Made by a program: the position numbers and the translations under genes
Shown: one piece after another, positions 1 through 64,000 of the stretch
How positions within the stretch are numbered: position 1 is the first letter of the stretch
Layout of the letters: the number at the start of each line of letters is the position of its first letter
The notes under the pieces: model-generated
Seen by the model: the letters and a program-made list of their open reading frames with translations, nothing else
Databases searched by the model: none
What the model was told of the DNA's origin: nothing
Source: Phycisphaerales bacterium
Lineage (GTDB): Bacteria > Planctomycetota > Phycisphaerae > Phycisphaerales > UBA1924
NCBI GenBank assembly: GCA_029260315.1
Contig: JAJDDM010000106.1
Location: forward strand, 1 to 64,000
Direction: 5' to 3'
DNA length: 64,000 bases

Positions 1-67
1 GATCCACCTCCCGAGCCCCCCGATGCTCCCGCCGCCTCGCCAACTCCGCAATCACATTCAACTTCAT
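1..67 (-). CDS. possible 5' end of a gene running off the window
   Basis: An ATG at position 67 on the minus strand is preceded by a purine-rich CTGGAGGG and opens a frame without stops to the window edge, giving about 22 residues that begin MKLNVIAELARRR. The piece is too short to assign a family. The start is supported only by the ribosome binding site and by the fact that the neighbouring decayed genes lie on the same strand. It could be a chance frame. Confidence 0.3.
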   Translation of the reverse strand, partial: MKLNVIAELARRREHRGAREVD

Positions 68-127
68 CCCTCCAGCATACCTCGCCCACCATCACCCCAC
101 CCCAACCACCAACCGCGCCACACCCGT

Positions 128-158
128 GCCACCAACCGCTGCTCTGAGCGGTTGGTGC
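128..158. repeat. hairpin repeat, family C (GTGCCAC-stem type)
   Basis: A perfect 11-bp stem (CACCAACCGCT / AGCGGTTGGTG) encloses the loop GCTCTG and is preceded by TGC. The same architecture occurs near 18925, 40243, 55129 and 63304 with different but still paired stem sequences. Confidence 0.75.
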
Positions 159-295
159 GATCCCCGCCGCCCACCGCCGCCCACCGGGAACCTCCCAACG
201 AGCCGCGCCCGTCAGGAAGCGCTCTATCACCCCTACCGACCCCTCCAGTCGCCTCAGCCCCGCAACCCAAACCCGCCGATCCCGCCCCCTACTCC

Positions 296-338
296 CCGGG
301 GCGGCGGCATCCTGCCGCCGATCGCCGAAGGCGATGAC
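296..338. repeat. double-hairpin repeat, family A, copy 1
   Basis: The element starts CCGGGGCGGC and holds two adjacent hairpins: GGCGGCA-TCC-TGCCGCC, then ATCGCC-GAA-GGCGAT. Other copies lie at about 759, 19326 and 25002. This copy cuts into a decayed DUF7002-like reading frame. Confidence 0.8.
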
Positions 339-454
339 ATCCGCCCAAAGATCGCCCCGCCCGCCTCCAACCCCCCCAACCGCCGAAGCCCAACATCCTC
401 CCGAGCCGTCAAATGCTCACACCCGCGCCCCAACCCCAAAAAACCGCCCAACAT
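339..454 (-). pseudogene. N-terminal remnant of a second DUF7002-like gene
   Basis: The minus-strand frame contains HLTAREDVGL and LGGLEAGGAIFG, which match the N-terminal block HLTARGNVGR / LGRLETAAAIFSG of the better-preserved copy just upstream (500-1218). The similarity stops where the family A hairpin begins at 338. The two copies were probably a tandem pair of small DUF7002-like proteins of unknown function. Only the HLTxR block is preserved, so this is a fossil and not an expressed gene. Confidence 0.5.
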
Positions 455-499
455 CCATCCCCATCGCCGCCCCCTCCGCCGGCGGCAGCCACAAGCCTC

Positions 500-1218
500 C
501 TATCCCACGAACTCCCCCACCTCTCGCTCCACCACCGAACACCCCTGCAACTCCACCGCCCCCTCAAACACAACCTCCACCACACGCCCCGCCGTCCCCG
601 CATACCCCTCCGCCCCCACAAACGTCCCCGCCCCCCGCGGCGACCGCCTCCCCCCACTGCACCGCGGCGACCCCGAGTTGAACCGACAAAACCGCGGCTC
701 CCGACCGAGCGCAAGATTCGCCGCGAACACCTCCGCCGTGTCCAACACCAACCAAGAACCGGGGCGGCGGCATCCTGCCGCCGATCGCCAAAGGCGATGC
801 AATCACAGGCCTGACTGTCAAGGAGGGCGTCTATCCCACCTACCACCCTTACTCTCCGACTCTCTAGATCCGATTCTGCCATCTGCGCTCTGCGATTATC
901 CCTCCACTCGAGCCCGCCCGCCCAGAAGAACACATGCCGATTCAGATGCTCAACCAAATCCTCAAACGCCCACCCATCCCCAAACTCCACGTTCCCGGCA
1001 TAGAGCGGAGCCTGATCCCGCACATGCACCGCCTCTCCATCCACCTGAACCACAACCGACTCTTTCCGCCGAACCCGCACCATCCCCGCCCGCGCCGCCC
1101 CCGAGAAGATCGCCGCGGCAGTCTCCAACCGCCCCAACCGCAAGATCCGCCCGACGTTCCCCCGAGCCGTCAAGTGAAACAACCGCGGCCGAAGCTCAAC
1201 AAATCGCTCAAGATCCAT
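500..1218 (-). pseudogene. DUF7002-like gene disrupted by a repeat insertion
   Basis: The N-terminal part (1218 down to about 915) encodes MDLERFVELRPRLFHLTARG and continues to HVFFWAGG, typical of the uncharacterised DUF7002-like family. The C-terminal part resumes in another frame at about 754 with SWLVLDTAEVFAANL, then RFCRFNSG and RGAGTFVGAEGY, which resemble the family's C-terminal half. Between them lie about 150 bases of unrelated DNA that include family A repeat copy 2. The simplest reading is one gene split and frameshifted by repeat insertion. Family assignment is from memory of the motifs, and its function is not known. Confidence 0.55.
759..798. repeat. double-hairpin repeat, family A, copy 2
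   Basis: Nearly identical to copy 1: CCGGGGCGGC start, GGCGGCA-TCC-TGCCGCC hairpin, then ATCGCC-AAA-GGCGAT. The change GAA to AAA lies in the loop of the second hairpin, so pairing is kept. The element sits in the gap between the two halves of the DUF7002-like pseudogene. Confidence 0.8.
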
Positions 1219-1595
1219 CGCACCAATCTACTGTCGCGCCTCCCCCTCCCACTACCAGCCACATCGCCGTCGCATCCACCATCCTCGCCGCAACTCGGCG
1301 AACGCCGCTAACTCGTGGCGCAGCCCCCGGACAGCAGAGTTTTCGGTACCCTAGACGACAGCCGCGCCTCGGCCGTCCTTGCCCAGGGTCAAGTTCACAC
1401 CACATGAGGCCGACAAATGGTTGTTTTTACCTATCCGGTTCTCGGGCCTACCCGTCGCGGAAGAGCCGGAAAACCCGACTTGACGAACCCCGACGGAGCC
1501 ATCTTCGTAAATTCCACAGGGTCGCAGCCGATGAACACTGTACGGTCGCGATATCCTGATTTGGAGCACTGCGCGGTAGGTGTATACGGAATGAG
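1219..1595. other. intergenic region, no gene seen
   Basis: No frame here has a plausible start, ribosome binding site or recognisable product. The base composition drops toward AT from about 1330 onward, at the boundary to the TIGR04255 cassette, so a promoter for that cassette probably lies here, but no convincing box was identified. Confidence 0.4.
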
Positions 1596-2420
1596 ATGCC
1601 TGACAATCTGACCAAACTCCCGGAGTTCAAAAATCCCCCAGTGACGGAGGTTGCGCTCAGCGTCCAGTTCGAACCCAGGGAGCTCTCGCCCGAGAACTTC
1701 GTGTCCCTAGCCCTACGCTTGCATGAACTCGGATACGTCCGTATCGAGCAACATCCGCCGCTTCAGCCCGCAATTGAACGATTTGGCCCGCCACGAGGTC
1801 CAAGCCGAGTTGTCGTTGAACTGGGCTCGCCAGCAACCCGCCATTGGTTCATATCGCAGGATGACACGCGACTTGTGCAGGTGCAACCGGATCGGCTGGT
1901 TCTCAACTGGCGGAAGACCGGTGAAGGAGACAAATATCCAAGATTCGAGCAAATAAACAGAGAGTTTGCTGAGAATCTGAGTCGTTTCAGCGCGTTTGTC
2001 ACCGACAAGGAGCTTGGTGAACTGGTGCCAAATCAGGTCGAGGTGACATACGTCAATCACGTTCGATTGGCAGACGAGATGACGAGCGGATTGCACCTTG
2101 CAGATGTCGTTGGAATCGCGGGATCCAACTATGCCGATGGCTTCCTGCCGCTAGCGGAAGATGAGCGAGCCGTGGCCAGGTACGTCTTTGAGCGTGACGG
2201 GAAGCCCGCTGGCAGATTGCATATTAATGCCCATACTGCGATTGACTTAGAACATGGACAACCCATCGTTGTAATCAATCTGACTGCAAGGGGATCTCCG
2301 ATCTCGGAAGACATTGCGGGTGTTCTGGGTTTCATGGAAATGGGTCGTGAGTGGATTGTTCGTGGATTCGCGGATGTCACAACGAGAGACATGCACAAAA
2401 TGTGGGAGAGAGTCACATGA
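1596..2420 (+). CDS. TIGR04255 family protein
   Basis: The 274-residue product opens with LPEFKNPPVTEVALSVQFEP, the characteristic N-terminal block of the sporadically distributed TIGR04255 family, whose function is unknown. No membrane segment or signal peptide is visible, so it is probably cytoplasmic. Its stop overlaps the start of the next gene (ATGA at 2417-2420), which indicates translational coupling in a three-gene cassette with the 187- and 131-residue products that follow. The cassette is visibly less GC-rich than its neighbours, consistent with acquisition by transfer. Family assignment is fairly sure; a role in defence or DNA metabolism would be a guess. Confidence 0.75.
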   Translation: MPDNLTKLPEFKNPPVTEVALSVQFEPRELSPENFVSLALRLHELGYVRIEQHPPLQPAIERFGPPRGPSRVVVELGSPATRHWFISQDDTRLVQVQPDRLVLNWRKTGEGDKYPRFEQINREFAENLSRFSAFVTDKELGELVPNQVEVTYVNHVRLADEMTSGLHLADVVGIAGSNYADGFLPLAEDERAVARYVFERDGKPAGRLHINAHTAIDLEHGQPIVVINLTARGSPISEDIAGVLGFMEMGREWIVRGFADVTTRDMHKMWERVT

Positions 2421-2980
2421 CCACCTTGACTTCCGCACAATCGGCACAGAATAGCATTGAAGCGCTAAGCGGAAAACTTGGCGCAAATAATGGGTATGAA
2501 TCCAACGACTGGGCTGACAGTGCGGCATCAAAGCGGACATCCACGAGTCGGCGATCTCGATCAGGTCAAGCAGCCGTTCCCTCCCAATCTGTGCGAATTC
2601 AACTTCCAGTTCCTGCTCTGAAGATCGTGCGTGAAGTCGTCGCAAGAGTGAATGAACTCTTGACACTACGAGCCAACTGGGACTCATACGGCGGCCGACC
2701 GGTGTCAATCCCAGCTGCGATGGACGCAATTTCGTGGCTAAGTGATTCTGCGGTGCCTGGATTGCCAGCCCCATCTGTCGTGCCTGGGTCCGATGGCTCG
2801 ATTCAACTTGAGTGGCATATTCACGATATCGATCTTGAGATATTATTCTCTCCCTCTGCTCGGCCGGAGTTTGTCTACGAGAATCACGAGTCAGGTGCGG
2901 AGGAGGAGGGATACTTATCCACCGCAAACAGCGGCGGCAGAGCTCTTCTCCGACAACTGGCGTCACGCGCCGATCGATAG
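2417..2980 (+). CDS. hypothetical protein, second gene of the TIGR04255 cassette
   Basis: The ATG at 2417 overlaps the upstream stop as ATGA and gives 187 residues; a longer frame starting at 2351 would overlap the upstream gene heavily and was not chosen. The first 60 residues are Ser/Ala/Arg-rich and probably disordered. The conserved-looking core includes LRANWDSYGGRPVS, SVVPGSDGSIQLEWH and VDLEI-like strands (IDLEILFSPS). I recall proteins with this NWDSYGG / LEWH pattern beside TIGR04255 genes, but no function is known. Probably a soluble partner of the upstream protein. Confidence 0.65.
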   Translation: MTTLTSAQSAQNSIEALSGKLGANNGYESNDWADSAASKRTSTSRRSRSGQAAVPSQSVRIQLPVPALKIVREVVARVNELLTLRANWDSYGGRPVSIPAAMDAISWLSDSAVPGLPAPSVVPGSDGSIQLEWHIHDIDLEILFSPSARPEFVYENHESGAEEEGYLSTANSGGRALLRQLASRADR

Positions 2981-2992
2981 TCTATAACTCGC

Positions 2993-3388
2993 ATGAGGGA
3001 TCCGAGCAGATACATCAACGACGAGTCGATTGGGCAGGCCTGCAATCTGCTCAGGCGGATCCGTCCGGAATGGGTTGTAGACGATAAGATTCGCGGTGGA
3101 AAGCGGATCAGTTCGCAAGGATTTAAAGATCCCACGATGTCCGTGCATATCGAGGATGATCTACTGTCGTCGGGAAACCCTGTTGAGGCCGTACTGGAGA
3201 ACTACTCGGACCAGGATCTGGCTGCAATAAAGGCGGCGACCGCCCGCCAAATGAACCAAGCCGTTTGCCGCGAACCTGATCCACACGAACTTTGTCATGG
3301 AATAGTCGCAGGAAAGAAGACGGGGAAGATCGCAAAGGCCTTCGCATCCGAAGCTACGGCAAACTGGCTCGTTCGCCGAGAGCGATAG
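2993..3388 (+). CDS. hypothetical protein, third gene of the TIGR04255 cassette
   Basis: 131 residues, beginning 12 bases after the previous stop and on the same strand, so it is probably in the same operon. Visible blocks are MSVHIEDDLLSSG, NPVEAVLENY and DPHELCHGIVAGKKT followed by a basic C-terminus. No catalytic motif is recognised. The order of the three genes suggests that they work together. Confidence 0.6.
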   Translation: MRDPSRYINDESIGQACNLLRRIRPEWVVDDKIRGGKRISSQGFKDPTMSVHIEDDLLSSGNPVEAVLENYSDQDLAAIKAATARQMNQAVCREPDPHELCHGIVAGKKTGKIAKAFASEATANWLVRRER

Positions 3389-3442
3389 TCGGTACTATAT
3401 CGCCTTCGGTTCAATACCGACGTTCCTAAGCTGACCCTCCCC

Positions 3443-4792
3443 ATGCCCCTCCCCATCACCATCCAATCCCTCACCAAGACCTACAAATCCCGCCACGCCC
3501 CCCACGGCGGCCTCGTCCACGCCGTCCACAACGCCTCCCTCACCATCGCCCCAGGCGAACTCTTCTTCCTCCTCGGCCCCTCCGGCTGCGGCAAAACCAC
3601 ACTCCTCCGCATGATCGCCGGCTTCATCGAGCCGGATCCCACCCCGAAGGACAAACCCGGCTCCATCCACTTCGCCGACCGCGACGTCACCCACACCCCC
3701 CCCAACAAACGCAACACCGCCATGGTCTTCCAGTCCTACGCCCTCTGGCCCCACATGACCGTCGCCCAGAACGTCGCCTTCGGCTTGAACGTCCGCAAGA
3801 CCCCCGCCGAGGACCGCGACCGGCGCGTCACAGAAGCCCTCGAGGCCGTCCAGCTCGCCGAGTACGCCGCCCGCAAGCCCAACGAGCTCTCCGGCGGCCA
3901 GCAACAGCGCGTCGCCCTCGCCCGCGCCCTGGTCATCCGCCCCGACGTCCTGCTCCTCGATGAACCACTCAGCAACCTCGACGCCAAGCTCCGCGCCGAC
4001 CTGCGCGCCCAGGTCCGCACCATCTGCAAATCCGCCGGCATCACCAGCGTCTACGTCACACACGACCAGCAAGAAGCCCTCAGCATGGCCGACCGCATCG
4101 CCATCATGCGCCTCGGCCGCATCGAACAGATCGCAACACCCAAAGACCTCTACACACGCCCCCGCACCGCCTTCGTCGCCACCTTCCTCGGCGACGCCAA
4201 CATCCTCCCCGCCCAACTCCTTTCCAATCCACACCTCGCCGACCACACCCCCACCGACTCGACAACCACCACCCAAACTGCAACCGCCGTGACGCCCACC
4301 GCGGCGACGCCGACCGCCTCAACCGCAAACACTCCGCCGTCCCAATCCCCGCTCTCCACAGAACGTCCGATAAATATTGGCTCAGGCGCGCAACAAGCCG
4401 CCACCCGGCCTGCGCAAGCCGAGACCGATCGCCAGGTCGTGGTGACCACTCCCATCGGCACACTCGCCGCCACCCAGCCAATCTCCGCCAATCCAGACCG
4501 ATCGCCGAGCATCGACGCCGACCACCAACTGCTCATCCGCCCCGAGTCCATCCGCTTCGTCGGCTCCGCCACGCCTGGCACCATCCCCGCGACGATCGCC
4601 GACCGCACCTACCTCGGCAGCACCGTCACCTGCCAACTCGACATCGCAGGCACAACCCTCTATGCGACCTGCCCCGCCGCCGACGCCCCCACCACCGACC
4701 AAGCCCACATTGCCCTCGATCCCACCGACCTCATCCTCCTCGCCCCCGAACCCACAAACGAGCCCGCCAAACCTCAACCAGCCCTCACCTGA
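3443..4792 (+). CDS. ABC transporter ATP-binding protein (PotA/FbpC/UgpC-like)
   Basis: The 449-residue product has Walker [10 protein letters not shown] (45-53), signature LSGGQQQR (149-156), Walker B VLLLDEP (169-175) and the switch His in VTHDQ (207), so it is a competent importer-type ATPase with a C-terminal TOBE region. Relatives energise uptake of polyamines, Fe3+ or sugars at the inner membrane. Between the ATPase core and the final TOBE strand (about residues 260-355) lies a low-complexity Thr/Ala/Pro-rich stretch that is not usual in the family and makes the protein longer than the common 350-380 residues. No permease or binding protein is next to it, so the substrate is unknown. 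Confidence 0.85.
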   Translation: MPLPITIQSLTKTYKSRHAPHGGLVHAVHNASLTIAPGELFFLLGPSGCGKTTLLRMIAGFIEPDPTPKDKPGSIHFADRDVTHTPPNKRNTAMVFQSYALWPHMTVAQNVAFGLNVRKTPAEDRDRRVTEALEAVQLAEYAARKPNELSGGQQQRVALARALVIRPDVLLLDEPLSNLDAKLRADLRAQVRTICKSAGITSVYVTHDQQEALSMADRIAIMRLGRIEQIATPKDLYTRPRTAFVATFLGDANILPAQLLSNPHLADHTPTDSTTTTQTATAVTPTAATPTASTANTPPSQSPLSTERPINIGSGAQQAATRPAQAETDRQVVVTTPIGTLAATQPISANPDRSPSIDADHQLLIRPESIRFVGSATPGTIPATIADRTYLGSTVTCQLDIAGTTLYATCPAADAPTTDQAHIALDPTDLILLAPEPTNEPAKPQPALT

Positions 4793-4936
4793 CCACGCTC
4801 CCCTTGGCAACGACCCGCGACACGCAATCGACCTCTCCACCGGACGCCGGACCTGAGGCCCTGCGAAGGTCCGGGTTGCCTTTCCCCACCCCCGAGCCCG
4901 TCCCATGACCGTCCAGAGACGATTCTCTACCGACAA

Positions 4937-5380
4937 TCACCGGTCATCAATGGACAGCCAAGGTGCGTTCGCCCCTAACCCACCTCCAATCAGGCGATCC
5001 GCCAAGGCTCGCGGCAGGAATCGGGCCTGGCCAAGCCGATCGAGCCGAACCCACTCAAAGGCGATCTTAGATTCCAAACTTAGCACAACCTTTGGCCAAT
5101 CGTGTTTCATGTGAAACACCAGGTTGACCTCGTGGCGAATCCTGGCCGCTTGGATGAACCGGGCCTCACAGGTCAGCAGCAGGGGGCCTACCTCGATCTC
5201 GAGCCCAGTTTCTTCAATCATCTCTCGCTGGAGCGCCTTGGCTCCGCCCTCGCCGAACTTGACGTGCCCGCCCGGCAGGTAGCTGTACTCCCCTGCCACG
5301 GACTTGCAGAGCAGGATTTCGGGGCCAGCCGGGCCGTCTCGCGTCGCTACGCCGCGGGCGATGAGCTCGATCTTGGGCAT
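4937..5380 (-). CDS. Nudix hydrolase
   Basis: 147 residues with a full Nudix box: GGHVKFGEGGAKALQREMIE followed by ETGLEI, which fits GX5EX7REUXEEXGU and binds the metal for hydrolysis of nucleoside diphosphates linked to another group. The upstream segment EILLCKSVAGEYSYLPGG is the usual beta-strand leading to the box. The gene is divergent from parB with about 60 bases between the starts. The substrate cannot be told from sequence. Confidence 0.88.
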   Translation of the reverse strand: MPKIELIARGVATRDGPAGPEILLCKSVAGEYSYLPGGHVKFGEGGAKALQREMIEETGLEIEVGPLLLTCEARFIQAARIRHEVNLVFHMKHDWPKVVLSLESKIAFEWVRLDRLGQARFLPRALADRLIGGGLGANAPWLSIDDR

Positions 5381-5442
5381 GCATGCACCTCCCGAACAAC
5401 GACTGTATCATGCTGCCCAGAGTCACCTTGGAGGACTGATCA

Positions 5443-6465
5443 ATGTCGGCAGCGAAGAAGCGGCGTCTTGGGCGGGGGTTGAGCAGCCTGGTGAGCACGG
5501 ATTCGCCGGTGCGGATGGATGTGTCTCGGGATGATCAGGCGGCGCATTTGGCAAACTCGGCGGGCACGGCGAGTGGGGCCAGTGAGGGGGGTGCGGCGGA
5601 CATGGCCGAACGGATAGAGGAGGAGAGGCCGGGGGAGGGTGAGCGGGTGTTGCGGATTCCGTTGGGGGAGATTCGGGCGAATCCGAGGCAGCCGCGGCGG
5701 GAGTTTGGGGAGCAGGCGCTGCACGAGCTTGCCGAGTCGATCCGGGCGGCGGGGGTGATCCAGCCGATCGTGGTGCGGCCGCTGCCTGGGGGGGCGGATG
5801 AGCTGGGGGTGGGCTACGAGCTGATCGCGGGTGAGCGGCGGTGGCGGGCGGCGGGGATCGCTAAGTTATCAGACGTTCCGGCGATGGTGCGGGATGTGAG
5901 CGATGAGCAGTCCGCCGAGTGGGCGCTGATTGAGAACATCCAGCGCGAGGATCTGAACCCGATGGAGCGCGCGTGGGCGCTGCGCGAGCTGGGGGAGCTG
6001 TTCGAGCTGAGTCATGCGCAGATCGGCGAGCGGGTGGCGCTGGATCGCTCGAGCGTGGCGAATCTGATTCGGTTGACGGAGCTGGAGGAGGACATCCAGG
6101 ACATGGTGCGCGGCGGGGCGCTGAGCATGGGCCATGCGCGGGCGGTGCTGGCGGCGCCGGCGGGTGCCGGGCGCGTGGAGCTTGCGCACCTGGCGGCGGC
6201 GGAGGGTTGGACGGTGCGGCGCGTGGAGCAGGAGGCGAAGCGGTTGAAGGAGGGGGGACGGATCGCGGTGGCGCGGCCTGAGGGAGTGGGGGAGCAAGCC
6301 GCGGCGGCGCTGACGGACCTGGAGCGGCAGCTGAGCGAGCATTTCGGGACGCGGGTGTCGATCGCGACGAATCGTGTGGGAGACAAGGGGAAGATTTCGA
6401 TCTCGTTCTACGGGCTGGATCACTTTGATGGGTTGATGGGGATGTTGGGGTTTGAGGTGAGGTAG
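5443..6465 (+). CDS. parB: ParB/Spo0J family chromosome partition protein
   Basis: 340 residues starting [17 protein letters not shown], the classic ParB N-terminus. The CTPase/clamp domain has GERRWRAA (box I) and [14 protein letters not shown] (box II); a helix-turn-helix follows ([22 protein letters not shown]) that reads parS. The C-terminal dimerisation segment contains [15 protein letters not shown]. It binds centromere sites near the origin and loads SMC in other bacteria. Usually a ParA gene lies directly upstream; here a divergent Nudix gene is present instead, so parA must be elsewhere. Confidence 0.93.
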
Positions 6466-6544
6466 GTAGCGACGCAGCGACGGGGGACTCACCACGAGAG
6501 GCCCCAGAGGTTGGAGGCTGTTCCAAGAGGGTGCAACACGGGAG

Positions 6545-6753
6545 AGAATGTGGAATCCGGCCATCATGCGGAGGAGTGTGGTCTTGCCGCAGCCGGAGGG
6601 TCCGAGGAGGAAGAAGAGCTTGCCGGGGGCGATGGCGAGGGAGACGTTGTCGACGGCGGGGATGGTTGAGGCACCGGTTTTGTCGGCTCGGAGAGTCATG
6701 TACCCGGTAGGCCTTGGAAAGGGATTGGATGGTAATGGGGAGGGAGATGGGGG
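6545..6753 (-). pseudogene. truncated, frameshifted ABC ATPase remnant
   Basis: The minus strand encodes [15 protein letters not shown] and then, in another frame, [21 protein letters not shown] plus [11 protein letters not shown], which closely matches the first 61 residues of the complete ABC ATPase at 3443. It ends abruptly after MAGF. It is therefore a degraded paralogue or a copy of the N-terminus, with a frameshift near 6700 and loss of everything after Walker A. Confidence 0.75.
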
Positions 6754-6837
6754 GAGGGTAGGATGGATACCTCTGTGCAATGGACGTGCAAAAAATTTGG
6801 CCCATGCTTGACGAGTCTGGGCGGGTCGTGATAGGGT

Positions 6838-7449
6838 ATGCGCATGACATTCAAAGACCCTCACGATCTGCTCCGGGCCGTTGTCGACAGGCACCCCGTT
6901 GTCTTTGCGGTGCTTCATGAGGCGGTCTTGCTTGGTTGGGATGCCGTGAAGCGGGACATGGACGCACTGGGTCGAGCACCGGCACCGCTGCGGATCCGAA
7001 CGCGTCGCAACATCTCGAACGACTATGCGGTGTCGTTCGCGCGACAGCTTCTTGAGCCGATGGAGTTGGGGGGCGAGCTATCGTGGGTGGACGAGGCGGA
7101 GACCCTGACGCTCCGACTCGGGCCGCGCTACGCGGTCCGGCTGAAGAAAACGGACCCAAGCGGACGCCCCTCCAGCATTCCCACGGGGCGGCAGAGGCGG
7201 ATTGCTGATTCGGGCCAACTCATGCTCTTCGGGATCGCAGAGGATGACTTGCTCAAGGGAGAGCAAGTGTGGCTCACCGTGGGCTATGTCCCCGACGTAC
7301 TGGATGAACAGATCGAAGTGGTAGGGCTCACCGTCGGCGATGGTCGGCTCGGGCTCCTCGTTCTTGAGAGAGCGGATGATGAGGCACTGGCCCACCTGAC
7401 GCCGGAATGCTGGCCGTTGATTGAGGACGCCCGGCGGGCGACGGGTTGA
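6838..7449 (+). CDS. hypothetical protein paired with XRE-ImmA/IrrE gene
   Basis: 203 residues; starts at the ATG at 6838 or the in-frame ATG at 6844. No family is recognised. There is a helical N-terminal half ([20 protein letters not shown]) and a beta-rich C-terminal half ([20 protein letters not shown]). It lies about 50 bases upstream of an XRE/ImmA-type peptidase gene on the same strand, a pairing typical of two-gene toxin-antitoxin or phage-defence modules. I infer it is the partner or target of that regulator-peptidase. Confidence 0.6.
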
Positions 7450-7500
7450 CGCCGAAAACCGCAGTCGGATCGTGGCTGGAGCCGACACTATGGCGGTGCT

Positions 7501-8592
7501 ATGACGAGTATTCGATTTGAGCCTGCGACGATGGGCGCTGCGCGCTGTTCGCGGCGGCTGACGCTGGCCGAGCTGAGCGAACGTACGGGGATCACTGCGT
7601 CATCGCTGTCTCGGGCGGAATCTGGTTTGCGGGTTCCGAATGACGATGAGATCGGCCGGATTGCGTCAGCATTGGAGTATCCCGCCGAGACATTGGGTGA
7701 ACCGTTGCCCGCCGCGGCGTTGGGGTTGCCGGGCTTCTATCACCGGAAGTTCAGCCGCGCGGGCGTCCGTGAGGTTCGACGCATCGAGGGTCTTTGCCTG
7801 ATCAGCGCGATCGGCCTTCGGCGGCTGATGCGGTTGGTGGAAATAGAGGCACCGCATGAGCTTTCCGGGCTTGACTTGGACGATTATCGCGGCGATCCGG
7901 CGCGAGCCGCGGAGGGGTTGCGGCTGGCGTGGCAGTTGCCGCGAGGACCGATTGGGGATCTCGCAGGCGTGATCGAGCGTGCCGGTGCGCTCGTCGTACA
8001 CTTCGACTTCGGCGTCGAGGCGATGGATGCGATGTACCAAGTTGTGCCCGGACTGCCGGCGATCTTCTGGGTGAACAGCCGCAAGCCGGCGGACCGTGTG
8101 CGATTCAGCTTGGCGCACGAGTTGGGCCATGCGGTGTTGCACCAAGCTCCCACGGAGCCTTCGGAGGCGGAGGGACAGGCGGACGCGTTCGCGGCGGCAC
8201 TGCTGATGCCCGCTGCGGATTTCCGGCGGGAGTGTCCGACGCACCTGAGGCTGCCGGATTTAGCGCAGCTCAAGCGGCGTTGGCGCGTGTCGATGGCGGC
8301 GATCGTGCGGCGGGCGCGGGACGTTGGACGCATCTCGGGCACCCAGTATCAGAGCCTGATGGTGCAGATGAGCCGCAACGGGTGGCGCAAATACGAACCT
8401 GTGGAGTTGAGTCCCGAGGCGCCAACGCTGCTGCCGAGGCTGCTCAAGCGGTGCATGGCGGAGGGGGGCTACGACCGGGCGGAGTTGGCCAGGGCGCTGC
8501 GGATTCCGGAGGGGATGGTTCGGGATTGGGAACAGCCATGGCCGGGGCGCGATGGGAGCGAGGGTGGGCCGCGGCTGCGGCTGGTGGTGTAG
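7501..8592 (+). CDS. XRE helix-turn-helix and ImmA/IrrE metallopeptidase protein
   Basis: 363 residues. An XRE-type helix-turn-helix (LTLAELSERTGITASSLSRA, 20-39) is followed by an ImmA/IrrE (DUF955) zinc peptidase with HELGH at 206-210 and a downstream Glu in EAEGQADAFAAALLMP that would be the third ligand. A second helical region with LARALRIPEGMVRDWEQ lies near the end. Such proteins cleave repressors or act in toxin-antitoxin pairs, and the fusion can be autoregulatory. Together with the 203-residue neighbour the architecture recalls the RosmerTA type of defence pair, but that match is only by layout. Confidence 0.85.
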   Translation: MTSIRFEPATMGAARCSRRLTLAELSERTGITASSLSRAESGLRVPNDDEIGRIASALEYPAETLGEPLPAAALGLPGFYHRKFSRAGVREVRRIEGLCLISAIGLRRLMRLVEIEAPHELSGLDLDDYRGDPARAAEGLRLAWQLPRGPIGDLAGVIERAGALVVHFDFGVEAMDAMYQVVPGLPAIFWVNSRKPADRVRFSLAHELGHAVLHQAPTEPSEAEGQADAFAAALLMPAADFRRECPTHLRLPDLAQLKRRWRVSMAAIVRRARDVGRISGTQYQSLMVQMSRNGWRKYEPVELSPEAPTLLPRLLKRCMAEGGYDRAELARALRIPEGMVRDWEQPWPGRDGSEGGPRLRLVV

Positions 8593-8697
8593 TGAAGCCG
8601 CGGAGGCATCTGCCCTTGGAGGAGCGAAACATTAATGAGTGCGCGCAGGGGACGGCTATCTGCGACGTCGCCGGCGAGGTTGGGGGGCGAGGGGGGC

Positions 8698-8821
8698 GGT
8701 GAGTTGTTCGTAGAGGGCGAAGAGGTGTTCGAGGCGGTGGCGCTCGGTGTCGAAGCGGTTTCGGCGGTAGCAGGCGTCGACGGCGCGGTCGAGGGTCTGG
8801 TGGGCGCGGCGGAGGGGCGGG
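8698..8821 (-). pseudogene. detached second copy of a MmeI-like C-terminus
   Basis: These 124 bases are identical to 10158-10281. In the minus frame they encode PPLRRAHQTLDRAVDACYRR and the following LEHLFALYEQLT, the end of a MmeI-like (type IIL) restriction-methyltransferase. Here the segment has no start and is fused at its 5' side to unrelated sequence. It lies just downstream of the Fic gene, while the other copy lies just upstream, so the two copies flank Fic as direct repeats. Confidence 0.85.
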
Positions 8822-8906
8822 CGTTGGATGCCATAGTTGCCCGGAGCGGTGGCAATGGCCCGCCGGCACCCGGCGAGCGGGTGGAACACCCCAGATTTGC
8901 TGATTT

Positions 8907-8991
8907 CCCATGAACGCCAACTGAACGTCAACACGGCTTGTCGATCACTTTTGCCGATTTGTGATACACATCGCCTGTTGGCGTTCATGGG
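8907..8991. repeat. 15-bp inverted repeat downstream of the Fic gene
   Basis: CCCATGAACGCCAAC at 8907-8921 is the exact reverse complement of 8977-8991. The arms are separated by 55 bases that also contain a near copy of the inner arm (TGAACGTCAAC). The loop is too long for a simple terminator. It may mark the end of the mobile segment carrying Fic or a protein binding site. Confidence 0.7.
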
Positions 8992-8997
8992 TGAGAT

Positions 8998-10110
8998 TCA
9001 AGGACGGTGGCGTCCTTCGGCGATGTCGAGAAGTTCGGTGAATGCCAGGATGGCGGGGCGTCGACCTCTGGCGGGGCGGATCTCGTGGAGCATGCCGGCA
9101 TCGCGGATTACCCGGACGATGCGGTTTGCCGTGGGTGCGGGAATCTCTCCTGCCTTGACGAAGTCGGAGGTCCTGAAGATGGGGCGGTCGAAGAGCCAGT
9201 CCAGCGCGCGCACGGCGTGCTGGGATCGGGTTCTCTCGGCGATCCATTCTTTCTTCGACCGGTACAACTCCAGGATGGCTCTGGCCTTGCTTTCGTTGTC
9301 GCGTGCCTGCTCGATGATCGCATTGAGAAAGAACGCGCACCAGCCGGTCCAATCCCCGTCGCGCGACACGGCGAGGAGTCGGTCGTAGTACTCATCGCGG
9401 CGGGCTTCGAGGTAGGCGCTGATGTAGAAGTGCGGGCGTGCGAGGAGTTGCTTGTCGACCAGGAATAGCGGGACGAGGAGTCTGCCGAGTCGGCCGTTGC
9501 CGTCGAGAAAAGGATGGATCGACTCGAACTCCGCGTGCAGTATGGCCAGTTGGACCAGCTTGTCCGGCGATTCGCCGTGCAGATACTTTTCCCAAGCCGA
9601 CATCAGGACGGGAACTTGTTGGGCGCTGGGCGGGACGAATCTTGCAGTCTCCACCGTGCATCCGCGCGGACCGATCCAGTTCGGCATTCGCCGATACTCT
9701 CCCGGGGCCTTGTTCCGGCCTCGAACACCATCCATCAGGACAGCGTGGGCATCCGTGATGACGCGCTGCGAGAGCGGTAGCGTTTCCATCGAGCGGACCG
9801 CGTGGCGCATCGCGGCGCGGTAGTTGAGCACTTCCTGGATATCACCTCGCTTTTCCTCGCTGATCGCCTCGTCCGAGGCTTCGTACTCAAGGACCTCGCC
9901 CATGGTCGCCTGAGTGCCTTCGATCTTGCTCGAGAGCACTGCTTCCTGCGTGCTGAGGGGGGAGAGCAGCACCTGGGAGTTTGGGATGCCGGCGAGCAGG
10001 CCCTCGTAGCGTGCGACGGCGGCGTTTGCCGGGCCGATGAGCGGGAGCAGCCGTTCCCAGTCGAGCGACTTCGGCGGGAACCCGGCGTGGTGGTACTTGA
10101 CGGGTGGCAT
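8998..10110 (-). CDS. Fic family protein (N-terminal inhibitory motif class)
   Basis: 370 residues from the ATG at 10110, preceded by GGAGGAG; an upstream TTG at 10113 is less likely. The catalytic motif HPFLDGNGRLGR is complete, so AMP transfer to a Ser, Thr or Tyr of a target protein is expected. The N-terminal SSKIEGT fits the (S/T)xxxE(G/N) inhibitory helix, so the enzyme is probably self-inhibited until triggered. A winged-helix-like C-terminal part follows (FRTSDFVKAGEIPAPTANR), as in Fic/DOC proteins of the Soluble Fic type. The gene sits between two direct copies of a MmeI-like C-terminus in a restriction island. Confidence 0.9.
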   Translation of the reverse strand: MPPVKYHHAGFPPKSLDWERLLPLIGPANAAVARYEGLLAGIPNSQVLLSPLSTQEAVLSSKIEGTQATMGEVLEYEASDEAISEEKRGDIQEVLNYRAAMRHAVRSMETLPLSQRVITDAHAVLMDGVRGRNKAPGEYRRMPNWIGPRGCTVETARFVPPSAQQVPVLMSAWEKYLHGESPDKLVQLAILHAEFESIHPFLDGNGRLGRLLVPLFLVDKQLLARPHFYISAYLEARRDEYYDRLLAVSRDGDWTGWCAFFLNAIIEQARDNESKARAILELYRSKKEWIAERTRSQHAVRALDWLFDRPIFRTSDFVKAGEIPAPTANRIVRVIRDAGMLHEIRPARGRRPAILAFTELLDIAEGRHRP

Positions 10111-10487
10111 CAAGGACTCCTCCGGCGGCGCGTGCGGGGTTGTGGCGCGAGAGGTGTGGTGAGTTGTTCGTAGAGGGCGAAGAGGTGTTCGAGGCGGTGG
10201 CGCTCGGTGTCGAAGCGGTTTCGGCGGTAGCAGGCGTCGACGGCGCGGTCGAGGGTCTGGTGGGCGCGGCGGAGGGGCGGGGGCATGGCGTTGGGGTCGG
10301 CGAGGGTGGCGTCGGGGCAGGCCGAGCGCGCGTCGAGGACGGCTTGGGCGGCTTCTTCGACGCGGGTGCGCTGCCGGTCGGTGATGCTTTGGTGCCAGGG
10401 GAAGTTGTTGTAGACGAGGCGATGGACTACAGGCATCGGGTTCGCCTCGGTGGTGCGTTCGGCGCGATTATTGTTCATATGGTCCAA
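10110..10487 (-). pseudogene. C-terminal fragment of a MmeI-like (type IIL) restriction-methyltransferase
   Basis: The frame encodes MPVVHRLVYNNFPWHQS, then AQAVLDARSACPDATLAD, NAMPPPLRRAHQTLDRAVD and LEHLFALYEQLT, the conserved C-terminal part of MmeI-like single-chain enzymes. The usual ADLYDP stretch seems shortened to ADP. The 5' end overlaps the last 20 bases of the BsuBI/PstI-type gene, and the matching N-terminal part is found at 13129-13749. The middle (methyltransferase and most of the specificity region) is absent, so no functional enzyme can be made. Confidence 0.82.
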
Positions 10488-13020
10488 GGAAACGCTCGCC
10501 GTTGAAGTGGATGAGATGCGCCGGCGCGTCGGCGACCCAGACTTCTGTTTCCCATGCGATATCGGGCAGGTATTCCCGCATCCCCTGACGGTCCAGGAAA
10601 GCCGTCACGAACACGAGCCCTGCCTTGGAGCCCGTGAAGAGATCCTTGAGCTGCGTGTGCCGCAGCATGTTCACCGGACCATGCGACGTGACCGCCTCGA
10701 CCAGGATCAACCAATTGCGTACCGTGTAGTGGATGACGACGTCTGGCATTTTGCCGTGCCGGTCGATGACGATGCCGAGCTTCCGCAGATACGCCTCGTC
10801 GTTGACCAAGTGTTTGTCCCCGGCGTCGCCGACGTAGATCACACGTCCGCCGGGCGTGAAGCGAGGCGCGAACTGTTCGATGATCTCCTTGATGAGGATG
10901 TTCTGCCCGCCTGCGGACAAGTGCAGCGTTTTGCCTGTCGGCAGTGTCACAGGGATCTGCGTCATCCGGCGAGCGGCTTCGCGCAGTCGATTTTTTCCTT
11001 CCGTAGAGGCGAGGTATTTCCTAAGATTTTTCTTCCAGTTACCGGCACCGAAGGTGCGCATGAGTTCGAGCGCGGACGGCTCGACCTGATAGACGTTCTT
11101 TGGGCTGTTTGTGGGGCGTTGCGGATCGTCTGCGTTCAGAAGTACGAATCCCATCTCTACGAACTGATGGAGCGTGAAACGCCGAACCGTTTCGCGGGTA
11201 TTGGGCGCGTACTTCTTGCCGTACTTAGCGGCCATCCAATCCATCAGCTCGGTAACGCCGCGGGACGGATTGTCGGCCTTCGACCATGGGACAGAGGGTT
11301 CGAGATCGAGCAGAGCGAGCAGCGTCAGAGCCGATCGCTCGTTGATTTGCCCCTTCGGGGCCTTGAGATCCTTTAGCATGTCGAGTGCAGACTCGATCTT
11401 GGTCTTGTTTGCAACTGGGTCGTCGCCTTCGCTCATGCCGGGAATCTCCGCTCTTATCAGTCGATTGATGTCGTTGAGTTGCGGCATGGCGCCATTCACA
11501 TGGCCACCCAATCGCTCCAGCGTCTCCCGGTCGGGAAAGCGCAGCGACCGCAGGTCGCGGGCATTGACTTGTGTGTGTCCGCTGAACTGCCGGAAGTAGG
11601 CGTCGACTGCTGTGCTGTTGAGAAACATCGCCAGTCCTTTGGCGAACGCCGGCGACAGGCCGCGGTTACCTTGATGGATGACGTTGAGCTTATTATCGAA
11701 GGCGACTGGTCCTCGCGGAAGCCGGGAGGGATCGCAGAGCGCAGCGACGACGCGGCGCTTCTCCTCCTTGGCGCTGAACCGCTTGACCAAGACGTACCAA
11801 CCGCGCGGCAGCAGGTCGGGATCGTCGTTGGCGCGAGCCTGAATCGCGTTCGGTTTGTCACCCGCCTCGCGCGGCCACTGGACGAAGCCTTCCGGCGACA
11901 GGTGCCTGGGGAAGATGAGCGGTGCGTCGCCTTTGCTCGCCTTCGCTCGCAATCGGTCGCGTGCGCGGAAGTCCACGACGCGGCCAGTGGAGACGGCGGC
12001 GTCCAAATCGGCAAGCGTGTGCGGCAGCCGTCGCATTGCGTCGCCGATTCGCCTGTCCGTCTCATCAGGGACGACATGCATCACGGCATCGCGGTCGTCA
12101 GGGAACACAAACTTCTCCGGGGCGATCGTTTGCGACGCCATGCCCTCATCGCTGGGTCCGTGTGACGTAGTGACGACGATGGGCGTCGGCTTGCCGCCTC
12201 TCACGGCGTGGATGATCGCGTTCTCTTGTAGCACGTTGTCCTGGTTGAACGCCGCCTGTCGCGAGTCATAAACATGCAAGCGTCGAAACGCCAAGGACTT
12301 CAGGAGCGCCTGTCGGAAGGGGCGGAAGTACGAGCCATTCATGTAGCTGCGAGGCGTGATAGCGACCATCTCTCCTTGGTCGGCGAGCAGTTCCATCGCC
12401 AGCCAAACGAAGGCGGCGTACAGATTGCTTGTCTCAATATCGGCTGCGCGCAGCCGCAGGCGTTCCTCGCTGTCGCTGCGGAGCTTGCGGTATGGAGGGT
12501 TGAGGATCACCGCGTCGAATCGCGGCGATTCTCCCGCGTACAGGCGGTTGCTTCCGAGCATGTCGGCGGCGTCCAGGATGAAGTCGCCGTGGTGGAGGTC
12601 GGCGACGAAGCGGATGCCGGCCCGGCGGCACGCAATCTCGCACAGTTGGAGCGTCTCCTCTAGGAATGGGATGAGCTCGTCGTCCACTTCCCAAACGGTG
12701 GCAACGATAGCTTCCGGGCGGGCCGTGCGGCGGGCGCAGAGTTCTGTCGTGATCGCCGCGGTCAGCATTCCGTTACCGCCGCCGGCGTCGAGCAGGCGCA
12801 GCGTCTTGGGCATGTGCGGAAACGCGAAGAGCGACGCCATGAACCGGGCGACGGCCTCGGGCGTGAAGAACTGACCGAGCTTGGATCGCCTCGATTGATT
12901 CGCGGCGAGCTTTGCCGACAGGTCCAGACGCAAGAGGTCGATGCGATCAAGCAGCGCGGACGCCGGCACGGCGCCTTGCCCGGCGGGGTCATCTGTCTGC
13001 ATCGATGCGGTTCGAGCCAC
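10468..13020 (-). CDS. fused DNA methyltransferase and BsuBI/PstI-type restriction endonuclease
   Basis: 850 residues from a GTG at 13020 that has an ideal AGGAGG six bases upstream. The N-terminal half is an adenine methyltransferase of the Eco57I type: QFFTPEAVARFM, motif I LLDAGGGNG (76-84) and motif IV NPPY (174-177). The last 160 residues match the BsuBI/PstI endonuclease domain: YVGDAGDKHLVND, KMPDVVIHY, ILVEAVTSHGPVN, LVFVTAFLDR and WETEVWVADAPAHLIHFNG. BsuBI and PstI cut CTGCAG, so that site is a reasonable guess for the target. Modification and cleavage on one chain remove the need for a separate methylase gene. It lies within the remains of a MmeI-like gene. Confidence 0.9.
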   Translation of the reverse strand: MARTASMQTDDPAGQGAVPASALLDRIDLLRLDLSAKLAANQSRRSKLGQFFTPEAVARFMASLFAFPHMPKTLRLLDAGGGNGMLTAAITTELCARRTARPEAIVATVWEVDDELIPFLEETLQLCEIACRRAGIRFVADLHHGDFILDAADMLGSNRLYAGESPRFDAVILNPPYRKLRSDSEERLRLRAADIETSNLYAAFVWLAMELLADQGEMVAITPRSYMNGSYFRPFRQALLKSLAFRRLHVYDSRQAAFNQDNVLQENAIIHAVRGGKPTPIVVTTSHGPSDEGMASQTIAPEKFVFPDDRDAVMHVVPDETDRRIGDAMRRLPHTLADLDAAVSTGRVVDFRARDRLRAKASKGDAPLIFPRHLSPEGFVQWPREAGDKPNAIQARANDDPDLLPRGWYVLVKRFSAKEEKRRVVAALCDPSRLPRGPVAFDNKLNVIHQGNRGLSPAFAKGLAMFLNSTAVDAYFRQFSGHTQVNARDLRSLRFPDRETLERLGGHVNGAMPQLNDINRLIRAEIPGMSEGDDPVANKTKIESALDMLKDLKAPKGQINERSALTLLALLDLEPSVPWSKADNPSRGVTELMDWMAAKYGKKYAPNTRETVRRFTLHQFVEMGFVLLNADDPQRPTNSPKNVYQVEPSALELMRTFGAGNWKKNLRKYLASTEGKNRLREAARRMTQIPVTLPTGKTLHLSAGGQNILIKEIIEQFAPRFTPGGRVIYVGDAGDKHLVNDEAYLRKLGIVIDRHGKMPDVVIHYTVRNWLILVEAVTSHGPVNMLRHTQLKDLFTGSKAGLVFVTAFLDRQGMREYLPDIAWETEVWVADAPAHLIHFNGERFLGPYEQ

Positions 13021-13128
13021 GAGCGACCTCCTGTAGGTACCCTATGTGCCGTAGCACGCGCGCCGTGCGGGGTCAAGCCTTCTCCTCCTCACGGAAGACA
13101 GCGAACGCCGTTTGAATGGATTATTGCA

Positions 13129-13749
13129 GTCGCCGGTGTCCTCTGCGAAGAGGCAGAAGAGGATGCGGACCATGAAGCGCTGGAGGTCGTGGTTGGTGTA
13201 GCCGGAGTCTTCGAGGCGGTCGTGGAGGTTGGCGAGCAGTTCGGTGGCGTCGAAGTTGGCGGGATCTTCGGGATCGACACGGCGGGTCTCATAGCCGGCG
13301 ATGAAGGCGAAGTGGCGGATGTGGTCGGGGAGGTTCTCGAGGCGGAACTCGAGGGTTTCGCTGGTCGGGTCTTCGGCTTCGAGGTCGTGGAGGGCGATTC
13401 GGGCGAAATCGGAGACGAGGATGTAGCGGGGGGCCTCGTGGACGCGGCCCTGGGAGTGGAGGCTCTGGATGTAGCCGATGGCCTGGGTGTGGGCCTTGGC
13501 GAGGTTGCCGGCTCGGGACTTGTGCTCGGCGATGAGCCTGCCGGACCAGAGGAGGTCGATGAAGTCGGTTGCGCCGATGAGATTTCTGACGGGGGCCTCG
13601 AAGGCGGCGACGGTGCGTCGGCGGATGCCGAAGACGTGGAAGAACTCGTTCCAGAATGTCTGGGATTCTGCGCGTTTGCGGGCGGCGTCGGACCAGTCGC
13701 GGGCGAAGGCGATGGCGCGTTGGCGGATCTCGTTCCAGCTGAGGGGCAT
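13129..13749 (-). pseudogene. N-terminal fragment of a MmeI-like (type IIL) restriction-methyltransferase
   Basis: From the ATG at 13749 the frame gives MPLSWNEIRQRAIAFARDW, FWNEFFHVFGI, then IDLLWSGRLIAEHKSRAG, PRYILVSDFARIALHDLE and MVRILFCLFAEDTG, the nuclease-bearing N-terminus of MmeI-like enzymes (EHKSR would carry the nuclease Glu and Lys). Similarity stops at about 13129 and the frame runs on into unrelated residues. The C-terminal end of the same kind of protein is found 2.6 kb further on, beyond the BsuBI/PstI-type gene. The gene was therefore split by, or replaced with, the second restriction system. Confidence 0.85.
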
Positions 13750-13811
13750 GGCGGGGAGTCTATCGGGCGCGAGAGAGGGATGGGCCTGTGGCTGCCGCCG
13801 GCGGAGGGGAG

Positions 13812-13850
13812 GCAAAGCGAACAACGAAGAACGAAAAGCGAACAGCCGGA
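13812..13850. repeat. short A-rich dispersed repeat, copy 1
   Basis: A 19-base string GCAAAGCGAACAACGAAGA begins here and also at 58661. Here it continues into related ACGAAAAGCGAACA units. The two copies lie next to gene ends. The function is unknown. Confidence 0.5.
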
Positions 13851-13894
13851 GGGGAGGGGGTGCCGGGAGCTCTTGCGGGGCGTGATGGGGCGGG

Positions 13895-14215
13895 TCAGTC
13901 GGGCTCGGCGAGGTCTTTGATGCGGAGGAGGTTCTCGGCCCAGAGGTTCTCGAAGTTGGAGACCCAGCGCTCGTAGAGCCGGCGGAGGGGGATGGGGTTA
14001 ATGCGGTTGGTGACGGCGCGGCCGTTGCGGGTGGCGATGACCAGGTGGGTGTCCTTGAGGACCTCGAGGTGCTTCAGGACGGCGAAGCGCGAGAGGTGGG
14101 GGAAGGACTCGACGAGGTCGGTCGTGCGGCGCGGCGACTTGCGCAGGATGTCGAGGATCTGGCGGCGCGTGGGGTCGGAGAGGGCTTTGAAGATGGGGTC
14201 GAGCGGGTCGTCCAT
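13895..14215 (-). CDS. ArsR family transcriptional regulator
   Basis: 106 residues with the typical start FKALSDPTRRQILDILR and a winged helix in which the recognition helix is FPHLSRFAVLKHLEVLKD. Metal-binding Cys pairs are absent, so it is the type that pairs with SRPBCC/AHSA1 genes and not a metal sensor. The SRPBCC and DinB genes lie directly upstream on the same strand, an association seen in many bacteria, so it probably controls them. Confidence 0.88.
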   Translation of the reverse strand: MDDPLDPIFKALSDPTRRQILDILRKSPRRTTDLVESFPHLSRFAVLKHLEVLKDTHLVIATRNGRAVTNRINPIPLRRLYERWVSNFENLWAENLLRIKDLAEPD

Positions 14216-14485
14216 GATCGCTCAGTTCATGGTGCGCGGGTGATGGTGCGCGGAGATTCGCACAAGGGCGGCGGGGGTGTCGGGCGGTTGGCAAGGAACA
14301 AAGACAAAGGCCCCATCGCGCTGCGCGCGATCGGGGGCTCGGGGGGGGTGCGAGGGAATGGGCGCAAGTGGTGGGATCCTCCTCGCTTGCGCTTCGGGCT
14401 CGCTAAGGCGGGTATTGGGTGCGTCGCGTGGCCTTCGTCGCAGAGCCTCCTCAGACCACGGCACCCACCGTCGTGGCGGGCGCGG

Positions 14486-14998
14486 TCAGCGATGGACGGG
14501 TTCCAGGTTGAGCGAGGCGCGGATGGAGGCGATCTGGCCCAGGTGGAAGAGGTCGTGGGCGGCGATGGTGAAGGCGGTGGTGATGGCGTCTGGGGCGAAG
14601 GGTTGGAGGGGCTCGGGCGCGGGGGTGTGGAGGGTGGATTCGTCGAGGGATTCGACCCAGGCGAGCAGGCGGTTGCGGGCGTCGTCCATGGCGGCGCGGA
14701 GGTCTTCGCGCGAGGGGTAGGCGGCGCGGTCGTCGGTGGGGGTGGTGCCGCCGGCGAAGAGTTCGTCGAAGTGCTCGAGCTTGCGGGGCTGGGCGAAGCC
14801 GGCGAGGATGGCGTCGGTGGATTGGGCGATGTGGCCCATGATCCAGATGGCGTGGTTGCCGCGGTTTGCGGCGCGGGCCATGAGCTGGTCGTCGGTCATG
14901 GCTCCGAGGATGGAGTCGACGAAGCCGTTGGCCCAGTTGATGCGGTCGGCGGCGGCGTGCTTGATGGCGTTGACGGATGACTCAGTGGCGTTCGGCAT
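14486..14998 (-). CDS. DinB family protein
   Basis: 170 residues forming a DinB/YfiT-like four-helix bundle: HAIWIMGHIAQSTDAIL in the first half and AAHDLFHLGQIASIRASL in the last supply the conserved His residues that bind a metal. Relatives are thiol-dependent transferases or of unknown role. Its start overlaps the end of the SRPBCC gene by 17 bases, so the two are co-translated. Confidence 0.85.
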   Translation of the reverse strand: MPNATESSVNAIKHAAADRINWANGFVDSILGAMTDDQLMARAANRGNHAIWIMGHIAQSTDAILAGFAQPRKLEHFDELFAGGTTPTDDRAAYPSREDLRAAMDDARNRLLAWVESLDESTLHTPAPEPLQPFAPDAITTAFTIAAHDLFHLGQIASIRASLNLEPVHR

Positions 14999-15419
14999 GG
15001 TCTTTGACTCCTTGGATCATGTGATGCCAGCCCTGGGTGACGCCGGCGCGGTGCTCGGGGTCGATGAGGCCGAGGGCCTGGTGACGGAACGAGAGGGTTG
15101 CGCCGGCTTTGTGCTCGGCGATGCGGAACTGGACGTGGGAGAGCGCGGGGTAGGACATGAAGAGGGGGCCGCTGATTTCGAGGAGGGTGGGGGGTTTGAT
15201 GACCTGGACGTGACCCCAGAGGTGGCCTGTGTCGTTGTCGAGGTTGCGGAACCAGCGGCCGCCGGGGCGGGGTTCGAGGGTCATGTTAAGGGAGGCGCCG
15301 TCGGGCGTGGCGTTGAGCGGGCCGAGGCGTTGGAGGAGGGCTTCGAAGGCCTTGGCGGGGGTGGCGGCGATGTGGATTTCTTCTTGGACGTCGAGGGTGA
15401 ATTCGGGGGGGATGGGCAT
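14982..15419 (-). CDS. SRPBCC/AHSA1 domain protein
   Basis: 145 residues from the ATG at 15419. The pattern VQEEIHIAATPAKAFEALLQ, RPGGRWFRNL and WGHVQVIKPPTLLEISG, followed by a late TQGWHHMIQGVKD helix, is that of AHSA1-like START-fold proteins that hold small hydrophobic ligands. The longer open frame toward 16490 runs antisense through pyrB and is not coding. It is the first gene of the unit SRPBCC-DinB-ArsR. Confidence 0.85.
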   Translation of the reverse strand: MPIPPEFTLDVQEEIHIAATPAKAFEALLQRLGPLNATPDGASLNMTLEPRPGGRWFRNLDNDTGHLWGHVQVIKPPTLLEISGPLFMSYPALSHVQFRIAEHKAGATLSFRHQALGLIDPEHRAGVTQGWHHMIQGVKDHAERH

Positions 15420-15572
15420 GGGATTGGTCCTCCGGGGCGCGATCGGGGCGTTATATGTGTGGGAATAGTAACGTGAGTTACAGCTTACTTCAAGAGGGAT
15501 TGTGGGAAAATATGGTCCTGGGGCGTGGTTGGCGGGAGCGGGGGCGTTCGTCGGCGTTCGTATCATGGGCGG

Positions 15573-16631
15573 ATGCATGATGGCGGGTTGCTGCAGCTTC
15601 GGGGGATGGATCGGGGGGCCGTGGTTGAGTTGCTGGCGCGGGCGCGGGAGTTTGCGCGGCAAGTGGGTCGGGAGAGCGGGGCGCGGCCTATCGGTGCGGA
15701 CAGCGGCGGGGAAAGCAACGGCTCGGAGAGTGGAGCGCGGCCTATCGGCTCGGAGAGCCGATCTACCCAGCGCATAGGCTCGGAGAGCCGATCTACGCCG
15801 ATGGTCGCGACGATGTTCTTCGAGGACTCGACGCGGACGCGGCTGAGCTTCGAGATCGCGGCGAGGCGGCTTGGGGTCGAGGCGCTGGATATCGGGCCGA
15901 GCTCGAGCACGAGCAAGGGCGAGACGCTGGTGGACTCGGCAAAGACCATTGAGGCGATGGGTGTGGATGCGCTGATCGTGCGGGCGGGGCCGAGCGGGGC
16001 GGCGCATCTGATCGCTCGCCATGTGTCGGTGCCGGTGATCAACGCTGGGGACGGGAAGCACGAGCATCCGACGCAGGGTCTGTTGGATTGTCTGACGTTG
16101 TGCCGAGCGCTGGGGCGGGATGACTTTGATCTCTCGGGCGTGCGGGTTGCGATTGTGGGGGACGTGGTGAGCTCGCGGGTCGCGCGCTCGGCGGTGGCGG
16201 GGTTTGGGGCCTTGGGGGCGGAGGTGGTATGCGTGGGGCCGGTGCATCTGGCGCCGAGATCGCTGGAGGGGCTTGGGTGTTCGGTCTCGCACGATCTGGA
16301 TGGGGTGATCGGGGATGTGGATGCGGTGATGATGTTGCGGGTGCAGAGAGAAAGGCACGGAGGCACGGAGGTACGAAGGCACGAAGGGGGGGAATGGGGA
16401 GCCGCGGGTTCGGTGGGGGCGTACCGGGCGGGGTTTGCGTTGACGGCGGAGCGGGCCGGGCGGATGAAGGCGGGGGCGGTGGTGATGCATCCGGGGCCGA
16501 TGAATCGGGGGGTGGAGATCGATTCGGAGGTCGCCGACGGGGCGCGGAGCCTGGTGACGCGGCAGGTGGCGGCGGGGGTGGTGGTGCGGATGGCGGTGAT
16601 TGAGAGGGCGTTGGGGGGAGCAAGTGGCTAA
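15573..16631 (+). CDS. pyrB: aspartate carbamoyltransferase with two repeat-derived insertions
   Basis: Catalyses carbamoyl phosphate + aspartate to carbamoyl aspartate in pyrimidine synthesis. Key motifs are intact: STRTRLSFE binds carbamoyl phosphate, HPTQGLLD, and HPGPMNRGVEI near the end. Two segments are foreign. Between the first helix (LLARAREFARQ) and MFFEDSTRTR the chain gains about 35 residues (GARPIGSESRSTQRIGSESR and related) encoded by palindromic repeat family B. After MMLRVQRER a second stretch (HGGTEVRRHEGGEW) comes from a tandem GGCACGAAGG-type repeat and replaces the usual segment before the GLTAERL-like block. The start at 15573 was chosen because it gives the normal N-terminal LLQLRGMDRGAVVELLARA. 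Confidence 0.92.
   Translation: MHDGGLLQLRGMDRGAVVELLARAREFARQVGRESGARPIGADSGGESNGSESGARPIGSESRSTQRIGSESRSTPMVATMFFEDSTRTRLSFEIAARRLGVEALDIGPSSSTSKGETLVDSAKTIEAMGVDALIVRAGPSGAAHLIARHVSVPVINAGDGKHEHPTQGLLDCLTLCRALGRDDFDLSGVRVAIVGDVVSSRVARSAVAGFGALGAEVVCVGPVHLAPRSLEGLGCSVSHDLDGVIGDVDAVMMLRVQRERHGGTEVRRHEGGEWGAAGSVGAYRAGFALTAERAGRMKAGAVVMHPGPMNRGVEIDSEVADGARSLVTRQVAAGVVVRMAVIERALGGASG
15680..15797. repeat. palindromic repeat family B inside pyrB
   Basis: Two full arms with the core GGCTCGGAGAGCC lie at 15743-15768 and 15776-15797, both ending GATCTAC, and a decayed arm (CCTATCGGTGCGGA) lies at about 15687. The element stays in frame with pyrB and encodes repeated GSESRST peptides. Confidence 0.85.
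16347..16394. repeat. tandem GGCACGAAGG-type repeat inside pyrB
   Basis: Four degenerate units of AGGCACGGAGG / AGGCACGAAGG follow each other in frame with pyrB. Similar strings are familiar as intergenic simple repeats in planctomycete genomes. Confidence 0.75.
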
Positions 16632-16706
16632 GGGGCAGAGTGGCGAAGTGGCAAAGTGACAGGAGCGCGGCGTGCGGATGACTCGGTGACCGGCCAGCGA
16701 GGATGA

Positions 16707-17816
16707 ATGAAGAGGGTGATCGCGGCCTTCGCGGCCTTAGGGAGACTTGCGCCCGTGCAGCAGCCAGAGCAGTTCCTGGACATTCTCAAGACACTGATCC
16801 GCCAGCCGAGCGTGGTGGGGGCGGAGCATTCGTTCTTCATCGCGTTGCGCCGGGAGTTGGAGGAGCGTGAGGCGACTGTGTCGCTTTACCAGGGGTTGCT
16901 GGTCGCGCAGGGGTCGCGGCCCAAGTCCGGCATGTTCTCGGCCCACATCGATCGGCACGGGCTGGTCTGCACCGGGCCGAGCGAGTTTCAGTACGCGGCG
17001 TACGTCACGGGGCACCGCTCGGACCTGCTGGGTAACTCGGCGTCCGAGGCCATGATGAGCAAAGTCAGCGATCGCTTCCGATCGATGGCGGTGATCGCGT
17101 TCGACCCGTGGTCGGGGGCCTATGGCGGCTCGGGGACGATCTCCCGGGCGTATATCTGCGATCGGCGGAACAATCTGGTGTTCGAGATCGAGGGGTTGGA
17201 GCATGTGGTCGTGGGTACGCCGGTGGCGTTCGCCGATCGCCTGACAATCCAAGACGGGACGATCTCGGCGCAGCTCGACAACGCGCTGACCGCGGCGCAT
17301 CTGGTACACCTGTTCTCGCTCGGGTACCAGGGCACGGCGTTCTTCACGGCCCAGGAAGAGTCGGGCAGCAGCTGGCGATACCTGCTGGAGTGGTTCCGAC
17401 GGTTCGGCGACACGACCAATGAGCTGATCGTGCTGGATACCAGCCCGTACACGGATCGGGCGGACGCCGAGAGGCAGGACGTCGTGCTTCGGCATAAGGA
17501 CGCGAATGCGCCGTTCAATGGGGAACTCTCGGACAGGATCGAGCGGTTGTGCAGCGATCGCAGGATCCGGTTCAGCTACAAGGACGAGTTCATCGCGGCA
17601 CGCAACGCAGAGCTCGCCAAGGAGAACAAGAAGCCGCTGTCGTTCGGGAGCACGGAGATGGGGCGGATCATCGCGGCATCGAACGGGCTGGTGCAAGGGA
17701 CGACGCTGCAGATCCCGACGACGGGGTATCACACGAAGCTGGAGACGGCGTCGATGGAGGCGAACGCGGCGTTCGGGCGGGTGCTGGCGGCGCTGGCGGG
17801 GTGTGGGGAGGGGTGA
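16707..17816 (+). CDS. M42/M20-like zinc aminopeptidase
   Basis: 369 residues. The metal ligands of the M42/M28/M20 fold are visible in order: His and Asp in SAHIDRHG, Asp in QLDNALTAA, the catalytic and bridging Glu pair in QEESGSS, Asp in VLDTSPY and a final His in TTGYHTKLE. Such enzymes remove N-terminal residues from peptides in the cytoplasm; no signal peptide is present. An upstream ATG at 16703 is in another frame. It stands alone, 76 bases after pyrB on the same strand. Confidence 0.78.
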   Translation: MKRVIAAFAALGRLAPVQQPEQFLDILKTLIRQPSVVGAEHSFFIALRRELEEREATVSLYQGLLVAQGSRPKSGMFSAHIDRHGLVCTGPSEFQYAAYVTGHRSDLLGNSASEAMMSKVSDRFRSMAVIAFDPWSGAYGGSGTISRAYICDRRNNLVFEIEGLEHVVVGTPVAFADRLTIQDGTISAQLDNALTAAHLVHLFSLGYQGTAFFTAQEESGSSWRYLLEWFRRFGDTTNELIVLDTSPYTDRADAERQDVVLRHKDANAPFNGELSDRIERLCSDRRIRFSYKDEFIAARNAELAKENKKPLSFGSTEMGRIIAASNGLVQGTTLQIPTTGYHTKLETASMEANAAFGRVLAALAGCGEG

Positions 17817-18036
17817 GGAAGGTCGCAGAGCGACAGATTTGGATAGGGGCGTCGGAAGGCGTGTCTGCGTTGCTGGCGTCTCGGCGGGGGGCGGGGATTT
17901 CCGATCGTGTGCGTGGCGTATGTGATGTTCTGCGGGTGAGTTTGGGAGCAACGGGTTCGCGTGCTCACGCACGCGGCTCTGTGGGGCGTATTGCTGCGCG
18001 ATGACCGGCAGGATGTCGGTGCTACCCAACGGCGGT

Positions 18037-18813
18037 TCAGCCGGTGCGGGGGCGGGCGCTTCGTGCGGCGATCGCGTCGAGGCCGGCGAGGGCGGATCGG
18101 CGGACGGATTCGGGATGCTGGCCTCGCTGGAACTCGATGGTGAGGATGGGGATGTTGCGGTCGATGCCGATGAATGAGCCGAGCGAACCGGGGGTGGGGT
18201 AGCCCATGTCGGCGACGACGCCCCAGTTGAGGGCGTGGGGGCGGGCGGCGTCGGCGAATGCTTCGGCGAGATGGCTTGCCGGGCCGTCGTAGTTCACGAA
18301 CGGCGTGTGGACGCGCGTTGAGGAGTGGAAGACGACGACGATGTCGGGATCGAACTGGAGCATGTCGGCGTGGACGGCGGCGGCCTCGGGCTCGCTGAGG
18401 GCGCGATCGCCGCGAGAGGTGGATGGGCGGTAGTTGGTCGCGGGCCAGTTGCGGTTGAGATCGACGCCGCGGGCGTTGGTGCGGGATCGCGATGCGGTGC
18501 CGTCGGGATTCATGTCGCGGACGAGGCGGAGTGTGACGCGGTTGTCTTGGCGGAATCGTGCGGCGATGTCGTCGATGGCGTGCTGGCCCTCGGGTTCGTC
18601 GCCGTGGATGCCGGCGATGAGGTAGATGCGGGTGGAGCCGGTGCCGAGGGTGGCGGCGCGGATGGAGCGGTTCTGGCGGCTGGTTCCGATGCCTGTCCAG
18701 AGGGGGGTTGCGATGAGTTCGGGTTCTGGTGTGCCGGCGAGGGGTTCCCAGTTGCGGTAGGGGTCGGCGCAGGCGGTGAGGAGGAGGAGGAGGGAGATTG
18801 TGAGTGGGCGCAT
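18037..18813 (-). CDS. M14 family zinc carboxypeptidase lipoprotein (MpaA-like)
   Basis: 258 residues from the ATG at 18813; the frame extends further upstream but that part lacks signal features. The N-terminus MRPLTISLLLLLTACADP is a lipoprotein signal with lipobox LTAC. Zinc ligands appear as HGDEPEG (HxxE) and a later His in VVFHSSTR; GVDLNRNWPA carries the substrate-binding Asn-Arg; the catalytic Glu lies in ILTIEFQRG. Relatives such as MpaA trim murein peptides. It is probably anchored facing the periplasm. Confidence 0.85.
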   Translation of the reverse strand: MRPLTISLLLLLTACADPYRNWEPLAGTPEPELIATPLWTGIGTSRQNRSIRAATLGTGSTRIYLIAGIHGDEPEGQHAIDDIAARFRQDNRVTLRLVRDMNPDGTASRSRTNARGVDLNRNWPATNYRPSTSRGDRALSEPEAAAVHADMLQFDPDIVVVFHSSTRVHTPFVNYDGPASHLAEAFADAARPHALNWGVVADMGYPTPGSLGSFIGIDRNIPILTIEFQRGQHPESVRRSALAGLDAIAARSARPRTG

Positions 18814-18924
18814 GGGGTGGGTATCGGAAGAACAGCAGAGCTGGAAATCAAAAAACTGTAAACCCGGAGCTTGGTGTCGGGAATCCGGAGAAGAACGGAG
18901 GTGCGGGTGATCCCGTCGTGGAAG

Positions 18925-18952
18925 CACTGGCGGACGAGCCGCCAGTGGCACC
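18925..18952. repeat. hairpin repeat, family C
   Basis: A 9-bp stem CACTGGCGG / CCGCCAGTG with loop ACGAG, followed by GCACC. Seen on the other strand it reads TGCCAC-stem-loop-stem-GTGC, as in the other family C copies. It sits in the divergent gap before the zinc-ribbon gene. Confidence 0.75.
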
Positions 18953-18976
18953 AGAGCACGGCCTCTAGGATAGTGG

Positions 18977-19186
18977 ATGGACGAGGGGCCGAGCGAGGCG
19001 GATCTGGAGCGGTTCGGGGATGAGTTCCGCAAGTGCCCGGAGTGCGGGTCGCTGGTGTACGACCAAACCGAGATTTGTCAGGCGTGCGGGTACGCGTTTG
19101 TGCGGGTAGAGAAGGGGTTGCCGATTTGGGCGATCGTGGCAGTGGGGGTGGTGTTGCTGGCGTTTGTGTTGGTGGTTGTGCTGTGA
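18977..19186 (+). CDS. small zinc-ribbon membrane protein
   Basis: 69 residues. Two CxxC pairs (CPECGSLVYD and CQACGYAF) form a rubredoxin-like zinc ribbon at residues 20-45, followed by a single membrane segment (LPIWAIVAVGVVLLAFVLVV) that ends the protein. Its topology would place the ribbon in the cytoplasm. The function is unknown; the domain order suggests a small membrane-tethered adaptor. Confidence 0.75.
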   Translation: MDEGPSEADLERFGDEFRKCPECGSLVYDQTEICQACGYAFVRVEKGLPIWAIVAVGVVLLAFVLVVVL

Positions 19187-19325
19187 GAGCGCAGAACGCG
19201 GATAGCAGAGTCGGCGTGGTTGATTGAACGCCGTGGGCGGTGTCTGGGCGCGGTAGAGGATTGGGCGACCCGTCGCGAGCTTGCGCTCGGCGGCTCTGTT
19301 GTTGGGCGGTGAAGTATCAGCTGCG

Positions 19326-19354
19326 CCGATCGGCGGCAGGATGCCGCCGCCCCG
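19326..19354. repeat. hairpin repeat, family A, copy 3
   Basis: Inverted relative to copy 1: GGCGGCAGGATGCCGCC followed by GCCCCGAG. The second small hairpin is lost. It lies between the convergent ends of the zinc-ribbon and permease genes, where it could also serve as a terminator. Confidence 0.75.
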
Positions 19355-19360
19355 AGCGAG

Positions 19361-21283
19361 TCAGGAGGGGTGGAAGGGGAAGGCGGCGGGGGCGATGAGG
19401 GTGGCGAGCGTGGCGACGAGGAGGGTGAGGGGGATGCCCAGACGGAGGTAGTCGCTGAAGCGGTAGCCGCCGGGGCCGGCGACCATGAGGTTGGTCACGA
19501 AGCCGACGGGGGTCATGAAGCTGCACGCGGCCATGACCATGAGGGTGACAACGTAGGGCTCGGGGTTGACGTTCGCGTCGGCGGCGATGGCCATCGCGAT
19601 GGGGAACATGAGGACCGCGGCGCCCTTGTTGGTCACGAGCTGGCAGAAGACGCTGGTGAGGATGGCGAAGAGGAAGAGCAGGGCGCGATCGCCCAGGCCA
19701 GAGAACGCGCCGAAGACGGCGTCCGCGAGGAAGGTCGCGGCGCCGGTCTGGCCCATGGCCTTGCCGATGCCGAGGGCCGCGGCGATGACGAGCAGGACCT
19801 GCCAGTTGATGCCCTGTCGCGCCTGGCTGCCGGTGGTGCAACGGGTGTAGACCATGAGCACGGCGCAGAGCATGGCGGCGATGAGCGGGTGGATATCGCG
19901 CGGGGGCAGATCGACGGCGGGGAGGAGGTTGATCGCGCCGAAAATCACGCTGCCTGGGATGGTGAGCAGGGCGACGAGCAGGGCGAGGATGGAAAGCGCG
20001 ATCCAGGCGCGCTCGTGGCGGACGTTCTGGACGCCCTCGACGCCGGAGACGAGGTAGAACTCGCCGCTGTTGCGGAAGGCGTCGATGAAGCCGTGGTGGG
20101 TGCTGAGCAGGAGGGTGTCGCCGGCCTGGAGTGTGATGTCGCCGATCTTGCCGTGGAGGCGCTGCCCGCCGCGATGCACGGCGATGATCGCGGCGTTGTA
20201 GCGGGTGCGGAACTGGCTGGCGCGGACGGTCTTGCGGATCAGGGGCGAGGTGTGGCTGACGACGGCCTCGACGATGGTGCGGTCGCGCCGGTCGGCGTCG
20301 ATCTTCTCGACCTGGTCGGTCGCGGGGACGAGGCCCTTGACCTTGAGCAGATCGACGACGGACTCGACGACGCCGACGAAGACGAGGCGATCGCCGGCCT
20401 GGAGGATTGTTTCGGGGCTGACCGCGGGGATGACGCCGCGGGCGCGTTCGATCTCGGAGAGGAACAAGCCCGGGAGCTGGCGGAGCCCGGCGTCCTCGAT
20501 GCTCTTGCCGACGATGGGGCTTGTGGGCTCGACGCTGAGGGCGACGGTGTAATGGCGTTTCTCGTCGCCGCGGATGTCGGGGGTGATGCGCTCGGGCAGG
20601 AGCCAGCGTGAGGCGAGGGCGATGAAGGCGATGCCGAGGACGGCGCTGGGCAGGCCGACGACGGCGATCCACCAGAACTGTTTCAAGGTCGAGGGACGCC
20701 CGATGCCCATCGCGTCGAGGCTCTGGGCGAGGGCCTGCTCGGACTGTGTGAGTTGATCGGCGGGGAGTTGGAGGTGGTCGATGTAGCTGACGTAGAGCTG
20801 GTTGACCGCGAGGTTGGTGCTGGTGCCGATGAGGGTGCAGGCCCCACCGAGGATCGCGGCGAAGCTGAGGGGCATGAAGAGCTTGGAGGGGCTGAGGCGG
20901 AGTCTTCGTGCCCAGTCCTGCACGATGGGGAGGTACATCGCGACGATGGGGGTGTTGTTCATGAAGGCGCTCATGAGCGCGACGGGGGCCATGAGGCGGA
21001 TCTGTGCGCCGGGGAGGCTCTTGGGCCTGCCGAGCATGCGCTGGGCGAGCAGGCTCATGGCCCCGGTCTCGCTCAGGCCGGTGGCGACGACGAAGAGGCT
21101 TGCGATGGTGAGGACCGAGGGGTCTGCGAATCCGGAGATCGCCGATTTCAGGTCGACGGCCCCGCCGACGAGCAGGAGGGTGAGGGCTCCGAGCATGGCG
21201 GTGTCGGTGCCCACGCGATTGCTGAGCAGGGCGACGACCAGCAGGGCGACGACGATGAGGGTGTAGATCGCTTCAGGGCTCAC
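19361..21283 (-). CDS. SLC13-type permease with two TrkA-C (RCK_C) domains
   Basis: 640 residues from a GTG at 21283 with GGAG five bases upstream; the open frame continues upstream to 21349 but without such a site. Membrane segments occupy both ends (VSPEAIYTLIVVALLVVALL at the start and LGIPLTLLVATLATLIAPAA at the end) with the conserved NNTPIVAMYLP and TNLAVNQLYV of the divalent-anion/sodium symporter family. In the middle are two TrkA-C-like regulatory segments (FLSEIERARG..AGDRLVFVGV and ..LQAGDTLLLS). It probably moves sulfate or a dicarboxylate across the inner membrane. Confidence 0.88.
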   Translation of the reverse strand: MSPEAIYTLIVVALLVVALLSNRVGTDTAMLGALTLLLVGGAVDLKSAISGFADPSVLTIASLFVVATGLSETGAMSLLAQRMLGRPKSLPGAQIRLMAPVALMSAFMNNTPIVAMYLPIVQDWARRLRLSPSKLFMPLSFAAILGGACTLIGTSTNLAVNQLYVSYIDHLQLPADQLTQSEQALAQSLDAMGIGRPSTLKQFWWIAVVGLPSAVLGIAFIALASRWLLPERITPDIRGDEKRHYTVALSVEPTSPIVGKSIEDAGLRQLPGLFLSEIERARGVIPAVSPETILQAGDRLVFVGVVESVVDLLKVKGLVPATDQVEKIDADRRDRTIVEAVVSHTSPLIRKTVRASQFRTRYNAAIIAVHRGGQRLHGKIGDITLQAGDTLLLSTHHGFIDAFRNSGEFYLVSGVEGVQNVRHERAWIALSILALLVALLTIPGSVIFGAINLLPAVDLPPRDIHPLIAAMLCAVLMVYTRCTTGSQARQGINWQVLLVIAAALGIGKAMGQTGAATFLADAVFGAFSGLGDRALLFLFAILTSVFCQLVTNKGAAVLMFPIAMAIAADANVNPEPYVVTLMVMAACSFMTPVGFVTNLMVAGPGGYRFSDYLRLGIPLTLLVATLATLIAPAAFPFHPS

Positions 21284-21375
21284 GCGGGCTCCATGGCGGG
21301 AACAGGAAGCGGGATTATCGACCCATCGACGCGGCGGGGTGAACCGCATTGCCCCGGGCGATAGGCTTGCGGACC

Positions 21376-22188
21376 ATGATCGAGTGCGTGATGACGGGTT
21401 GGGGCGGGAGCTTGTTGGCGGCGGCGGACGCTGCGCCGGCGGAGGGTGCCCAGGGGATCTGGGGCATCCTCGCGGCGTTGCTGGCGCTGACCGCCCTGGA
21501 GATCGTCCTGGGCATCGACAACATCATCTTCATCGCGGTGCTGGCCGATCGCCTGCCCGAGGAAAAGCGGGCGCTGGCAAGAAACCTCGGCCTCGGCTTG
21601 GCGCTGATCGGGCGGATCATCCTGCTGCTGTTCGTCGGCTATCTCATCGGGTTCGAGGCGGAGCTGTTCAGCGTCCTCGGCAACGGGATCTCGGGCAAGG
21701 ACATCGTGCTGGTGCTGGGAGGCGTGTTCCTGGTCGGCAAGGGGACGCTGGAGGTCTACCACATGGTGGAAGGCCCCGGCGAGCATCCCTCGACCGCGAA
21801 GCACAAGATCTCGTTCTCCGGGGTCATCACCCAGATCATCATCATGGACATGGTCTTCAGCCTGGACTCGGTCATCACCGCGGTGGGGATGGTCAAGGAG
21901 ATCTGGATCATGGTCGTCGCGGTGACGCTGGCGATGGGGGTGATGCTCGCGTTCGCCGGGAGGATCAGCGCGTTCGTCTCCAAGCACCCGACGGTCAAGG
22001 TGCTCGCCTTGGCGTTTCTCATCATGGTGGGCGTGCTGCTGATCGCCGACGGATTCGATCAGCACATCCCGCGGGGGTATCTCTACTTCGCGATGGCGTT
22101 CAGCCTGGGGGTTGAGTTGGTGAACATGAAGGTGCGGGCGAAAAGGCGGGTCTCGGTCTATAAGCGCGGTGGGCGACGCCGGTTGTGA
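21376..22188 (+). CDS. TerC family integral membrane protein
   Basis: 270 residues from the ATG at 21376; an in-frame upstream start at 21349 is possible. Family marks are LEIVLGIDNIIFIAVLADRL in the first membrane region and IIMDMVFSLDSVITAVG in the middle, both with Asp residues inside membrane segments as expected for metal export (Mn2+ in relatives). Seven or so membrane segments are visible and the end is basic. It is divergent from the permease gene with about 90 bases between starts. Confidence 0.9.
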   Translation: MIECVMTGWGGSLLAAADAAPAEGAQGIWGILAALLALTALEIVLGIDNIIFIAVLADRLPEEKRALARNLGLGLALIGRIILLLFVGYLIGFEAELFSVLGNGISGKDIVLVLGGVFLVGKGTLEVYHMVEGPGEHPSTAKHKISFSGVITQIIIMDMVFSLDSVITAVGMVKEIWIMVVAVTLAMGVMLAFAGRISAFVSKHPTVKVLALAFLIMVGVLLIADGFDQHIPRGYLYFAMAFSLGVELVNMKVRAKRRVSVYKRGGRRRL

Positions 22189-22251
22189 TGTCGGCGCTCG
22201 CCTTGGCGCGCCGAGAAACTCGGGGGCACCTGCGGACCGAGCCACGGTCTT

Positions 22252-23418
22252 TCATCCGTCGGGGTCTGCGGGCCGCGCGGGTGTCGAGTCAGGTTGCGGG
22301 AAGAGTGAGCCGACGGCCTCCTTCAACGCCTCTCTGGAGATGTTGCTGAATATGATAACCATCCGGAGGTTGTCGAGCTCACCGGGGCGGGGATGATGGT
22401 GGAAGCGGAGGTCCTCGGCGCCCGGCTTCCACGATTCGAGCTTAGTGAAGGCGAAGACGGGCGGGTCCATCTGGCGGAGGCGGAACGGGATTGCGATGCG
22501 TTCGTGGAAGTAGGCGCGCCTCACGTTTGGATCGGCCGGTTCCGGCACGACCAGCTCGCTGTGCGTCCCCCAGTTCCGCAGATCGACCTCTGAGAGGACT
22601 ATGTTCTGGTACGGACCGTTGCGAATCTCACGATAGGGGTCTGTCGCCGGATGGCGTGCCGGACCGTTTGCGTCAAGCAGAGGAAACATGATTTCACGTT
22701 CCCCGGCCTTATGCGAATACGGCTCGGGATGGCGAACGGACAGCCACACGTTCTCATAAATCGGAAACGTGCGGACGCGGCCGAAGAACTCGCCCTTGCC
22801 CTGTCGCTGAAATCTACTTTCGCCCCAGTCGAAGTTGTTGACGACCAGTCGCCTCCCGACGAACCGGTTGGAACGGACTGTGCGGTCGAGCGCCTTGTCC
22901 TCGGCCTCGTCGAAGGGTGTTCCGATCGCCATGGGCGGCGTCTTCGTCGGCTCGGCGCCCGGCTCGGCGCGGTAATAGACCCCGTACCCTTCCCAATCGG
23001 GTTCGACCGTCAGGCTCTGAGCGCGGATGTAACCTCCGTTTTCCATCCGCCTCAGCGCGGCCAGCACCTTGCCGCCATGTTCGACGAAGGCGTCCAAGTC
23101 GGGCAGAATGATGACGGGGATCTCGCCAGCGGTCTCGTCAAACTCCTCGCACCATTCACGCCGCTCAAACTCGGCGGGGCCATCGCCCGGCAGCGATGGG
23201 AACCAGGAATGGAGTCGCTCGATATCGATCTCGACGCCCCCCGGGACGTCGTCGATCGGAAATCCGGAATGGTAGAGCCGAACCTCGCGCCGCTCCGGCT
23301 GCTCGACCGGCTCGCACATTGCATTAGCGGCGGCCGCAAGAGCCAGGACGAAGCCGATCGACCCCATACCCGTCCGGTGTATCAGCGGGCGTTGAGTTGT
23401 GAAGCCGCGAGTTCTCAT
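22252..23418 (-). CDS. secreted hypothetical protein
   Basis: 388 residues with an N-terminal hydrophobic stretch (MGSIGFVLALAAAANAMC) that looks like a signal peptide preceded by a basic segment. The body is rich in charged and aromatic residues and shows no repeat or catalytic motif that I recognise (for example VPVIILPDLDAFVEHGG-like and RLVVNNFDWGESRFQ). The ATG at 23418 overlaps the stop of the upstream gene as ATGA, so the two are a translationally coupled pair. Confidence 0.65.
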   Translation of the reverse strand: MRTRGFTTQRPLIHRTGMGSIGFVLALAAAANAMCEPVEQPERREVRLYHSGFPIDDVPGGVEIDIERLHSWFPSLPGDGPAEFERREWCEEFDETAGEIPVIILPDLDAFVEHGGKVLAALRRMENGGYIRAQSLTVEPDWEGYGVYYRAEPGAEPTKTPPMAIGTPFDEAEDKALDRTVRSNRFVGRRLVVNNFDWGESRFQRQGKGEFFGRVRTFPIYENVWLSVRHPEPYSHKAGEREIMFPLLDANGPARHPATDPYREIRNGPYQNIVLSEVDLRNWGTHSELVVPEPADPNVRRAYFHERIAIPFRLRQMDPPVFAFTKLESWKPGAEDLRFHHHPRPGELDNLRMVIIFSNISREALKEAVGSLFPQPDSTPARPADPDG

Positions 23419-24558
23419 GAACTACCCACATTCCAGATGAAGTCATCGCAACTGAAGTCGTCCACACCATCGTCGTCGTCGAGGTCCTCGAGCTCGTCGC
23501 AGATCTCCTGGCGCCGGGTCGGGTCGGGTCGGTGTACCAGGGCTCGGATTCGCCTGGAATCCAGTAGTATGGCGAGATTTCCCGCCACTTCACGTCTTGG
23601 GTATCGCATTGACCGTAAAACTCACACATCAACTCGCGCATCGGATACATCGGCCACAGCCAGCTGGATATGGGCCCTTCACATCCCCAGTCTGAGCGTC
23701 GATGATGTAGTAGTAGCCATCGATGCGGACGATGGTGACCGCGTGCCCACCCCGCGTACCGTCGTCCTTGTCGTACCAGAACAGCAGCAGGCTGATCTGC
23801 ATGTCTGGATACTGCTGCTGGAGTTGCCGCAGCCACGCCGCCATCGAGATCGCAAAGTCGTCGCAGTCGAATCCCGGAGCCGGCGGGACATCCTGCCTCC
23901 AATCAATATCCTTGAGCGGGCAATCTCGGATCAAGTCCTTCAAGTCCTGATCGAAATCATCGATCTCGTCCGGCACCTCCGGATCCTCGAACGGCGGGGT
24001 CACCGGGGGCAGCGCGGTGGATCCGGGTGAGCCCAGCAGCGACTGCGTGAGCAAGCTCCCATCCTCGATCCAGGCTCTGTCCATCGAGTAGCCATCACCA
24101 TCGGCGGCCTGCGCCGCCATGTCCAAGTGCGACCAGCTCGCTTCCTGCTCTTGCGTGAAACTTATCGAGAGCAGGCCCGTCGTTGTGTAGACGCGGAACC
24201 GCTGCATGACGTCGGGGTCGTCCAGGATAAGTTGGATAACCGAGTAAGGAGCTTCGGGAGTCGAGAGGGCCGCGAGCTCGGTCGCGTACAACTGCTCGAA
24301 GATGTCGTACGCGTAATCGATTGGCGTGAGATCGCTTGGGATCGGGTTCGTGAACTCGAAGCCGCTCAACTCCTGCGTGACGACGCCGGTGTCGCGCCAT
24401 TGCCAGTATAAGGCCGCCCACTGACGCGACTCGGCGATGTTGACAGGATCAGAGTAGTCCCAGCCCGCCGACGGGGGTCCATTGAGCTCTTCGCCCGCCG
24501 CAGCGGCTGCAATGCCGAACGACGCGATGATCATACCGATCCAGATGAACTGTCGCAT
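23415..24558 (-). pseudogene. frameshifted secreted cysteine-protease-like/transglutaminase-like gene
   Basis: From the ATG at 24558 a signal peptide (MRQFIWIGMIIASFGIAAAA) leads into a long first frame with FDCDDFAISMAAWL, GGHAVTIVRIDGYYY and IIDAQTGDVKGP, a Cys-His-Asp order like that of bacterial transglutaminase-like cysteine proteinases. After about 23690 the sensible sequence moves to a second frame (WLWPMYPMRELMCEFYGQCD, then YYWIPGESEPWYTD), and after a run of three GGGTC units at 23516-23530 to a third (EICDELEDLDDDDGVDDFSC) that ends exactly at the ATGA overlap with the next gene. The gene is either broken or carries two sequencing errors. Confidence 0.65.
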
Positions 24559-25068
24559 GAGAATCTCCCCTTCACGGAACCAATCGCGTCCGGCAATCAG
24601 CCAGCCGGAGCGAGCGAGCCCGATCGGGATTGTCCGATCAACGTAGGTGATCGGGTATCGCCGGTCAAGTGCGCACACGGTGTTTCCAGCCGGCGCTGCT
24701 CTTGCTGCAACTTAGAAGTGACTTGGGGAAGGCGAAGAAGACCTTGAGGTCCTCGTTAGGTGTGGCGATCGGCGGCCGCCCGCGGCCCGCTGATATGGTT
24801 GGATACTCCATGGGCTCAGGGAGGCTTCGGACGGGGGCGAAGAATAGGTTGCATGGTGGAGTCGGAGGAGTTGGAGTTGATCAACATGAGGAATCGCGGG
24901 AGAGCACTGCTGCGCGCTGTAGCCCGGGGCATCCCTGCCGGCGATCGCGCAGCGATACGAGAGCTTCCGAAGCACGACAATCCCGGATCCGACGGCGAAC
25001 TATCGCCTTCGGCGATCGGCGGCTGGAAGCCGCCGCCCCGAGATGGGGAACCTGCCATAATCCGGACC
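24559..25068. other. intergenic region with one family A repeat
   Basis: No convincing gene. The open frame that enters from 24760 into the kinase-like gene lacks a ribosome binding site and normal composition. The only structured item is the double hairpin at 25002-25040 just before the kinase-like start. Confidence 0.5.
25002..25040. repeat. double-hairpin repeat, family A, copy 4
   Basis: ATCGCC-TTC-GGCGAT followed by GGCGGCT-GGA-AGCCGCC and GCCCC, the reverse orientation of copies 1 and 2. The A-T pair at the stem tip of the other copies is T-A here, which keeps the pairing. Confidence 0.8.
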
Positions 25069-25803
25069 ATGGCGGCCCCGCCGAAGATCGCGTCGTTCGA
25101 GCTGCGCCCCGGCAGGGTCGTCGGCGGGCGGTATGTCGTCGATTCGCTGCTGGGGGCCGGCTGGGAGGGCGAGGTCTATCGCGTCGTCGAGCGGCGGAGC
25201 GGGGCGACGCGGGCCGCCAAGCTCTTCTTCCCGCATCGCAACGAGGGCGATCGGGCGGTGGACTTTTACGCCCGCAAGCTCGAGCAGCTCCGATCGTGTC
25301 CGATCGTCATCAGCTATCACCACCACGACGTGATGCAATGGCGCGGGCACGCCGTGACGGTGCTCATCAGCGAGTACGTCGAGGGGGTGATTCTTCAGGA
25401 TCTCATCGAGAGCCGCCCGGGCAAGCGGCTCCCGGAGTTCGAGGCGCTGTGCATCCTGTACGAGATGGTCGCGGGGCTGGAACAGATCCACGCCAAGCGT
25501 GACTACCACGGCGATCTGCACGCCAGCAACGTCCTCGTGCAGCGCCAGGGGGTACATTTCCGAATCAAGCTCGTGGACCTGTTCGACTGGGGGCGTCCGT
25601 CGGCGGGCAAGGCGCGCGACGACGTGATCGACGCTGTGCGGTTGCTGTATGACATGCTGGGCGGGCAGAAGTGGTACCGCACACAACGCCCAGAAATGAA
25701 ACACATCATCGGGGGGTTGAAGCGGTCGGTGATCGCCAAGCGGTTCCCGACGGCGCGACAGCTTCGGGACCATCTGAACCGGTTTGAGTGGGGGTCGCCG
25801 TAA
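25069..25803 (+). CDS. protein kinase-like protein
   Basis: 244 residues from the ATG at 25069. The kinase fold is recognisable: glycine-rich loop LLGAGWEGEVYRV, Lys in RAAKLFFPH, catalytic loop YHGDLHASNVLV (HGDLHxxN form) and the metal-binding segment KLVDLFDWGR in place of a plain DFG. The small C-lobe is short, about 70 residues. It resembles the abridged eukaryote-like kinases of planctomycetes; whether it phosphorylates protein or a small molecule is open. Cytoplasmic. Confidence 0.75.
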   Translation: MAAPPKIASFELRPGRVVGGRYVVDSLLGAGWEGEVYRVVERRSGATRAAKLFFPHRNEGDRAVDFYARKLEQLRSCPIVISYHHHDVMQWRGHAVTVLISEYVEGVILQDLIESRPGKRLPEFEALCILYEMVAGLEQIHAKRDYHGDLHASNVLVQRQGVHFRIKLVDLFDWGRPSAGKARDDVIDAVRLLYDMLGGQKWYRTQRPEMKHIIGGLKRSVIAKRFPTARQLRDHLNRFEWGSP

Positions 25804-25806
25804 TCC

Positions 25807-25920
25807 GGGTAGATCGGCTCTCCGAGCCGATGAGTTCGCGTCGTCGCCAAGCGTGCTCCAGGCTGAGGCGGATCTTGGAAAGTCAACGAAGGCGCATCGG
25901 CTCGGAGAGCCGATCTACCC
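25807..25920. repeat. palindromic repeat family B, paired (REPIN-like), upstream of rimO
   Basis: Left arm GGGTAGATCGGCTCTCCGAG and right arm, its reverse complement (CTCGGAGAGCCGATCTACCC), enclose about 60 bases. Each arm is itself a palindrome around CTCCGAG / CTCGGAG. The element lies between the kinase-like stop and the rimO start. Confidence 0.9.
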
Positions 25921-25945
25921 GGACGATCTACCCGGCCTTCCTAGA

Positions 25946-27616
25946 ATGGTGGCCTTGCCTGGAACTGCCGTCCAATCCGTGTCGTTTGTGAGTCTGGGCT
26001 GTCCGAAGAACCTCGTGGACTCTGAGAAGATGCTCGGCCTGCTCGCCGAGGACGGGGTCGTGCCGATCAGCTATGACCCCGCCGAGGGCTTCGGCGAGGC
26101 CGACGCGGTGGTGGTGAACACCTGCGGGTTTCTCGAGGCGTCGAAGGAGGAATCGCTGTCTGTGATCCGCGAGGCGGTGGAGGCGAAGGAGGCCGGGCGC
26201 GTCGGGCGGGTCGTCGTCGCCGGGTGCCTGGTGCAGCGTCATCGGGCGAAGATGCTGGAGTGGGCGCCGGGGATCGACGCGATGGTCGGTGTGTTCGATC
26301 GGGATCGGATCGTGGAGGCCGTGCGCGGCAAGGCGCCCGAGCGCGACTACCTCGACAAGGCGAGCGACGGGCCGAAATACTGGATCGCGAGCAATGCGCT
26401 CTTGGCAGCAAAAGAGCGCGGACGCGAGACCGTGGGCCTGACCGTGCATGGCAAGGACGGCAAGGGGATCGGATACTTCGAGGACGATTCGGCGAGGCTG
26501 CGGCTGACGCCGCGCCACTACGCCTACCTGCGCGTGAGCGAGGGGTGCAACCAGAACTGCGCGTTCTGCACGATTCCCTCGATCCGGGGCAAGATGCGCA
26601 GCAAGCCGCTGGAGCGGATCGCCGCGGAGGCCCGGGAGTTGGTGCTCGATGGGGCGTTCGAGCTGAACTTGATCGGGCAGGACACGACGAGCTACGGGGA
26701 GGATCTGGGTAGATCGGCTCTCCGAGCCGATGAATCTGGATCCGCGCGGAAGGCGCATCGGCTCGGAGAGCCGATCTACCCGGGGCTGCCGGCGATGCTC
26801 AGGGCGGTGAGCGACGCGGTCGGCGAGACCGGCGGCGTCGGCTGGGTGCGGCTGATGTACGCCTACCCAACCAACTTCTCCGACGCGATGATCGAGGCGT
26901 TCCAGGAGTTGACGGAGGCCGGGCACCTGCTGCCATACATCGATATCCCGTTGCAGCACGCGAGCGACCGGATGCTGAGCGCGATGCGTCGGAATGTGAC
27001 GCGCGACCAGCAGGAGACGCTGCTGGGCAAGCTGCGGGACCGGATTCCGGGACTGGCGATCCGCACGACGCTGATCAGCGGGTTTCCGGGAGAGACCGAC
27101 GAGGACCACGCGGCGTTGGTGGAGTTCGTGCGTTCGCAGGGGTTTGATGCCCTCGGCGTCTTTGAGTACTCGCGCGAGGAGGGAACGGTCGCGGGGACGA
27201 TGGAGCGCGATCCCAAGCTCGCTGTGCCGGCTGATGTCAAGAAGGCCCGGCGGGACGAGATCATGCAACTGCAACAGGAGATCGCGTTTTCGCACGCGGC
27301 GGAGATCGCGGGACAGTTCGACGCGCTGCGTCCGAAGGACACCGGCGCCCGCCTCGACGTGCTCATCGACAGCGAGCTGAAGACCGAGGGCCGCAAGACC
27401 GCGGGGGTGAGCACCGGCGGGCGGCTCTACCAGGGACGCACGAAGGCCCAGGCGCCGATGGTGGACTCGGTCACCTATGTGCAGTCGGCGGCGCGCCTGA
27501 GCCCCGGCGAGCTGGTGCGGTGCGTGATCGTCGATAGCGACGGGTATGACCTGATCGCAAAGCCGGTCGAGGAGCTCGAGCGCCGCTCGAGCCTGCGGGT
27601 CATCGGCGTGCGATAG
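25946..27616 (+). CDS. rimO: ribosomal protein S12 methylthiotransferase with a repeat-derived insertion
   Basis: 556 residues from the ATG at 25946 (MVALPGTAVQSVSFVSLG). The N-terminal MTTase domain has SLGCPKNLVDSE, NTCGFLE and VVAGCLVQRH with its cluster Cys; the radical SAM domain has CNQNCAFCTIPSIRG (CxxxCxxC); a TRAM domain ends the protein. It methylthiolates an Asp of ribosomal protein S12. Relative to the family, two regions are long: an extra stretch between VVGVFDRDRI-type sequence and YAYLRVSEGC, and 25 residues (GRSALRADES...HRLGEPIYPG) encoded by palindromic repeat B right after GQDTTSYGEDL. The catalytic residues are unaffected. An upstream extension of the open frame is only a translated repeat. 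Confidence 0.93.
   Translation: MVALPGTAVQSVSFVSLGCPKNLVDSEKMLGLLAEDGVVPISYDPAEGFGEADAVVVNTCGFLEASKEESLSVIREAVEAKEAGRVGRVVVAGCLVQRHRAKMLEWAPGIDAMVGVFDRDRIVEAVRGKAPERDYLDKASDGPKYWIASNALLAAKERGRETVGLTVHGKDGKGIGYFEDDSARLRLTPRHYAYLRVSEGCNQNCAFCTIPSIRGKMRSKPLERIAAEARELVLDGAFELNLIGQDTTSYGEDLGRSALRADESGSARKAHRLGEPIYPGLPAMLRAVSDAVGETGGVGWVRLMYAYPTNFSDAMIEAFQELTEAGHLLPYIDIPLQHASDRMLSAMRRNVTRDQQETLLGKLRDRIPGLAIRTTLISGFPGETDEDHAALVEFVRSQGFDALGVFEYSREEGTVAGTMERDPKLAVPADVKKARRDEIMQLQQEIAFSHAAEIAGQFDALRPKDTGARLDVLIDSELKTEGRKTAGVSTGGRLYQGRTKAQAPMVDSVTYVQSAARLSPGELVRCVIVDSDGYDLIAKPVEELERRSSLRVIGVR
26707..26781. repeat. palindromic repeat family B, paired, inside the rimO coding region
   Basis: A 75-base element (25 codons) with the same left and right arms as the copy at 25807 and a spacer of about 25 bases. 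It reads through in frame as part of RimO. Confidence 0.92.
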
Positions 27617-27640
27617 TGGGGTTCACAGAGCCCCCAAGAG

Positions 27641-27946
27641 CTACTCGAACCAGCTCCTGCACTCGTAGTAGCAGTACTCGCCCAACTCGATCGCGCCGGC
27701 GACGATGAGGATACCGCCGTAGACCGCGGCGAAGACGAGCAGCTCGTCACCGCCGCCCTGGAAGTTGGCGGAGATGAACCCGCCGTGGTGTCCGTGTGAT
27801 GACCCGCCATGGAGGAGATCGCTGGCCGAATCGTTGAACTCGACGTACCACTCGCCGAGGCTCTGGCAGCCGGAGAGGCAGGGCGTGGCTCCGAGGGCGA
27901 TGGCCGCGGCGATCGCGGGGCGGGAATGGGAGGCGCGGGTCGCCAT
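27641..27946 (-). CDS. small lipoprotein, hypothetical
   Basis: 101 residues. The N-terminus MATRASHSRPAIAAAIALGA followed by TPCLSGCQS looks like a lipoprotein signal with the lipobox Cys at SGC. A His/Gly-rich segment (GGSSHGHHGG) and a membrane-like stretch (LLVFAAVYGGILIVAGAIEL) follow. No family is recognised. It is convergent with rimO. Confidence 0.6.
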   Translation of the reverse strand: MATRASHSRPAIAAAIALGATPCLSGCQSLGEWYVEFNDSASDLLHGGSSHGHHGGFISANFQGGGDELLVFAAVYGGILIVAGAIELGEYCYYECRSWFE

Positions 27947-28001
27947 GCCGACAAGTTAGTAAACAATAACTTGCGTGTCAAGGGCATTTGGAGCCGAGCG
28001 G

Positions 28002-28313
28002 TCAGATCAGGGACGAGCAGTTATCGGTCGGAAGATCCGTGTGCACATACCCGATGCTGTACACCCAGATCGTGGCCTCGTCCGCCGCGTACTTGAACAG
28101 AATGACGAAACGGTGCAGTTCGTCGTGCAGGATGAAATCGAAGTCGTAGGCCGGTAGCCGGGCGGCTCGGCGGGAATGGCCCGAGGGACGACTGAGTGTC
28201 GTGGGCGACTCGGCGAGTTGGTAGAGGTGGTCAACGACCACGCCGCGGAGGATTGGGTCGATCGCGTCAAGGCGCTCTGCCGCGCGCGGCGAGAGCTCAA
28301 TCTCGTAAGGCAT
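28002..28313 (-). CDS. RelE/ParE-like toxin of a Panacea toxin-antitoxin pair
   Basis: 103 residues from the ATG at 28313. MPYEIELSPRAAERLDAIDP, then an internal helix with YQLAESP and strands YDFDFILHDELHRFVILFKY and TIWVYSIGYV give the RelE/ParE order. Such toxins cut mRNA on ribosomes or inhibit gyrase. The start shares one base with the stop of the upstream Panacea-domain gene, the overlap expected of a toxin-antitoxin pair. Confidence 0.75.
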   Translation of the reverse strand: MPYEIELSPRAAERLDAIDPILRGVVVDHLYQLAESPTTLSRPSGHSRRAARLPAYDFDFILHDELHRFVILFKYAADEATIWVYSIGYVHTDLPTDNCSSLI

Positions 28314-28870
28314 CAAGCACTCCGCGCGATGCGGTTGAGCGGGACGCCGCGACCGGCGCGGAAGGCCTGCTCGGCCTCGTCGAGCAGTTGATCGTCGAAG
28401 TCGGGCCAGCGATCACGAGCTCTCTGCTGCTCGAAGAACGAACGCATGGACTCATGGGATATCTCGCGCTTGGACGATGCGTCATCGCTCAGTCCGTCGC
28501 GAGCTGTCAACCAGGGAGTCTCGGCGTGCGTGCGTCGGCGCAGCTCTGTCGCGGAGAATCGTTTGTATCGTTCCCAGATCGATCGAACGAATGCGCGATC
28601 GGGCTCCGCGAGGCCTGCCTCGTCGGCCTCGCCGGGTGGGATGGCCTGATTCTCGTGATCGCGATAGACCGGGTACAGGGTTGGTACGACAGGGCCATGC
28701 GTCCAGGCTTCGATGCGGTCGGGAAACATCGGCTCGCCGCGCTCGGTGAGGGACCAGCCCTGGACGTAGTACATGAGCTTGTGGAGCCGCATCTGGGTGA
28801 TGGGCTCGGGCTCCGGCTCCTGCGCGGCGAGCCGGAGGAGGTAGCGGGCGATGGGGAGAGCGTCGGCCAT
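28313..28870 (-). CDS. Panacea (DUF4065/SocA-like) domain antitoxin
   Basis: 185 residues. The pattern LPIARYLLRLA, QMRLHKLMYYVQGWSLTERG, MFPDRIEAWTHGPVVPTLYP and a later WERYKRFSATELRRRTHAETPW is that of the Panacea domain, found in SocA and in the PanA antitoxins. PanA proteins neutralise many unrelated toxins by direct contact. Its stop and the start of the RelE/ParE-like gene overlap by one base, and it is the first gene of the pair. Confidence 0.85.
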   Translation of the reverse strand: MADALPIARYLLRLAAQEPEPEPITQMRLHKLMYYVQGWSLTERGEPMFPDRIEAWTHGPVVPTLYPVYRDHENQAIPPGEADEAGLAEPDRAFVRSIWERYKRFSATELRRRTHAETPWLTARDGLSDDASSKREISHESMRSFFEQQRARDRWPDFDDQLLDEAEQAFRAGRGVPLNRIARSA

Positions 28871-28924
28871 TCCCTAACAATACCCTCCCAGGTGGCTGGG
28901 GGCGAGTGAAAAACTGAATCATGT

Positions 28925-29392
28925 TCAGTGATTCTCGAAGGCGTTGTAAGGCGTCTGGAGAGCGACTGCAACATACATCTCGCAGAGCGCTTGACGAAGC
29001 GGGTCGGTCACTTCGAACCATCGTGCATCCATGCTCGCGATTCGGGCCTTTGCATCGACGAATGCGGCGAAGAATGAAGGGTTCTGCATGAGTTGCTTGC
29101 GCGAGCCCTCGGGCTTATACGACGCCTGGAGGTTTCCAGTTGCCTCGCGAGCGAGCTTGAATGCGAACGCGGACTTCGTCTGCGCTGAACTGGGATTCCC
29201 ATGATCACGCATCCGCGCTCGTAGGCGGTTGGATCTACCACAGTACAAGTGTGTTGCTCCCTCGGAGAGCAGATAAACACCACGCTTTGGCATAGTCGAT
29301 GGAACACTTGCAACGATCGTGGGTGATTGGGCCAATAGTTGATTCAAGAGTCCTGGCAGTGATTCGACGTGGTCCCTAAACAGCGGGTGCAT
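28925..29392 (-). CDS. GIY-YIG nuclease-like protein
   Basis: 155 residues. The signature appears as GVYLLSEGATHLYCGRSNRL, i.e. GVY about ten residues before YCG, followed by the basic RARMRDH that holds the catalytic Arg. The C-terminal part (WFEVTDPLRQALCEMYVAVAL) carries a Glu in the position of the metal ligand. Stand-alone GIY-YIG proteins of this size occur in accessory regions with restriction or DNA repair roles. It is isolated between a Panacea pair and a phosphatase gene. Confidence 0.75.
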   Translation of the reverse strand: MHPLFRDHVESLPGLLNQLLAQSPTIVASVPSTMPKRGVYLLSEGATHLYCGRSNRLRARMRDHGNPSSAQTKSAFAFKLAREATGNLQASYKPEGSRKQLMQNPSFFAAFVDAKARIASMDARWFEVTDPLRQALCEMYVAVALQTPYNAFENH

Positions 29393-29432
29393 GAGCGAAG
29401 TCTAACTGAGTTTGCCGTCGGTGCGCCAACTG

Positions 29433-30443
29433 TCATCGGTCCAAGGCGAGTTCGCGGATCGCTTCGATGAGCTTGGCGTGGACCTCTGGCGTGGCGCAGA
29501 CGATGCCGGAGTTCTTTTCCAGGCCCTTGCCACGGGAGAAGTCGAGCGGCTTGGCGTGGATGTCGCTGACCCTGCATCCCGCCTCGGTCGCGATCAGCGA
29601 GCCCGCGGCGTGGTCCCAGATCCGCTCAACGTAATCTTTTTTCGTCGGCAGGCGGAGATACGCATCGGCCTGGCCGCGCGCGACCACGGCGTATTTGGCT
29701 TGGCTATCCAGGCGCACCGGCTCGCCGGGGTTGGCGAGTTTCTCGAGCACGCGGTCGGTATCGCTGACCGACGAGTGAGCCTTCTCGACGCTGGCGCAGA
29801 CGCGCACGGGGGCGTCGGGCTCGCCTCGGCGGATGGCCCTGGGCTCCTGGTCGGTGTCGCACAGGCCGCAGGGGGTCTCGAAGCAGCCCTTGCCCCGGAT
29901 CGCGAGATAGATGGAGCCGCGGGCGTCGGCCTTGTCCACCGGCGCATTCTGATCGACCGCGAGGTTCGGGCAGGCGAGTGCGCCGACGACGGGGTGGTCG
30001 CCCTCGATGAAGCCGAGGCTGACGGCGTACTGCTGGCCGCGCAGGAAGCCCTTGGTGCCGTCGATGGGGTCGAGCGTCCAGAAGCCGCCGGGGGCGGGCT
30101 CGGCGTCGCCGACGTCGATGGCGTCGAGGACGTCGGCTTCCGTCGCGTCGGGCCAGATCAGGCGGACGGCCTCGACGACGGCGGCGAGGTGGGCCTCACG
30201 CTCGGGTTCGCGCAGGGCTGCGGAGTCTTCCTCGGCGACGAGCTTGACGCCCCGCCCGAGCTCTTCGAGCAGGATCCTGCCGACGATCGCCTGGGAGGCG
30301 AAGTCGGCGACGGTGACCGGGCTCTTGTCGTCCTTGGTGATCGAGCGGACGCGTTCGAGGTCGCCCTGGACGCGGTTGCAGACAATGGCGGCCTGGGTGA
30401 CGGCCTTGTGGGCCGCGGCGAGGTACTTGGTGTGGTCGTGCAT
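29433..30443 (-). CDS. 3'(2'),5'-bisphosphate nucleotidase (CysQ/HAL2-like)
   Basis: 336 residues of the inositol-monophosphatase superfamily. VAEEDS supplies the first Glu pair, FWTLDPIDGTKGFLRG the DPIDGT metal site, and DHAAGSLIATEAGCRVSD the C-terminal Asp-His motif. The insert after DPIDGTKGF is of HAL2 type, so it should hydrolyse 3'-phosphoadenosine 5'-phosphate formed in sulfate assimilation; cysC in this window makes the precursor. A family B repeat lies just upstream of its start. Confidence 0.88.
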   Translation of the reverse strand: MHDHTKYLAAAHKAVTQAAIVCNRVQGDLERVRSITKDDKSPVTVADFASQAIVGRILLEELGRGVKLVAEEDSAALREPEREAHLAAVVEAVRLIWPDATEADVLDAIDVGDAEPAPGGFWTLDPIDGTKGFLRGQQYAVSLGFIEGDHPVVGALACPNLAVDQNAPVDKADARGSIYLAIRGKGCFETPCGLCDTDQEPRAIRRGEPDAPVRVCASVEKAHSSVSDTDRVLEKLANPGEPVRLDSQAKYAVVARGQADAYLRLPTKKDYVERIWDHAAGSLIATEAGCRVSDIHAKPLDFSRGKGLEKNSGIVCATPEVHAKLIEAIRELALDR

Positions 30444-30451
30444 GGCCTCTA

Positions 30452-30597
30452 GGGTAGATCGGCTCTCCGAGCCGATGTCTCGTGATTCGGCGGAACGATC
30501 GACTCAGTCCCGACACTCCGACTGTGGGCGTCGATCGATGCAAACGCATCGGCTCGGAGACTCGATAGACGCATCGGCTCGGAGAGCCGATCTACCC
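30452..30597. repeat. palindromic repeat family B, paired and composite
   Basis: Left arm GGGTAGATCGGCTCTCCGAG at 30452 and right arm ending GATCTACCC at 30597, with an extra, partly decayed right-arm copy (CATCGGCTCGGAGACTCGAT) inside. It lies between the phosphatase start and the detached AsmA-like fragment. Confidence 0.88.
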
Positions 30598-30904
30598 GCC
30601 GCCGATGTTTTTGAGCGCGTCCTCGAGGCCTCGGCGGAGGAGGTCCTCGGGCTTGAAGCTGCTTCGGAGGGTCTCGACGAAGAGGTCGCCGGCGAGGCTG
30701 GCCTGGGGCGAGCCCATGGGGCCGCTGAGGCGGATGGGGACCTGGAGTGTGTTCATGTCGGGCGCGACGCCGAGGGGGCCGAGGACGCGGGCGATCTGGC
30801 CCTGGATATCTGCGCCGAACTCGGCGCTGAGCGAGCCGAAGGGCAGGTAGGTCACGGCGTCGATCGAGCGGCCGGCGAGATCGACCTGTCCGTCGAGGCG
30901 GGCG
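30598..30904 (-). pseudogene. detached second copy of the AsmA-like C-terminus
   Basis: The minus frame encodes TYLPFGSLSAEFGADIQGQI through PEDLLRRGLEDALKNIGGG, about 90 residues that match the very end of the giant gene at 32220 almost residue for residue (there PEDLLRGGLDEALKRIGGG). The two differ by scattered substitutions, mostly at the extreme end, so the copy is not a recent perfect duplication. It has no start of its own and lies just downstream of the LVIVD/dockerin gene. Confidence 0.85.
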
Positions 30905-30936
30905 ATAAGCCTGGACTGTATGAAGAGGATCGCTTC

Positions 30937-32127
30937 TCAGTCGCATCCGGCTTGGAAGAGGTCGAGGAATCCGAAGAAGTCCTTGGCGTCGAGATCTCCG
31001 TCTCCGTCGATATCGGCGCCTGAGTGTCCATCGGCAAAGAGCTCTAGGAAGAGGAAGAAGTCGTCGGAATCCAGATCGTTGTCGAAATCGCGATCGGCAA
31101 GGCAACGGCAGTTCGTGAGGTCGACGAGAGTGACAGTACTTATTCCTCGTAGAATGCCGATTGTGCCAGCGACGCCAATCTCTAAATACTGTCGGTCTTG
31201 AGTATACCTTGCAATGAGAACCGGATTCTGCAGATCACGAAGATCATAAATGCGGAGGGCTTGCTCAACTCCCCAGACGCTTGAGACATATCCCTTGTCG
31301 CCGACGACCTTGATGCTATTTACGCCAGGATCCACGTCAAAGCGAGCGATCTCGATAGGGGCAGTCGGGTCAGATACATCGATGAAGATCAGCGGCCCTC
31401 TGAAGGTATCACAGTACGCGACGTTTCTCTGGATGTCTATCTGTGTTATGGGTATGTCGGTGCTAAGCTGACCCAGGAAAACCGGGTTGTCAGGATCTGC
31501 TATGTTCACGGCCGCTAATCCTCCAGACTCGCGCCCATCAGACGAGTACCCGATGAACGCCACATTATCCGCGACCTCTATATCCCTTGCGTTGGTTGGA
31601 ATGCTCACGCTGCCCCTGATTATCGGGGAGGTTGGATCCGTAGCGTCCAGCACAAAGAGCTTCTCTTCGGTGTTATCGACGCCGTAAATGAAGCTCCGCT
31701 CGACATCAACGTCGCTGAATCCAAAGTTCCCTTGCCTATGAGTGCCGAGCACCTCAGGCTGAAGTGGGTTGGAGAGATCCAAGAGGTGAGTCCAGATGCC
31801 TGCTTGTGCGTACCCGATGTCGTCCTCTATGATGAGGCCGTAGACCGTCCCCATCCCCCATGCTGCCAGAAAGACCGGATCAGTAGGGTCGGAGATATCC
31901 AGCACCCAGACATCTCCTCTGAAATCTGGGTCGTCGTTATCTTCACCCATGGCAAACAGCAAGTGATCATCTACGACCGCGTCGGTTACACAGAACCAAG
32001 GATGCACGTTCGCGAGAAACGACTCGGTACATTCAAAGGGCTGTGCCGCGGCCATCGATGCGCATAGAGCACCTATTGCCGCGTGCATCGACCGTCGGCA
32101 TGCTGTTGTCTCTTGGTGCTCATGCAT
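30937..32127 (-). CDS. secreted LVIVD-repeat beta-propeller with dockerin-like tail
   Basis: 396 residues with a signal peptide after MHEHQETTACRRSMHAAIGA. About six LVIVD-type blades are visible (VWVLDISDPTDPVFLAAWG, THLLDLSNPLQPEVLG, LFVLDATDPTSPIIRG, LAAVNIADPDNPVFLG, LIFIDVSDPTAPIEIA, LRIYDLRDLQNPVLIA). The tail has two calcium-binding-like repeats (DFDNDLDSDDFFLFLELFAD and DIDGDGDLDAKDFFGFLDLF) and ends AGCD. The DNA is less GC-rich than its surroundings. The gene is flanked on both sides by copies of the AsmA-like 3' end. Confidence 0.88.
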   Translation of the reverse strand: MHEHQETTACRRSMHAAIGALCASMAAAQPFECTESFLANVHPWFCVTDAVVDDHLLFAMGEDNDDPDFRGDVWVLDISDPTDPVFLAAWGMGTVYGLIIEDDIGYAQAGIWTHLLDLSNPLQPEVLGTHRQGNFGFSDVDVERSFIYGVDNTEEKLFVLDATDPTSPIIRGSVSIPTNARDIEVADNVAFIGYSSDGRESGGLAAVNIADPDNPVFLGQLSTDIPITQIDIQRNVAYCDTFRGPLIFIDVSDPTAPIEIARFDVDPGVNSIKVVGDKGYVSSVWGVEQALRIYDLRDLQNPVLIARYTQDRQYLEIGVAGTIGILRGISTVTLVDLTNCRCLADRDFDNDLDSDDFFLFLELFADGHSGADIDGDGDLDAKDFFGFLDLFQAGCD

Positions 32128-32219
32128 GGCATTGGTCCTTTCCTCTTTGCCTGCGAGTCTATCAGAATGCGCCGTTCTTTCGCAGGAGTTGCGGGAATTT
32201 GTGCCGAGAGCTTCTCTGC

Positions 32220-35200
32220 TCAGCCGCCGCCAATGCGTTTCAGAGCTTCGTCAAGGCCCCCCCGGAGGAGATCCTCGGGCTTGAAGCTGCTGCGGAGGCT
32301 CTCGACGAAGAGGTCGCCGGCGAGGCTGGCCTGGGGCGAGCCCATGGGGCCGCTGAGGCGGATGGGGACCTGGAGTGTGTTCATGTCCGGCGCGACGCCG
32401 AGGGGGCCGAGGACGCGGGCGATCTGGCCCTGGATATCTGCGCCGAACTCGGCGCTGAGCGAGCCGAAGGGCAGATACGTCACGGCGTCGATCGAGCGGC
32501 TGGCGAGATCGACCTGCCCGTCGAGGCGGATTGTGAACTCGCCGAGGGGGATCCGGACGTCGCGGTAGAGGACGACGCCGTCGCGGGCGCGCAGGTTGAT
32601 CGGCTTGAGGCGTTTGCCGGCCTGGGCGTCGACGTCCCAGGAGAGGGCCTTGAGGAAGGGCGCGAAGGCGCGGCTGGCGCGGAAGCCGGCGGTGCCGAGG
32701 TCCAGATCGACGTTGGCGTTGAGCTTGGAAAGGTCGCCGTCGAGCGGCAGCTCGAGACGCTTGATCGTGAGCGTCGCGGGGCGGTCGTTCTCATCCTTTT
32801 CGATGCCCGAGAGCAGCGGCATGATCTCGGAGATCCTGGAGGAGAGTTGCGGCGTGAAGCTCGCGACGCGGATCTGGGCCTGTTCGCCCTCGTCGATCGG
32901 GCGTGCGCGGAAGGTGGCGTCGCGGACGCGCCCGCGGAGGTTGACGGTGGTAGTGGGGGTGTCGATCGAGAGGCGGACGCCGCCGCGGTCTTTGGTGAGG
33001 TCTTCTGCGACGAACTCGGCGCTGGCGACGCCTCCGGCGAGGTCGCTGAGCACGCCGCCCTGGTCGAGCAGGGCGTCGAGGAAGTCGATCGGGGCGTTGT
33101 TCGCCGAGGCACGCAGGTTGAGGACGGACTCGTCGGGGAGGATCGTGCCGGCTGGGTCGCGGGCGAGTTGGAGGGTGCCGGTGGCCTCGATCGCGCGCGA
33201 GCCGGGCTCGCTCATGGCACGCAATGCGCCGGCGTCGAGGCGGACGAGATTCGGCATCTGCGGATCGGTGCGGACATGCACGTCGAGGTCGTTGAGCATC
33301 TCGCCTTCGCCGGATTCCAGCGCGAGCGCGAGGCGGTCGGTGCGGACGCGCGCGTCGAACGCCAGCGGGCCGGCGTGCCCGGCGCGCGGCAGGCGCGTCG
33401 TGTCGGCGTCGAGGACCAGGCGCGTCCGCGAGCTCATCGAGATCGGCAGCGACGGCGCGATGTGCTCGCTGAGCCAGGAGCCGTCAAGATCGATCGACGC
33501 GTGGACGGGGCCGACTTCGATCTCACGCTCGCGCAGGGCCAGGGAGATCCGGTCGGTCGTTTCGAGGCGTTCGGTATCGACGGCGGCGGAGAGGAAGACG
33601 CCGTCGGTGAGATCGAACTCGATGTCGGAGCTGAGCGTCGGGCCGGCTGCGCCCGTGACCAATCCGGGTGACTGTAACAAGCGGTCGGCGAGGGCGAGGC
33701 TGACGCCCTGGAGATTTGCGCTGCCCTTGATCGCGCCGGCGGTGCGCGTCACGTCGAGGGCGATCGCGCCGATCGAGGTCTCGGACTCATCGAGCAGCGC
33801 GAGCGAGAGGGCGAGTGTGGTATCGCGGGCCTCGCCCGGCTGGAGCGCGACCTTCGCCGTAAGTCCGTCGAGCAGGACGGGGCCGAGGAATCGGCGATCG
33901 TCGTCGGCCATCTTGAGGCCCAGGCCTCGCAGGTCGGCGCGTTCGAGGGTGACGGTCGCGTCGAGGGTCTGGGCGATGTCGCCGGCGTCGAGGCCGAGCA
34001 GGGTCGGGCCGATGGCGATGTGGAAGGCGGTCTGGCCGGCGATGCGCGGCTGGGGGTCGAGGGTGGGGACGAAGGTGTCGAGGAGGGCCTGGAGGGTGCG
34101 GGGGCGGATGGCGCCGTCGGCAGAGGCGCTGTCGATGCGGAGGGTGGTGTCGCCCAGGGAACCGGAGAGTTCGCCCGTGAGGTCGGCAAGCGCAAGCGAG
34201 CCGGTGAGCGCGAGGTCGTCGGCGCGCGGCTCGAACGAGAGCGAGCCCGAGACCCGCTCGCCGACGGTTTGCGCGGCGAGGTCGTTGAGATCAACGGGTT
34301 CGCCGTTGGCGTCGCGGATCATCACGCCGAGATCGCTGAGCAGGGAGACGGGGGCGTCGCGGAGCGCCGCGCTGCCGCGGACGCCGCTGGCGGCGTAGCG
34401 ACGCTCGAGCAGCGCCGTCAGGTCGATCTGGGCGAGCTCGAAGCTGGCCTCGAAGGGCTCGGCGTCGCGCTGGAGGCGCAGGTCGCCGGAGGTGGAAGCG
34501 ACGCCGGCGGGGGTGAGGGCGGCGCGGATGGTCGAGGAGGCGATGGTCATGGGTGCCGCGCCGTCGCGGGTGAGGCGGATGGCGGGCGCGCCCTCGACGC
34601 GGACCATCGCGGTGCCGGCGATCGCGCCGCCCATCCGATCGGGCTCGTTCAGTCGATCGAGATCGATGCGCAGGTTCGCCAGCTCGCCGGCGAGCGTCGC
34701 GGGGGCCGTAAGCTCGACGGGGGCGTCCTTGCCGAGCAGGGCGCGGATGAGATCGGGCTGGACGTGGAGTGAGAATCTCAGCGGCTGATCTGTCGAGCGG
34801 ATGAGGCGTTCTGCGAGAATGAGCGATCCCGATGCGGTCGCACGCTCGCTGTTGACGGCGAGGTTCGCGAGGCGCTCGCTGCCGCGGGCTTCGACGGCGA
34901 CGCGGGCGCTGAGCGCCGGGCCGATGGCCTCGCTGAGGTCGACGGTGTCGCCGATCCAAGGCTGCGCCAGGGCGGTGTCGGCGTCGTCGATCGAGACCTC
35001 GCCGGCGAGCTGCTGGGCGTCGAAGGTGAAGTTGCCGGCGTCGTCGAAGAGGCGCGCGAGGGAAGCGGCGATTTGGAAGCGCCCGGCGTCGCGCCCGTCC
35101 ATCGTCGCCGAGCCGCTGGAAGTTACGGCGAGGCCCGACTCGGGCGCGAGGGTGACGGTGGCGGTCGTGGGGGAGAGGGCGATGTCGTGGCGTTCGTCGT

Positions 35201-36335
35201 CGACGCTCAGGCGGGCGTCGATGAGGGGCAGCTCGACACGGGCGCTCGCCGACGCCTGGTCGAGGGCCAGGCCGCTCTCGGTGCGGGGGACGCGCAGCGC
35301 GTCGATGGTGAGCGTCGCCTCGGGGTCGCTCTGGAACTCGAGCGTCTGCTCGGCGGTCTCCAAGGCCCCGGCAAGACCCGGCACGGCACGCGCCAACCGC
35401 AAGGCCTGACCGCTCGCCCGTAGAGGCTCGGCCAACTCGATCACATCGGCCGCAACGTGAACGCGAGCGGAAGTTCGGGCGTGCTCGGCGGTGAACTCCA
35501 GCGAGGCGGTGAGATCCGTGGCGCTGCCCTTTGCCGTGGTGATGAGCGTGAAGCTGCTGCCCAGGCCCGAAGCCAAGTCTGCGCGGAGGCCGGCGATCGC
35601 GCGGGCGAGATCGCTGGGGACGTCTTCCATGCGAAGCTCGGCGTCGATGGCGGCGGCTTCGGGCGTGATGGTGCCGCCGCGATCGGACCAGCTCGCAAGC
35701 GTTGCGTTGAGTGTGATGGAGCCGGCGGTGTTGCCCGCGTGCTCGATCGATTCGGACGCGAGGGCGAGGGTGACGGGCTGTCCGGGGCGGATCGTGCCGC
35801 CGCCGCGCAGGCCGCGGATGTGGCTGGATCGGTCGTCCTCGATCAGCTCGATGTCGATGGTGTCGATGTTGATGGTGGCGTTGAGGCCCGAGGGGAGCTT
35901 CGCGGGCTTGTCCGAGGGAGGGAGCGCGGGCTTGCTTGGCTTGGTCGCCTCGAGAATCGTGAACTGTCCGGAAGGCCCCTTTTCGAGGCGGGCGCTGCCG
36001 CTGAGTGTGATCTCGCCGAGGTTGGTGGGGGAGAAGACGAGCGAGAGCAGGCCGCGTTGGAGCGTGCCGTCGAGCGAGGCGACCTGCCAACCGGACTCAT
36101 CGAGGACGCGCAGGCCGGAGATACGCTGGGAGCCGGTCCAGGAAAGACCCAACCCGCCGATCTCGACCTCGCCAGCGATCGAATCGGAGGCGGCACCGGC
36201 GATCTTGGATCGCACGATGGACGCGCCCAGGGTTGGGACGAGGATCGCGATGAGCAGGGCGAGCACGAGCAGCCCGCCCGCGAGGATCACGAGGATCCTG
36301 CGCAGGCGGCGTCGCTTCGGTGGTTGATTCGCCAT
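32220..36335 (-). CDS. giant AsmA-like membrane-anchored protein
   Basis: 1371 residues from the ATG at 36335, 17 bases after nusG. A basic start (MANQPPKRRRLRRI) and one membrane segment (LVILAGGLLVLALLIAILVP) anchor a very long beta-rich body in the periplasm. The C-terminal part (GEFTIRLDGQVDLASRSIDA, TYLPFGSLSAEFGADIQ, VPIRLSGPMGSP) looks like the AsmA/TamB-type end domain. Relatives shuttle lipids between membranes. The family is only tentatively called; the size and C-terminus fit. Its coding frame has a long antisense open frame that is not a gene. Confidence 0.7.
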   Translation of the reverse strand: MANQPPKRRRLRRILVILAGGLLVLALLIAILVPTLGASIVRSKIAGAASDSIAGEVEIGGLGLSWTGSQRISGLRVLDESGWQVASLDGTLQRGLLSLVFSPTNLGEITLSGSARLEKGPSGQFTILEATKPSKPALPPSDKPAKLPSGLNATINIDTIDIELIEDDRSSHIRGLRGGGTIRPGQPVTLALASESIEHAGNTAGSITLNATLASWSDRGGTITPEAAAIDAELRMEDVPSDLARAIAGLRADLASGLGSSFTLITTAKGSATDLTASLEFTAEHARTSARVHVAADVIELAEPLRASGQALRLARAVPGLAGALETAEQTLEFQSDPEATLTIDALRVPRTESGLALDQASASARVELPLIDARLSVDDERHDIALSPTTATVTLAPESGLAVTSSGSATMDGRDAGRFQIAASLARLFDDAGNFTFDAQQLAGEVSIDDADTALAQPWIGDTVDLSEAIGPALSARVAVEARGSERLANLAVNSERATASGSLILAERLIRSTDQPLRFSLHVQPDLIRALLGKDAPVELTAPATLAGELANLRIDLDRLNEPDRMGGAIAGTAMVRVEGAPAIRLTRDGAAPMTIASSTIRAALTPAGVASTSGDLRLQRDAEPFEASFELAQIDLTALLERRYAASGVRGSAALRDAPVSLLSDLGVMIRDANGEPVDLNDLAAQTVGERVSGSLSFEPRADDLALTGSLALADLTGELSGSLGDTTLRIDSASADGAIRPRTLQALLDTFVPTLDPQPRIAGQTAFHIAIGPTLLGLDAGDIAQTLDATVTLERADLRGLGLKMADDDRRFLGPVLLDGLTAKVALQPGEARDTTLALSLALLDESETSIGAIALDVTRTAGAIKGSANLQGVSLALADRLLQSPGLVTGAAGPTLSSDIEFDLTDGVFLSAAVDTERLETTDRISLALREREIEVGPVHASIDLDGSWLSEHIAPSLPISMSSRTRLVLDADTTRLPRAGHAGPLAFDARVRTDRLALALESGEGEMLNDLDVHVRTDPQMPNLVRLDAGALRAMSEPGSRAIEATGTLQLARDPAGTILPDESVLNLRASANNAPIDFLDALLDQGGVLSDLAGGVASAEFVAEDLTKDRGGVRLSIDTPTTTVNLRGRVRDATFRARPIDEGEQAQIRVASFTPQLSSRISEIMPLLSGIEKDENDRPATLTIKRLELPLDGDLSKLNANVDLDLGTAGFRASRAFAPFLKALSWDVDAQAGKRLKPINLRARDGVVLYRDVRIPLGEFTIRLDGQVDLASRSIDAVTYLPFGSLSAEFGADIQGQIARVLGPLGVAPDMNTLQVPIRLSGPMGSPQASLAGDLFVESLRSSFKPEDLLRGGLDEALKRIGGG

Positions 36336-36352
36336 GTTCGGGCCCGCGGGGC

Positions 36353-37174
36353 TCAGCTCTCGCCGACCTTGGAGATCTGCCACTCCTTGACGTCGATGGG
36401 GGCTTGGCGGCCGAAGATGGTGACGAGCACGCGGACCTCGCTCTTCTCGGGCATGACCTCGTCGATCGAGCCCTCGTAGCCCTCGAACGGCCCGTCGTTG
36501 ATCGTGACCTCCTCGCCCTTGTCGAAGGTGAGGCGGAGCGTCGGCTCGTCGTCGGGCTTGCGGCTGTCGCGCAGCATCTTCTCGACCTCGTGGTCCTTCA
36601 GCGGCGTCGGCCTGCCGGCGGTGCCCACGAAATCGCCCACGCCGGTCGTCTCCTTGATGAGGAAGAAGACGTCCTGTTGGATGCGGCCGTCTTCTTCGAG
36701 ACGCATCTCGACGAAGACATAGCCGGGGTAGAGCTTGCTCTCGGTGATCTTCTGCTTGCCGGCCTTGAAGGTCTTGACCTTCTCGGTGGGCACGAGGATG
36801 CGTCCGATCCACTCCATCTTGTCGTCGATCTGGACCTTGCGGAGCAGGGTGTTGCGGACCGAGTGCTCCTTGTTGGAGGCGACGCGCAGGACGAACCAGT
36901 CCATGCCCTCCTGGCGGACGGGCTCCTCCTCGTCGATGACGTCGGCGATCTCGTCCGGACGCCCGTCGAGCGGCGGCTTGGTGGGTTTGGCGGGTTTGGC
37001 GGGTTTGTCATCGGCCTTTGGCGAGGGCGCGGCGTCGCTGTTCTGTGTGTCGCGTTGGGCGTCGCTCTGGGCCTCGCTTTGGGCCTCGCTTTGGGCGGCG
37101 CTTTGGGCGGCGCTCTCTGTCGCCTGCTCCTCTGCCGGGGCGTCCTGCACGTCGCTGTTGTTTTCTTCGACCAT
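36353..37174 (-). CDS. nusG: transcription termination/antitermination protein NusG with extended N-terminus
   Basis: 273 residues; ordinary NusG is near 180. The first 90 residues are an Ala/Gln/Ser/Glu-rich tail with AQSEAQSEAQSDAQ repeats followed by KPAKPAKPTKPP, probably disordered. The NGN domain then begins MDWFVLRVASNKEHSVRNTL and contains LYPGYVFVEMRLE and IKETTGVGDFVGTAGRPTPL; the KOW domain is FDKGEEVTINDGPFEGYEGS. It binds RNA polymerase and couples it to ribosomes. secE lies 48 bases upstream. Confidence 0.93.
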   Translation of the reverse strand: MVEENNSDVQDAPAEEQATESAAQSAAQSEAQSEAQSDAQRDTQNSDAAPSPKADDKPAKPAKPTKPPLDGRPDEIADVIDEEEPVRQEGMDWFVLRVASNKEHSVRNTLLRKVQIDDKMEWIGRILVPTEKVKTFKAGKQKITESKLYPGYVFVEMRLEEDGRIQQDVFFLIKETTGVGDFVGTAGRPTPLKDHEVEKMLRDSRKPDDEPTLRLTFDKGEEVTINDGPFEGYEGSIDEVMPEKSEVRVLVTIFGRQAPIDVKEWQISKVGES

Positions 37175-37222
37175 CTCGGTCCTCCCGGCGCTCTCGGCGC
37201 TCGGCTGAATAGTAACTTGGGG

Positions 37223-37921
37223 TCAGCTGCGGGTCGTCTCGAGCACATTGACCGCCCGGAAGAACAGGGCGAAGACGAAGTCGATGCCGAACAGGAATGC
37301 GGCGATGAGGAAGCACGCGAAGACGACGACCCAGGTCGAGCCGATGATCTCCTTGCGGGTCGACCAGTTGACCTTCTTCATCTCGCCGTCGGTGGCGATG
37401 AGGAACTCGCAGGTGCGCTTGTGCAGGCCCACGAACACATAGACCAGCAGCCCGCCGAGGAGCACGACACCGCCCATCAGCGCGAGCTGCACGAGGATCG
37501 GCTCGTACGCGGGGATCCCCTGCTTGCCGACGATGCGGGCGGCGAACTCGCCCCCGCCGGCGTCGCTCACGCGATCGGCCTGGCTGGGGTTGAGGCCCTC
37601 GCTGAACTCGAGCTCATCGACGATGATGCGGTTGGGCTCGACCTCGCTCACGATCGCGTGCCCGAGCACTTCGGGCGTCTGGCGTCCGTCGGCGCTGAGG
37701 GGCTTGAGTGGGTTGACGCCCACGAACTCGACGCGGTCGCCGAGGGCGGGCTCTGCCTGCACGCCGCGCAGCGTGAGACGCCAGCTCTCGATGGGCGGTC
37801 GGATGAGGGCGCCCTGCTTCCAGGCCCACGCGCCGCCGGCGAGCACGAGCACGCCGGCGAAGACGGCGGTGAGCACCCGCACCCAGTATCCCTGTCCAGG
37901 TTTGTACACGCCCTGGGCCAT
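37223..37921 (-). CDS. secE: preprotein translocase subunit SecE, extended form
   Basis: 232 residues, much longer than the typical 60-130, as in other planctomycetes. Two extra membrane segments precede (VLTAVFAGVLVLAGGAWAWK and LVQLALMGGVVLLGGLLVYV). The canonical SecE end follows: FLIATDGEMKKVNWSTRKEI, then IGSTWVVVFACFLIAAFLFG. It clamps SecY in the translocon. The gene lies between tRNA-Trp and nusG, the usual place. Confidence 0.9.
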   Translation of the reverse strand: MAQGVYKPGQGYWVRVLTAVFAGVLVLAGGAWAWKQGALIRPPIESWRLTLRGVQAEPALGDRVEFVGVNPLKPLSADGRQTPEVLGHAIVSEVEPNRIIVDELEFSEGLNPSQADRVSDAGGGEFAARIVGKQGIPAYEPILVQLALMGGVVLLGGLLVYVFVGLHKRTCEFLIATDGEMKKVNWSTRKEIIGSTWVVVFACFLIAAFLFGIDFVFALFFRAVNVLETTRS

Positions 37922-37979
37922 GTGGAAGACCTCTTGCTATGCCCCGGCGACTCCGCGTCGCGGGGCGAACTCGATCGGA

Positions 37980-38052
<73 letters not shown>

Positions 38053-38145
38053 GTGTCAGCAGATGCTCTCGCTCCAGACAGCGAAAGGGCCAGACCGGAT
38101 GCGATCTGGCCGCGATGCGGTCCGGCGTTGGCTGCGGATGAACGT

Positions 38146-38325
38146 TCACTTCCTCTTGATCTTGTGGAGTGTGTGCTTGCGCAACCTCGGGGAGTACTTG
38201 CGCAGGCCCTCCTTGAGCTTCTCGGGCATGCCGCCCTTGACATTGATGGGCGTGCGATAGTTGAGATCGCCGCACTCGCTGCACTGCAGCCACACGAACT
38301 CGCGGGCTTCCTTCTTCTTGGCCAT
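38146..38325 (-). CDS. rpmG: ribosomal protein L33
   Basis: 59 residues: [20 protein letters not shown], then [12 protein letters not shown] and a basic end [12 protein letters not shown]. The typical L33 zinc-type CxxC pair is reduced to one pair (CSEC) in this copy; the second pair is absent. It has GGGAG seven bases before its ATG and starts three bases after the vapD-like stop. Confidence 0.88.
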
Positions 38326-38328
38326 AGG

Positions 38329-38700
38329 TCAACTCCCAGCCTCTCTGACCGCGGGGGTCAGATCGTTGAGTTCCTCGATGCGGAGCATCCGGATATCGCG
38401 GACCGCGTCCGCGAACCAGGGCAGAGTTCTGGCAAGGTCGATCGCGGCCATGACGCAGGTGACGGCGTTGATCGAATCGTCCCCGAAGTAGACGCTGCCC
38501 TGGCGCCACTTGAACCCGTGGGTCTCGAGGACTCTGCGGATCTCGCCGTAGGCGTTGTTGTAGGGATCGCCGTAGGCGTTGCGCAGGGCCTCGATGTCCA
38601 TGTCGAACGCGATGGCGTACATCGTCGCGCCCCCGATGGTCGTCGGCAGCCCCGAGGAGGGCTCCGCGATCGGTTTGTCGAATGTCGAGGCGACGGTCAT
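38329..38700 (-). CDS. VapD-like protein (Cas2-related RNase family)
   Basis: 123 residues, or 97 if translation begins at the inner ATG (38622), which matches the usual MYAIAFDMD start of the family. YNNAYGEIRRVLETHGFKWR, QGSVYFGDDS, VTCVMAAIDLA and DIRMLRIEELNDL all fit VapD. VapD of Helicobacter is an RNase with a Cas2-like ferredoxin fold. The gene lies between tuf and rpmG with 22 and 3 bases to its neighbours, so it is transcribed with them, an odd place for this family. Confidence 0.85.
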   Translation of the reverse strand: MTVASTFDKPIAEPSSGLPTTIGGATMYAIAFDMDIEALRNAYGDPYNNAYGEIRRVLETHGFKWRQGSVYFGDDSINAVTCVMAAIDLARTLPWFADAVRDIRMLRIEELNDLTPAVREAGS

Positions 38701-38722
38701 TGGCGTACCCGCACTCCGTTCC

Positions 38723-39922
38723 TTACTCGATGATTTCGGTCACGACGCCCGAGCCGATGGTCCTGCCGCCCTCACGGACGGCGAATCGCAGGCCCTTCTC
38801 CATCGCGACGGGCTTGTCGATGAGGTCGACCTCCATCTCGATGTTGTCGCCGGGCATGCACATCTCTGCGCCGACCAGCTTGACGCTGCCGGTGACGTCG
38901 GTGGTCCGCATGTAGAACTGCGGGCGGTAGTTGCTGAAGAACGGGGTGTGACGCCCGCCCTCTTCCTTGGTCAGGACGTAGACCTCACCCTTGAACTTGG
39001 TGTGCGGCAGGATGGAGCCGGGCTTGCAGATGACCTGCCCGCGCTCGATCGCGTCCTTTTCGATACCACGCATGAGCAGTCCGACGTTGTCGCCGGCCTG
39101 GCCCTGGTCGAGCGTCTTGTTGAACATCTCGACGCCGGTGATGGTGGTCTTGGCGCTGGCCTTGGTGAGGCCGACGATCTCGGCGGGCTCGCCGACCTTG
39201 ACCACGCCGCGCTCGATGCGTCCGGTCGCGACGGTGCCGCGACCCTTGATGCTGAAGACGTCCTCGACGGCCATGAGGAAGGGCTTGTCGGTCTCGCGCG
39301 GGGGCTCTGGGATGTAGGTGTCGATGGCGTCGAACAGCTCATCGATGGGCTTGCAGATCTCGTCGTCGGTGGGGTTCTCGACGGCGGCCTTGGACTGCCC
39401 GCGGATGATCGGCGTGTCGTCGCCGGGGAAGTCGTACTTGTCGAGCAGCTCGCGGACTTCCATCTCGACGAGCTCGAGCAGCTCCTCGTCGTCGACGAGA
39501 TCGACCTTGTTGAGGAAGACGACGATGTACGGCACGCCCACCTGGCGGGCGAGCAGGACGTGCTCGCGGGTCTGGGGCATGGGCCCGGAGTCGGCGGCGA
39601 CCACGAGGATCGCGCCGTCCATCTGGGCGGCGCCGGTGATCATGTTCTTGACGAAGTCGGCGTGCCCGGGGCAGTCGACGTGGGCGTAGTGGCGGTTCTC
39701 GGTCTCATACTCGGTATGGGACGAGTGGATCGTCACGGTCTTGGACGAGTCACGGACGGTGCCGCCCTTGGTGATATCGGCGTAGCTCTTGATCTCGCCG
39801 CCGAAGCGGGCCGCCGAGCGGGCGCTCATCGCCGCGGTGAGCGTGCTCTTGCCGTGGTCGATGTGGCCGATCGTGCCAACGTTGACGTGCGGCTTGGTCC
39901 TCTCGAATACACCCTTGGCCAT
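38723..39922 (-). CDS. tuf: elongation factor Tu
   Basis: 399 residues. GTPase motifs are complete: GHIDHGKST (P-loop), [13 protein letters not shown] (switch II), NKVD, and the later SKAAVENP region. Domain II and III follow with [20 protein letters not shown] and [12 protein letters not shown]. It delivers aminoacyl-tRNA to the ribosome. The switch I/II linker reads [20 protein letters not shown], where many bacteria have a shorter GITIN segment. tRNA-Thr lies upstream. Confidence 0.97.
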
Positions 39923-40147
39923 CTTGATCTACCTCGTCGTCACCGACCCCGTTAAGAGCCTCGTTTACCGTGCGAAGATCCGCCTCGCGTCGCCGCGCCC
40001 CATTGGCGCAGACCCACGCGATCAATCATTCTTGCGCGCCCAATCGACATGTCGAGCGAGCACGAGACCGAATCGGGCCCGCCTCGGCCTCCCAGCCGAT
40101 CGCGGCACCCACCCTGCCGGCCCAAGGATCCCCGGGGCCGAGCCATC

Positions 40148-40219
40148 AGCCGCTGAAGGGAGTCGAACCCTTGACCTCACCCTTACCAAGGGTGCGCTCT
40201 ACCACTGAGCTACAGCGGC
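40148..40219 (-). tRNA. trnT: tRNA-Thr (anticodon GGT)
   Basis: Cloverleaf on the minus strand: acceptor GCCGCTG / CAGCGGC, D-arm GCTCAGTGGTAGAGC, anticodon stem CACCCTT-GGT-AAGGGTG and T-arm with GGTTCGACTCC. It stands upstream of tuf, as in the common trnT-tuf arrangement. Confidence 0.95.
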
Positions 40220-40242
40220 GTATCCCCACCAGAGCCCAGATG

Positions 40243-40269
40243 GCCACTGGTGGACCAGCCACCAGTGGC
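40243..40269. repeat. hairpin repeat, family C
   Basis: An 11-bp perfect stem GCCACTGGTGG / CCACCAGTGGC with loop ACCAG, followed by ACC. It lies in the gap between the divergent tRNA-Thr and DUF1028 genes, so it is not a terminator of either. Confidence 0.75.
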
Positions 40270-40487
40270 ACCGAGCGGGGCCAACGGCGGAAACGATGGT
40301 ATCCGGGCCGGGGCGGGGGTCAATCGCCTCTCGGACCCAAGGGCTTCCCCCGTTCTGGTGCCGAATCGCCGATTCCGGGGCTCTGAGGGCGATTTCGGCG
40401 GTATCTTTCTCTTGGGCCCGTGCTGCGGTCCGTCTAAGCCGACGCCTGCACGCCCCGCCCCGCGCGCCGGGCATAGAGGAGGTTGTC

Positions 40488-42830
40488 ATGATCCGCCGTC
40501 TCTCCACTGCCGCCCTCACGCTGGCCGCCCTCGCCGGCTCCGCCCAGGCCACCTGGTCCATCCTGCTCATCGACACCCGCACGGGCGAGGTCGCCCTGGG
40601 CTCGGCGACCTGCCTGACGGGGTTCGATCTGCGAGCGAACACGCCGGTGATGATCGTCGGACGGGGCGGGGTCACCGCCCAGTCCTCGGTCGATCAGCGG
40701 GGCTACAACCGCGTCTTCGCCCGGGATCGCCTGTTGGAGGGGGTCGATCCGGTCACCATCGTCGACCTTCTCGACGATTTCGACAACGCCCACCAGTCCC
40801 GCCAGTACGGGATCATCGACACCATCGGCGGCGTGGCGACCTTTACCGGGGCCAACGCCGGACAATGGGCTGGCGGCACGACCGGCAGCTTCCAGTCGTT
40901 CCACGGCGGGCACGAGACGACCATCGTCTACGCGATCCAGGGCAACGTGCTCGCGGGCTCGCCGGTTATTGATGAGGCGGTGGACGCGGTGATCAACACG
41001 CCGGGAGATCTCGCTGAGAAGATGATGGCGGGCATGGAGGCGGCGCATATCTGGGGCGGCGATGGTCGGTGCTCGTGCGGGAACGATCCCGACGGCTGCG
41101 GCTCGCCCCCCAACGGATTCGATCCCGAAACGGATAAATCGGCGCATATCGCCTACATGCTGATCGGGCGGACGGGCGACGTGGACTCCTGCCTGAGCGT
41201 CTATCGCGTCGCGCCGCCGTCGTACGCCGTGGGGTTCATCGATCTCAACGGCGATGGTCTGGCGGACACGGTATCGACCGGCAACGGCGGGCTGTATCGG
41301 ATGCTCAACTCCACGCCCGACGCGCGGTTCGTCAAGCTCGACGCCGCGGAGTTGATCGGGGCCCTGCCCGGCCGCGGCGAGCAGATCGAGACCGGCGACG
41401 TGACCGGCGATGGGAACGACGATGTTGTGGTCGGCGTGCCGTCGGACAATGCCATCCATGTCTTCGCGGGCGACGGCGTGGGCGGGTTCGACGCCCCGGT
41501 CCGGCTCGCAACACTGCCCGGCGGGCCGGCGGGGCTGGCGCTGGGCGATCTCAACGGCAACGGCGTCCATGACATCGTCACGTCCACGGGATCGCTTGAT
41601 CAGGTCGCGATCTTCCTCGATGACGGGCAGGGCGGGTTCGACCCGGCGATCCTGGTGAGCGTGGACGACGACGCCGAGAACGTCGCCCTGTTCGATCTGG
41701 ACGCCGACGGCGATCTGGATATCGCGGCGGCACAGGACTCGATCGACCGCCTGGCGATGGTGGAGAACACCGGGAACTTCGCGTTCATCGGCTCGCTGGG
41801 GACGCTCGACGATCCGTACGACGTGGTCAGCGCCGATCTCGACGCCGATGGCGACGACGACCTGGCGGTCTCGCATCGCAACGGGCGTGGAATCAGTGTG
41901 TACCTCCAGGATGGCGGCGTGATGCTCCGCGCCGATGTGCTCGTGTCCGAGCGGGTGGTCGAGATGGACGCCGCGGACGCCGATGGGGATGGAGATCTCG
42001 ATCTGCTGGCGATGCGCCTGGGCGGCTCGCGATTCACGACATTCGAGAACGACGGCGCCGGCGGGTTCAGCCTCGTCAGCGAGGACAACCGGCTCTCGGG
42101 CGGCGGGCAGGATTTCGCGGCGACCGACCTGACCGGCGACGGTCTGGCCGACGCGATCTCGCCCGGGGGCAACGCCGGGACCAGCGCCCTGGCGAACCTC
42201 GGCAGCAGCGCCGTCGGCATGTTCCCGAGCGATCTCGGCTGCGCCAGCGGCGACTACTTCATGACATTCAATATCGCCAACCAGACCGGCGGCGACGACG
42301 ACCCCACACGCCAACTCCGCGGGCTGTTCGACAACTGGCGCGACGATCTCGCCGGACGACCCGACGCGGTCACGAGCGATGTCACCCTCGCCGACGAGCT
42401 CTTCGCCGACGGGCGTGAGACGACGATGACCGTGCTGCTGATGGACTGGCAGGAGAACGCGATCACCAAGCCGACGACGATCAGCGTCGAGCACGCCCCG
42501 GGATCGGACGGGCGGACGACGATCGGCGCGATCACCGATCTCGGCGGCGGAGCCTTCGAGGTCGTCCTCGGCGGCGCGAGCGAAACCGGCGCCGACGCGT
42601 TCCGCATCACCGCTGACGACGGCGTCCGCCCGGTCGTGCTCATGCCCGATCCGTCGCTCGCGGTCGTTCCGCACCCGGCCGACATCGACATCGACGGCGA
42701 CGTGGACGCGAAGGACTTCTTCGGCTATCTCGACCTGTTCGCGGCCGGCGACGCCCGGGCGGATATCGACGGCGACGGGGACATCGACGCCGAGGATTTC
42801 TTCGGGTATCTCGACCTGTTCGTGCTTTAG
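40488..42830 (+). CDS. secreted DUF1028 and FG-GAP repeat protein with dockerin-like tail
   Basis: 780 residues from the ATG at 40488 (GAGGAGG nearby). The signal MIRRLSTAALTLAALAGSAQA ends before TWSILLIDTRTGEVALGSAT, the start of the DUF1028 (Ntn-hydrolase-like) domain, of about 240 residues. Then come FG-GAP/VCBS-like repeats (GDVTGDGNDDVVVGVP, LGDLNGNGVHDIVTS, FDLDADGDLDIAAAQ, ADLDADGDDDLAVSH). Two acidic C-terminal repeats ([20 protein letters not shown] and [16 protein letters not shown]) end the protein without the usual GC. Secreted; the role is unknown. Confidence 0.85.
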   Translation: MIRRLSTAALTLAALAGSAQATWSILLIDTRTGEVALGSATCLTGFDLRANTPVMIVGRGGVTAQSSVDQRGYNRVFARDRLLEGVDPVTIVDLLDDFDNAHQSRQYGIIDTIGGVATFTGANAGQWAGGTTGSFQSFHGGHETTIVYAIQGNVLAGSPVIDEAVDAVINTPGDLAEKMMAGMEAAHIWGGDGRCSCGNDPDGCGSPPNGFDPETDKSAHIAYMLIGRTGDVDSCLSVYRVAPPSYAVGFIDLNGDGLADTVSTGNGGLYRMLNSTPDARFVKLDAAELIGALPGRGEQIETGDVTGDGNDDVVVGVPSDNAIHVFAGDGVGGFDAPVRLATLPGGPAGLALGDLNGNGVHDIVTSTGSLDQVAIFLDDGQGGFDPAILVSVDDDAENVALFDLDADGDLDIAAAQDSIDRLAMVENTGNFAFIGSLGTLDDPYDVVSADLDADGDDDLAVSHRNGRGISVYLQDGGVMLRADVLVSERVVEMDAADADGDGDLDLLAMRLGGSRFTTFENDGAGGFSLVSEDNRLSGGGQDFAATDLTGDGLADAISPGGNAGTSALANLGSSAVGMFPSDLGCASGDYFMTFNIANQTGGDDDPTRQLRGLFDNWRDDLAGRPDAVTSDVTLADELFADGRETTMTVLLMDWQENAITKPTTISVEHAPGSDGRTTIGAITDLGGGAFEVVLGGASETGADAFRITADDGVRPVVLMPDPSLAVVPHPADIDIDGDVDAKDFFGYLDLFAAGDARADIDGDGDIDAEDFFGYLDLFVL

Positions 42831-42846
42831 GGTTCGATCGAGAAAT

Positions 42847-42918
42847 GAGGCCCTGGCGCGAGCCTGGGCTCCTTGGGATACCCAACGCTTCCCAAGCCCA
42901 GGCTCGCGCCAGGGCCTC
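42847..42918. repeat. 72-base long palindrome with 24-bp perfect stem
   Basis: Arms 42847-42870 and 42895-42918 are exact reverse complements (GAGGCCCTGGCGCGAGCC...), and the 24-base loop holds a second, shorter inverted pair (CTTGGGA / TCCCAAG). It lies after the DUF1028 gene and before cysC. A terminator role is possible, but there is no U-run. Confidence 0.85.
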
Positions 42919-43009
42919 TTGTCGTGCGATTTCTTGACCTTGGGCATCGGATCGCGATCCGCCTAGACTCGCCTCCACGAGATTCACGAGGAAGCGAGAA
43001 GGAGCATCG

Positions 43010-43627
43010 ATGTCCGAGATCAAGTCCACCAATATCCACTGGCACGAGGGCAATATCACCCGCGAGGAGCGATGGGAGGCCCTCAAATGCAAAGGCGGCA
43101 CCGTCTGGTTTACCGGACTGTCCGCCTGCGGCAAGAGCACCATCGCCAGCGCCCTGGAGCAGATCCTCGTGCAGTCCGGCGTGAACTGCTACCGCCTCGA
43201 CGGCGACAACATCCGCTTCGGGCTCAACAAGAACCTGGGCTTCTCCGCCGAGGATCGCGCCGAGAACATCCGGCGCATCGGCGAGATCGCCAAGCTCTTC
43301 TCCGACGCCGGGAACGTCACGCTGACGAGCTTCATCAGCCCCTACAAGGCCGACCGCGACGCGGCCCGAGCCGTCCACGACGAGGCCAAGCTGCCGTTCA
43401 TCGAGGTGTTTGTGGATACGCCGATCGAGGAGTGCGAGAAGCGCGACCCCAAGGGGCTGTATAAGAAGGCCCGCGCGGGCGAGATCAAAGGATTCACGGG
43501 GATCGACGATCCGTACGAGGCGCCGGAGAACGCCGAGCTTGTTATTAATACGACCGGCAAGACCGTAAACGAGAGCGCCCAGGAGGTGATCGACCTGCTG
43601 ATGGAGCGCGGGCTGATCGCGAAGTAA
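43010..43627 (+). CDS. cysC: adenylyl-sulfate kinase
   Basis: 205 residues. P-loop GLSACGKST, the core DGDNIRFGLNKNLGFSAEDR and FISPYKADRDAAR, and LPFIEVFVDTPIEECEKRDPKG are diagnostic of APS kinase, which phosphorylates adenylyl sulfate to PAPS. GGAG stands six bases before the ATG. No sulfate adenylyltransferase gene is next to it. The CysQ/HAL2-like gene at 29433 would handle the by-product. Confidence 0.95.
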   Translation: MSEIKSTNIHWHEGNITREERWEALKCKGGTVWFTGLSACGKSTIASALEQILVQSGVNCYRLDGDNIRFGLNKNLGFSAEDRAENIRRIGEIAKLFSDAGNVTLTSFISPYKADRDAARAVHDEAKLPFIEVFVDTPIEECEKRDPKGLYKKARAGEIKGFTGIDDPYEAPENAELVINTTGKTVNESAQEVIDLLMERGLIAK

Positions 43628-43674
43628 ACGCCGATACACCGGCCCGCGGCGTAGTCAACGCGCCGGCTCCATCG

Positions 43675-46011
43675 CTACGGGCAGCCGGCGGCGAAGAGGT
43701 CGAGGTAGCTGAAGAAGTCCTCGGCGTCGCAGTCGGTGTCTTCGTTGATGTCGCAGACAGCCATGTTGCCTGTGGCGAATGCGTCGAGGTAGAAGAAGAA
43801 GTCGTCGGCGTCGGCGTCGCCGTCGGGGACGCCGTAGATGGGGTCGTTGGGGTCGGAAGAGCCGGTGAGGTCGGCGGGGCAGGGCAGATCAGTCATAATC
43901 TGATTCCAGAGGATCGACAAACCCCATGTGCGGCTGGCGCTGCTCGACACGATATCGACATCACCGTCACCATCCATGTCGGCGAGATCGACCCATCCTG
44001 CAGATACGGCGGTATACAGCACGGGATCCTCAAACAGCCCATCTCCGGTGTTTGTGAGAACCCATAACTCGCCGCCGTTACCTCGTCCCACACACACAAT
44101 GTCAAGGTGCGAATCTCCATTCAGGTCGGCGAAGGATAAATCCGAGATAACGTTAATCGGATACTCTGCACGACTCGTAAAGCCGCCAGCTCCATCTCCG
44201 TGAAATATGCAGACCGGTCCACCCCGAGATACAACAGCCAAGTCCGCCTTGCCGTCACCGGAGAGATCGCCTAGCGCGACTGCCTCCGGAAAACGGTGGG
44301 ACAGTTGTTCGCCAACGACGAACTGACCCGTCCCATTCCCAATGAACACCGTCACGTCCTGGCTCGAACGGGCTGCAACGACGAAGTCCATGCTTTGATC
44401 TAGATTCACATCCGCTACCTGAATATCGACCAGTTCGTCACCGGCCTCCAGGCGATCAATCTCAACGAACGAGCCATTCCCCTGATTCGCGTGGATGCTC
44501 ACATTGCCAGAGCCAATAAAGTGGGCGACAATGCAGTCAAGATCAGCGTCGCCGTCAATGTCCGCGAGATCCAGGGCGACAGGCCTCCCCGCGGCCTGGT
44601 ACTGGGTCGCAGATCCAAACTCTCCTGAGCCATCATTGAGCAAAACGCAAATCGCGTCGGCCTCTTCACACGCTATGACAATGTCCATCGAGCCATTGCC
44701 GTCGACGTCCGCGAGGCGAACTGCGCGAGGCCGCGAGGGTACCGAGATGTGAGCTGGCTCGCGGAGGTTTCCGATTGAGTCATTGAGATAGATGGAAATC
44801 TGGTCGCTCATCGGAGGGGGTACAACGAGATCGGGGGATTCATTATCGTCGAGCAGGCCCGCGGCGATCCCCGAAGCCCCGTCTACCATCGAGTGCGCGC
44901 TGTGCCCGACAAACGCTCCACCCGGCGCACCATATGTAACAATCGCGCCAATATCATTCCCGGTGCTTGCCGCATTGAGGTCGCCATCGCCATTGACATC
45001 GCCAATCTGCAGCCCCGCCCAATAATCCTGCGGCGCGCCAAGCGAGCCTGTGCCGTCATTCGCCAACACATGAAGCCGCCACCGGCCCTCGCCACACATC
45101 GAAAGCACGTCAAGATCATTGTCCAGATCAATATCTCGCAAAGCCAGTTCTGTGCAGCCCCCTGGAACAAGTGCGGACTCAACGACCTCAAATACACCTG
45201 CGCCGAGATCGGAAAGGACGACGATACTCTCGTCCACATCTACTCCCGATGCGATAATCTCCGGCACCCCGTCGCCGTTCAAATCTCCAGCCGCAACCGA
45301 TTTGGGTGCCAATGGCACGTCAACGGTGACTGCGGTCGCGAACACAAGATTCCCAACATTATACAAGATACTGATGTCGTCGCTTCCATCGTTGGCCGTA
45401 CAGATATCTAGCAGAGAATCCTGGTTAAGATCAGCTAAGGCAACTCCGTCGGGCCACATACCCGTCCCGAAGGCTCCCGAGGTTGTCAGGTTGGCAAGGC
45501 CATCGTTCTCGAGGATGTGAACAACGGACTCTGTAACATCGGTGACGACGACGTCTCGATCTCCATCGTTGTCCAAGTCCGCAGCGGCGACCGCGATCGG
45601 ATGCGGACCAACCTGATATGTAGCAATATCAGCCAGGTCGCCGGCTCCGTCGTTCAAGAAAACGGAGATGCTGCCGTTCGCACGATTCACTGCAACGACG
45701 TCCAGCCGTGCATCCTGGTTGAGATCAACGGCCAAGATGGCCTCGGGCGACTGGCCGGCAGAGTACGACAGTGGCGATCCGAAATCGCCGTCGCCGAGAC
45801 TCATCACGACAGAGATGGAATCTTCAAACCGATCGATCGTAACGATGTCGGCGTACCCGTTGCCATCAAGATCCGCAAGTACGACTTAAAGGGGATCGCT
45901 CTCGGTCGGAACAACGGGAGAAGGAAACTGCGCCACTTGTCCCACGGCGTAAACGGGCAGGAATGAAACGAAGAACAGACAAGGCTGCCTTACAATAAAT
46001 GCACTCTTCAT
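43675..46011 (-). pseudogene. secreted VCBS-repeat protein with dockerin-like tail, interrupted by one in-frame stop
   Basis: From the ATG at 46011 (GGAAGG upstream) the frame gives a signal-like MKSAFIVRQPCLFFVSFLPV, then at codon 42 a TAA (45888-45886), after which the same frame continues without interruption for 736 residues. The body has about 12 FG-GAP/VCBS units (VVLADLDGNGYADIVTIDRF, VDLNQDARLDVVAVN, ADLDNDGDRDVVVTD and so on). The end has the two acidic repeats and AAGCP. The upstream part is too good to be chance, so a single nonsense change or read-through is suggested. The DNA is AT-richer than its neighbours. Confidence 0.75.
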
Positions 46012-46132
46012 CTCGCGCCTTCCGGTTCGATTGCGCTACGCGATATTGCCGTCTCCGGCTACACCGAGCGGTCGTGCGATCATACCATATGAGTCGTGTC
46101 GTTGGAAGCTGCGAGGAGTTATCGCCCGTACT

Positions 46133-47698
<1,566 letters not shown>

Positions 47699-47844
47699 GG
47701 GTATCCCTCGTCTTTGTGGCCCACCCCCGCTCTCCCAAGCGGGGCCCACAGGATAGCGCTCGTCTGGTCCCGAGCCCAGCGGCGAGCGCGGCGAGATCGC
47801 CCAAACAAAGCGCAAATCGGACAGGATGGCCCCCGGGCTTGGAA

Positions 47845-50835
47845 TCAGTCGCAAGGCTGGACGAACAGATCGAGGTACCCGAAGAAGTCCTCGGCGTCGA
47901 TGTCTCCGTCCTCGTCGATGTCCGCCGCGTCGTCGCCGCTAGCGAACAGGTCGAGATACCCGAAGAAGTCCTCGGCGTCCGCGTCACCATCGCCGTCGAT
48001 GTCGGCGGGGCAGCAGGTAGAGTTGTCCGGCGTGCTCAGCGCGTCCGACGGGTCGGCGCACGCGTCCAACTCATCGCGATCGAGGAACCCGTCCTGGTCG
48101 CGGTCGATCCCGATGCGCTGGGCGGTGTTGGGCGCGACAACCGTGAAGGTCAGCTCCGAGTCCGGCACGATCAGGCTCGTGAGCACGGCGTGGTTGAAGA
48201 CCTGGCCCAGGCGGTCGCTCTGATAGAGGCTGCCGCCGGTGTAGAGGAAGCCACGGCGCTCGCCGAGAAAGGCGCCCTTGGCCACGAGCCCAACGGTCCC
48301 CGTGTTCGCCTCGTCGAGCATCGCCTGGAGGCGATCCAGCTCGTCCTGGGTGGCGTTGGCGAAGTCGTCGAGCGTGAGCTGCTGGCCGACCGCCGCGTGG
48401 GCGTCCTTGCTCAAGGGTCCGGGCGGCTCGAGCGGGTTGGTCGGGCTGCCCTGCGGTAGCTCCGAGCCGCTGAACGAGAGCATGAACGCGGTGAGATCCG
48501 CGAGTTCCTGGACGTTGTCCAGGCTGAAAACCGGCTCGCCGATGAACCGCTCGATCGAGTCGACGCTGCCGTCGTGCAGGTAGCCGAAGCCCGCGGTGTT
48601 GCGGAGTTGCGTGGCGTTGAAGCCCGCCTTCTCGTGCATGTTTCGCGTCTGCGGGATCTTAATTGAGATATTGGTCGAGCCGTCGACCGAGACGGCGCCG
48701 TGGTGCTCCTCGCCGTTGGGACCGGGAGGCAGCTCGATGAACTGAAGGCCCCGGAAGAAACCGTTCATCCCCATGCCCGTCGGCAGCGTGTGGCAGGTCA
48801 CGCAGTTGACGCCGTCGAGGCGCGCGCCGCGATAGAGCGTCAGGCCGCGCACCGCGTTGCCGTTGGGCAGCGGCTGTCCCGCCGGTTGGAACCTGCCGAT
48901 CGTGAAGTGCCCATCAAGCTCCATATCCGTCGGCAGCGAGTTGTCGAACTCGCGGAACGGGTTGGGCGGGAAGTGGATGGTCGCCAGGAAGTCCTCGAAC
49001 TCCTGCATCTGGTCGTCGGTGAGCGTCACGTCGTCGCCCAGCAGCCCGATGAACGCGCCGCTGAACTCTTCGAGGCCGAAGCGATCCGCCCGCCAGTGGT
49101 GCGGCTCGTGCCCGATGATGTCCTGGAGCGTCTGGGTCGTCATCGGCCCTTTCATCGGGTGCCAATCCTCGCAGCCGTTGTCGAGGCAGTTCTGGTCGAA
49201 CGCCTTCATCTCGCCCGCCGGGCTGCCCAAATCCCAGCCGATGCGGTCGAACCGCGCGTCGATGTGGCACGACGCGCAAGACATATGCCCGAGCCCGCTG
49301 GTGAGATTCGTGTTGTAGAAGTGGGGGCGCCCCAGCTTGATCGAGATCGGCGTGGGATCGAAGAACGCTACTCGTTCGATCTCGGCTTCTACAAGCGTGC
49401 CCACCACCGAGATCGAACCGTCGAACTTGTTCATGACATAGAGCTGCGCCCGCGCCTCATCGAGCACCAGCCCCGTCGGCCCCTCGCCGACAGGTATCAC
49501 CGTGCCGCCCGGCCCCGGGCCCACGCGATTGGCCGAGGCGTCCACGACGATGACGCTGTTTGAGCCCATGCCCGTGACGTAGCCGATCTGGCCCGAACTC
49601 TCGAAGACCACGCCGCGCGGATCGCCCAGCGACATGTCCCGCTCCTCCTGCGGAATCGGATCGAAGTCCGGCCCCGCCGGGTAGCTCAGGTGCGGATTCA
49701 GATCGACGATCGAGCTCGAAAACGTCTGCGGATCGACGATCGCGGCGTTCACCCGCAGAAACCTGCCGTTGAGATTCGGCTCGAAGCGGATCTCGTTGGT
49801 CGCGTCGGTCCCGACGATCGCGATCTCGCCGGTCGCCGGGTTCACGCCCATTGCCATGCACGCGTTCATCAGGCGCGTGGCGTACTGCACGCTCAGGCCC
49901 GAGGCGTCGATCACCGCGAGGTCCTGATCCACGAGATCCCACCCGGGGCGTCGCCCGGATTGGGCCGCGCGGTTGCCGGTGACAAACTGCGACCAATCCC
50001 CGCCGTTGTCGTCCATCCACCGCCCCTGCTCGTCCTTCTTCACGATCAGCCCGACCTCCAGAGGCGTCGGCAGGTTGCCATCGATGGGCGGGCTGAACGC
50101 GTTGCCGTCGTTCGGCGGCGGGTTCTCCCCGCCGTACGGCCCGTTCGGGTTGTTGACGACGTTGGGCGGATACGCGTTGCCGCCATTCAGCGTCAGCCCC
50201 CCGCCGAGGATCGTCGAGCCGTTGCCGGACTCAAAGATCGCGGCATACACCGTGTTCCCGTCGGGACTGACCGCCAGCGCCCGCGGATCCTCGCCCTCGA
50301 TCTCGATCGTCGCCAGCGGCTCATTCGGATCGCCCGGATCGAACACCTGCACGCGATTGACCTGCGAGCACGACACGAACGCCCGCTCGGGTGAACCCGC
50401 GAAGACCACGTCCGCCGGCTCGTCATCGGTCAGGATCGTCCGCACGACGCGCATCGACGCCAGATCCACCACGCTGATCGAGTCCGAGACGTGGTTCACG
50501 ACCCACGCCTCGCCGTTCGAGCGGGCCCGCACGCTCACCGGGTCGATCCCCACTTCCAGCGAGTCGGCGTGGACGGGCGATCCCGACCCGAGATCAAAGA
50601 CCTCCAGCGAGTTGCCCGCCGTGTTCACGGCCAGCAGCGTCAGCCCGTCGGGCGTCATCGCGATCGGGGAGACGTGCGGCGTCTCCCAGTTCACGAACGT
50701 CGCCTCCGGCACCGCCTCGGCGGGCGACGACAAGGCCCCCACCAGCAGATCCTCGCTCGGCAGGCTCATCGAAACGAACGCCACCGCCGTCGGCACCGCG
50801 ACGCACAGACCCGCAAACGCCCGTCCGATATGCAT
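47845..50835 (-). CDS. secreted beta-propeller and cytochrome c-type protein with dockerin-like tail
   Basis: 996 residues with signal [25 protein letters not shown]-type propeller blades come first ([20 protein letters not shown]-like, [37 protein letters not shown]). Two c-type heme sites follow, CASCH and CVTCH, in a part resembling di-heme peroxidases ([20 protein letters not shown]). The tail carries [19 protein letters not shown] and two [24 protein letters not shown] repeats, ending QPCD. Probably an extracellular redox protein. Confidence 0.85.
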
Positions 50836-51074
50836 GGAAAGCTCCTCGGTCCGCCCCGCCCGCCCAGTATCCCCCGGTCCCGCCCGTCGTGCAAGCCGGA
50901 AACCGCCAGATGGCCCGTCAACGGGATCTGACGGTTGTGATCGCGCCGAGACTCGCCAGGAGAAACGCCCTCGTCCAAACCGCGCTCCGATCCGCGTGAG
51001 GGCGTGCTTGGGAAGTCAATGACCGGAATTGCAGTGGTGGCGAGATACGTTGAACGCGCCCGAGCGGATCGCGA

Positions 51075-52130
51075 TTACTGCTCGCCCGGCTGCTGCCCGC
51101 CCGGGGCTTCGGCCAGCCTACGGACGTAGACCCGGCTCGCCTGGAGCTCCTGGGCCAGCTCGACGCCGGCGGGCACGCCGCTGAGAGTGCCGGTGACCGG
51201 AATCTCGACCTCGCTGCCGTCGCCGGGCACCTGGGCCGAGAGCAGCTCGGGCGTCAAAAAGACGTCGATCCTGGGGGCGTACTGCTTGCCCGGGCCGACC
51301 TGCTCGAAGATCCCGACCGGCCCGCGAAGCTCCAAGGGCGTGACGAACTGATCGCCGTCGGCCAGGCGCGCGACGTAGCGATCCGAGATCACGCTGGGCA
51401 TGCTCACCACCACCGGCACCGACGCCATCGACTGGGTCTCACGACGCACCGCCAGCGTCAACCGCACATCTACCGTCGGCAGCTCCCCCAACACATCCCC
51501 CAGGTCCGCCAGCGCCGCCGGCAGCTCGACGGGGATATTGAAGATCGTCTGCGCCTGCCCCGCGGCGAGCCCCTGCACCATCTGGTCCTGGAGGCGAGCG
51601 GTCAGCACCAACGGCTCATCCAACTCGCGGGCGACCCGCTCGGGCAACAGCAGCGTCACGCTCGCCGGAATCGGCTGGGCCAGGCCCCGCACCGGCACGC
51701 CGCCGGCGTCGACCTCGATCCGCGCCTCACGCTGCACCAAGCGATCGATCTCGATCGAGATTGTCCCGGGGTCGGCGTCCACGATCGAGACGCCCGAGTC
51801 GCGGAAGATCGGGTGCGATCGCAACGCCTCGGCGAGGCGGACCACGCCGCCCTCGGTGCCGAACTCGCGCGTCGTGAGCTCGACGATCTCCGCCCGGCGA
51901 AGCTCCGCGCGGACCGCGTCGAGTCGCGCCGTGGGCCCATCGACGCGGACCTCGACCGTCCCGTCCCAATCCTCGCCCTCGCTCAGCGAGACGACCAGAT
52001 CGGGCGAGCCGCTGACAAGCGTCGCCCGAAGCGTGACCGGCGAGCTGCGCAGGCTCTCGCCCTCGGCGAAGACCCAGATCAGCAGCGTGATGACCGCGAC
52101 GACGCCGAATGTGCGCGCATGCTCACCCAT
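51075..52130 (-). CDS. YbbR-like domain protein (CdaR-like)
   Basis: 351 residues. One N-terminal membrane segment (FGVVAVITLLIWVFAEGESL) anchors a periplasmic body with two or three YbbR-like units. In other bacteria the CdaR (YbbR) protein is encoded next to the diadenylate cyclase CdaA and regulates it. Here it begins three bases after the cdaA stop. Confidence 0.83.
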   Translation of the reverse strand: MGEHARTFGVVAVITLLIWVFAEGESLRSSPVTLRATLVSGSPDLVVSLSEGEDWDGTVEVRVDGPTARLDAVRAELRRAEIVELTTREFGTEGGVVRLAEALRSHPIFRDSGVSIVDADPGTISIEIDRLVQREARIEVDAGGVPVRGLAQPIPASVTLLLPERVARELDEPLVLTARLQDQMVQGLAAGQAQTIFNIPVELPAALADLGDVLGELPTVDVRLTLAVRRETQSMASVPVVVSMPSVISDRYVARLADGDQFVTPLELRGPVGIFEQVGPGKQYAPRIDVFLTPELLSAQVPGDGSEVEIPVTGTLSGVPAGVELAQELQASRVYVRRLAEAPGGQQPGEQ

Positions 52131-52133
52131 CGT

Positions 52134-53081
52134 TCACCCCGCCGAGCGGTGCTGCTCGGGCTCGATCTTCTTGATCGGCTCGTCGCCCTCGCCCGCCACT
52201 TCGCTTCCGGATTCCTCGAACACCGCCGCGTCGTTCGTCGTGTTCTCGCCATCGTCCGCGCCGCCCGTGAGCCGCTCGATCAGGGCGGCGCGCAGCTCGT
52301 CGGGCGTCATCGCCTCGCTCAGCCTGCCGCGCTCGGCGATCCGGATCCTGCCGGTCTCTTCGCTCACGACGATGGCGATCGCGTCGCACTCCTTGGTCAG
52401 CCCGACCGCGGCCCGGTGTCGCGAGCCGAACGAGGGGTTGGGCATCTCCTCGGGCTCTGCCAGCGGGAGCTGCACGCCCGCCGCGTGGAGGCGATCGCCC
52501 CGCACCAACACCGCCAGATCGTGCAGCGCAGAGCCCGGGAAGAAGATCGTCTGGAGCAGGCGCGAGCTGACGGCAGAATCCAGCACCGTCCCGCCCTCGA
52601 TCAGGCCCAGCAGCCCGATCTTCCGCTCGACCGCCAAGATCGCGCCGAACTTGGCCTTGCTCAGGTATGAGCACGACTCGACGATCGCATTGATCGTCGC
52701 GATCGAGCCGACGCTGTTGGATCGCATGAACGGCGCGTGGCTCATCGACTCGCCCAGGCGGATCAGCGCCCGCCGAAGCTCCGGCTGGAACACGACGATC
52801 AGCGCCAGCACACCGACCTGGAGCAGCCCCGTCATCAGGTACGTCAGGCGCGGGAACGCCTGCTGCCCGCCCAGGATCCGCAGCAGGACAGCCCCGGCGA
52901 CCAGCAGCACGAACAGCACGAGGATGCCTCGGAGCGCCCCCGCCGCCCTGGTACCCTTGACGAAGCGGACGACGAACCAGGCGATCGCGCCGATCACCAG
53001 CAACTCGATCAGCACCTCCCAGAACGGGTAGGAGCCGAGCCGCCGAAGCAGGTCCTGGATTCTGTCGCCCAACGTGCCCAA
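52134..53081 (-). CDS. cdaA: membrane diadenylate cyclase CdaA
   Basis: 315 residues. Three N-terminal membrane segments (WEVLIELLVIGAIAWFVVRF, GILVLFVLLVAGAVLLRILG and VGVLALIVVFQPELRRAL) precede a DAC domain with ALHDLAVLVRGDRLHAAGVQ and FGSRHRAAVGL. It makes c-di-AMP from two ATP. The usual DGA motif reads DLA here, and the RHR motif is intact. A Glu/Gly/Asp-rich tail of about 50 residues follows. It forms an operon with the YbbR-like gene. Confidence 0.9.
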   Translation of the reverse strand: MGTLGDRIQDLLRRLGSYPFWEVLIELLVIGAIAWFVVRFVKGTRAAGALRGILVLFVLLVAGAVLLRILGGQQAFPRLTYLMTGLLQVGVLALIVVFQPELRRALIRLGESMSHAPFMRSNSVGSIATINAIVESCSYLSKAKFGAILAVERKIGLLGLIEGGTVLDSAVSSRLLQTIFFPGSALHDLAVLVRGDRLHAAGVQLPLAEPEEMPNPSFGSRHRAAVGLTKECDAIAIVVSEETGRIRIAERGRLSEAMTPDELRAALIERLTGGADDGENTTNDAAVFEESGSEVAGEGDEPIKKIEPEQHRSAG

Positions 53082-53173
53082 TGCCGCACCCTGAAGTTAC
53101 TCGCCCGAACTTAGTCTATCGGTCCAAGACCGCCGGCGGGCCATTTCCGGTTGACATCGGTACCGTTGGCCCG

Positions 53174-54298
53174 ATGCCCCGCGCCACGCGATCCGCCCGA
53201 TCCCGCCAGAGCGACCCGCCGGCTCCGTCCGAAAGGATCCGGGCGCTGCTGTCGTGGTTCGAGGCCTCGGCACGCGAGCTGCTCTGGCGAGAGTTCCCCG
53301 CCGGTCGTCGCCCGTTCTATCCGGTCCTGGTCAGCGAACTCATGCTCCAGCAGACCCAGGTCTCCCGGGTGCGGGAAATCTACCCGCGATTCATGGCGCG
53401 ATTCCCCACGGTCGAGTCGCTGGCTGCCGCCGAGGAATCCGAGGTGCTCGCGGCGTGGACGGGGCTGGGGTATTACCGCAGAGCCCGCCACCTGCACGCC
53501 GCCGCTCGTGCCATCGTCCGCGACCACGGAAGTGAGCTTCCGCCCGATCCGCGGGCGATCCGCGCCCTGCCCGGCGTGGGCGCGTACACCGCCGGCGCGA
53601 TCGCGAGCCTCTGCTTCGACCTGCCGACCCCCGCGGTCGACACGAACGTCCAGCGCGTCCTCCAACGGCTCTTCGCCTTCGACGACGATCCGAGATCGCC
53701 CGCCGCCGGGCGATGGGCACGAGAAAGGGCAAGCGAGCTGCTCGCGAGCCCCGCCTCACGAGGGATCCCCGGCGGGGCGGGGCGCGTCAACGAGGCCCTG
53801 ATCGAGCTTGGCGCGCTTATCTGCACGCCCCGCGCACCCGCCTGTGATCGCTGCCCGCTTCGCGAGGGCTGTCTCGCGCGCCAGCGAGGACTCGCCGAGG
53901 ACATACCGCCCGCCGCGAGGCGCGTTCGACGGACGCCCATCTACTGCGCCAGCGTGATCGTCCGCGATGCTCGCGATCGAGTCCTTATTGAGCAGCGCCC
54001 GAGCGACGGCCTCTGGGCCTCCATGCACCAGGCCCCGACGATCGAGCGCAACGATCGCCCGCCGAGGCCCAGGGAAGTGCGCGAGCTGCTCCCGATCGGC
54101 GAGTTGCGCGAGCGCGCGAGATTCAGCTTCCAGACGACCCATCGCGACCTGAGCTTCGTCATCTACTCCGCGGCCCGGCGACCCGGGACGCGCCTGGCGA
54201 CCGGCGGTCGGCGCTGGATCGCCCCGAGCCAACTCGACCGGCTCGCCCTCTCCAGCCCCCAGCGCCGCATCCTGACCGGGTCGGGCTCGATCGCGTAA
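53174..54298 (+). CDS. mutY: A/G-specific adenine glycosylase
   Basis: 374 residues from the ATG at 53174. Catalytic and DNA-binding marks are ELMLQQTQVSRV (with the base-flipping Glu), LPGVGAYTAGAIAS (helix-hairpin-helix) and VDTNVQRVLQRL (catalytic Asp). The iron-sulfur loop is CTPRAPACDRCPLREGC. A C-terminal Nudix-like domain (RDRVLIEQRPSDGLWASMHQ) checks for 8-oxoG. It removes A opposite 8-oxoG. It is divergent from cdaA. Confidence 0.95.
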   Translation: MPRATRSARSRQSDPPAPSERIRALLSWFEASARELLWREFPAGRRPFYPVLVSELMLQQTQVSRVREIYPRFMARFPTVESLAAAEESEVLAAWTGLGYYRRARHLHAAARAIVRDHGSELPPDPRAIRALPGVGAYTAGAIASLCFDLPTPAVDTNVQRVLQRLFAFDDDPRSPAAGRWARERASELLASPASRGIPGGAGRVNEALIELGALICTPRAPACDRCPLREGCLARQRGLAEDIPPAARRVRRTPIYCASVIVRDARDRVLIEQRPSDGLWASMHQAPTIERNDRPPRPREVRELLPIGELRERARFSFQTTHRDLSFVIYSAARRPGTRLATGGRRWIAPSQLDRLALSSPQRRILTGSGSIA

Positions 54299-54342
54299 GC
54301 TCGACATCCGCGCGCCTTGAAGGCCTCCCCGGGATCCCATCC

Positions 54343-55089
54343 ATGCGTCTTGCCATCCTCATCCCGGTCTACAACGAGCAGGACCTGCTCCGCCGGGCGA
54401 TCGAGCGGATCGACGCCGTCGCGCCGCCGACAGCGCCCGGCGGCACGCCCCTCGAACGCCGCATCGTCCTGGTCAACGACGGCTCGAGCGACGCCAGCGC
54501 CGAGATCGTCGACGATCTCGCGCAGCGCGACGACATCATGGGAGTCCATCATCCGAACAATCGCGGCAAGGGCGCCGCGATCCGCTCGGCCCTCGACGCC
54601 GCGTCGGAGATCGAGGCCGACATCGCCCTGATCCACGACGCCGACCTGGAGTACGACCCCCAGGACCACGGGGCGGTGCTCGCCCCGATCCTCGCCGGCG
54701 ACGCCGACGCGGTGATCGGCTCGCGCTTCATCGGCCAGTCCCACCGCGTGCTCTACTACTGGCACTCGCTGGCCAACCGGTTCATCACGCTGAGCTCCAA
54801 TGTTCTCACGAATCTGAACCTGACCGACATCGAGTGCTGCTCGAAGGCGTTCACCCGCGAGGTGTTCGCACGCCTGGAGATCAAGGAGCCCCGCTTCGGC
54901 CTCGAGCCCGAGATCATCGCCCGCCTCTCGCGGATGCGCATCGGCGAGGGCGAGACGACCCGCCCGCTGCGGATCTTCGAGGTCGGCGTCCGCTACGCGG
55001 GACGCACCTACGCCGAGGGCAAGAAGATCACCTGGCGCGACGGCGTGAGCGCCCTGCGCTGCATCCTCTATTACAACCTGCTGGGCTGA
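54343..55089 (+). CDS. family 2 glycosyltransferase (dolichol-phosphate mannosyltransferase type)
   Basis: 248 residues. LAILIPVYNEQDLLRRAIER starts the GT-A fold, VLVNDGSSDASAEIVDDL holds the first Asp, and LIHDADLEYDPQDHGAVLAP the DxD. VIGSRFIG and KAFTREVFARLEIKEPRFGL-type elements follow. No membrane segment is present. It probably uses a nucleotide sugar and a lipid phosphate. Confidence 0.88.
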   Translation: MRLAILIPVYNEQDLLRRAIERIDAVAPPTAPGGTPLERRIVLVNDGSSDASAEIVDDLAQRDDIMGVHHPNNRGKGAAIRSALDAASEIEADIALIHDADLEYDPQDHGAVLAPILAGDADAVIGSRFIGQSHRVLYYWHSLANRFITLSSNVLTNLNLTDIECCSKAFTREVFARLEIKEPRFGLEPEIIARLSRMRIGEGETTRPLRIFEVGVRYAGRTYAEGKKITWRDGVSALRCILYYNLLG

Positions 55090-55128
55090 GCCGTGCCACC
55101 CAACGCCGTGAACTCCCAGAACCGTGCC

Positions 55129-55161
55129 ACCGAGATGGCCGGCTCTGCGGCCTTCTCGGTG
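55129..55161. repeat. hairpin repeat, family C
   Basis: Stem CACCGAGA-GGCCG / CGGCC-TCTCGGTG (with a T opposite T bulge) and loop GCTCTG, preceded by TGC. It lies after the glycosyltransferase stop and is followed by CTTCTTC, so it may also terminate transcription. Confidence 0.72.
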
Positions 55162-55366
55162 CTTCTTCACCCCCCGCGCGGCGATCCCTAGCCTAATCCG
55201 TTGCCCAAGGGCCGAGTAAAGTTCACGGCGTTGAATGCCACCGACCTTTGCTTTGCAAATCGGTGCTCACAACGCGACTCAACGAGACCAAGGCAGTCCC
55301 GCAGGCCCCGCGCCGCGGCCGCACCTCCGGCTTTGCCGCTTTGCTGTGACCCGGCATTGCTCAGTC

Positions 55367-56587
55367 TCAACACCCCGCCGCGAAAACATCCAGATAGCCG
55401 AAGAAGTCGTCGGCGTCACAATCCTGATCGCCGTCGACGTCGCACACGCCCAGATCGCCCGATGCGAATGCGTCCAGGTAACTGAAAAAATCGTCCGCGT
55501 CCGCATCCCCATCCCCATCCAGATCCGCGCCGCAACTCTCGATCGCCGTCATCAGGAACGCCCGACCCGGGATCTCGTCGCGGATCCCGATCCCCGTGAT
55601 CTGCATCGCGTCGTTGATCGCCAGCGGCGACGTGATGATCCAGCTCGCCCGCGCATCGTCGTCGGCGATCAGTTCGTCCAGCCGGAACTTCTCGCCATCG
55701 ATCCAGATCCAGCCGATCTGCGGCTCGCCGGCCGTCGCGTCGGTCCCCACGATCACTCTGTCGTTGTTCAGACCGCTCGCGACGCTGCGCAAAACGTCCT
55801 CGTTCAGCAGCCCGAGATCCACGATCGAACCATCGGCGGGCCAGAGCACCGAGCGGTTCTGCAACTGCGCGGTCCTGGAACGACCGACCACGTCGCCCGC
55901 GTCGTTGATATCTCGAACCTCTGATCGCGCAAATCCCAGGTTCGGCAGGATCCTCGCCTCGTCCGTCCGCGTGTCGTACACCCAACCCACGAACTCCTCG
56001 GCGTCCGTCCACTGATGGCCCGTGACCTGCCCCGCATCGTTGACGTCCTCGGCGTGCCCGCCGCCGGAAGAACCCGGAATGAAGATCGGCCTCAGCCCGT
56101 CGTCCTGTGTCCAGAACCAGGAGTGCCCGCCCTGGATCCCGCCCTTGCCGACGACGATGCCCGAGGAGTTCACGCCCCAGGCCTCGGATGAGAGCAGCGG
56201 GTCCAAGCCCGGCGTCACTTCCACCATCCCCGTCGCGTCGCTCCAGAAGAACGCCCTCGTGATCAGGATCGGGTTGCCCTGGAACTCCTCGTCGAACGCA
56301 GCCCCGCCCGCGGCGAGCCCGCTGTTGGAAATCCCACGCGCAACCCCGCCGGCCCCGGGATGTTTGCTGAACGCGCCCAGGTCCACCATCTCGCCGTCGG
56401 TCCAGATGAACGGCCTTGCGGTGATCTTGGGCAGTTCGGCCTGCCCGGCGACCTGCCCAGCCTGGTTGATATCCAGCCCATTGGCGAGCTCGCCGCCGAG
56501 ATCGCCGAGGTCGATGATCTCGTACATGGGGGGCTCGCCCGCCGCGGTGCCGCACGTCAACAGCAACATCGTGATCGCGGATCTCAT
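55367..56587 (-). CDS. secreted HAF-repeat protein with dockerin-like tail
   Basis: 406 residues with signal MRSAITMLLLTCGTAAG. HAF-type repeats are visible as ELANGLDINQAGQVAGQAEL, AWGVNSSGIVVGKGG, AEDVNDAGQVTGHQW, VRDINDAGDVVGRSR and ASGLNNDRVIVGTDA. The tail has [20 protein letters not shown] and DVDGDQDCDADDFFGYLDVF and ends AAGC. Presumably extracellular; the role is unknown. Confidence 0.85.
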   Translation of the reverse strand: MRSAITMLLLTCGTAAGEPPMYEIIDLGDLGGELANGLDINQAGQVAGQAELPKITARPFIWTDGEMVDLGAFSKHPGAGGVARGISNSGLAAGGAAFDEEFQGNPILITRAFFWSDATGMVEVTPGLDPLLSSEAWGVNSSGIVVGKGGIQGGHSWFWTQDDGLRPIFIPGSSGGGHAEDVNDAGQVTGHQWTDAEEFVGWVYDTRTDEARILPNLGFARSEVRDINDAGDVVGRSRTAQLQNRSVLWPADGSIVDLGLLNEDVLRSVASGLNNDRVIVGTDATAGEPQIGWIWIDGEKFRLDELIADDDARASWIITSPLAINDAMQITGIGIRDEIPGRAFLMTAIESCGADLDGDGDADADDFFSYLDAFASGDLGVCDVDGDQDCDADDFFGYLDVFAAGC

Positions 56588-56814
56588 TGCTCGATACTCC
56601 TGCGCCCCCGGGCTTCAGTTCAGTCCAAGGCCACGATGACCCCGACAGCTCGATCCACGAGACACCGATCCCCCGATCCTGCTCTCACAGGACCGCCGGG
56701 CATCGAAGCCTCGTTTCCCCAGGGTCCGCGGGCTTTTCGAACTCGCCGGCGCATGAGCCACCGGGCGCGTGCCGCGAACGACGGTCTATAAGGCCGCCCG
56801 GCCCGCGCGGTTTC

Positions 56815-56835
56815 ACCCAACGGCGATTCAGCCGG
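56815..56835. repeat. short hairpin string shared with 18024-18044
   Basis: ACCCAACGGCGATTCAGCCGG here matches 18024-18044 with one change (GGTTCA for GATTCA) in the loop of a CGGC / GCCG hairpin. Both lie in gaps near gene ends. Confidence 0.5.
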
Positions 56836-56849
56836 CCAAATCCGCGAAC

Positions 56850-57752
56850 TCAGCAACCGCCCGCAAACAGATCCAGATACCCGAAGAAATCATCCGCGTC
56901 GCAATCGCCGTCCCCGTCGATGTCGCACACGCCCAGATCGCCGTTGGCAAAGGCGTCGAGATACGCGAAGAAGTCGTCCGCGTCGGTGTCCCCGTCGCCG
57001 TCAAGGTCCGCGGGGCAGCCACCGCCCTCGAAGAGAATCTCCGCGCTGATCCAGTTCGTCACATGGTTCGGCAGATCGATCGATTGCAGGATATTGCCCT
57101 GCTTGTCGAGCTGATAGCAGTCCACCGCCCCGCCGTTGAACGCGCCGGTCATCCAGAGGGTGTCATCCGCCGGATCGTACGCCAGGCCGTATCCCGCGCC
57201 CCCAATGAACGGCAGCGTCAAGTCCGTGAGTATGTTGCCGTTGAGGTCGTACTCCTGGAGGCCGTTGAATCCGCCCGAGTTGTTGGCGATCCACAGCGTC
57301 CCGCCGCTCGAATCAAACGCGATGCCCGAGCTTCTCACCGTCGGCACGAAGTGTACCGCGAGGCCCGCCCAGTCTTCGTCGCCCCGGACGACCGCGAAGT
57401 CTGTGTCAAAGTCGTTGTGCGCGACCGCGTAGTTGAACGTGCCGTCGGTCGTCCCGTCGTACAGATCGGTGAAGCCGGGATTCGAGTAAGGACCGCCTCC
57501 CAGCAGATCGCCGGCGAAGTCATACTCTCGCCCATCCTGTCCGCTGTTGCGTCCGACGACGCGGATCGACTCATGCATCGCAAGGCCACACTCGCCGAAC
57601 GCACCGCTGTTGGTCCAGGTCGAGACCAGCAGCCCGTTCTGCACGATCACGGCCTCGTTGGAGTCCCACGCGATCATGTACAAGGGGCTCGTCTGCGCGA
57701 TCGCGACCGAGGAACCCGCCCCGACAACCAGCATGACCAATGAAGCCTTCAT
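56850..57752 (-). CDS. secreted propeller-like protein with dockerin-like tail
   Basis: 300 residues from the ATG at 57752 with signal MKASLVMLVVGAGSSVAIAQ. The body has beta-propeller-like pieces (SSGIAFDSSGGTLWIANNSG, YGLAYDPADDTLWMTG). The tail DLDGDGDTDADDFFAYLDAF and [20 protein letters not shown] ends AGGC. It lies next to the HAF gene on the same strand, separated by about 260 bases. Confidence 0.85.
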   Translation of the reverse strand: MKASLVMLVVGAGSSVAIAQTSPLYMIAWDSNEAVIVQNGLLVSTWTNSGAFGECGLAMHESIRVVGRNSGQDGREYDFAGDLLGGGPYSNPGFTDLYDGTTDGTFNYAVAHNDFDTDFAVVRGDEDWAGLAVHFVPTVRSSGIAFDSSGGTLWIANNSGGFNGLQEYDLNGNILTDLTLPFIGGAGYGLAYDPADDTLWMTGAFNGGAVDCYQLDKQGNILQSIDLPNHVTNWISAEILFEGGGCPADLDGDGDTDADDFFAYLDAFANGDLGVCDIDGDGDCDADDFFGYLDLFAGGC

Positions 57753-57897
57753 ACCGCCCACTCCTCTCTGAGATGTTCGTCTCGACTGTGCGTCCAGCCT
57801 ACCGGATCGGCCCCGCGTTGCAAAGCGCTTTGTCGCCCACGCCCCAATCGGACCCGCCCCCTGAAGCCCGCCCCCGCCAACGACCGAACAATGGCCC

Positions 57898-58653
57898 ATG
57901 CCCACCCCCGAGCACGCCGAACTCCGCGCAGAGCACACCCCCGACGCCGTCCGCGATCGCCTCCGAGAAGGCCCGGCGAGCACCTACCTCGGAGACTTCG
58001 TCTACGGCGCGATCGACGGCGCCGTCACCACCTTCGCCGTCGTCGCCGGCGTCCAGGGCGCGGGCCTCAGCGCCGCCATCGTCATCATCCTGGGCCTGGC
58101 CAACCTCTTCGCCGACGGCTTCAGCATGGCCGCCGGCAACTTCCTCTCCCGCAGAGCCGAGGCCCAGCACCTGGCACGCGTCCGCCGGATGGAGGCCCGC
58201 CACATCCAGAAGATCCCCCACGGCGAGCGCGAGGAGATCCGCCAGATCTTCGCCGACAAGGGCTTCGAGGGAGACGTGCTCGACCAAGTCGTCGAGACCA
58301 TCACCGCCAACGAGAAGCAGTGGATCGACACCATGATCACCGAGGAGTTCGGCCTCAGCCTCTCGGCACCCAGCCCCTGGAAGACCGCCCTGGCGACATT
58401 CGTCTCGTTCAACCTCGTCGGCGCGCTGCCGATCCTCCCGTTCATCGCCAACGCCATCTGGAACGACCTGTTCGCCTCGCCATTCACCGTCAGCATCGCC
58501 ATGACCGGCGTCGCGTTCTTCCTCGTCGGCGTGCTGAAGGCCCGCGTCGTCGAGCAGCGCCGACTCCTCGGCGGCGTCGAGACCCTCGCCGTCGGCGCGC
58601 TCGCCGCGGTCATCGCCTACCTCGTCGGCGTCCTGCTCCGGGGCCTGGCGTAG
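57898..58653 (+). CDS. VIT1/CCC1 family transporter
   Basis: 251 residues. The first membrane region LGDFVYGAIDGAVTTFAVVA, the LGLANLFADGFSMAAGNFLS block and a cytoplasmic helix pair with many Glu/His (RRMEARHIQKIPHGEREEIR) are those of VIT1-type iron/manganese transporters. Four further membrane segments follow. It exports Fe2+ or Mn2+ in exchange for protons. Confidence 0.9.
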   Translation: MPTPEHAELRAEHTPDAVRDRLREGPASTYLGDFVYGAIDGAVTTFAVVAGVQGAGLSAAIVIILGLANLFADGFSMAAGNFLSRRAEAQHLARVRRMEARHIQKIPHGEREEIRQIFADKGFEGDVLDQVVETITANEKQWIDTMITEEFGLSLSAPSPWKTALATFVSFNLVGALPILPFIANAIWNDLFASPFTVSIAMTGVAFFLVGVLKARVVEQRRLLGGVETLAVGALAAVIAYLVGVLLRGLA

Positions 58654-58660
58654 GAAATCA

Positions 58661-58679
58661 GCAAAGCGAACAACGAAGA
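58661..58679. repeat. short A-rich dispersed repeat, copy 2
   Basis: GCAAAGCGAACAACGAAGA is identical to 13812-13830. It lies in the convergent gap between the VIT1-type and antiporter genes. Confidence 0.5.
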
Positions 58680-58742
58680 TCAATACAACGCAAGGCTCCC
58701 CCTCCCGCTCTTTGTTTTTCGCGTTGCTATTTTCGATTTTCC

Positions 58743-60131
58743 TCAGTCCGCCCCCGCCGGCTCGCTCCCCGTCTCGATCTCCTCGGCCCCCCGCACCCAC
58801 CGTATAAACGCCCCCATCGTCAGCACCTGTCCCAACAGGCTCATCAACACGACCAGGAACGCCACCGCCGCCGCGAACCGGCGCAGCTCGCCCTCCGGCA
58901 GCCCCAGAATCAGCGCCAGCGACAGGCTCCCCTTCAAGCCCGACCACCAGATCACATGCTTCCATCCCCTGGGCCAGTGCCGCTTGGTCGCCATCACCAC
59001 CGGATACACCGTCAGCGCCCGCGCGATCAGCAGCGCCGCCATCACCGCTGCCGCCGCCAGCAGCACGTCCGCCCGCAACAAGCCCCGCACGCCCCCGATC
59101 GCCGGGTCGCTCAGCTCGAAGCCCACCAGCAGGAACAGGATCGAGTTCACCAGAAAGTCCATACTGTCCCAGAACCCCGTCAGCGTGCGCCGCGTCTCGT
59201 CGCTCATCGAGAACAGCTTGCCGTAGTTGCCCATGATCAGCGCGCTGACCACCACCGCGATCACGCCCGAGGCGTGCATCTCCTCGGCGAGCACGAACGA
59301 CCCCCACGCCAGCGCGATCGTGATCGCCGTCTCCAACACATGGTCCTCGAGCTTCTTGAGCACGAAGAACGCGACGCCGCCGAGCCCGATCCCCAGCACC
59401 GTCCCCACGCCCGCCTTGAACACGAACGAGCTCAGCACGGCCCCGATCTCGACCTGCCCCGCGCCCTCCGCGACGCCGTGCGCCGCATCCTCGCCGACCC
59501 CCGCCGCGACCCCCGCCACGCCCCCGGCGACGATCGCCGTCTTCAGCACCGCAAACAGCGCCACCGCCGTCCCGTCGTTGAACAGCGCCTCACCCTCGAC
59601 AACCGTCCGCAGCGTCTTTGGCACCCCCGCGCTCTTATAAGTCGCCACGACGCTGATCGGGTCCGTCGGCGCCAGCACGATCCCCAGCAGCAGCGCCGCC
59701 GTCCACGTCGCCCCCGCCTCGCCCAACTCGCCCACCAGAAATGGCCTGATCGCCATCGCCACCAGCACCGTCGTCAGCAGCACCCCCGGCACCGCCAAGA
59801 GCGCCACCGGCAACCACGCCCGTTGCAGCAAACCCAGATCAATGTGCAGCCCCGCCTGAAACAGCAGCGGCGGCAGAAACACCAAAAGGACCAACTCCTC
59901 GCTGATCAACACCCCCGTCGGCGTCGCCTCGATCGCCGCCGCCGCGAGCCCCACCAGCACCAGCGCCACCGTGTACGGCACACGCACGAACTTGGTCAAA
60001 ACCCCCACCACGCACGCGATCGCCACGATCCCCACGACGACCGAAACGGTGCGCGAGATCTCCCCGTGCGCTGCTTCTGTGGCTAGCGTCGCCCCACCTC
60101 GCCCCGTCATCTCCGCCGCGATCCCGAACAT
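58743..60131 (-). CDS. CPA1-type Na+/H+ antiporter
   Basis: 462 residues from the ATG at 60131; an upstream in-frame ATG at 60182 is possible. About 12 membrane segments are visible. The ion-binding segment appears as LLGIVLAPTDPISVVATYKS with the ALFNDGTAVALFAVL helix, the usual TDP and ND pair of CPA1. Proton export against Na+ uptake or the reverse is expected at the inner membrane. Confidence 0.9.
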   Translation of the reverse strand: MFGIAAEMTGRGGATLATEAAHGEISRTVSVVVGIVAIACVVGVLTKFVRVPYTVALVLVGLAAAAIEATPTGVLISEELVLLVFLPPLLFQAGLHIDLGLLQRAWLPVALLAVPGVLLTTVLVAMAIRPFLVGELGEAGATWTAALLLGIVLAPTDPISVVATYKSAGVPKTLRTVVEGEALFNDGTAVALFAVLKTAIVAGGVAGVAAGVGEDAAHGVAEGAGQVEIGAVLSSFVFKAGVGTVLGIGLGGVAFFVLKKLEDHVLETAITIALAWGSFVLAEEMHASGVIAVVVSALIMGNYGKLFSMSDETRRTLTGFWDSMDFLVNSILFLLVGFELSDPAIGGVRGLLRADVLLAAAAVMAALLIARALTVYPVVMATKRHWPRGWKHVIWWSGLKGSLSLALILGLPEGELRRFAAAVAFLVVLMSLLGQVLTMGAFIRWVRGAEEIETGSEPAGAD

Positions 60132-60354
60132 CGGGCGAAGTGTACCTGCGACGGCAGGCGACCGGTTGCGCGGGTGATCCACGAGCGATCGGCCTCTGTT
60201 CGGGTGAAGAAATGCACCATTTTGACAGCGCGGCCCTCAATCTGTGCTACCTTGAAACCGCTGACAGTGCGCGCACCGACGCGTCCGATAGCGAAGCCGC
60301 GCCATCTGCCGATCGCGGATCTGGGAAATGGAAGAACGAATACGGAGACTCTGC

Positions 60355-61842
60355 ATGACCAAGGCCACCGCCACCTGCCTGCTCGCCACACTCGCGGGCC
60401 TCGCGCCCGTCGCGCTCACACCAGCCGCCCTCGCCGACGAGGTCGTCGCCATCGTCCAGCAGGACAACGCCTTCCGCTGGGTTCCCGGCGAGATGATCGT
60501 CAAGTTCGCCGACCAACCCACAGATCAGGCAATGCGCGCGATCGAGACCGAGCTGGGAACGCCGATCACCTGGCGGTCCCTCCAGCACGCCCCGCATTAC
60601 AAGGGCGACCCCACTCGCCCGCACCCGCTGAGCTTCTACCGCATCGCCGAGGTTGATCCCGCGATCGACGTCCAGGCCGGCGCCGCCTTTGTCGGTCAGC
60701 TCGCCGGCGTCGCGTGGTCCAGCACCAACAACATCCCCGAGCCCACGCTGATCCCCAACGATCCCATGTACAACCAGCAGTGGGCGCCCGATCGCATCCA
60801 CGCCCCCGACGGCTGGGACGTTTCACTCGGCAGCCACGACGTCATCGTCTCCAGCATCGACACCGGCACCGTGCTCAACCACGAGGACCTCATCAGCGCC
60901 AACTGGGTCAACACAGGCGAGATCCCCGCCAACAACATCGACGACGATGGCAACGGGTTTATCGACGACGTCAACGGCTGGGACTTCGTCCGCAACAACA
61001 ACCAGGTCAACGACGTCTTCGGGCACGGCACCCAGGTCGCCGGCATCATGTCCGCCGCCATCAACAACGGCGTCGGCGTTGCCGGCATGTCAAACACCAC
61101 CGTCATGCACGTCAAGTGGTGGCACACCTCCGGTTCCGACGCTTCCGTCGCAGGCAGCGCGTTCTATTCTGTCGACAACGGCGCGCGTGTCCTCAACATG
61201 AGCCTCTCCGGCGGAGGAGGCCTCCCCCTCACCGAGGAGGCCATGGATTACGCCGAAGCCAACAACGTCCTCTCCGTCGCCGCCGCCGGAAACCACGGCG
61301 GGCAGAGCCGCCAGTTCCCCTCCGGTTACGACAACGTCATGGCCATCAGCGGCATCAACATCAACAACCTCAAGCCCGGCTTCAGCGGCTGGGGCGACCA
61401 CATCGACGTTGCTGGCCCCACCGAGGGCATCCTCTCGACCGGCCCCGGCGGCCCCACCAACTACGACCCGGGCTTCAGCGGAACCAGCGCCGCCAGCCCC
61501 CACGTCGCCGGCGTCGCGGGACAGATCCTCAGCATCAACCCCGACCTCACCGCCGTCGAGGTCCGCGCGATCATCAACGACACCGCCGAGGATGTCGGCG
61601 ACCCCGGCTTCGACCTCTTCTTCGGCAACGGGCGCGTCCACCACGGCGCGGCGTCCGCCGCCGCCGTCAGCGACTGTCCCGCCGATCTCGATGGCGATAA
61701 CGACGTGGACTCCAACGATTTCTTCGCCTACCTCGACGCCTTCGCCAACGGCGACATCGACGTCTGCGACATCGACGGCTGCCAGGACTGCGACGCCGAC
61801 GACTTCTTCGCCTACCTCGACCTCTTCGCCGCCGGCTGCTGA
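60355..61842 (+). CDS. secreted subtilase with dockerin-like tail
   Basis: 495 residues from the ATG at 60355 with GGAG upstream and a signal MTKATATCLLATLAGLAPVA. The catalytic triad is VIVSSIDTGT (Asp), FGHGTQVAGI (His) and FSGTSAASPHVAGV (Ser). A propeptide-like segment of about 90 residues precedes (PGEMIVKFADQPTDQAMRAI). The tail DLDGDNDVDSNDFFAYLDAF and CQDCDADDFFAYLDLF ends AAGC. An extracellular protease. Confidence 0.93.
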   Translation: MTKATATCLLATLAGLAPVALTPAALADEVVAIVQQDNAFRWVPGEMIVKFADQPTDQAMRAIETELGTPITWRSLQHAPHYKGDPTRPHPLSFYRIAEVDPAIDVQAGAAFVGQLAGVAWSSTNNIPEPTLIPNDPMYNQQWAPDRIHAPDGWDVSLGSHDVIVSSIDTGTVLNHEDLISANWVNTGEIPANNIDDDGNGFIDDVNGWDFVRNNNQVNDVFGHGTQVAGIMSAAINNGVGVAGMSNTTVMHVKWWHTSGSDASVAGSAFYSVDNGARVLNMSLSGGGGLPLTEEAMDYAEANNVLSVAAAGNHGGQSRQFPSGYDNVMAISGININNLKPGFSGWGDHIDVAGPTEGILSTGPGGPTNYDPGFSGTSAASPHVAGVAGQILSINPDLTAVEVRAIINDTAEDVGDPGFDLFFGNGRVHHGAASAAAVSDCPADLDGDNDVDSNDFFAYLDAFANGDIDVCDIDGCQDCDADDFFAYLDLFAAGC

Positions 61843-61987
61843 GCCCCGCCGGCCAGCCGACCCATCGCACACAACGACGACCGCACGACGCCCGGGCAAT
61901 CGCCCGGGCTTTCTCTCCTATGACACTCCCGCGCTTTGGCCCCTGCGCCATTTCGTCCTACGATCGCAGAGAGAAAGGACCGACCCA

Positions 61988-62254
61988 GTGACCCATGTGA
62001 TCTGCGAGCCCTGCATCGGCACCAAGGACACCTCCTGCGTCGAGGTCTGCCCCGTCGACTGCATCCATCCCACCGCCGACGAGGCGGACTTCCAGACCGC
62101 AGACATGCTCTACATCGACCCCGACACCTGCATCGACTGCGGCCTCTGCGTCGACGAATGCCCCGTCAAGGCCATCCTCCCGGAAGAAGACGTCCCCGAG
62201 GAGTGGACCACATACGTCCAACTCAACCTCGACTACTACGAGAACCAAACTTGA
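61988..62254 (+). CDS. two-cluster (7Fe/8Fe-type) ferredoxin
   Basis: 88 residues from a GTG at 61988. Two Cys groups are present: CIGTKDTSCVEVCPVDCIHP and CIDCGLCVDECPVKAI. The second is a full CxxCxxCxxxCP; the first has the longer spacing of 7Fe ferredoxins. It carries electrons in the cytoplasm; the partner is unknown. A weak AAAGGA stands about 10 bases before the start. Confidence 0.9.
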   Translation: MTHVICEPCIGTKDTSCVEVCPVDCIHPTADEADFQTADMLYIDPDTCIDCGLCVDECPVKAILPEEDVPEEWTTYVQLNLDYYENQT

Positions 62255-62394
62255 CCGCCCTCGCACCCTCAATGCCACGTCCCACCCGAGCCTCCACTCC
62301 CGTATCCGAGGTCTCGACTCTGAAATCTCAAATCTGAAATCTCAGATCCTCCTTCCCAGGAGATCCGCCCACTCTGCAAACTACTCTTCTCTCC

Positions 62395-63276
62395 ATGATC
62401 CACCTCCTCGCCGCGATCACCCTCGCCCACCCCGCCCCCGGCATCACCGTCCTCCCCACCGGCGACATCGCCTTCGTCCAGCCCGCCGCCCACACCGTCT
62501 GGCTCGTCACCCCAGGCCAAGACCCCCGCCCCCTCGCCGTCGGCAAGGACGCCACCGACCTCTCCGTCCCCCACGACCTCTGGCAGTTCGACGACGCCCT
62601 CGTCACCGCCAGCGACCGCAACGGCGCGGTCGTCACCATCGCCCCCGACGGCAACGTCAGCCGCCTCTATCCCCAAGACTCCTGGCCGAACGCGAAGTGG
62701 CCGCAGGACATCACCGTCGCCGCCGGCGGCGACCCGTTCATCCTCCTGCCCGACAAGTCCATCGTCGCTGTCACCGGCAAAAAAGGACACCACCGCATCG
62801 TCCGCGTCCGCCCGAATGGAGAGCTCGAAGACCTCTGCCCAAACCAAGAGTTCGAGAACCTCCACCTCTCGGCCTTCGCCCTCGCCCCCGACGGCGCCCT
62901 CTACTTCACCGAACTCGGCACACGCATCCGCAAGATCTCTCCAACCGGCGAACTCTCGACCGTCCTCGATCGCGGCCTCGCCGGCGCGCGAGGCCTCGCC
63001 GTCGACAAGGACGGCTCGCTCGTCATCGCCGACAGCCTCGCCCGCAAGATCCTCCGCCTGCGCGCCGCCAAGCTCCAGACCATCGCCGGCACCGGCGCAC
63101 GCGCATCCACCGATGGCCTCACCTCCGAAGCCGCCTTCATGGAGCCTACCGGCGTCGCCATCGCACACACCGGCACGATCTACGTCCTCGACTTCCCCCT
63201 CGACATCGCCCCAACCGTCCGCGAGATCTCCCCCGAGGGCAAGGTCCGCACCATCGCAACGACCACGTTCCCCTAA
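62395..63276 (+). CDS. NHL/SGL-type beta-propeller protein
   Basis: 293 residues. Propeller blades are seen in VLPTGDIAFVQPAAHTVWLV, LAPDGALYFTELGTRIRKIS, LAVDKDGSLVIADSLARKIL and VAIAHTGTIYVLDFPLDIAP. The first 12 residues (MIHLLAAITLAH) may be a short signal. No dockerin-like tail is present, unlike the neighbouring secreted proteins. Confidence 0.75.
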   Translation: MIHLLAAITLAHPAPGITVLPTGDIAFVQPAAHTVWLVTPGQDPRPLAVGKDATDLSVPHDLWQFDDALVTASDRNGAVVTIAPDGNVSRLYPQDSWPNAKWPQDITVAAGGDPFILLPDKSIVAVTGKKGHHRIVRVRPNGELEDLCPNQEFENLHLSAFALAPDGALYFTELGTRIRKISPTGELSTVLDRGLAGARGLAVDKDGSLVIADSLARKILRLRAAKLQTIAGTGARASTDGLTSEAAFMEPTGVAIAHTGTIYVLDFPLDIAPTVREISPEGKVRTIATTTFP

Positions 63277-63303
63277 CGAACCACCGACGACCGCAAAGCG
63301 TGC

Positions 63304-63331
63304 CACCGACCGCTGCGCTGAGCGGTCGGTG
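63304..63331. repeat. hairpin repeat, family C
   Basis: Stem CACCGACCGCT / AGCGGTCGGTG, loop GCGCTG, preceded by TGC. Compared with the copy at 128, the A-T pair in CCAACC / GGTTGG is G-C here, a compensated change. It follows the NHL gene. Confidence 0.78.
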
Positions 63332-63376
63332 CATCTGTCAAACAGAATGTCGTGCAAACTCGCCCGCGAAAGGCCC

Positions 63377-63805
63377 CTACGCCGCCTCGCGCAGCCCCTC
63401 GTCCAGCTCGTCCAGTTCGTCGTCGTCGAACCGCTCCGCCCAGCGATCCGGGCGCACATTCGACGGTGCGTTGTGCGGCTCGCGCCAATCCTCGGCGTTG
63501 GGCAGGCTCAGCTCGCTGACCATCGTCTTGCGATACCCCAGCAGCCGCACCACCTCCAGCACGTCGCTCCACGACGGGAACGCCGCGTGGTTCGCCTTCT
63601 TGAAAGCGTCGATCGCCATCAGGAACAGGAACTGCTCCTTGGTGAGATCGCCCTCCTCGGCGGACCGCGTGAAGTCGCTCAGACGCCTCCCGGGCCCACG
63701 CCGACGCTCCAGCCCGGTCGCCCCCGGTTCCTCGATGTCCCTGCGATCAACACCCGACCGCCGATCCACCACACTCGAACGCTTCGGACGATAACTCTTG
63801 CCCAT
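63377..63805 (-). CDS. hypothetical protein
   Basis: 142 residues from the ATG at 63805; a longer start is possible. The first 50 residues are Arg-rich (MGKSYRPKRSSVVDRRSGVD), followed by a helical block (LTKEQFLFLMAIDAFKKANH, WSDVLEVVRLLGYRKTMVSE) and an acidic end. No known domain was recognised. The block looks conserved in character and may be DNA- or RNA-binding. Confidence 0.6.
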   Translation of the reverse strand: MGKSYRPKRSSVVDRRSGVDRRDIEEPGATGLERRRGPGRRLSDFTRSAEEGDLTKEQFLFLMAIDAFKKANHAAFPSWSDVLEVVRLLGYRKTMVSELSLPNAEDWREPHNAPSNVRPDRWAERFDDDELDELDEGLREAA

Positions 63806-63846
63806 GGCGACACTCCCGTAAGGAGGCTCCGCGGCAGGCACGCGCT

Positions 63847-64000
63847 TCAGAGCTCCTCGTCCTCTTCATCGTCGTCATCGTCGGCGAGGCCCGCCTCCTC
63901 CAGATCGTCCTCCTCATCATCCAAAAACTCCTCATCGTCGTCGTCATCATCGATGAGAAAGTCATCATCGTCATCATCGTCATCGTCGAACCCCGCGATG
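63847..64000 (-). CDS. C-terminal end of an extremely acidic protein (continues beyond the window)
   Basis: The minus frame entering from the window edge reads 50 residues almost only of Asp, Glu and Leu (DDDDDDDDDFLI, EEFLDDEEDDLEEAGLADDD) and ends EEDEEL. The body lies outside the window. Acidic tails of this kind occur on chromatin-like, RNA polymerase delta-like and ribosome-linked proteins, but nothing decides between them here. Confidence 0.6.
   Translation of the reverse strand, partial: IAGFDDDDDDDDDFLIDDDDDDEEFLDDEEDDLEEAGLADDDDDEEDEEL

Follow-up and report, generated by a model that had tools for sequence, protein, structure and literature searches.

In-frame REPINs in rimO and other housekeeping genes of a Phycisphaerales bacterium, and RAYT transposase genes embedded in leuS and further host genes

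How does a palindromic repeat come to lie within the reading frame of a housekeeping gene, and what becomes of it there? The question is raised by the rimO gene (25946..27616, plus strand) of the window analysed here, a stretch of 64,000 nucleotides of DNA from a Phycisphaerales bacterium. Its product, the ribosomal protein S12 methylthiotransferase, carries the UPF0004, Radical_SAM and TRAM_2 domains and scores 408 bits against TIGR01125 of NCBIfam (cut-off 357), and its reading frame is full-length, from the ATG at 25946 to the stop at 27616. An earlier note on this DNA had described a 75-base palindromic element inside the coding region that leaves the radical SAM cysteines undisturbed. Both observations hold: exact inverted arms bound the element at 26707..26781 (plus strand), in frame with rimO, and the CNQNCAFC motif lies upstream of the insert, unaltered. 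The element encodes residues 255-279 of RimO (...L-GRSALRADESGSARKAHRLGEPIYP-G...), and the alignment to the solved RimO structure 4jc0 is interrupted at the insert and picks up again afterwards.

The two 26-nt arms, whose letters were read directly from the window, are exact reverse complements of each other within a total length of 75 bases. The left REP (26707..26732, plus strand, GGGTAGATCGGCTCTCCGAGCCGATG) is composed of GG, a GTAG foot, the hairpin ATCGGCTC-TCC-GAGCCGAT and a final G; it is followed by a spacer of 23 nt that reads AATCTGGATCCGCGCGGAAGGCG (26733..26755) and by the inverted right REP (26756..26781, minus strand, CATCGGCTCGGAGAGCCGATCTACCC), the GTAG foot of which points outward. 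Folding gives each arm a stem of 8 bp closed by a 3-nt TCC loop with the GTAG foot left unpaired, and the 75-nt element as single-stranded DNA forms one hairpin (z = -9.8). An unpaired 5' GTAG (or GTGG) foot and a small-loop stem, of 6-9 bp in most families, are the marks of GTAG REPs, and the rimO element bears them both. It is a REPIN, that is two GTAG-type REP hairpins in inverted orientation that make up a non-autonomous mobile sequence.

The element is repetitive. The 20-mer of the arm occurs 8 times in the window (at most 3 mismatches) and not once in any of 100 shuffles. With up to 2 mismatches allowed, the source genome (G000, a 4.18 Mb draft in 195 contigs, 92% complete) contains 131 REP copies, whereas the reversed control pattern matches nowhere. 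Among the sampled genomes of the family the distribution is patchy: the REP is plentiful in G000, absent in the congeneric G002 and present in 1 to 17 copies in five other genera. Regarding the further copies in the window, the earlier note had placed them outside genes. This is correct for a second REPIN of the same family (25807..25920), just upstream of rimO and 3 nt past the end of a kinase-like gene, and for a third (30452..30597) between two minus-strand genes, but not for two tandem REPs (15742..15798, minus strand), which lie in frame in pyrB (ORF from 15477), after the N-terminal helix and before FFEDSTRTR; the OTCace_N match of this ORF starts at profile position 38, directly after the insert. 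Other repeats were noticed in the window. A second REP family has copies at 298-320, 761-783, 19331-19353 and 25017-25039, some with CTTCCAG loops, and amounts to 19 copies genome-wide when up to 2 mismatches are allowed. Paired repeats of 64-68 nt (30954-31098, 42674-42822, 43692-43839, 47862-48006, 55381-55528, 56864-57011 and 61677-61828) code for DxDxDG...DFFxYLDxF-like motifs in several separate genes, resembling dockerin-type or EF-hand-like C-terminal repeats, and two near-identical duplicates (30596-30895 and 32224-32523, 94%; 8660-8821 and 10120-10281, 93%) perhaps reflect recent gene duplication or conversion.

The REPIN is missing from RimO of both sister species, but the place it occupies is not empty there. 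The loop between GQDTTSYGDDI and LPxLL takes 5-41 residues in 69 RimO relatives (median 14), and in the two sister proteins it is 15 and 13 residues long and unrelated in sequence, against 26 residues in the REPIN-bearing RimO. The statement that the element adds 25 codons, if understood as a net gain, has consequently to be given up, and the alignment suggests that the REPIN took the place of a variable loop or overgrew it. At least three of the 69 relatives, all from other Phycisphaerales, carry in-frame REPs of their own in this same loop: a GTAGGTCGGCTCTCCGAGCCGAC pair, a variant of the rimO REP family, in L172; a GTGGCACGGGC... pair with 20-nt arms in L178; and one single REP in L160. In an AlphaFold2 model built from 30 sequences, of only moderate confidence (mean pLDDT 68), residues 247-278 have pLDDT values below 50 and lie between a strand (239-245) and a helix (281-294), so that the insert is predicted to be disordered. 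The range of loop lengths, the other REPs and the low-pLDDT region together indicate that this site is a tolerant loop that has been hit repeatedly.

The rimO insertion is one of many. Stretches fetched around exact REP copies, together with the window, yielded 130 arms (at most 3 mismatches) grouped in 71 clusters, and the inverted two-arm clusters were all of the '+-' type with GTAG feet outward (20 versus 0 of the '-+' type). A strict frame test, with a fixed coding-score threshold and a codon model for which the fetched stretches served as training set, placed 29 of the 71 clusters in frame within ORFs that show coding signal to either side; as the fixed threshold overlooked 11 further clusters in frame in long open ORFs, a looser open-frame test was added for them, which brings the number to about 40. 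Pfam identified among the hosts two aconitases, CstA, PurL, SucC (two inserts), DnaE, acetyl-CoA synthetase (two), CarB, LeuRS, aldehyde dehydrogenase (three), UppP/BacA, ProRS, UvrB, UvrA, a pseudouridine synthase, Fpg, SerRS, an ABC-F ATPase, AlaRS, Dus and RimO, and, in the looser set, ClpB, LipA, RlmN, PyrB, a carboxyltransferase and others; one terminase-like host scores under the Pfam cut-off. A single aldehyde dehydrogenase ORF (L091:3038-5260) contains three separate in-frame REP insertions.

The search of the genome for the arm, by frame, which the earlier note had proposed, thus places more than half of the clusters in ORFs and reveals that five of the six frames are used. Summed by hand over the codon phases, arms on the plus strand number 13, 24 and 0 and arms on the minus strand 18, 5 and 12; the unused sixth frame turns GTAG into a TAG stop, and its zero is partly a product of the in-frame test, which requires an open frame. 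No gene broken by a REP was seen: 8 non-intragenic clusters that were suspect because of same-strand coding on both sides were checked in detail, some clusters at contig ends being left unclassed, and all 8 proved to lie between complete genes, where the REP often adjoins or supplies the stop codon. Two sister genomes, searched with segments of the REP-bearing proteins and with the LeuRS and RimO loci, have uninterrupted ORFs with short native loops at the corresponding positions of RimO, LeuRS, AlaRS, CarB and DnaE, and the same empty sites are found for PurL, SerRS, ProRS, UvrB and aconitase.

The recurrence of certain hosts, namely genes for aminoacyl-tRNA synthetases, DNA repair and RNA modification, which Di Nocera and colleagues also saw (PMC3733652), would be expected if the REP-encoded peptide had been selected for a function, as a regulatory or structural module of the host enzymes. 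We consider this improbable, since the five reading frames yield five unrelated peptides, the inserts are missing in sister species, their sites are variable loops and the RimO insert is predicted to be disordered. A somewhat weaker candidate is the removal of the segment, by an RNA-level intron, translational bypass (byp-like) or protein splicing, which would deliver a RimO lacking it. The very stable hairpin that the 75-nt strand would make does recall bypass elements. Removal would, however, relax the constraints on frame and stop codons, whereas the examined inserts are open and multiples of three in length, and it is not needed in a loop that accommodates 5-41 residues. No Hint or intein family was detected by Pfam in any host ORF scanned, and the Rfam search for group I or group II introns or other RNA elements returned only a chance miRNA match, far under threshold, at the neighbouring REPIN. 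Removal is accordingly very unlikely.

What could have mobilised these REPs? Among 11 Y1_Tnp matches in the genome, one is flanked by exact REPs of the rimO type, and it lies within leuS. This gene (C80:13131-16670, equivalent to L090:7132-10671) is a single frame of 1,180 codons in which EAYWM is followed by a REP, a RAYT, a second REP and VDLYIGGAEHAV, all in the same open frame, the RAYT (C80:15033-15692, between exact REPs at 15024 on the plus and 15666 on the minus strand) having no stop codon of its own. The ORF scores 978 bits against leuS_bact with HVGH and KMSKS intact, and the LeuRS of the closest sister has two residues where the insert stands. Against NF047646 (REP-associated tyrosine transposase; cut-off 80), the RAYT reaches 90.9 bits alone and 86.9 bits within the whole ORF, and it displays the catalytic motifs DHVHW (HUH) and YIAQNPVEAG (Tyr). 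Assignment to IS200/IS605 transposases was rejected (NF033573, 20 bits, cut-off 55). With the RAYT alone as query, phmmer found nothing in the PDB, so that the family assignment rests on NCBIfam and Pfam. No second LeuRS was found in the draft, which at 92% completeness and 195 contigs may lack a second leuS or a free RAYT. A second RAYT lies in frame in rdgB/HAM1 of the same genome (C136; L039, L274; minus strand), flanked by REPs of the second family, GGGGCGGCGGCATCCTGCCGCCG.

Embedded RAYTs are not confined to this genome. Host genes were read from the flanking sequence, with a Pfam check on representatives, and in the class Phycisphaerae 42 RAYTs were identified that are embedded in a host gene or fused to one. 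In-frame hosts include ValRS (11 genomes), the LeuRS editing region (9), IleRS (3) and PurH (6), with RdgB (4, including G000), MiaA, RarA and a helicase-like gene as further hosts and four fusions at the C-terminus of ThiE. The core LeuRS site occupied in G000 is also occupied by a RAYT in another genus (G074, L283). Outside the class, an in-frame RAYT was observed in fabZ (3-hydroxyacyl-ACP dehydratase) of three genomes (L338, L343, L345). Of the RAYT matches, 47 of 63 in the class sample stand in frames of at least 450 codons, versus 20 of 84 in the phylum-wide sample (the listed matches of which, G000 apart, come from outside the class); frame length alone may overcount in GC-rich DNA, and the 42 with identified hosts are the firm number. 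Both HUH histidines are kept in 42 of the 42 and the catalytic tyrosine in 41; the sole exception, in ValRS of G005 (L222), has serine in its place and is possibly a decaying guest. Most of the embedded RAYTs are flanked within the ORF by inverted REP pairs, whose feet are often GTGG or GTAG and which match exactly over as much as 40 nt, and the REP type flanking the ValRS insertions is itself multi-copy, with 32-95 exact copies in G063, G064, G071 and G194.

In a tree built from 50 RAYTs, 13 changes of host label are needed, compared to 34.1 after shuffling (none of 200 shuffles was as low). Near relatives inflate a clustering of this kind, but several clades cover at least two family codes. 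Apparent moves between hosts are seen in the LeuRS clade, which also holds MiaA and the core LeuRS site, and in the ValRS clade, which holds one RdgB. The tree suggests that RAYTs mostly reside for long in one host gene, with occasional moves.

The source being a draft metagenome assembly in 195 contigs with REPs at several contig ends, the in-frame cases, above all the RAYT in leuS, could be assembly chimeras or pseudogenes. This is most improbable, given the 1,180-codon frame with both synthetase motifs intact, the occupation of the same LeuRS site in another genus and of a different LeuRS site in nine more genomes, and the ValRS insertions and conserved HUH residues described above. Finally, the earlier note had regarded unrelated sequence of equal length in relatives as a ground for refutation, and the alignment does reveal a hypervariable site with unrelated loops, some of similar length; yet both 26-nt arms are identical to other copies of a repeat that the reversed control pattern never matches, so that a native loop repetitive by chance is next to inconceivable and the insert is still a REPIN.

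Taken together, these results make it highly likely that a RAYT-mobilised REPIN has been kept in frame in rimO and that a RAYT is embedded in leuS in the same manner. In the most likely course of events, a RAYT of the HUH/Tyr type would have copied the REPIN, in single-stranded form, into rimO. The copy would have landed in a loop at the protein surface that links a strand to a helix in the radical-SAM barrel and whose length would barely matter. Being divisible by three in length and free of stops in its frame, it would have persisted, and for the same reason RimO would be made with a floppy REP-encoded loop. The roughly 40 in-frame sites would be what remains after insertions that break genes have been purged and open, in-frame ones in tolerant loops spared. 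By the same logic the autonomous copy, the REP-flanked RAYT, may be read as an internal domain of LeuRS, from which it would hardly be lost since most deletions would break the host gene. The anatomy and copy number of the REPs and REPINs, their in-frame state, the empty sister sites, the intact catalytic residues of the embedded RAYTs and their grouping by host gene are read from the sequences themselves; from these we infer that the RAYT in leuS moved the REPINs, that the REP peptide is retained and RimO and LeuRS work with their inserts, and that the RAYT is shielded by its place in essential genes. More generally, it is probable that RAYTs of Phycisphaerae are in-frame guests of single essential enzymes, translated and with their catalytic residues kept, which seed in-frame REPs and keep their host gene over genera to families.

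If this is correct, a home in an essential gene would account for the vertical, housekeeping-like inheritance of RAYTs, which evidence cited by Quentin et al. indicates for tnpA_REP (PMC6006769), and would offer a testable answer to the open question of how RAYTs are retained and vertically inherited without behaving as selfish transposons. The sequences point to a family of mobile DNA that spreads for the most part in the form of translated additions to housekeeping proteins. Active RAYTs in LeuRS or ValRS would constitute a natural fusion of a single-strand DNA nuclease and a tRNA synthetase, and a lead on the origin of large insertions in essential enzymes. For annotation, many odd extra loops of planctomycete enzymes may be REP-derived.

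The earlier note knew of no description of in-frame palindromes in planctomycetes, a statement that the literature qualifies. GTAG REPs of planctomycetes (R. baltica) were described in 2013, together with in-frame REP dimers coding for 20-30 residues in further bacteria, among them Opitutus terrae, which shares their superphylum (PMC3733652), so that the rimO insertion belongs to an already known type. The hosts of Di Nocera et al. (uvrA of Opitutus terrae and of Thioalkalivibrio, pseudouridine synthases and tRNA synthetases; PMC3733652) are, as here, genes of repair, tRNA and RNA modification, but neither RAYTs in host genes nor RimO were reported there, and the species and the REP sequence are new. 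RAYT genes embedded in housekeeping genes were not found described in the open-access literature, most subscription papers lying outside the search.

Compared to the classical GTAG REPs and REPINs (REP, BIME, SMAG) with their RAYT/TnpA_REP, the present elements share the foot, the hairpin, the outward inverted dimers, the high copy number and a RAYT flanked by the same REP. The classical REPs are mainly extragenic, whereas here more than half of the examined clusters are in frame in genes and the associated RAYT is itself within a housekeeping gene. The RPEs of Rickettsia, to which the earlier note had likened the element, are likewise in-frame palindromes kept as peptide in unrelated proteins, for instance those of uvrB and dnaE (PMC3733652). 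The resemblance stands as regards a palindrome in frame that is most likely retained as peptide, but not as regards kinship: RPE-4 and RPE-6 end in CGTC and belong to the CGTC superfamily (PMC3733652), repeats that have no associated transposase, and the rimO element, with its GTAG terminus, its RAYT and no CGTC end, is not an RPE of this type. Quentin et al. described in-frame REPs within subclass 2.4 tnpA_REP genes, the ORF being unbroken (PMC6006769); there REPs lie within the transposase gene, and here the whole transposase lies within host genes. Inteins and in-gene homing endonucleases provide a parallel in the way they work only: in both cases a nuclease domain stands in frame in essential, conserved genes and recurs in the same gene across genera, but the RAYT hosts lack a detectable splicing domain, and the insert appears to be retained, in tolerant loops rather than in active-site motifs.
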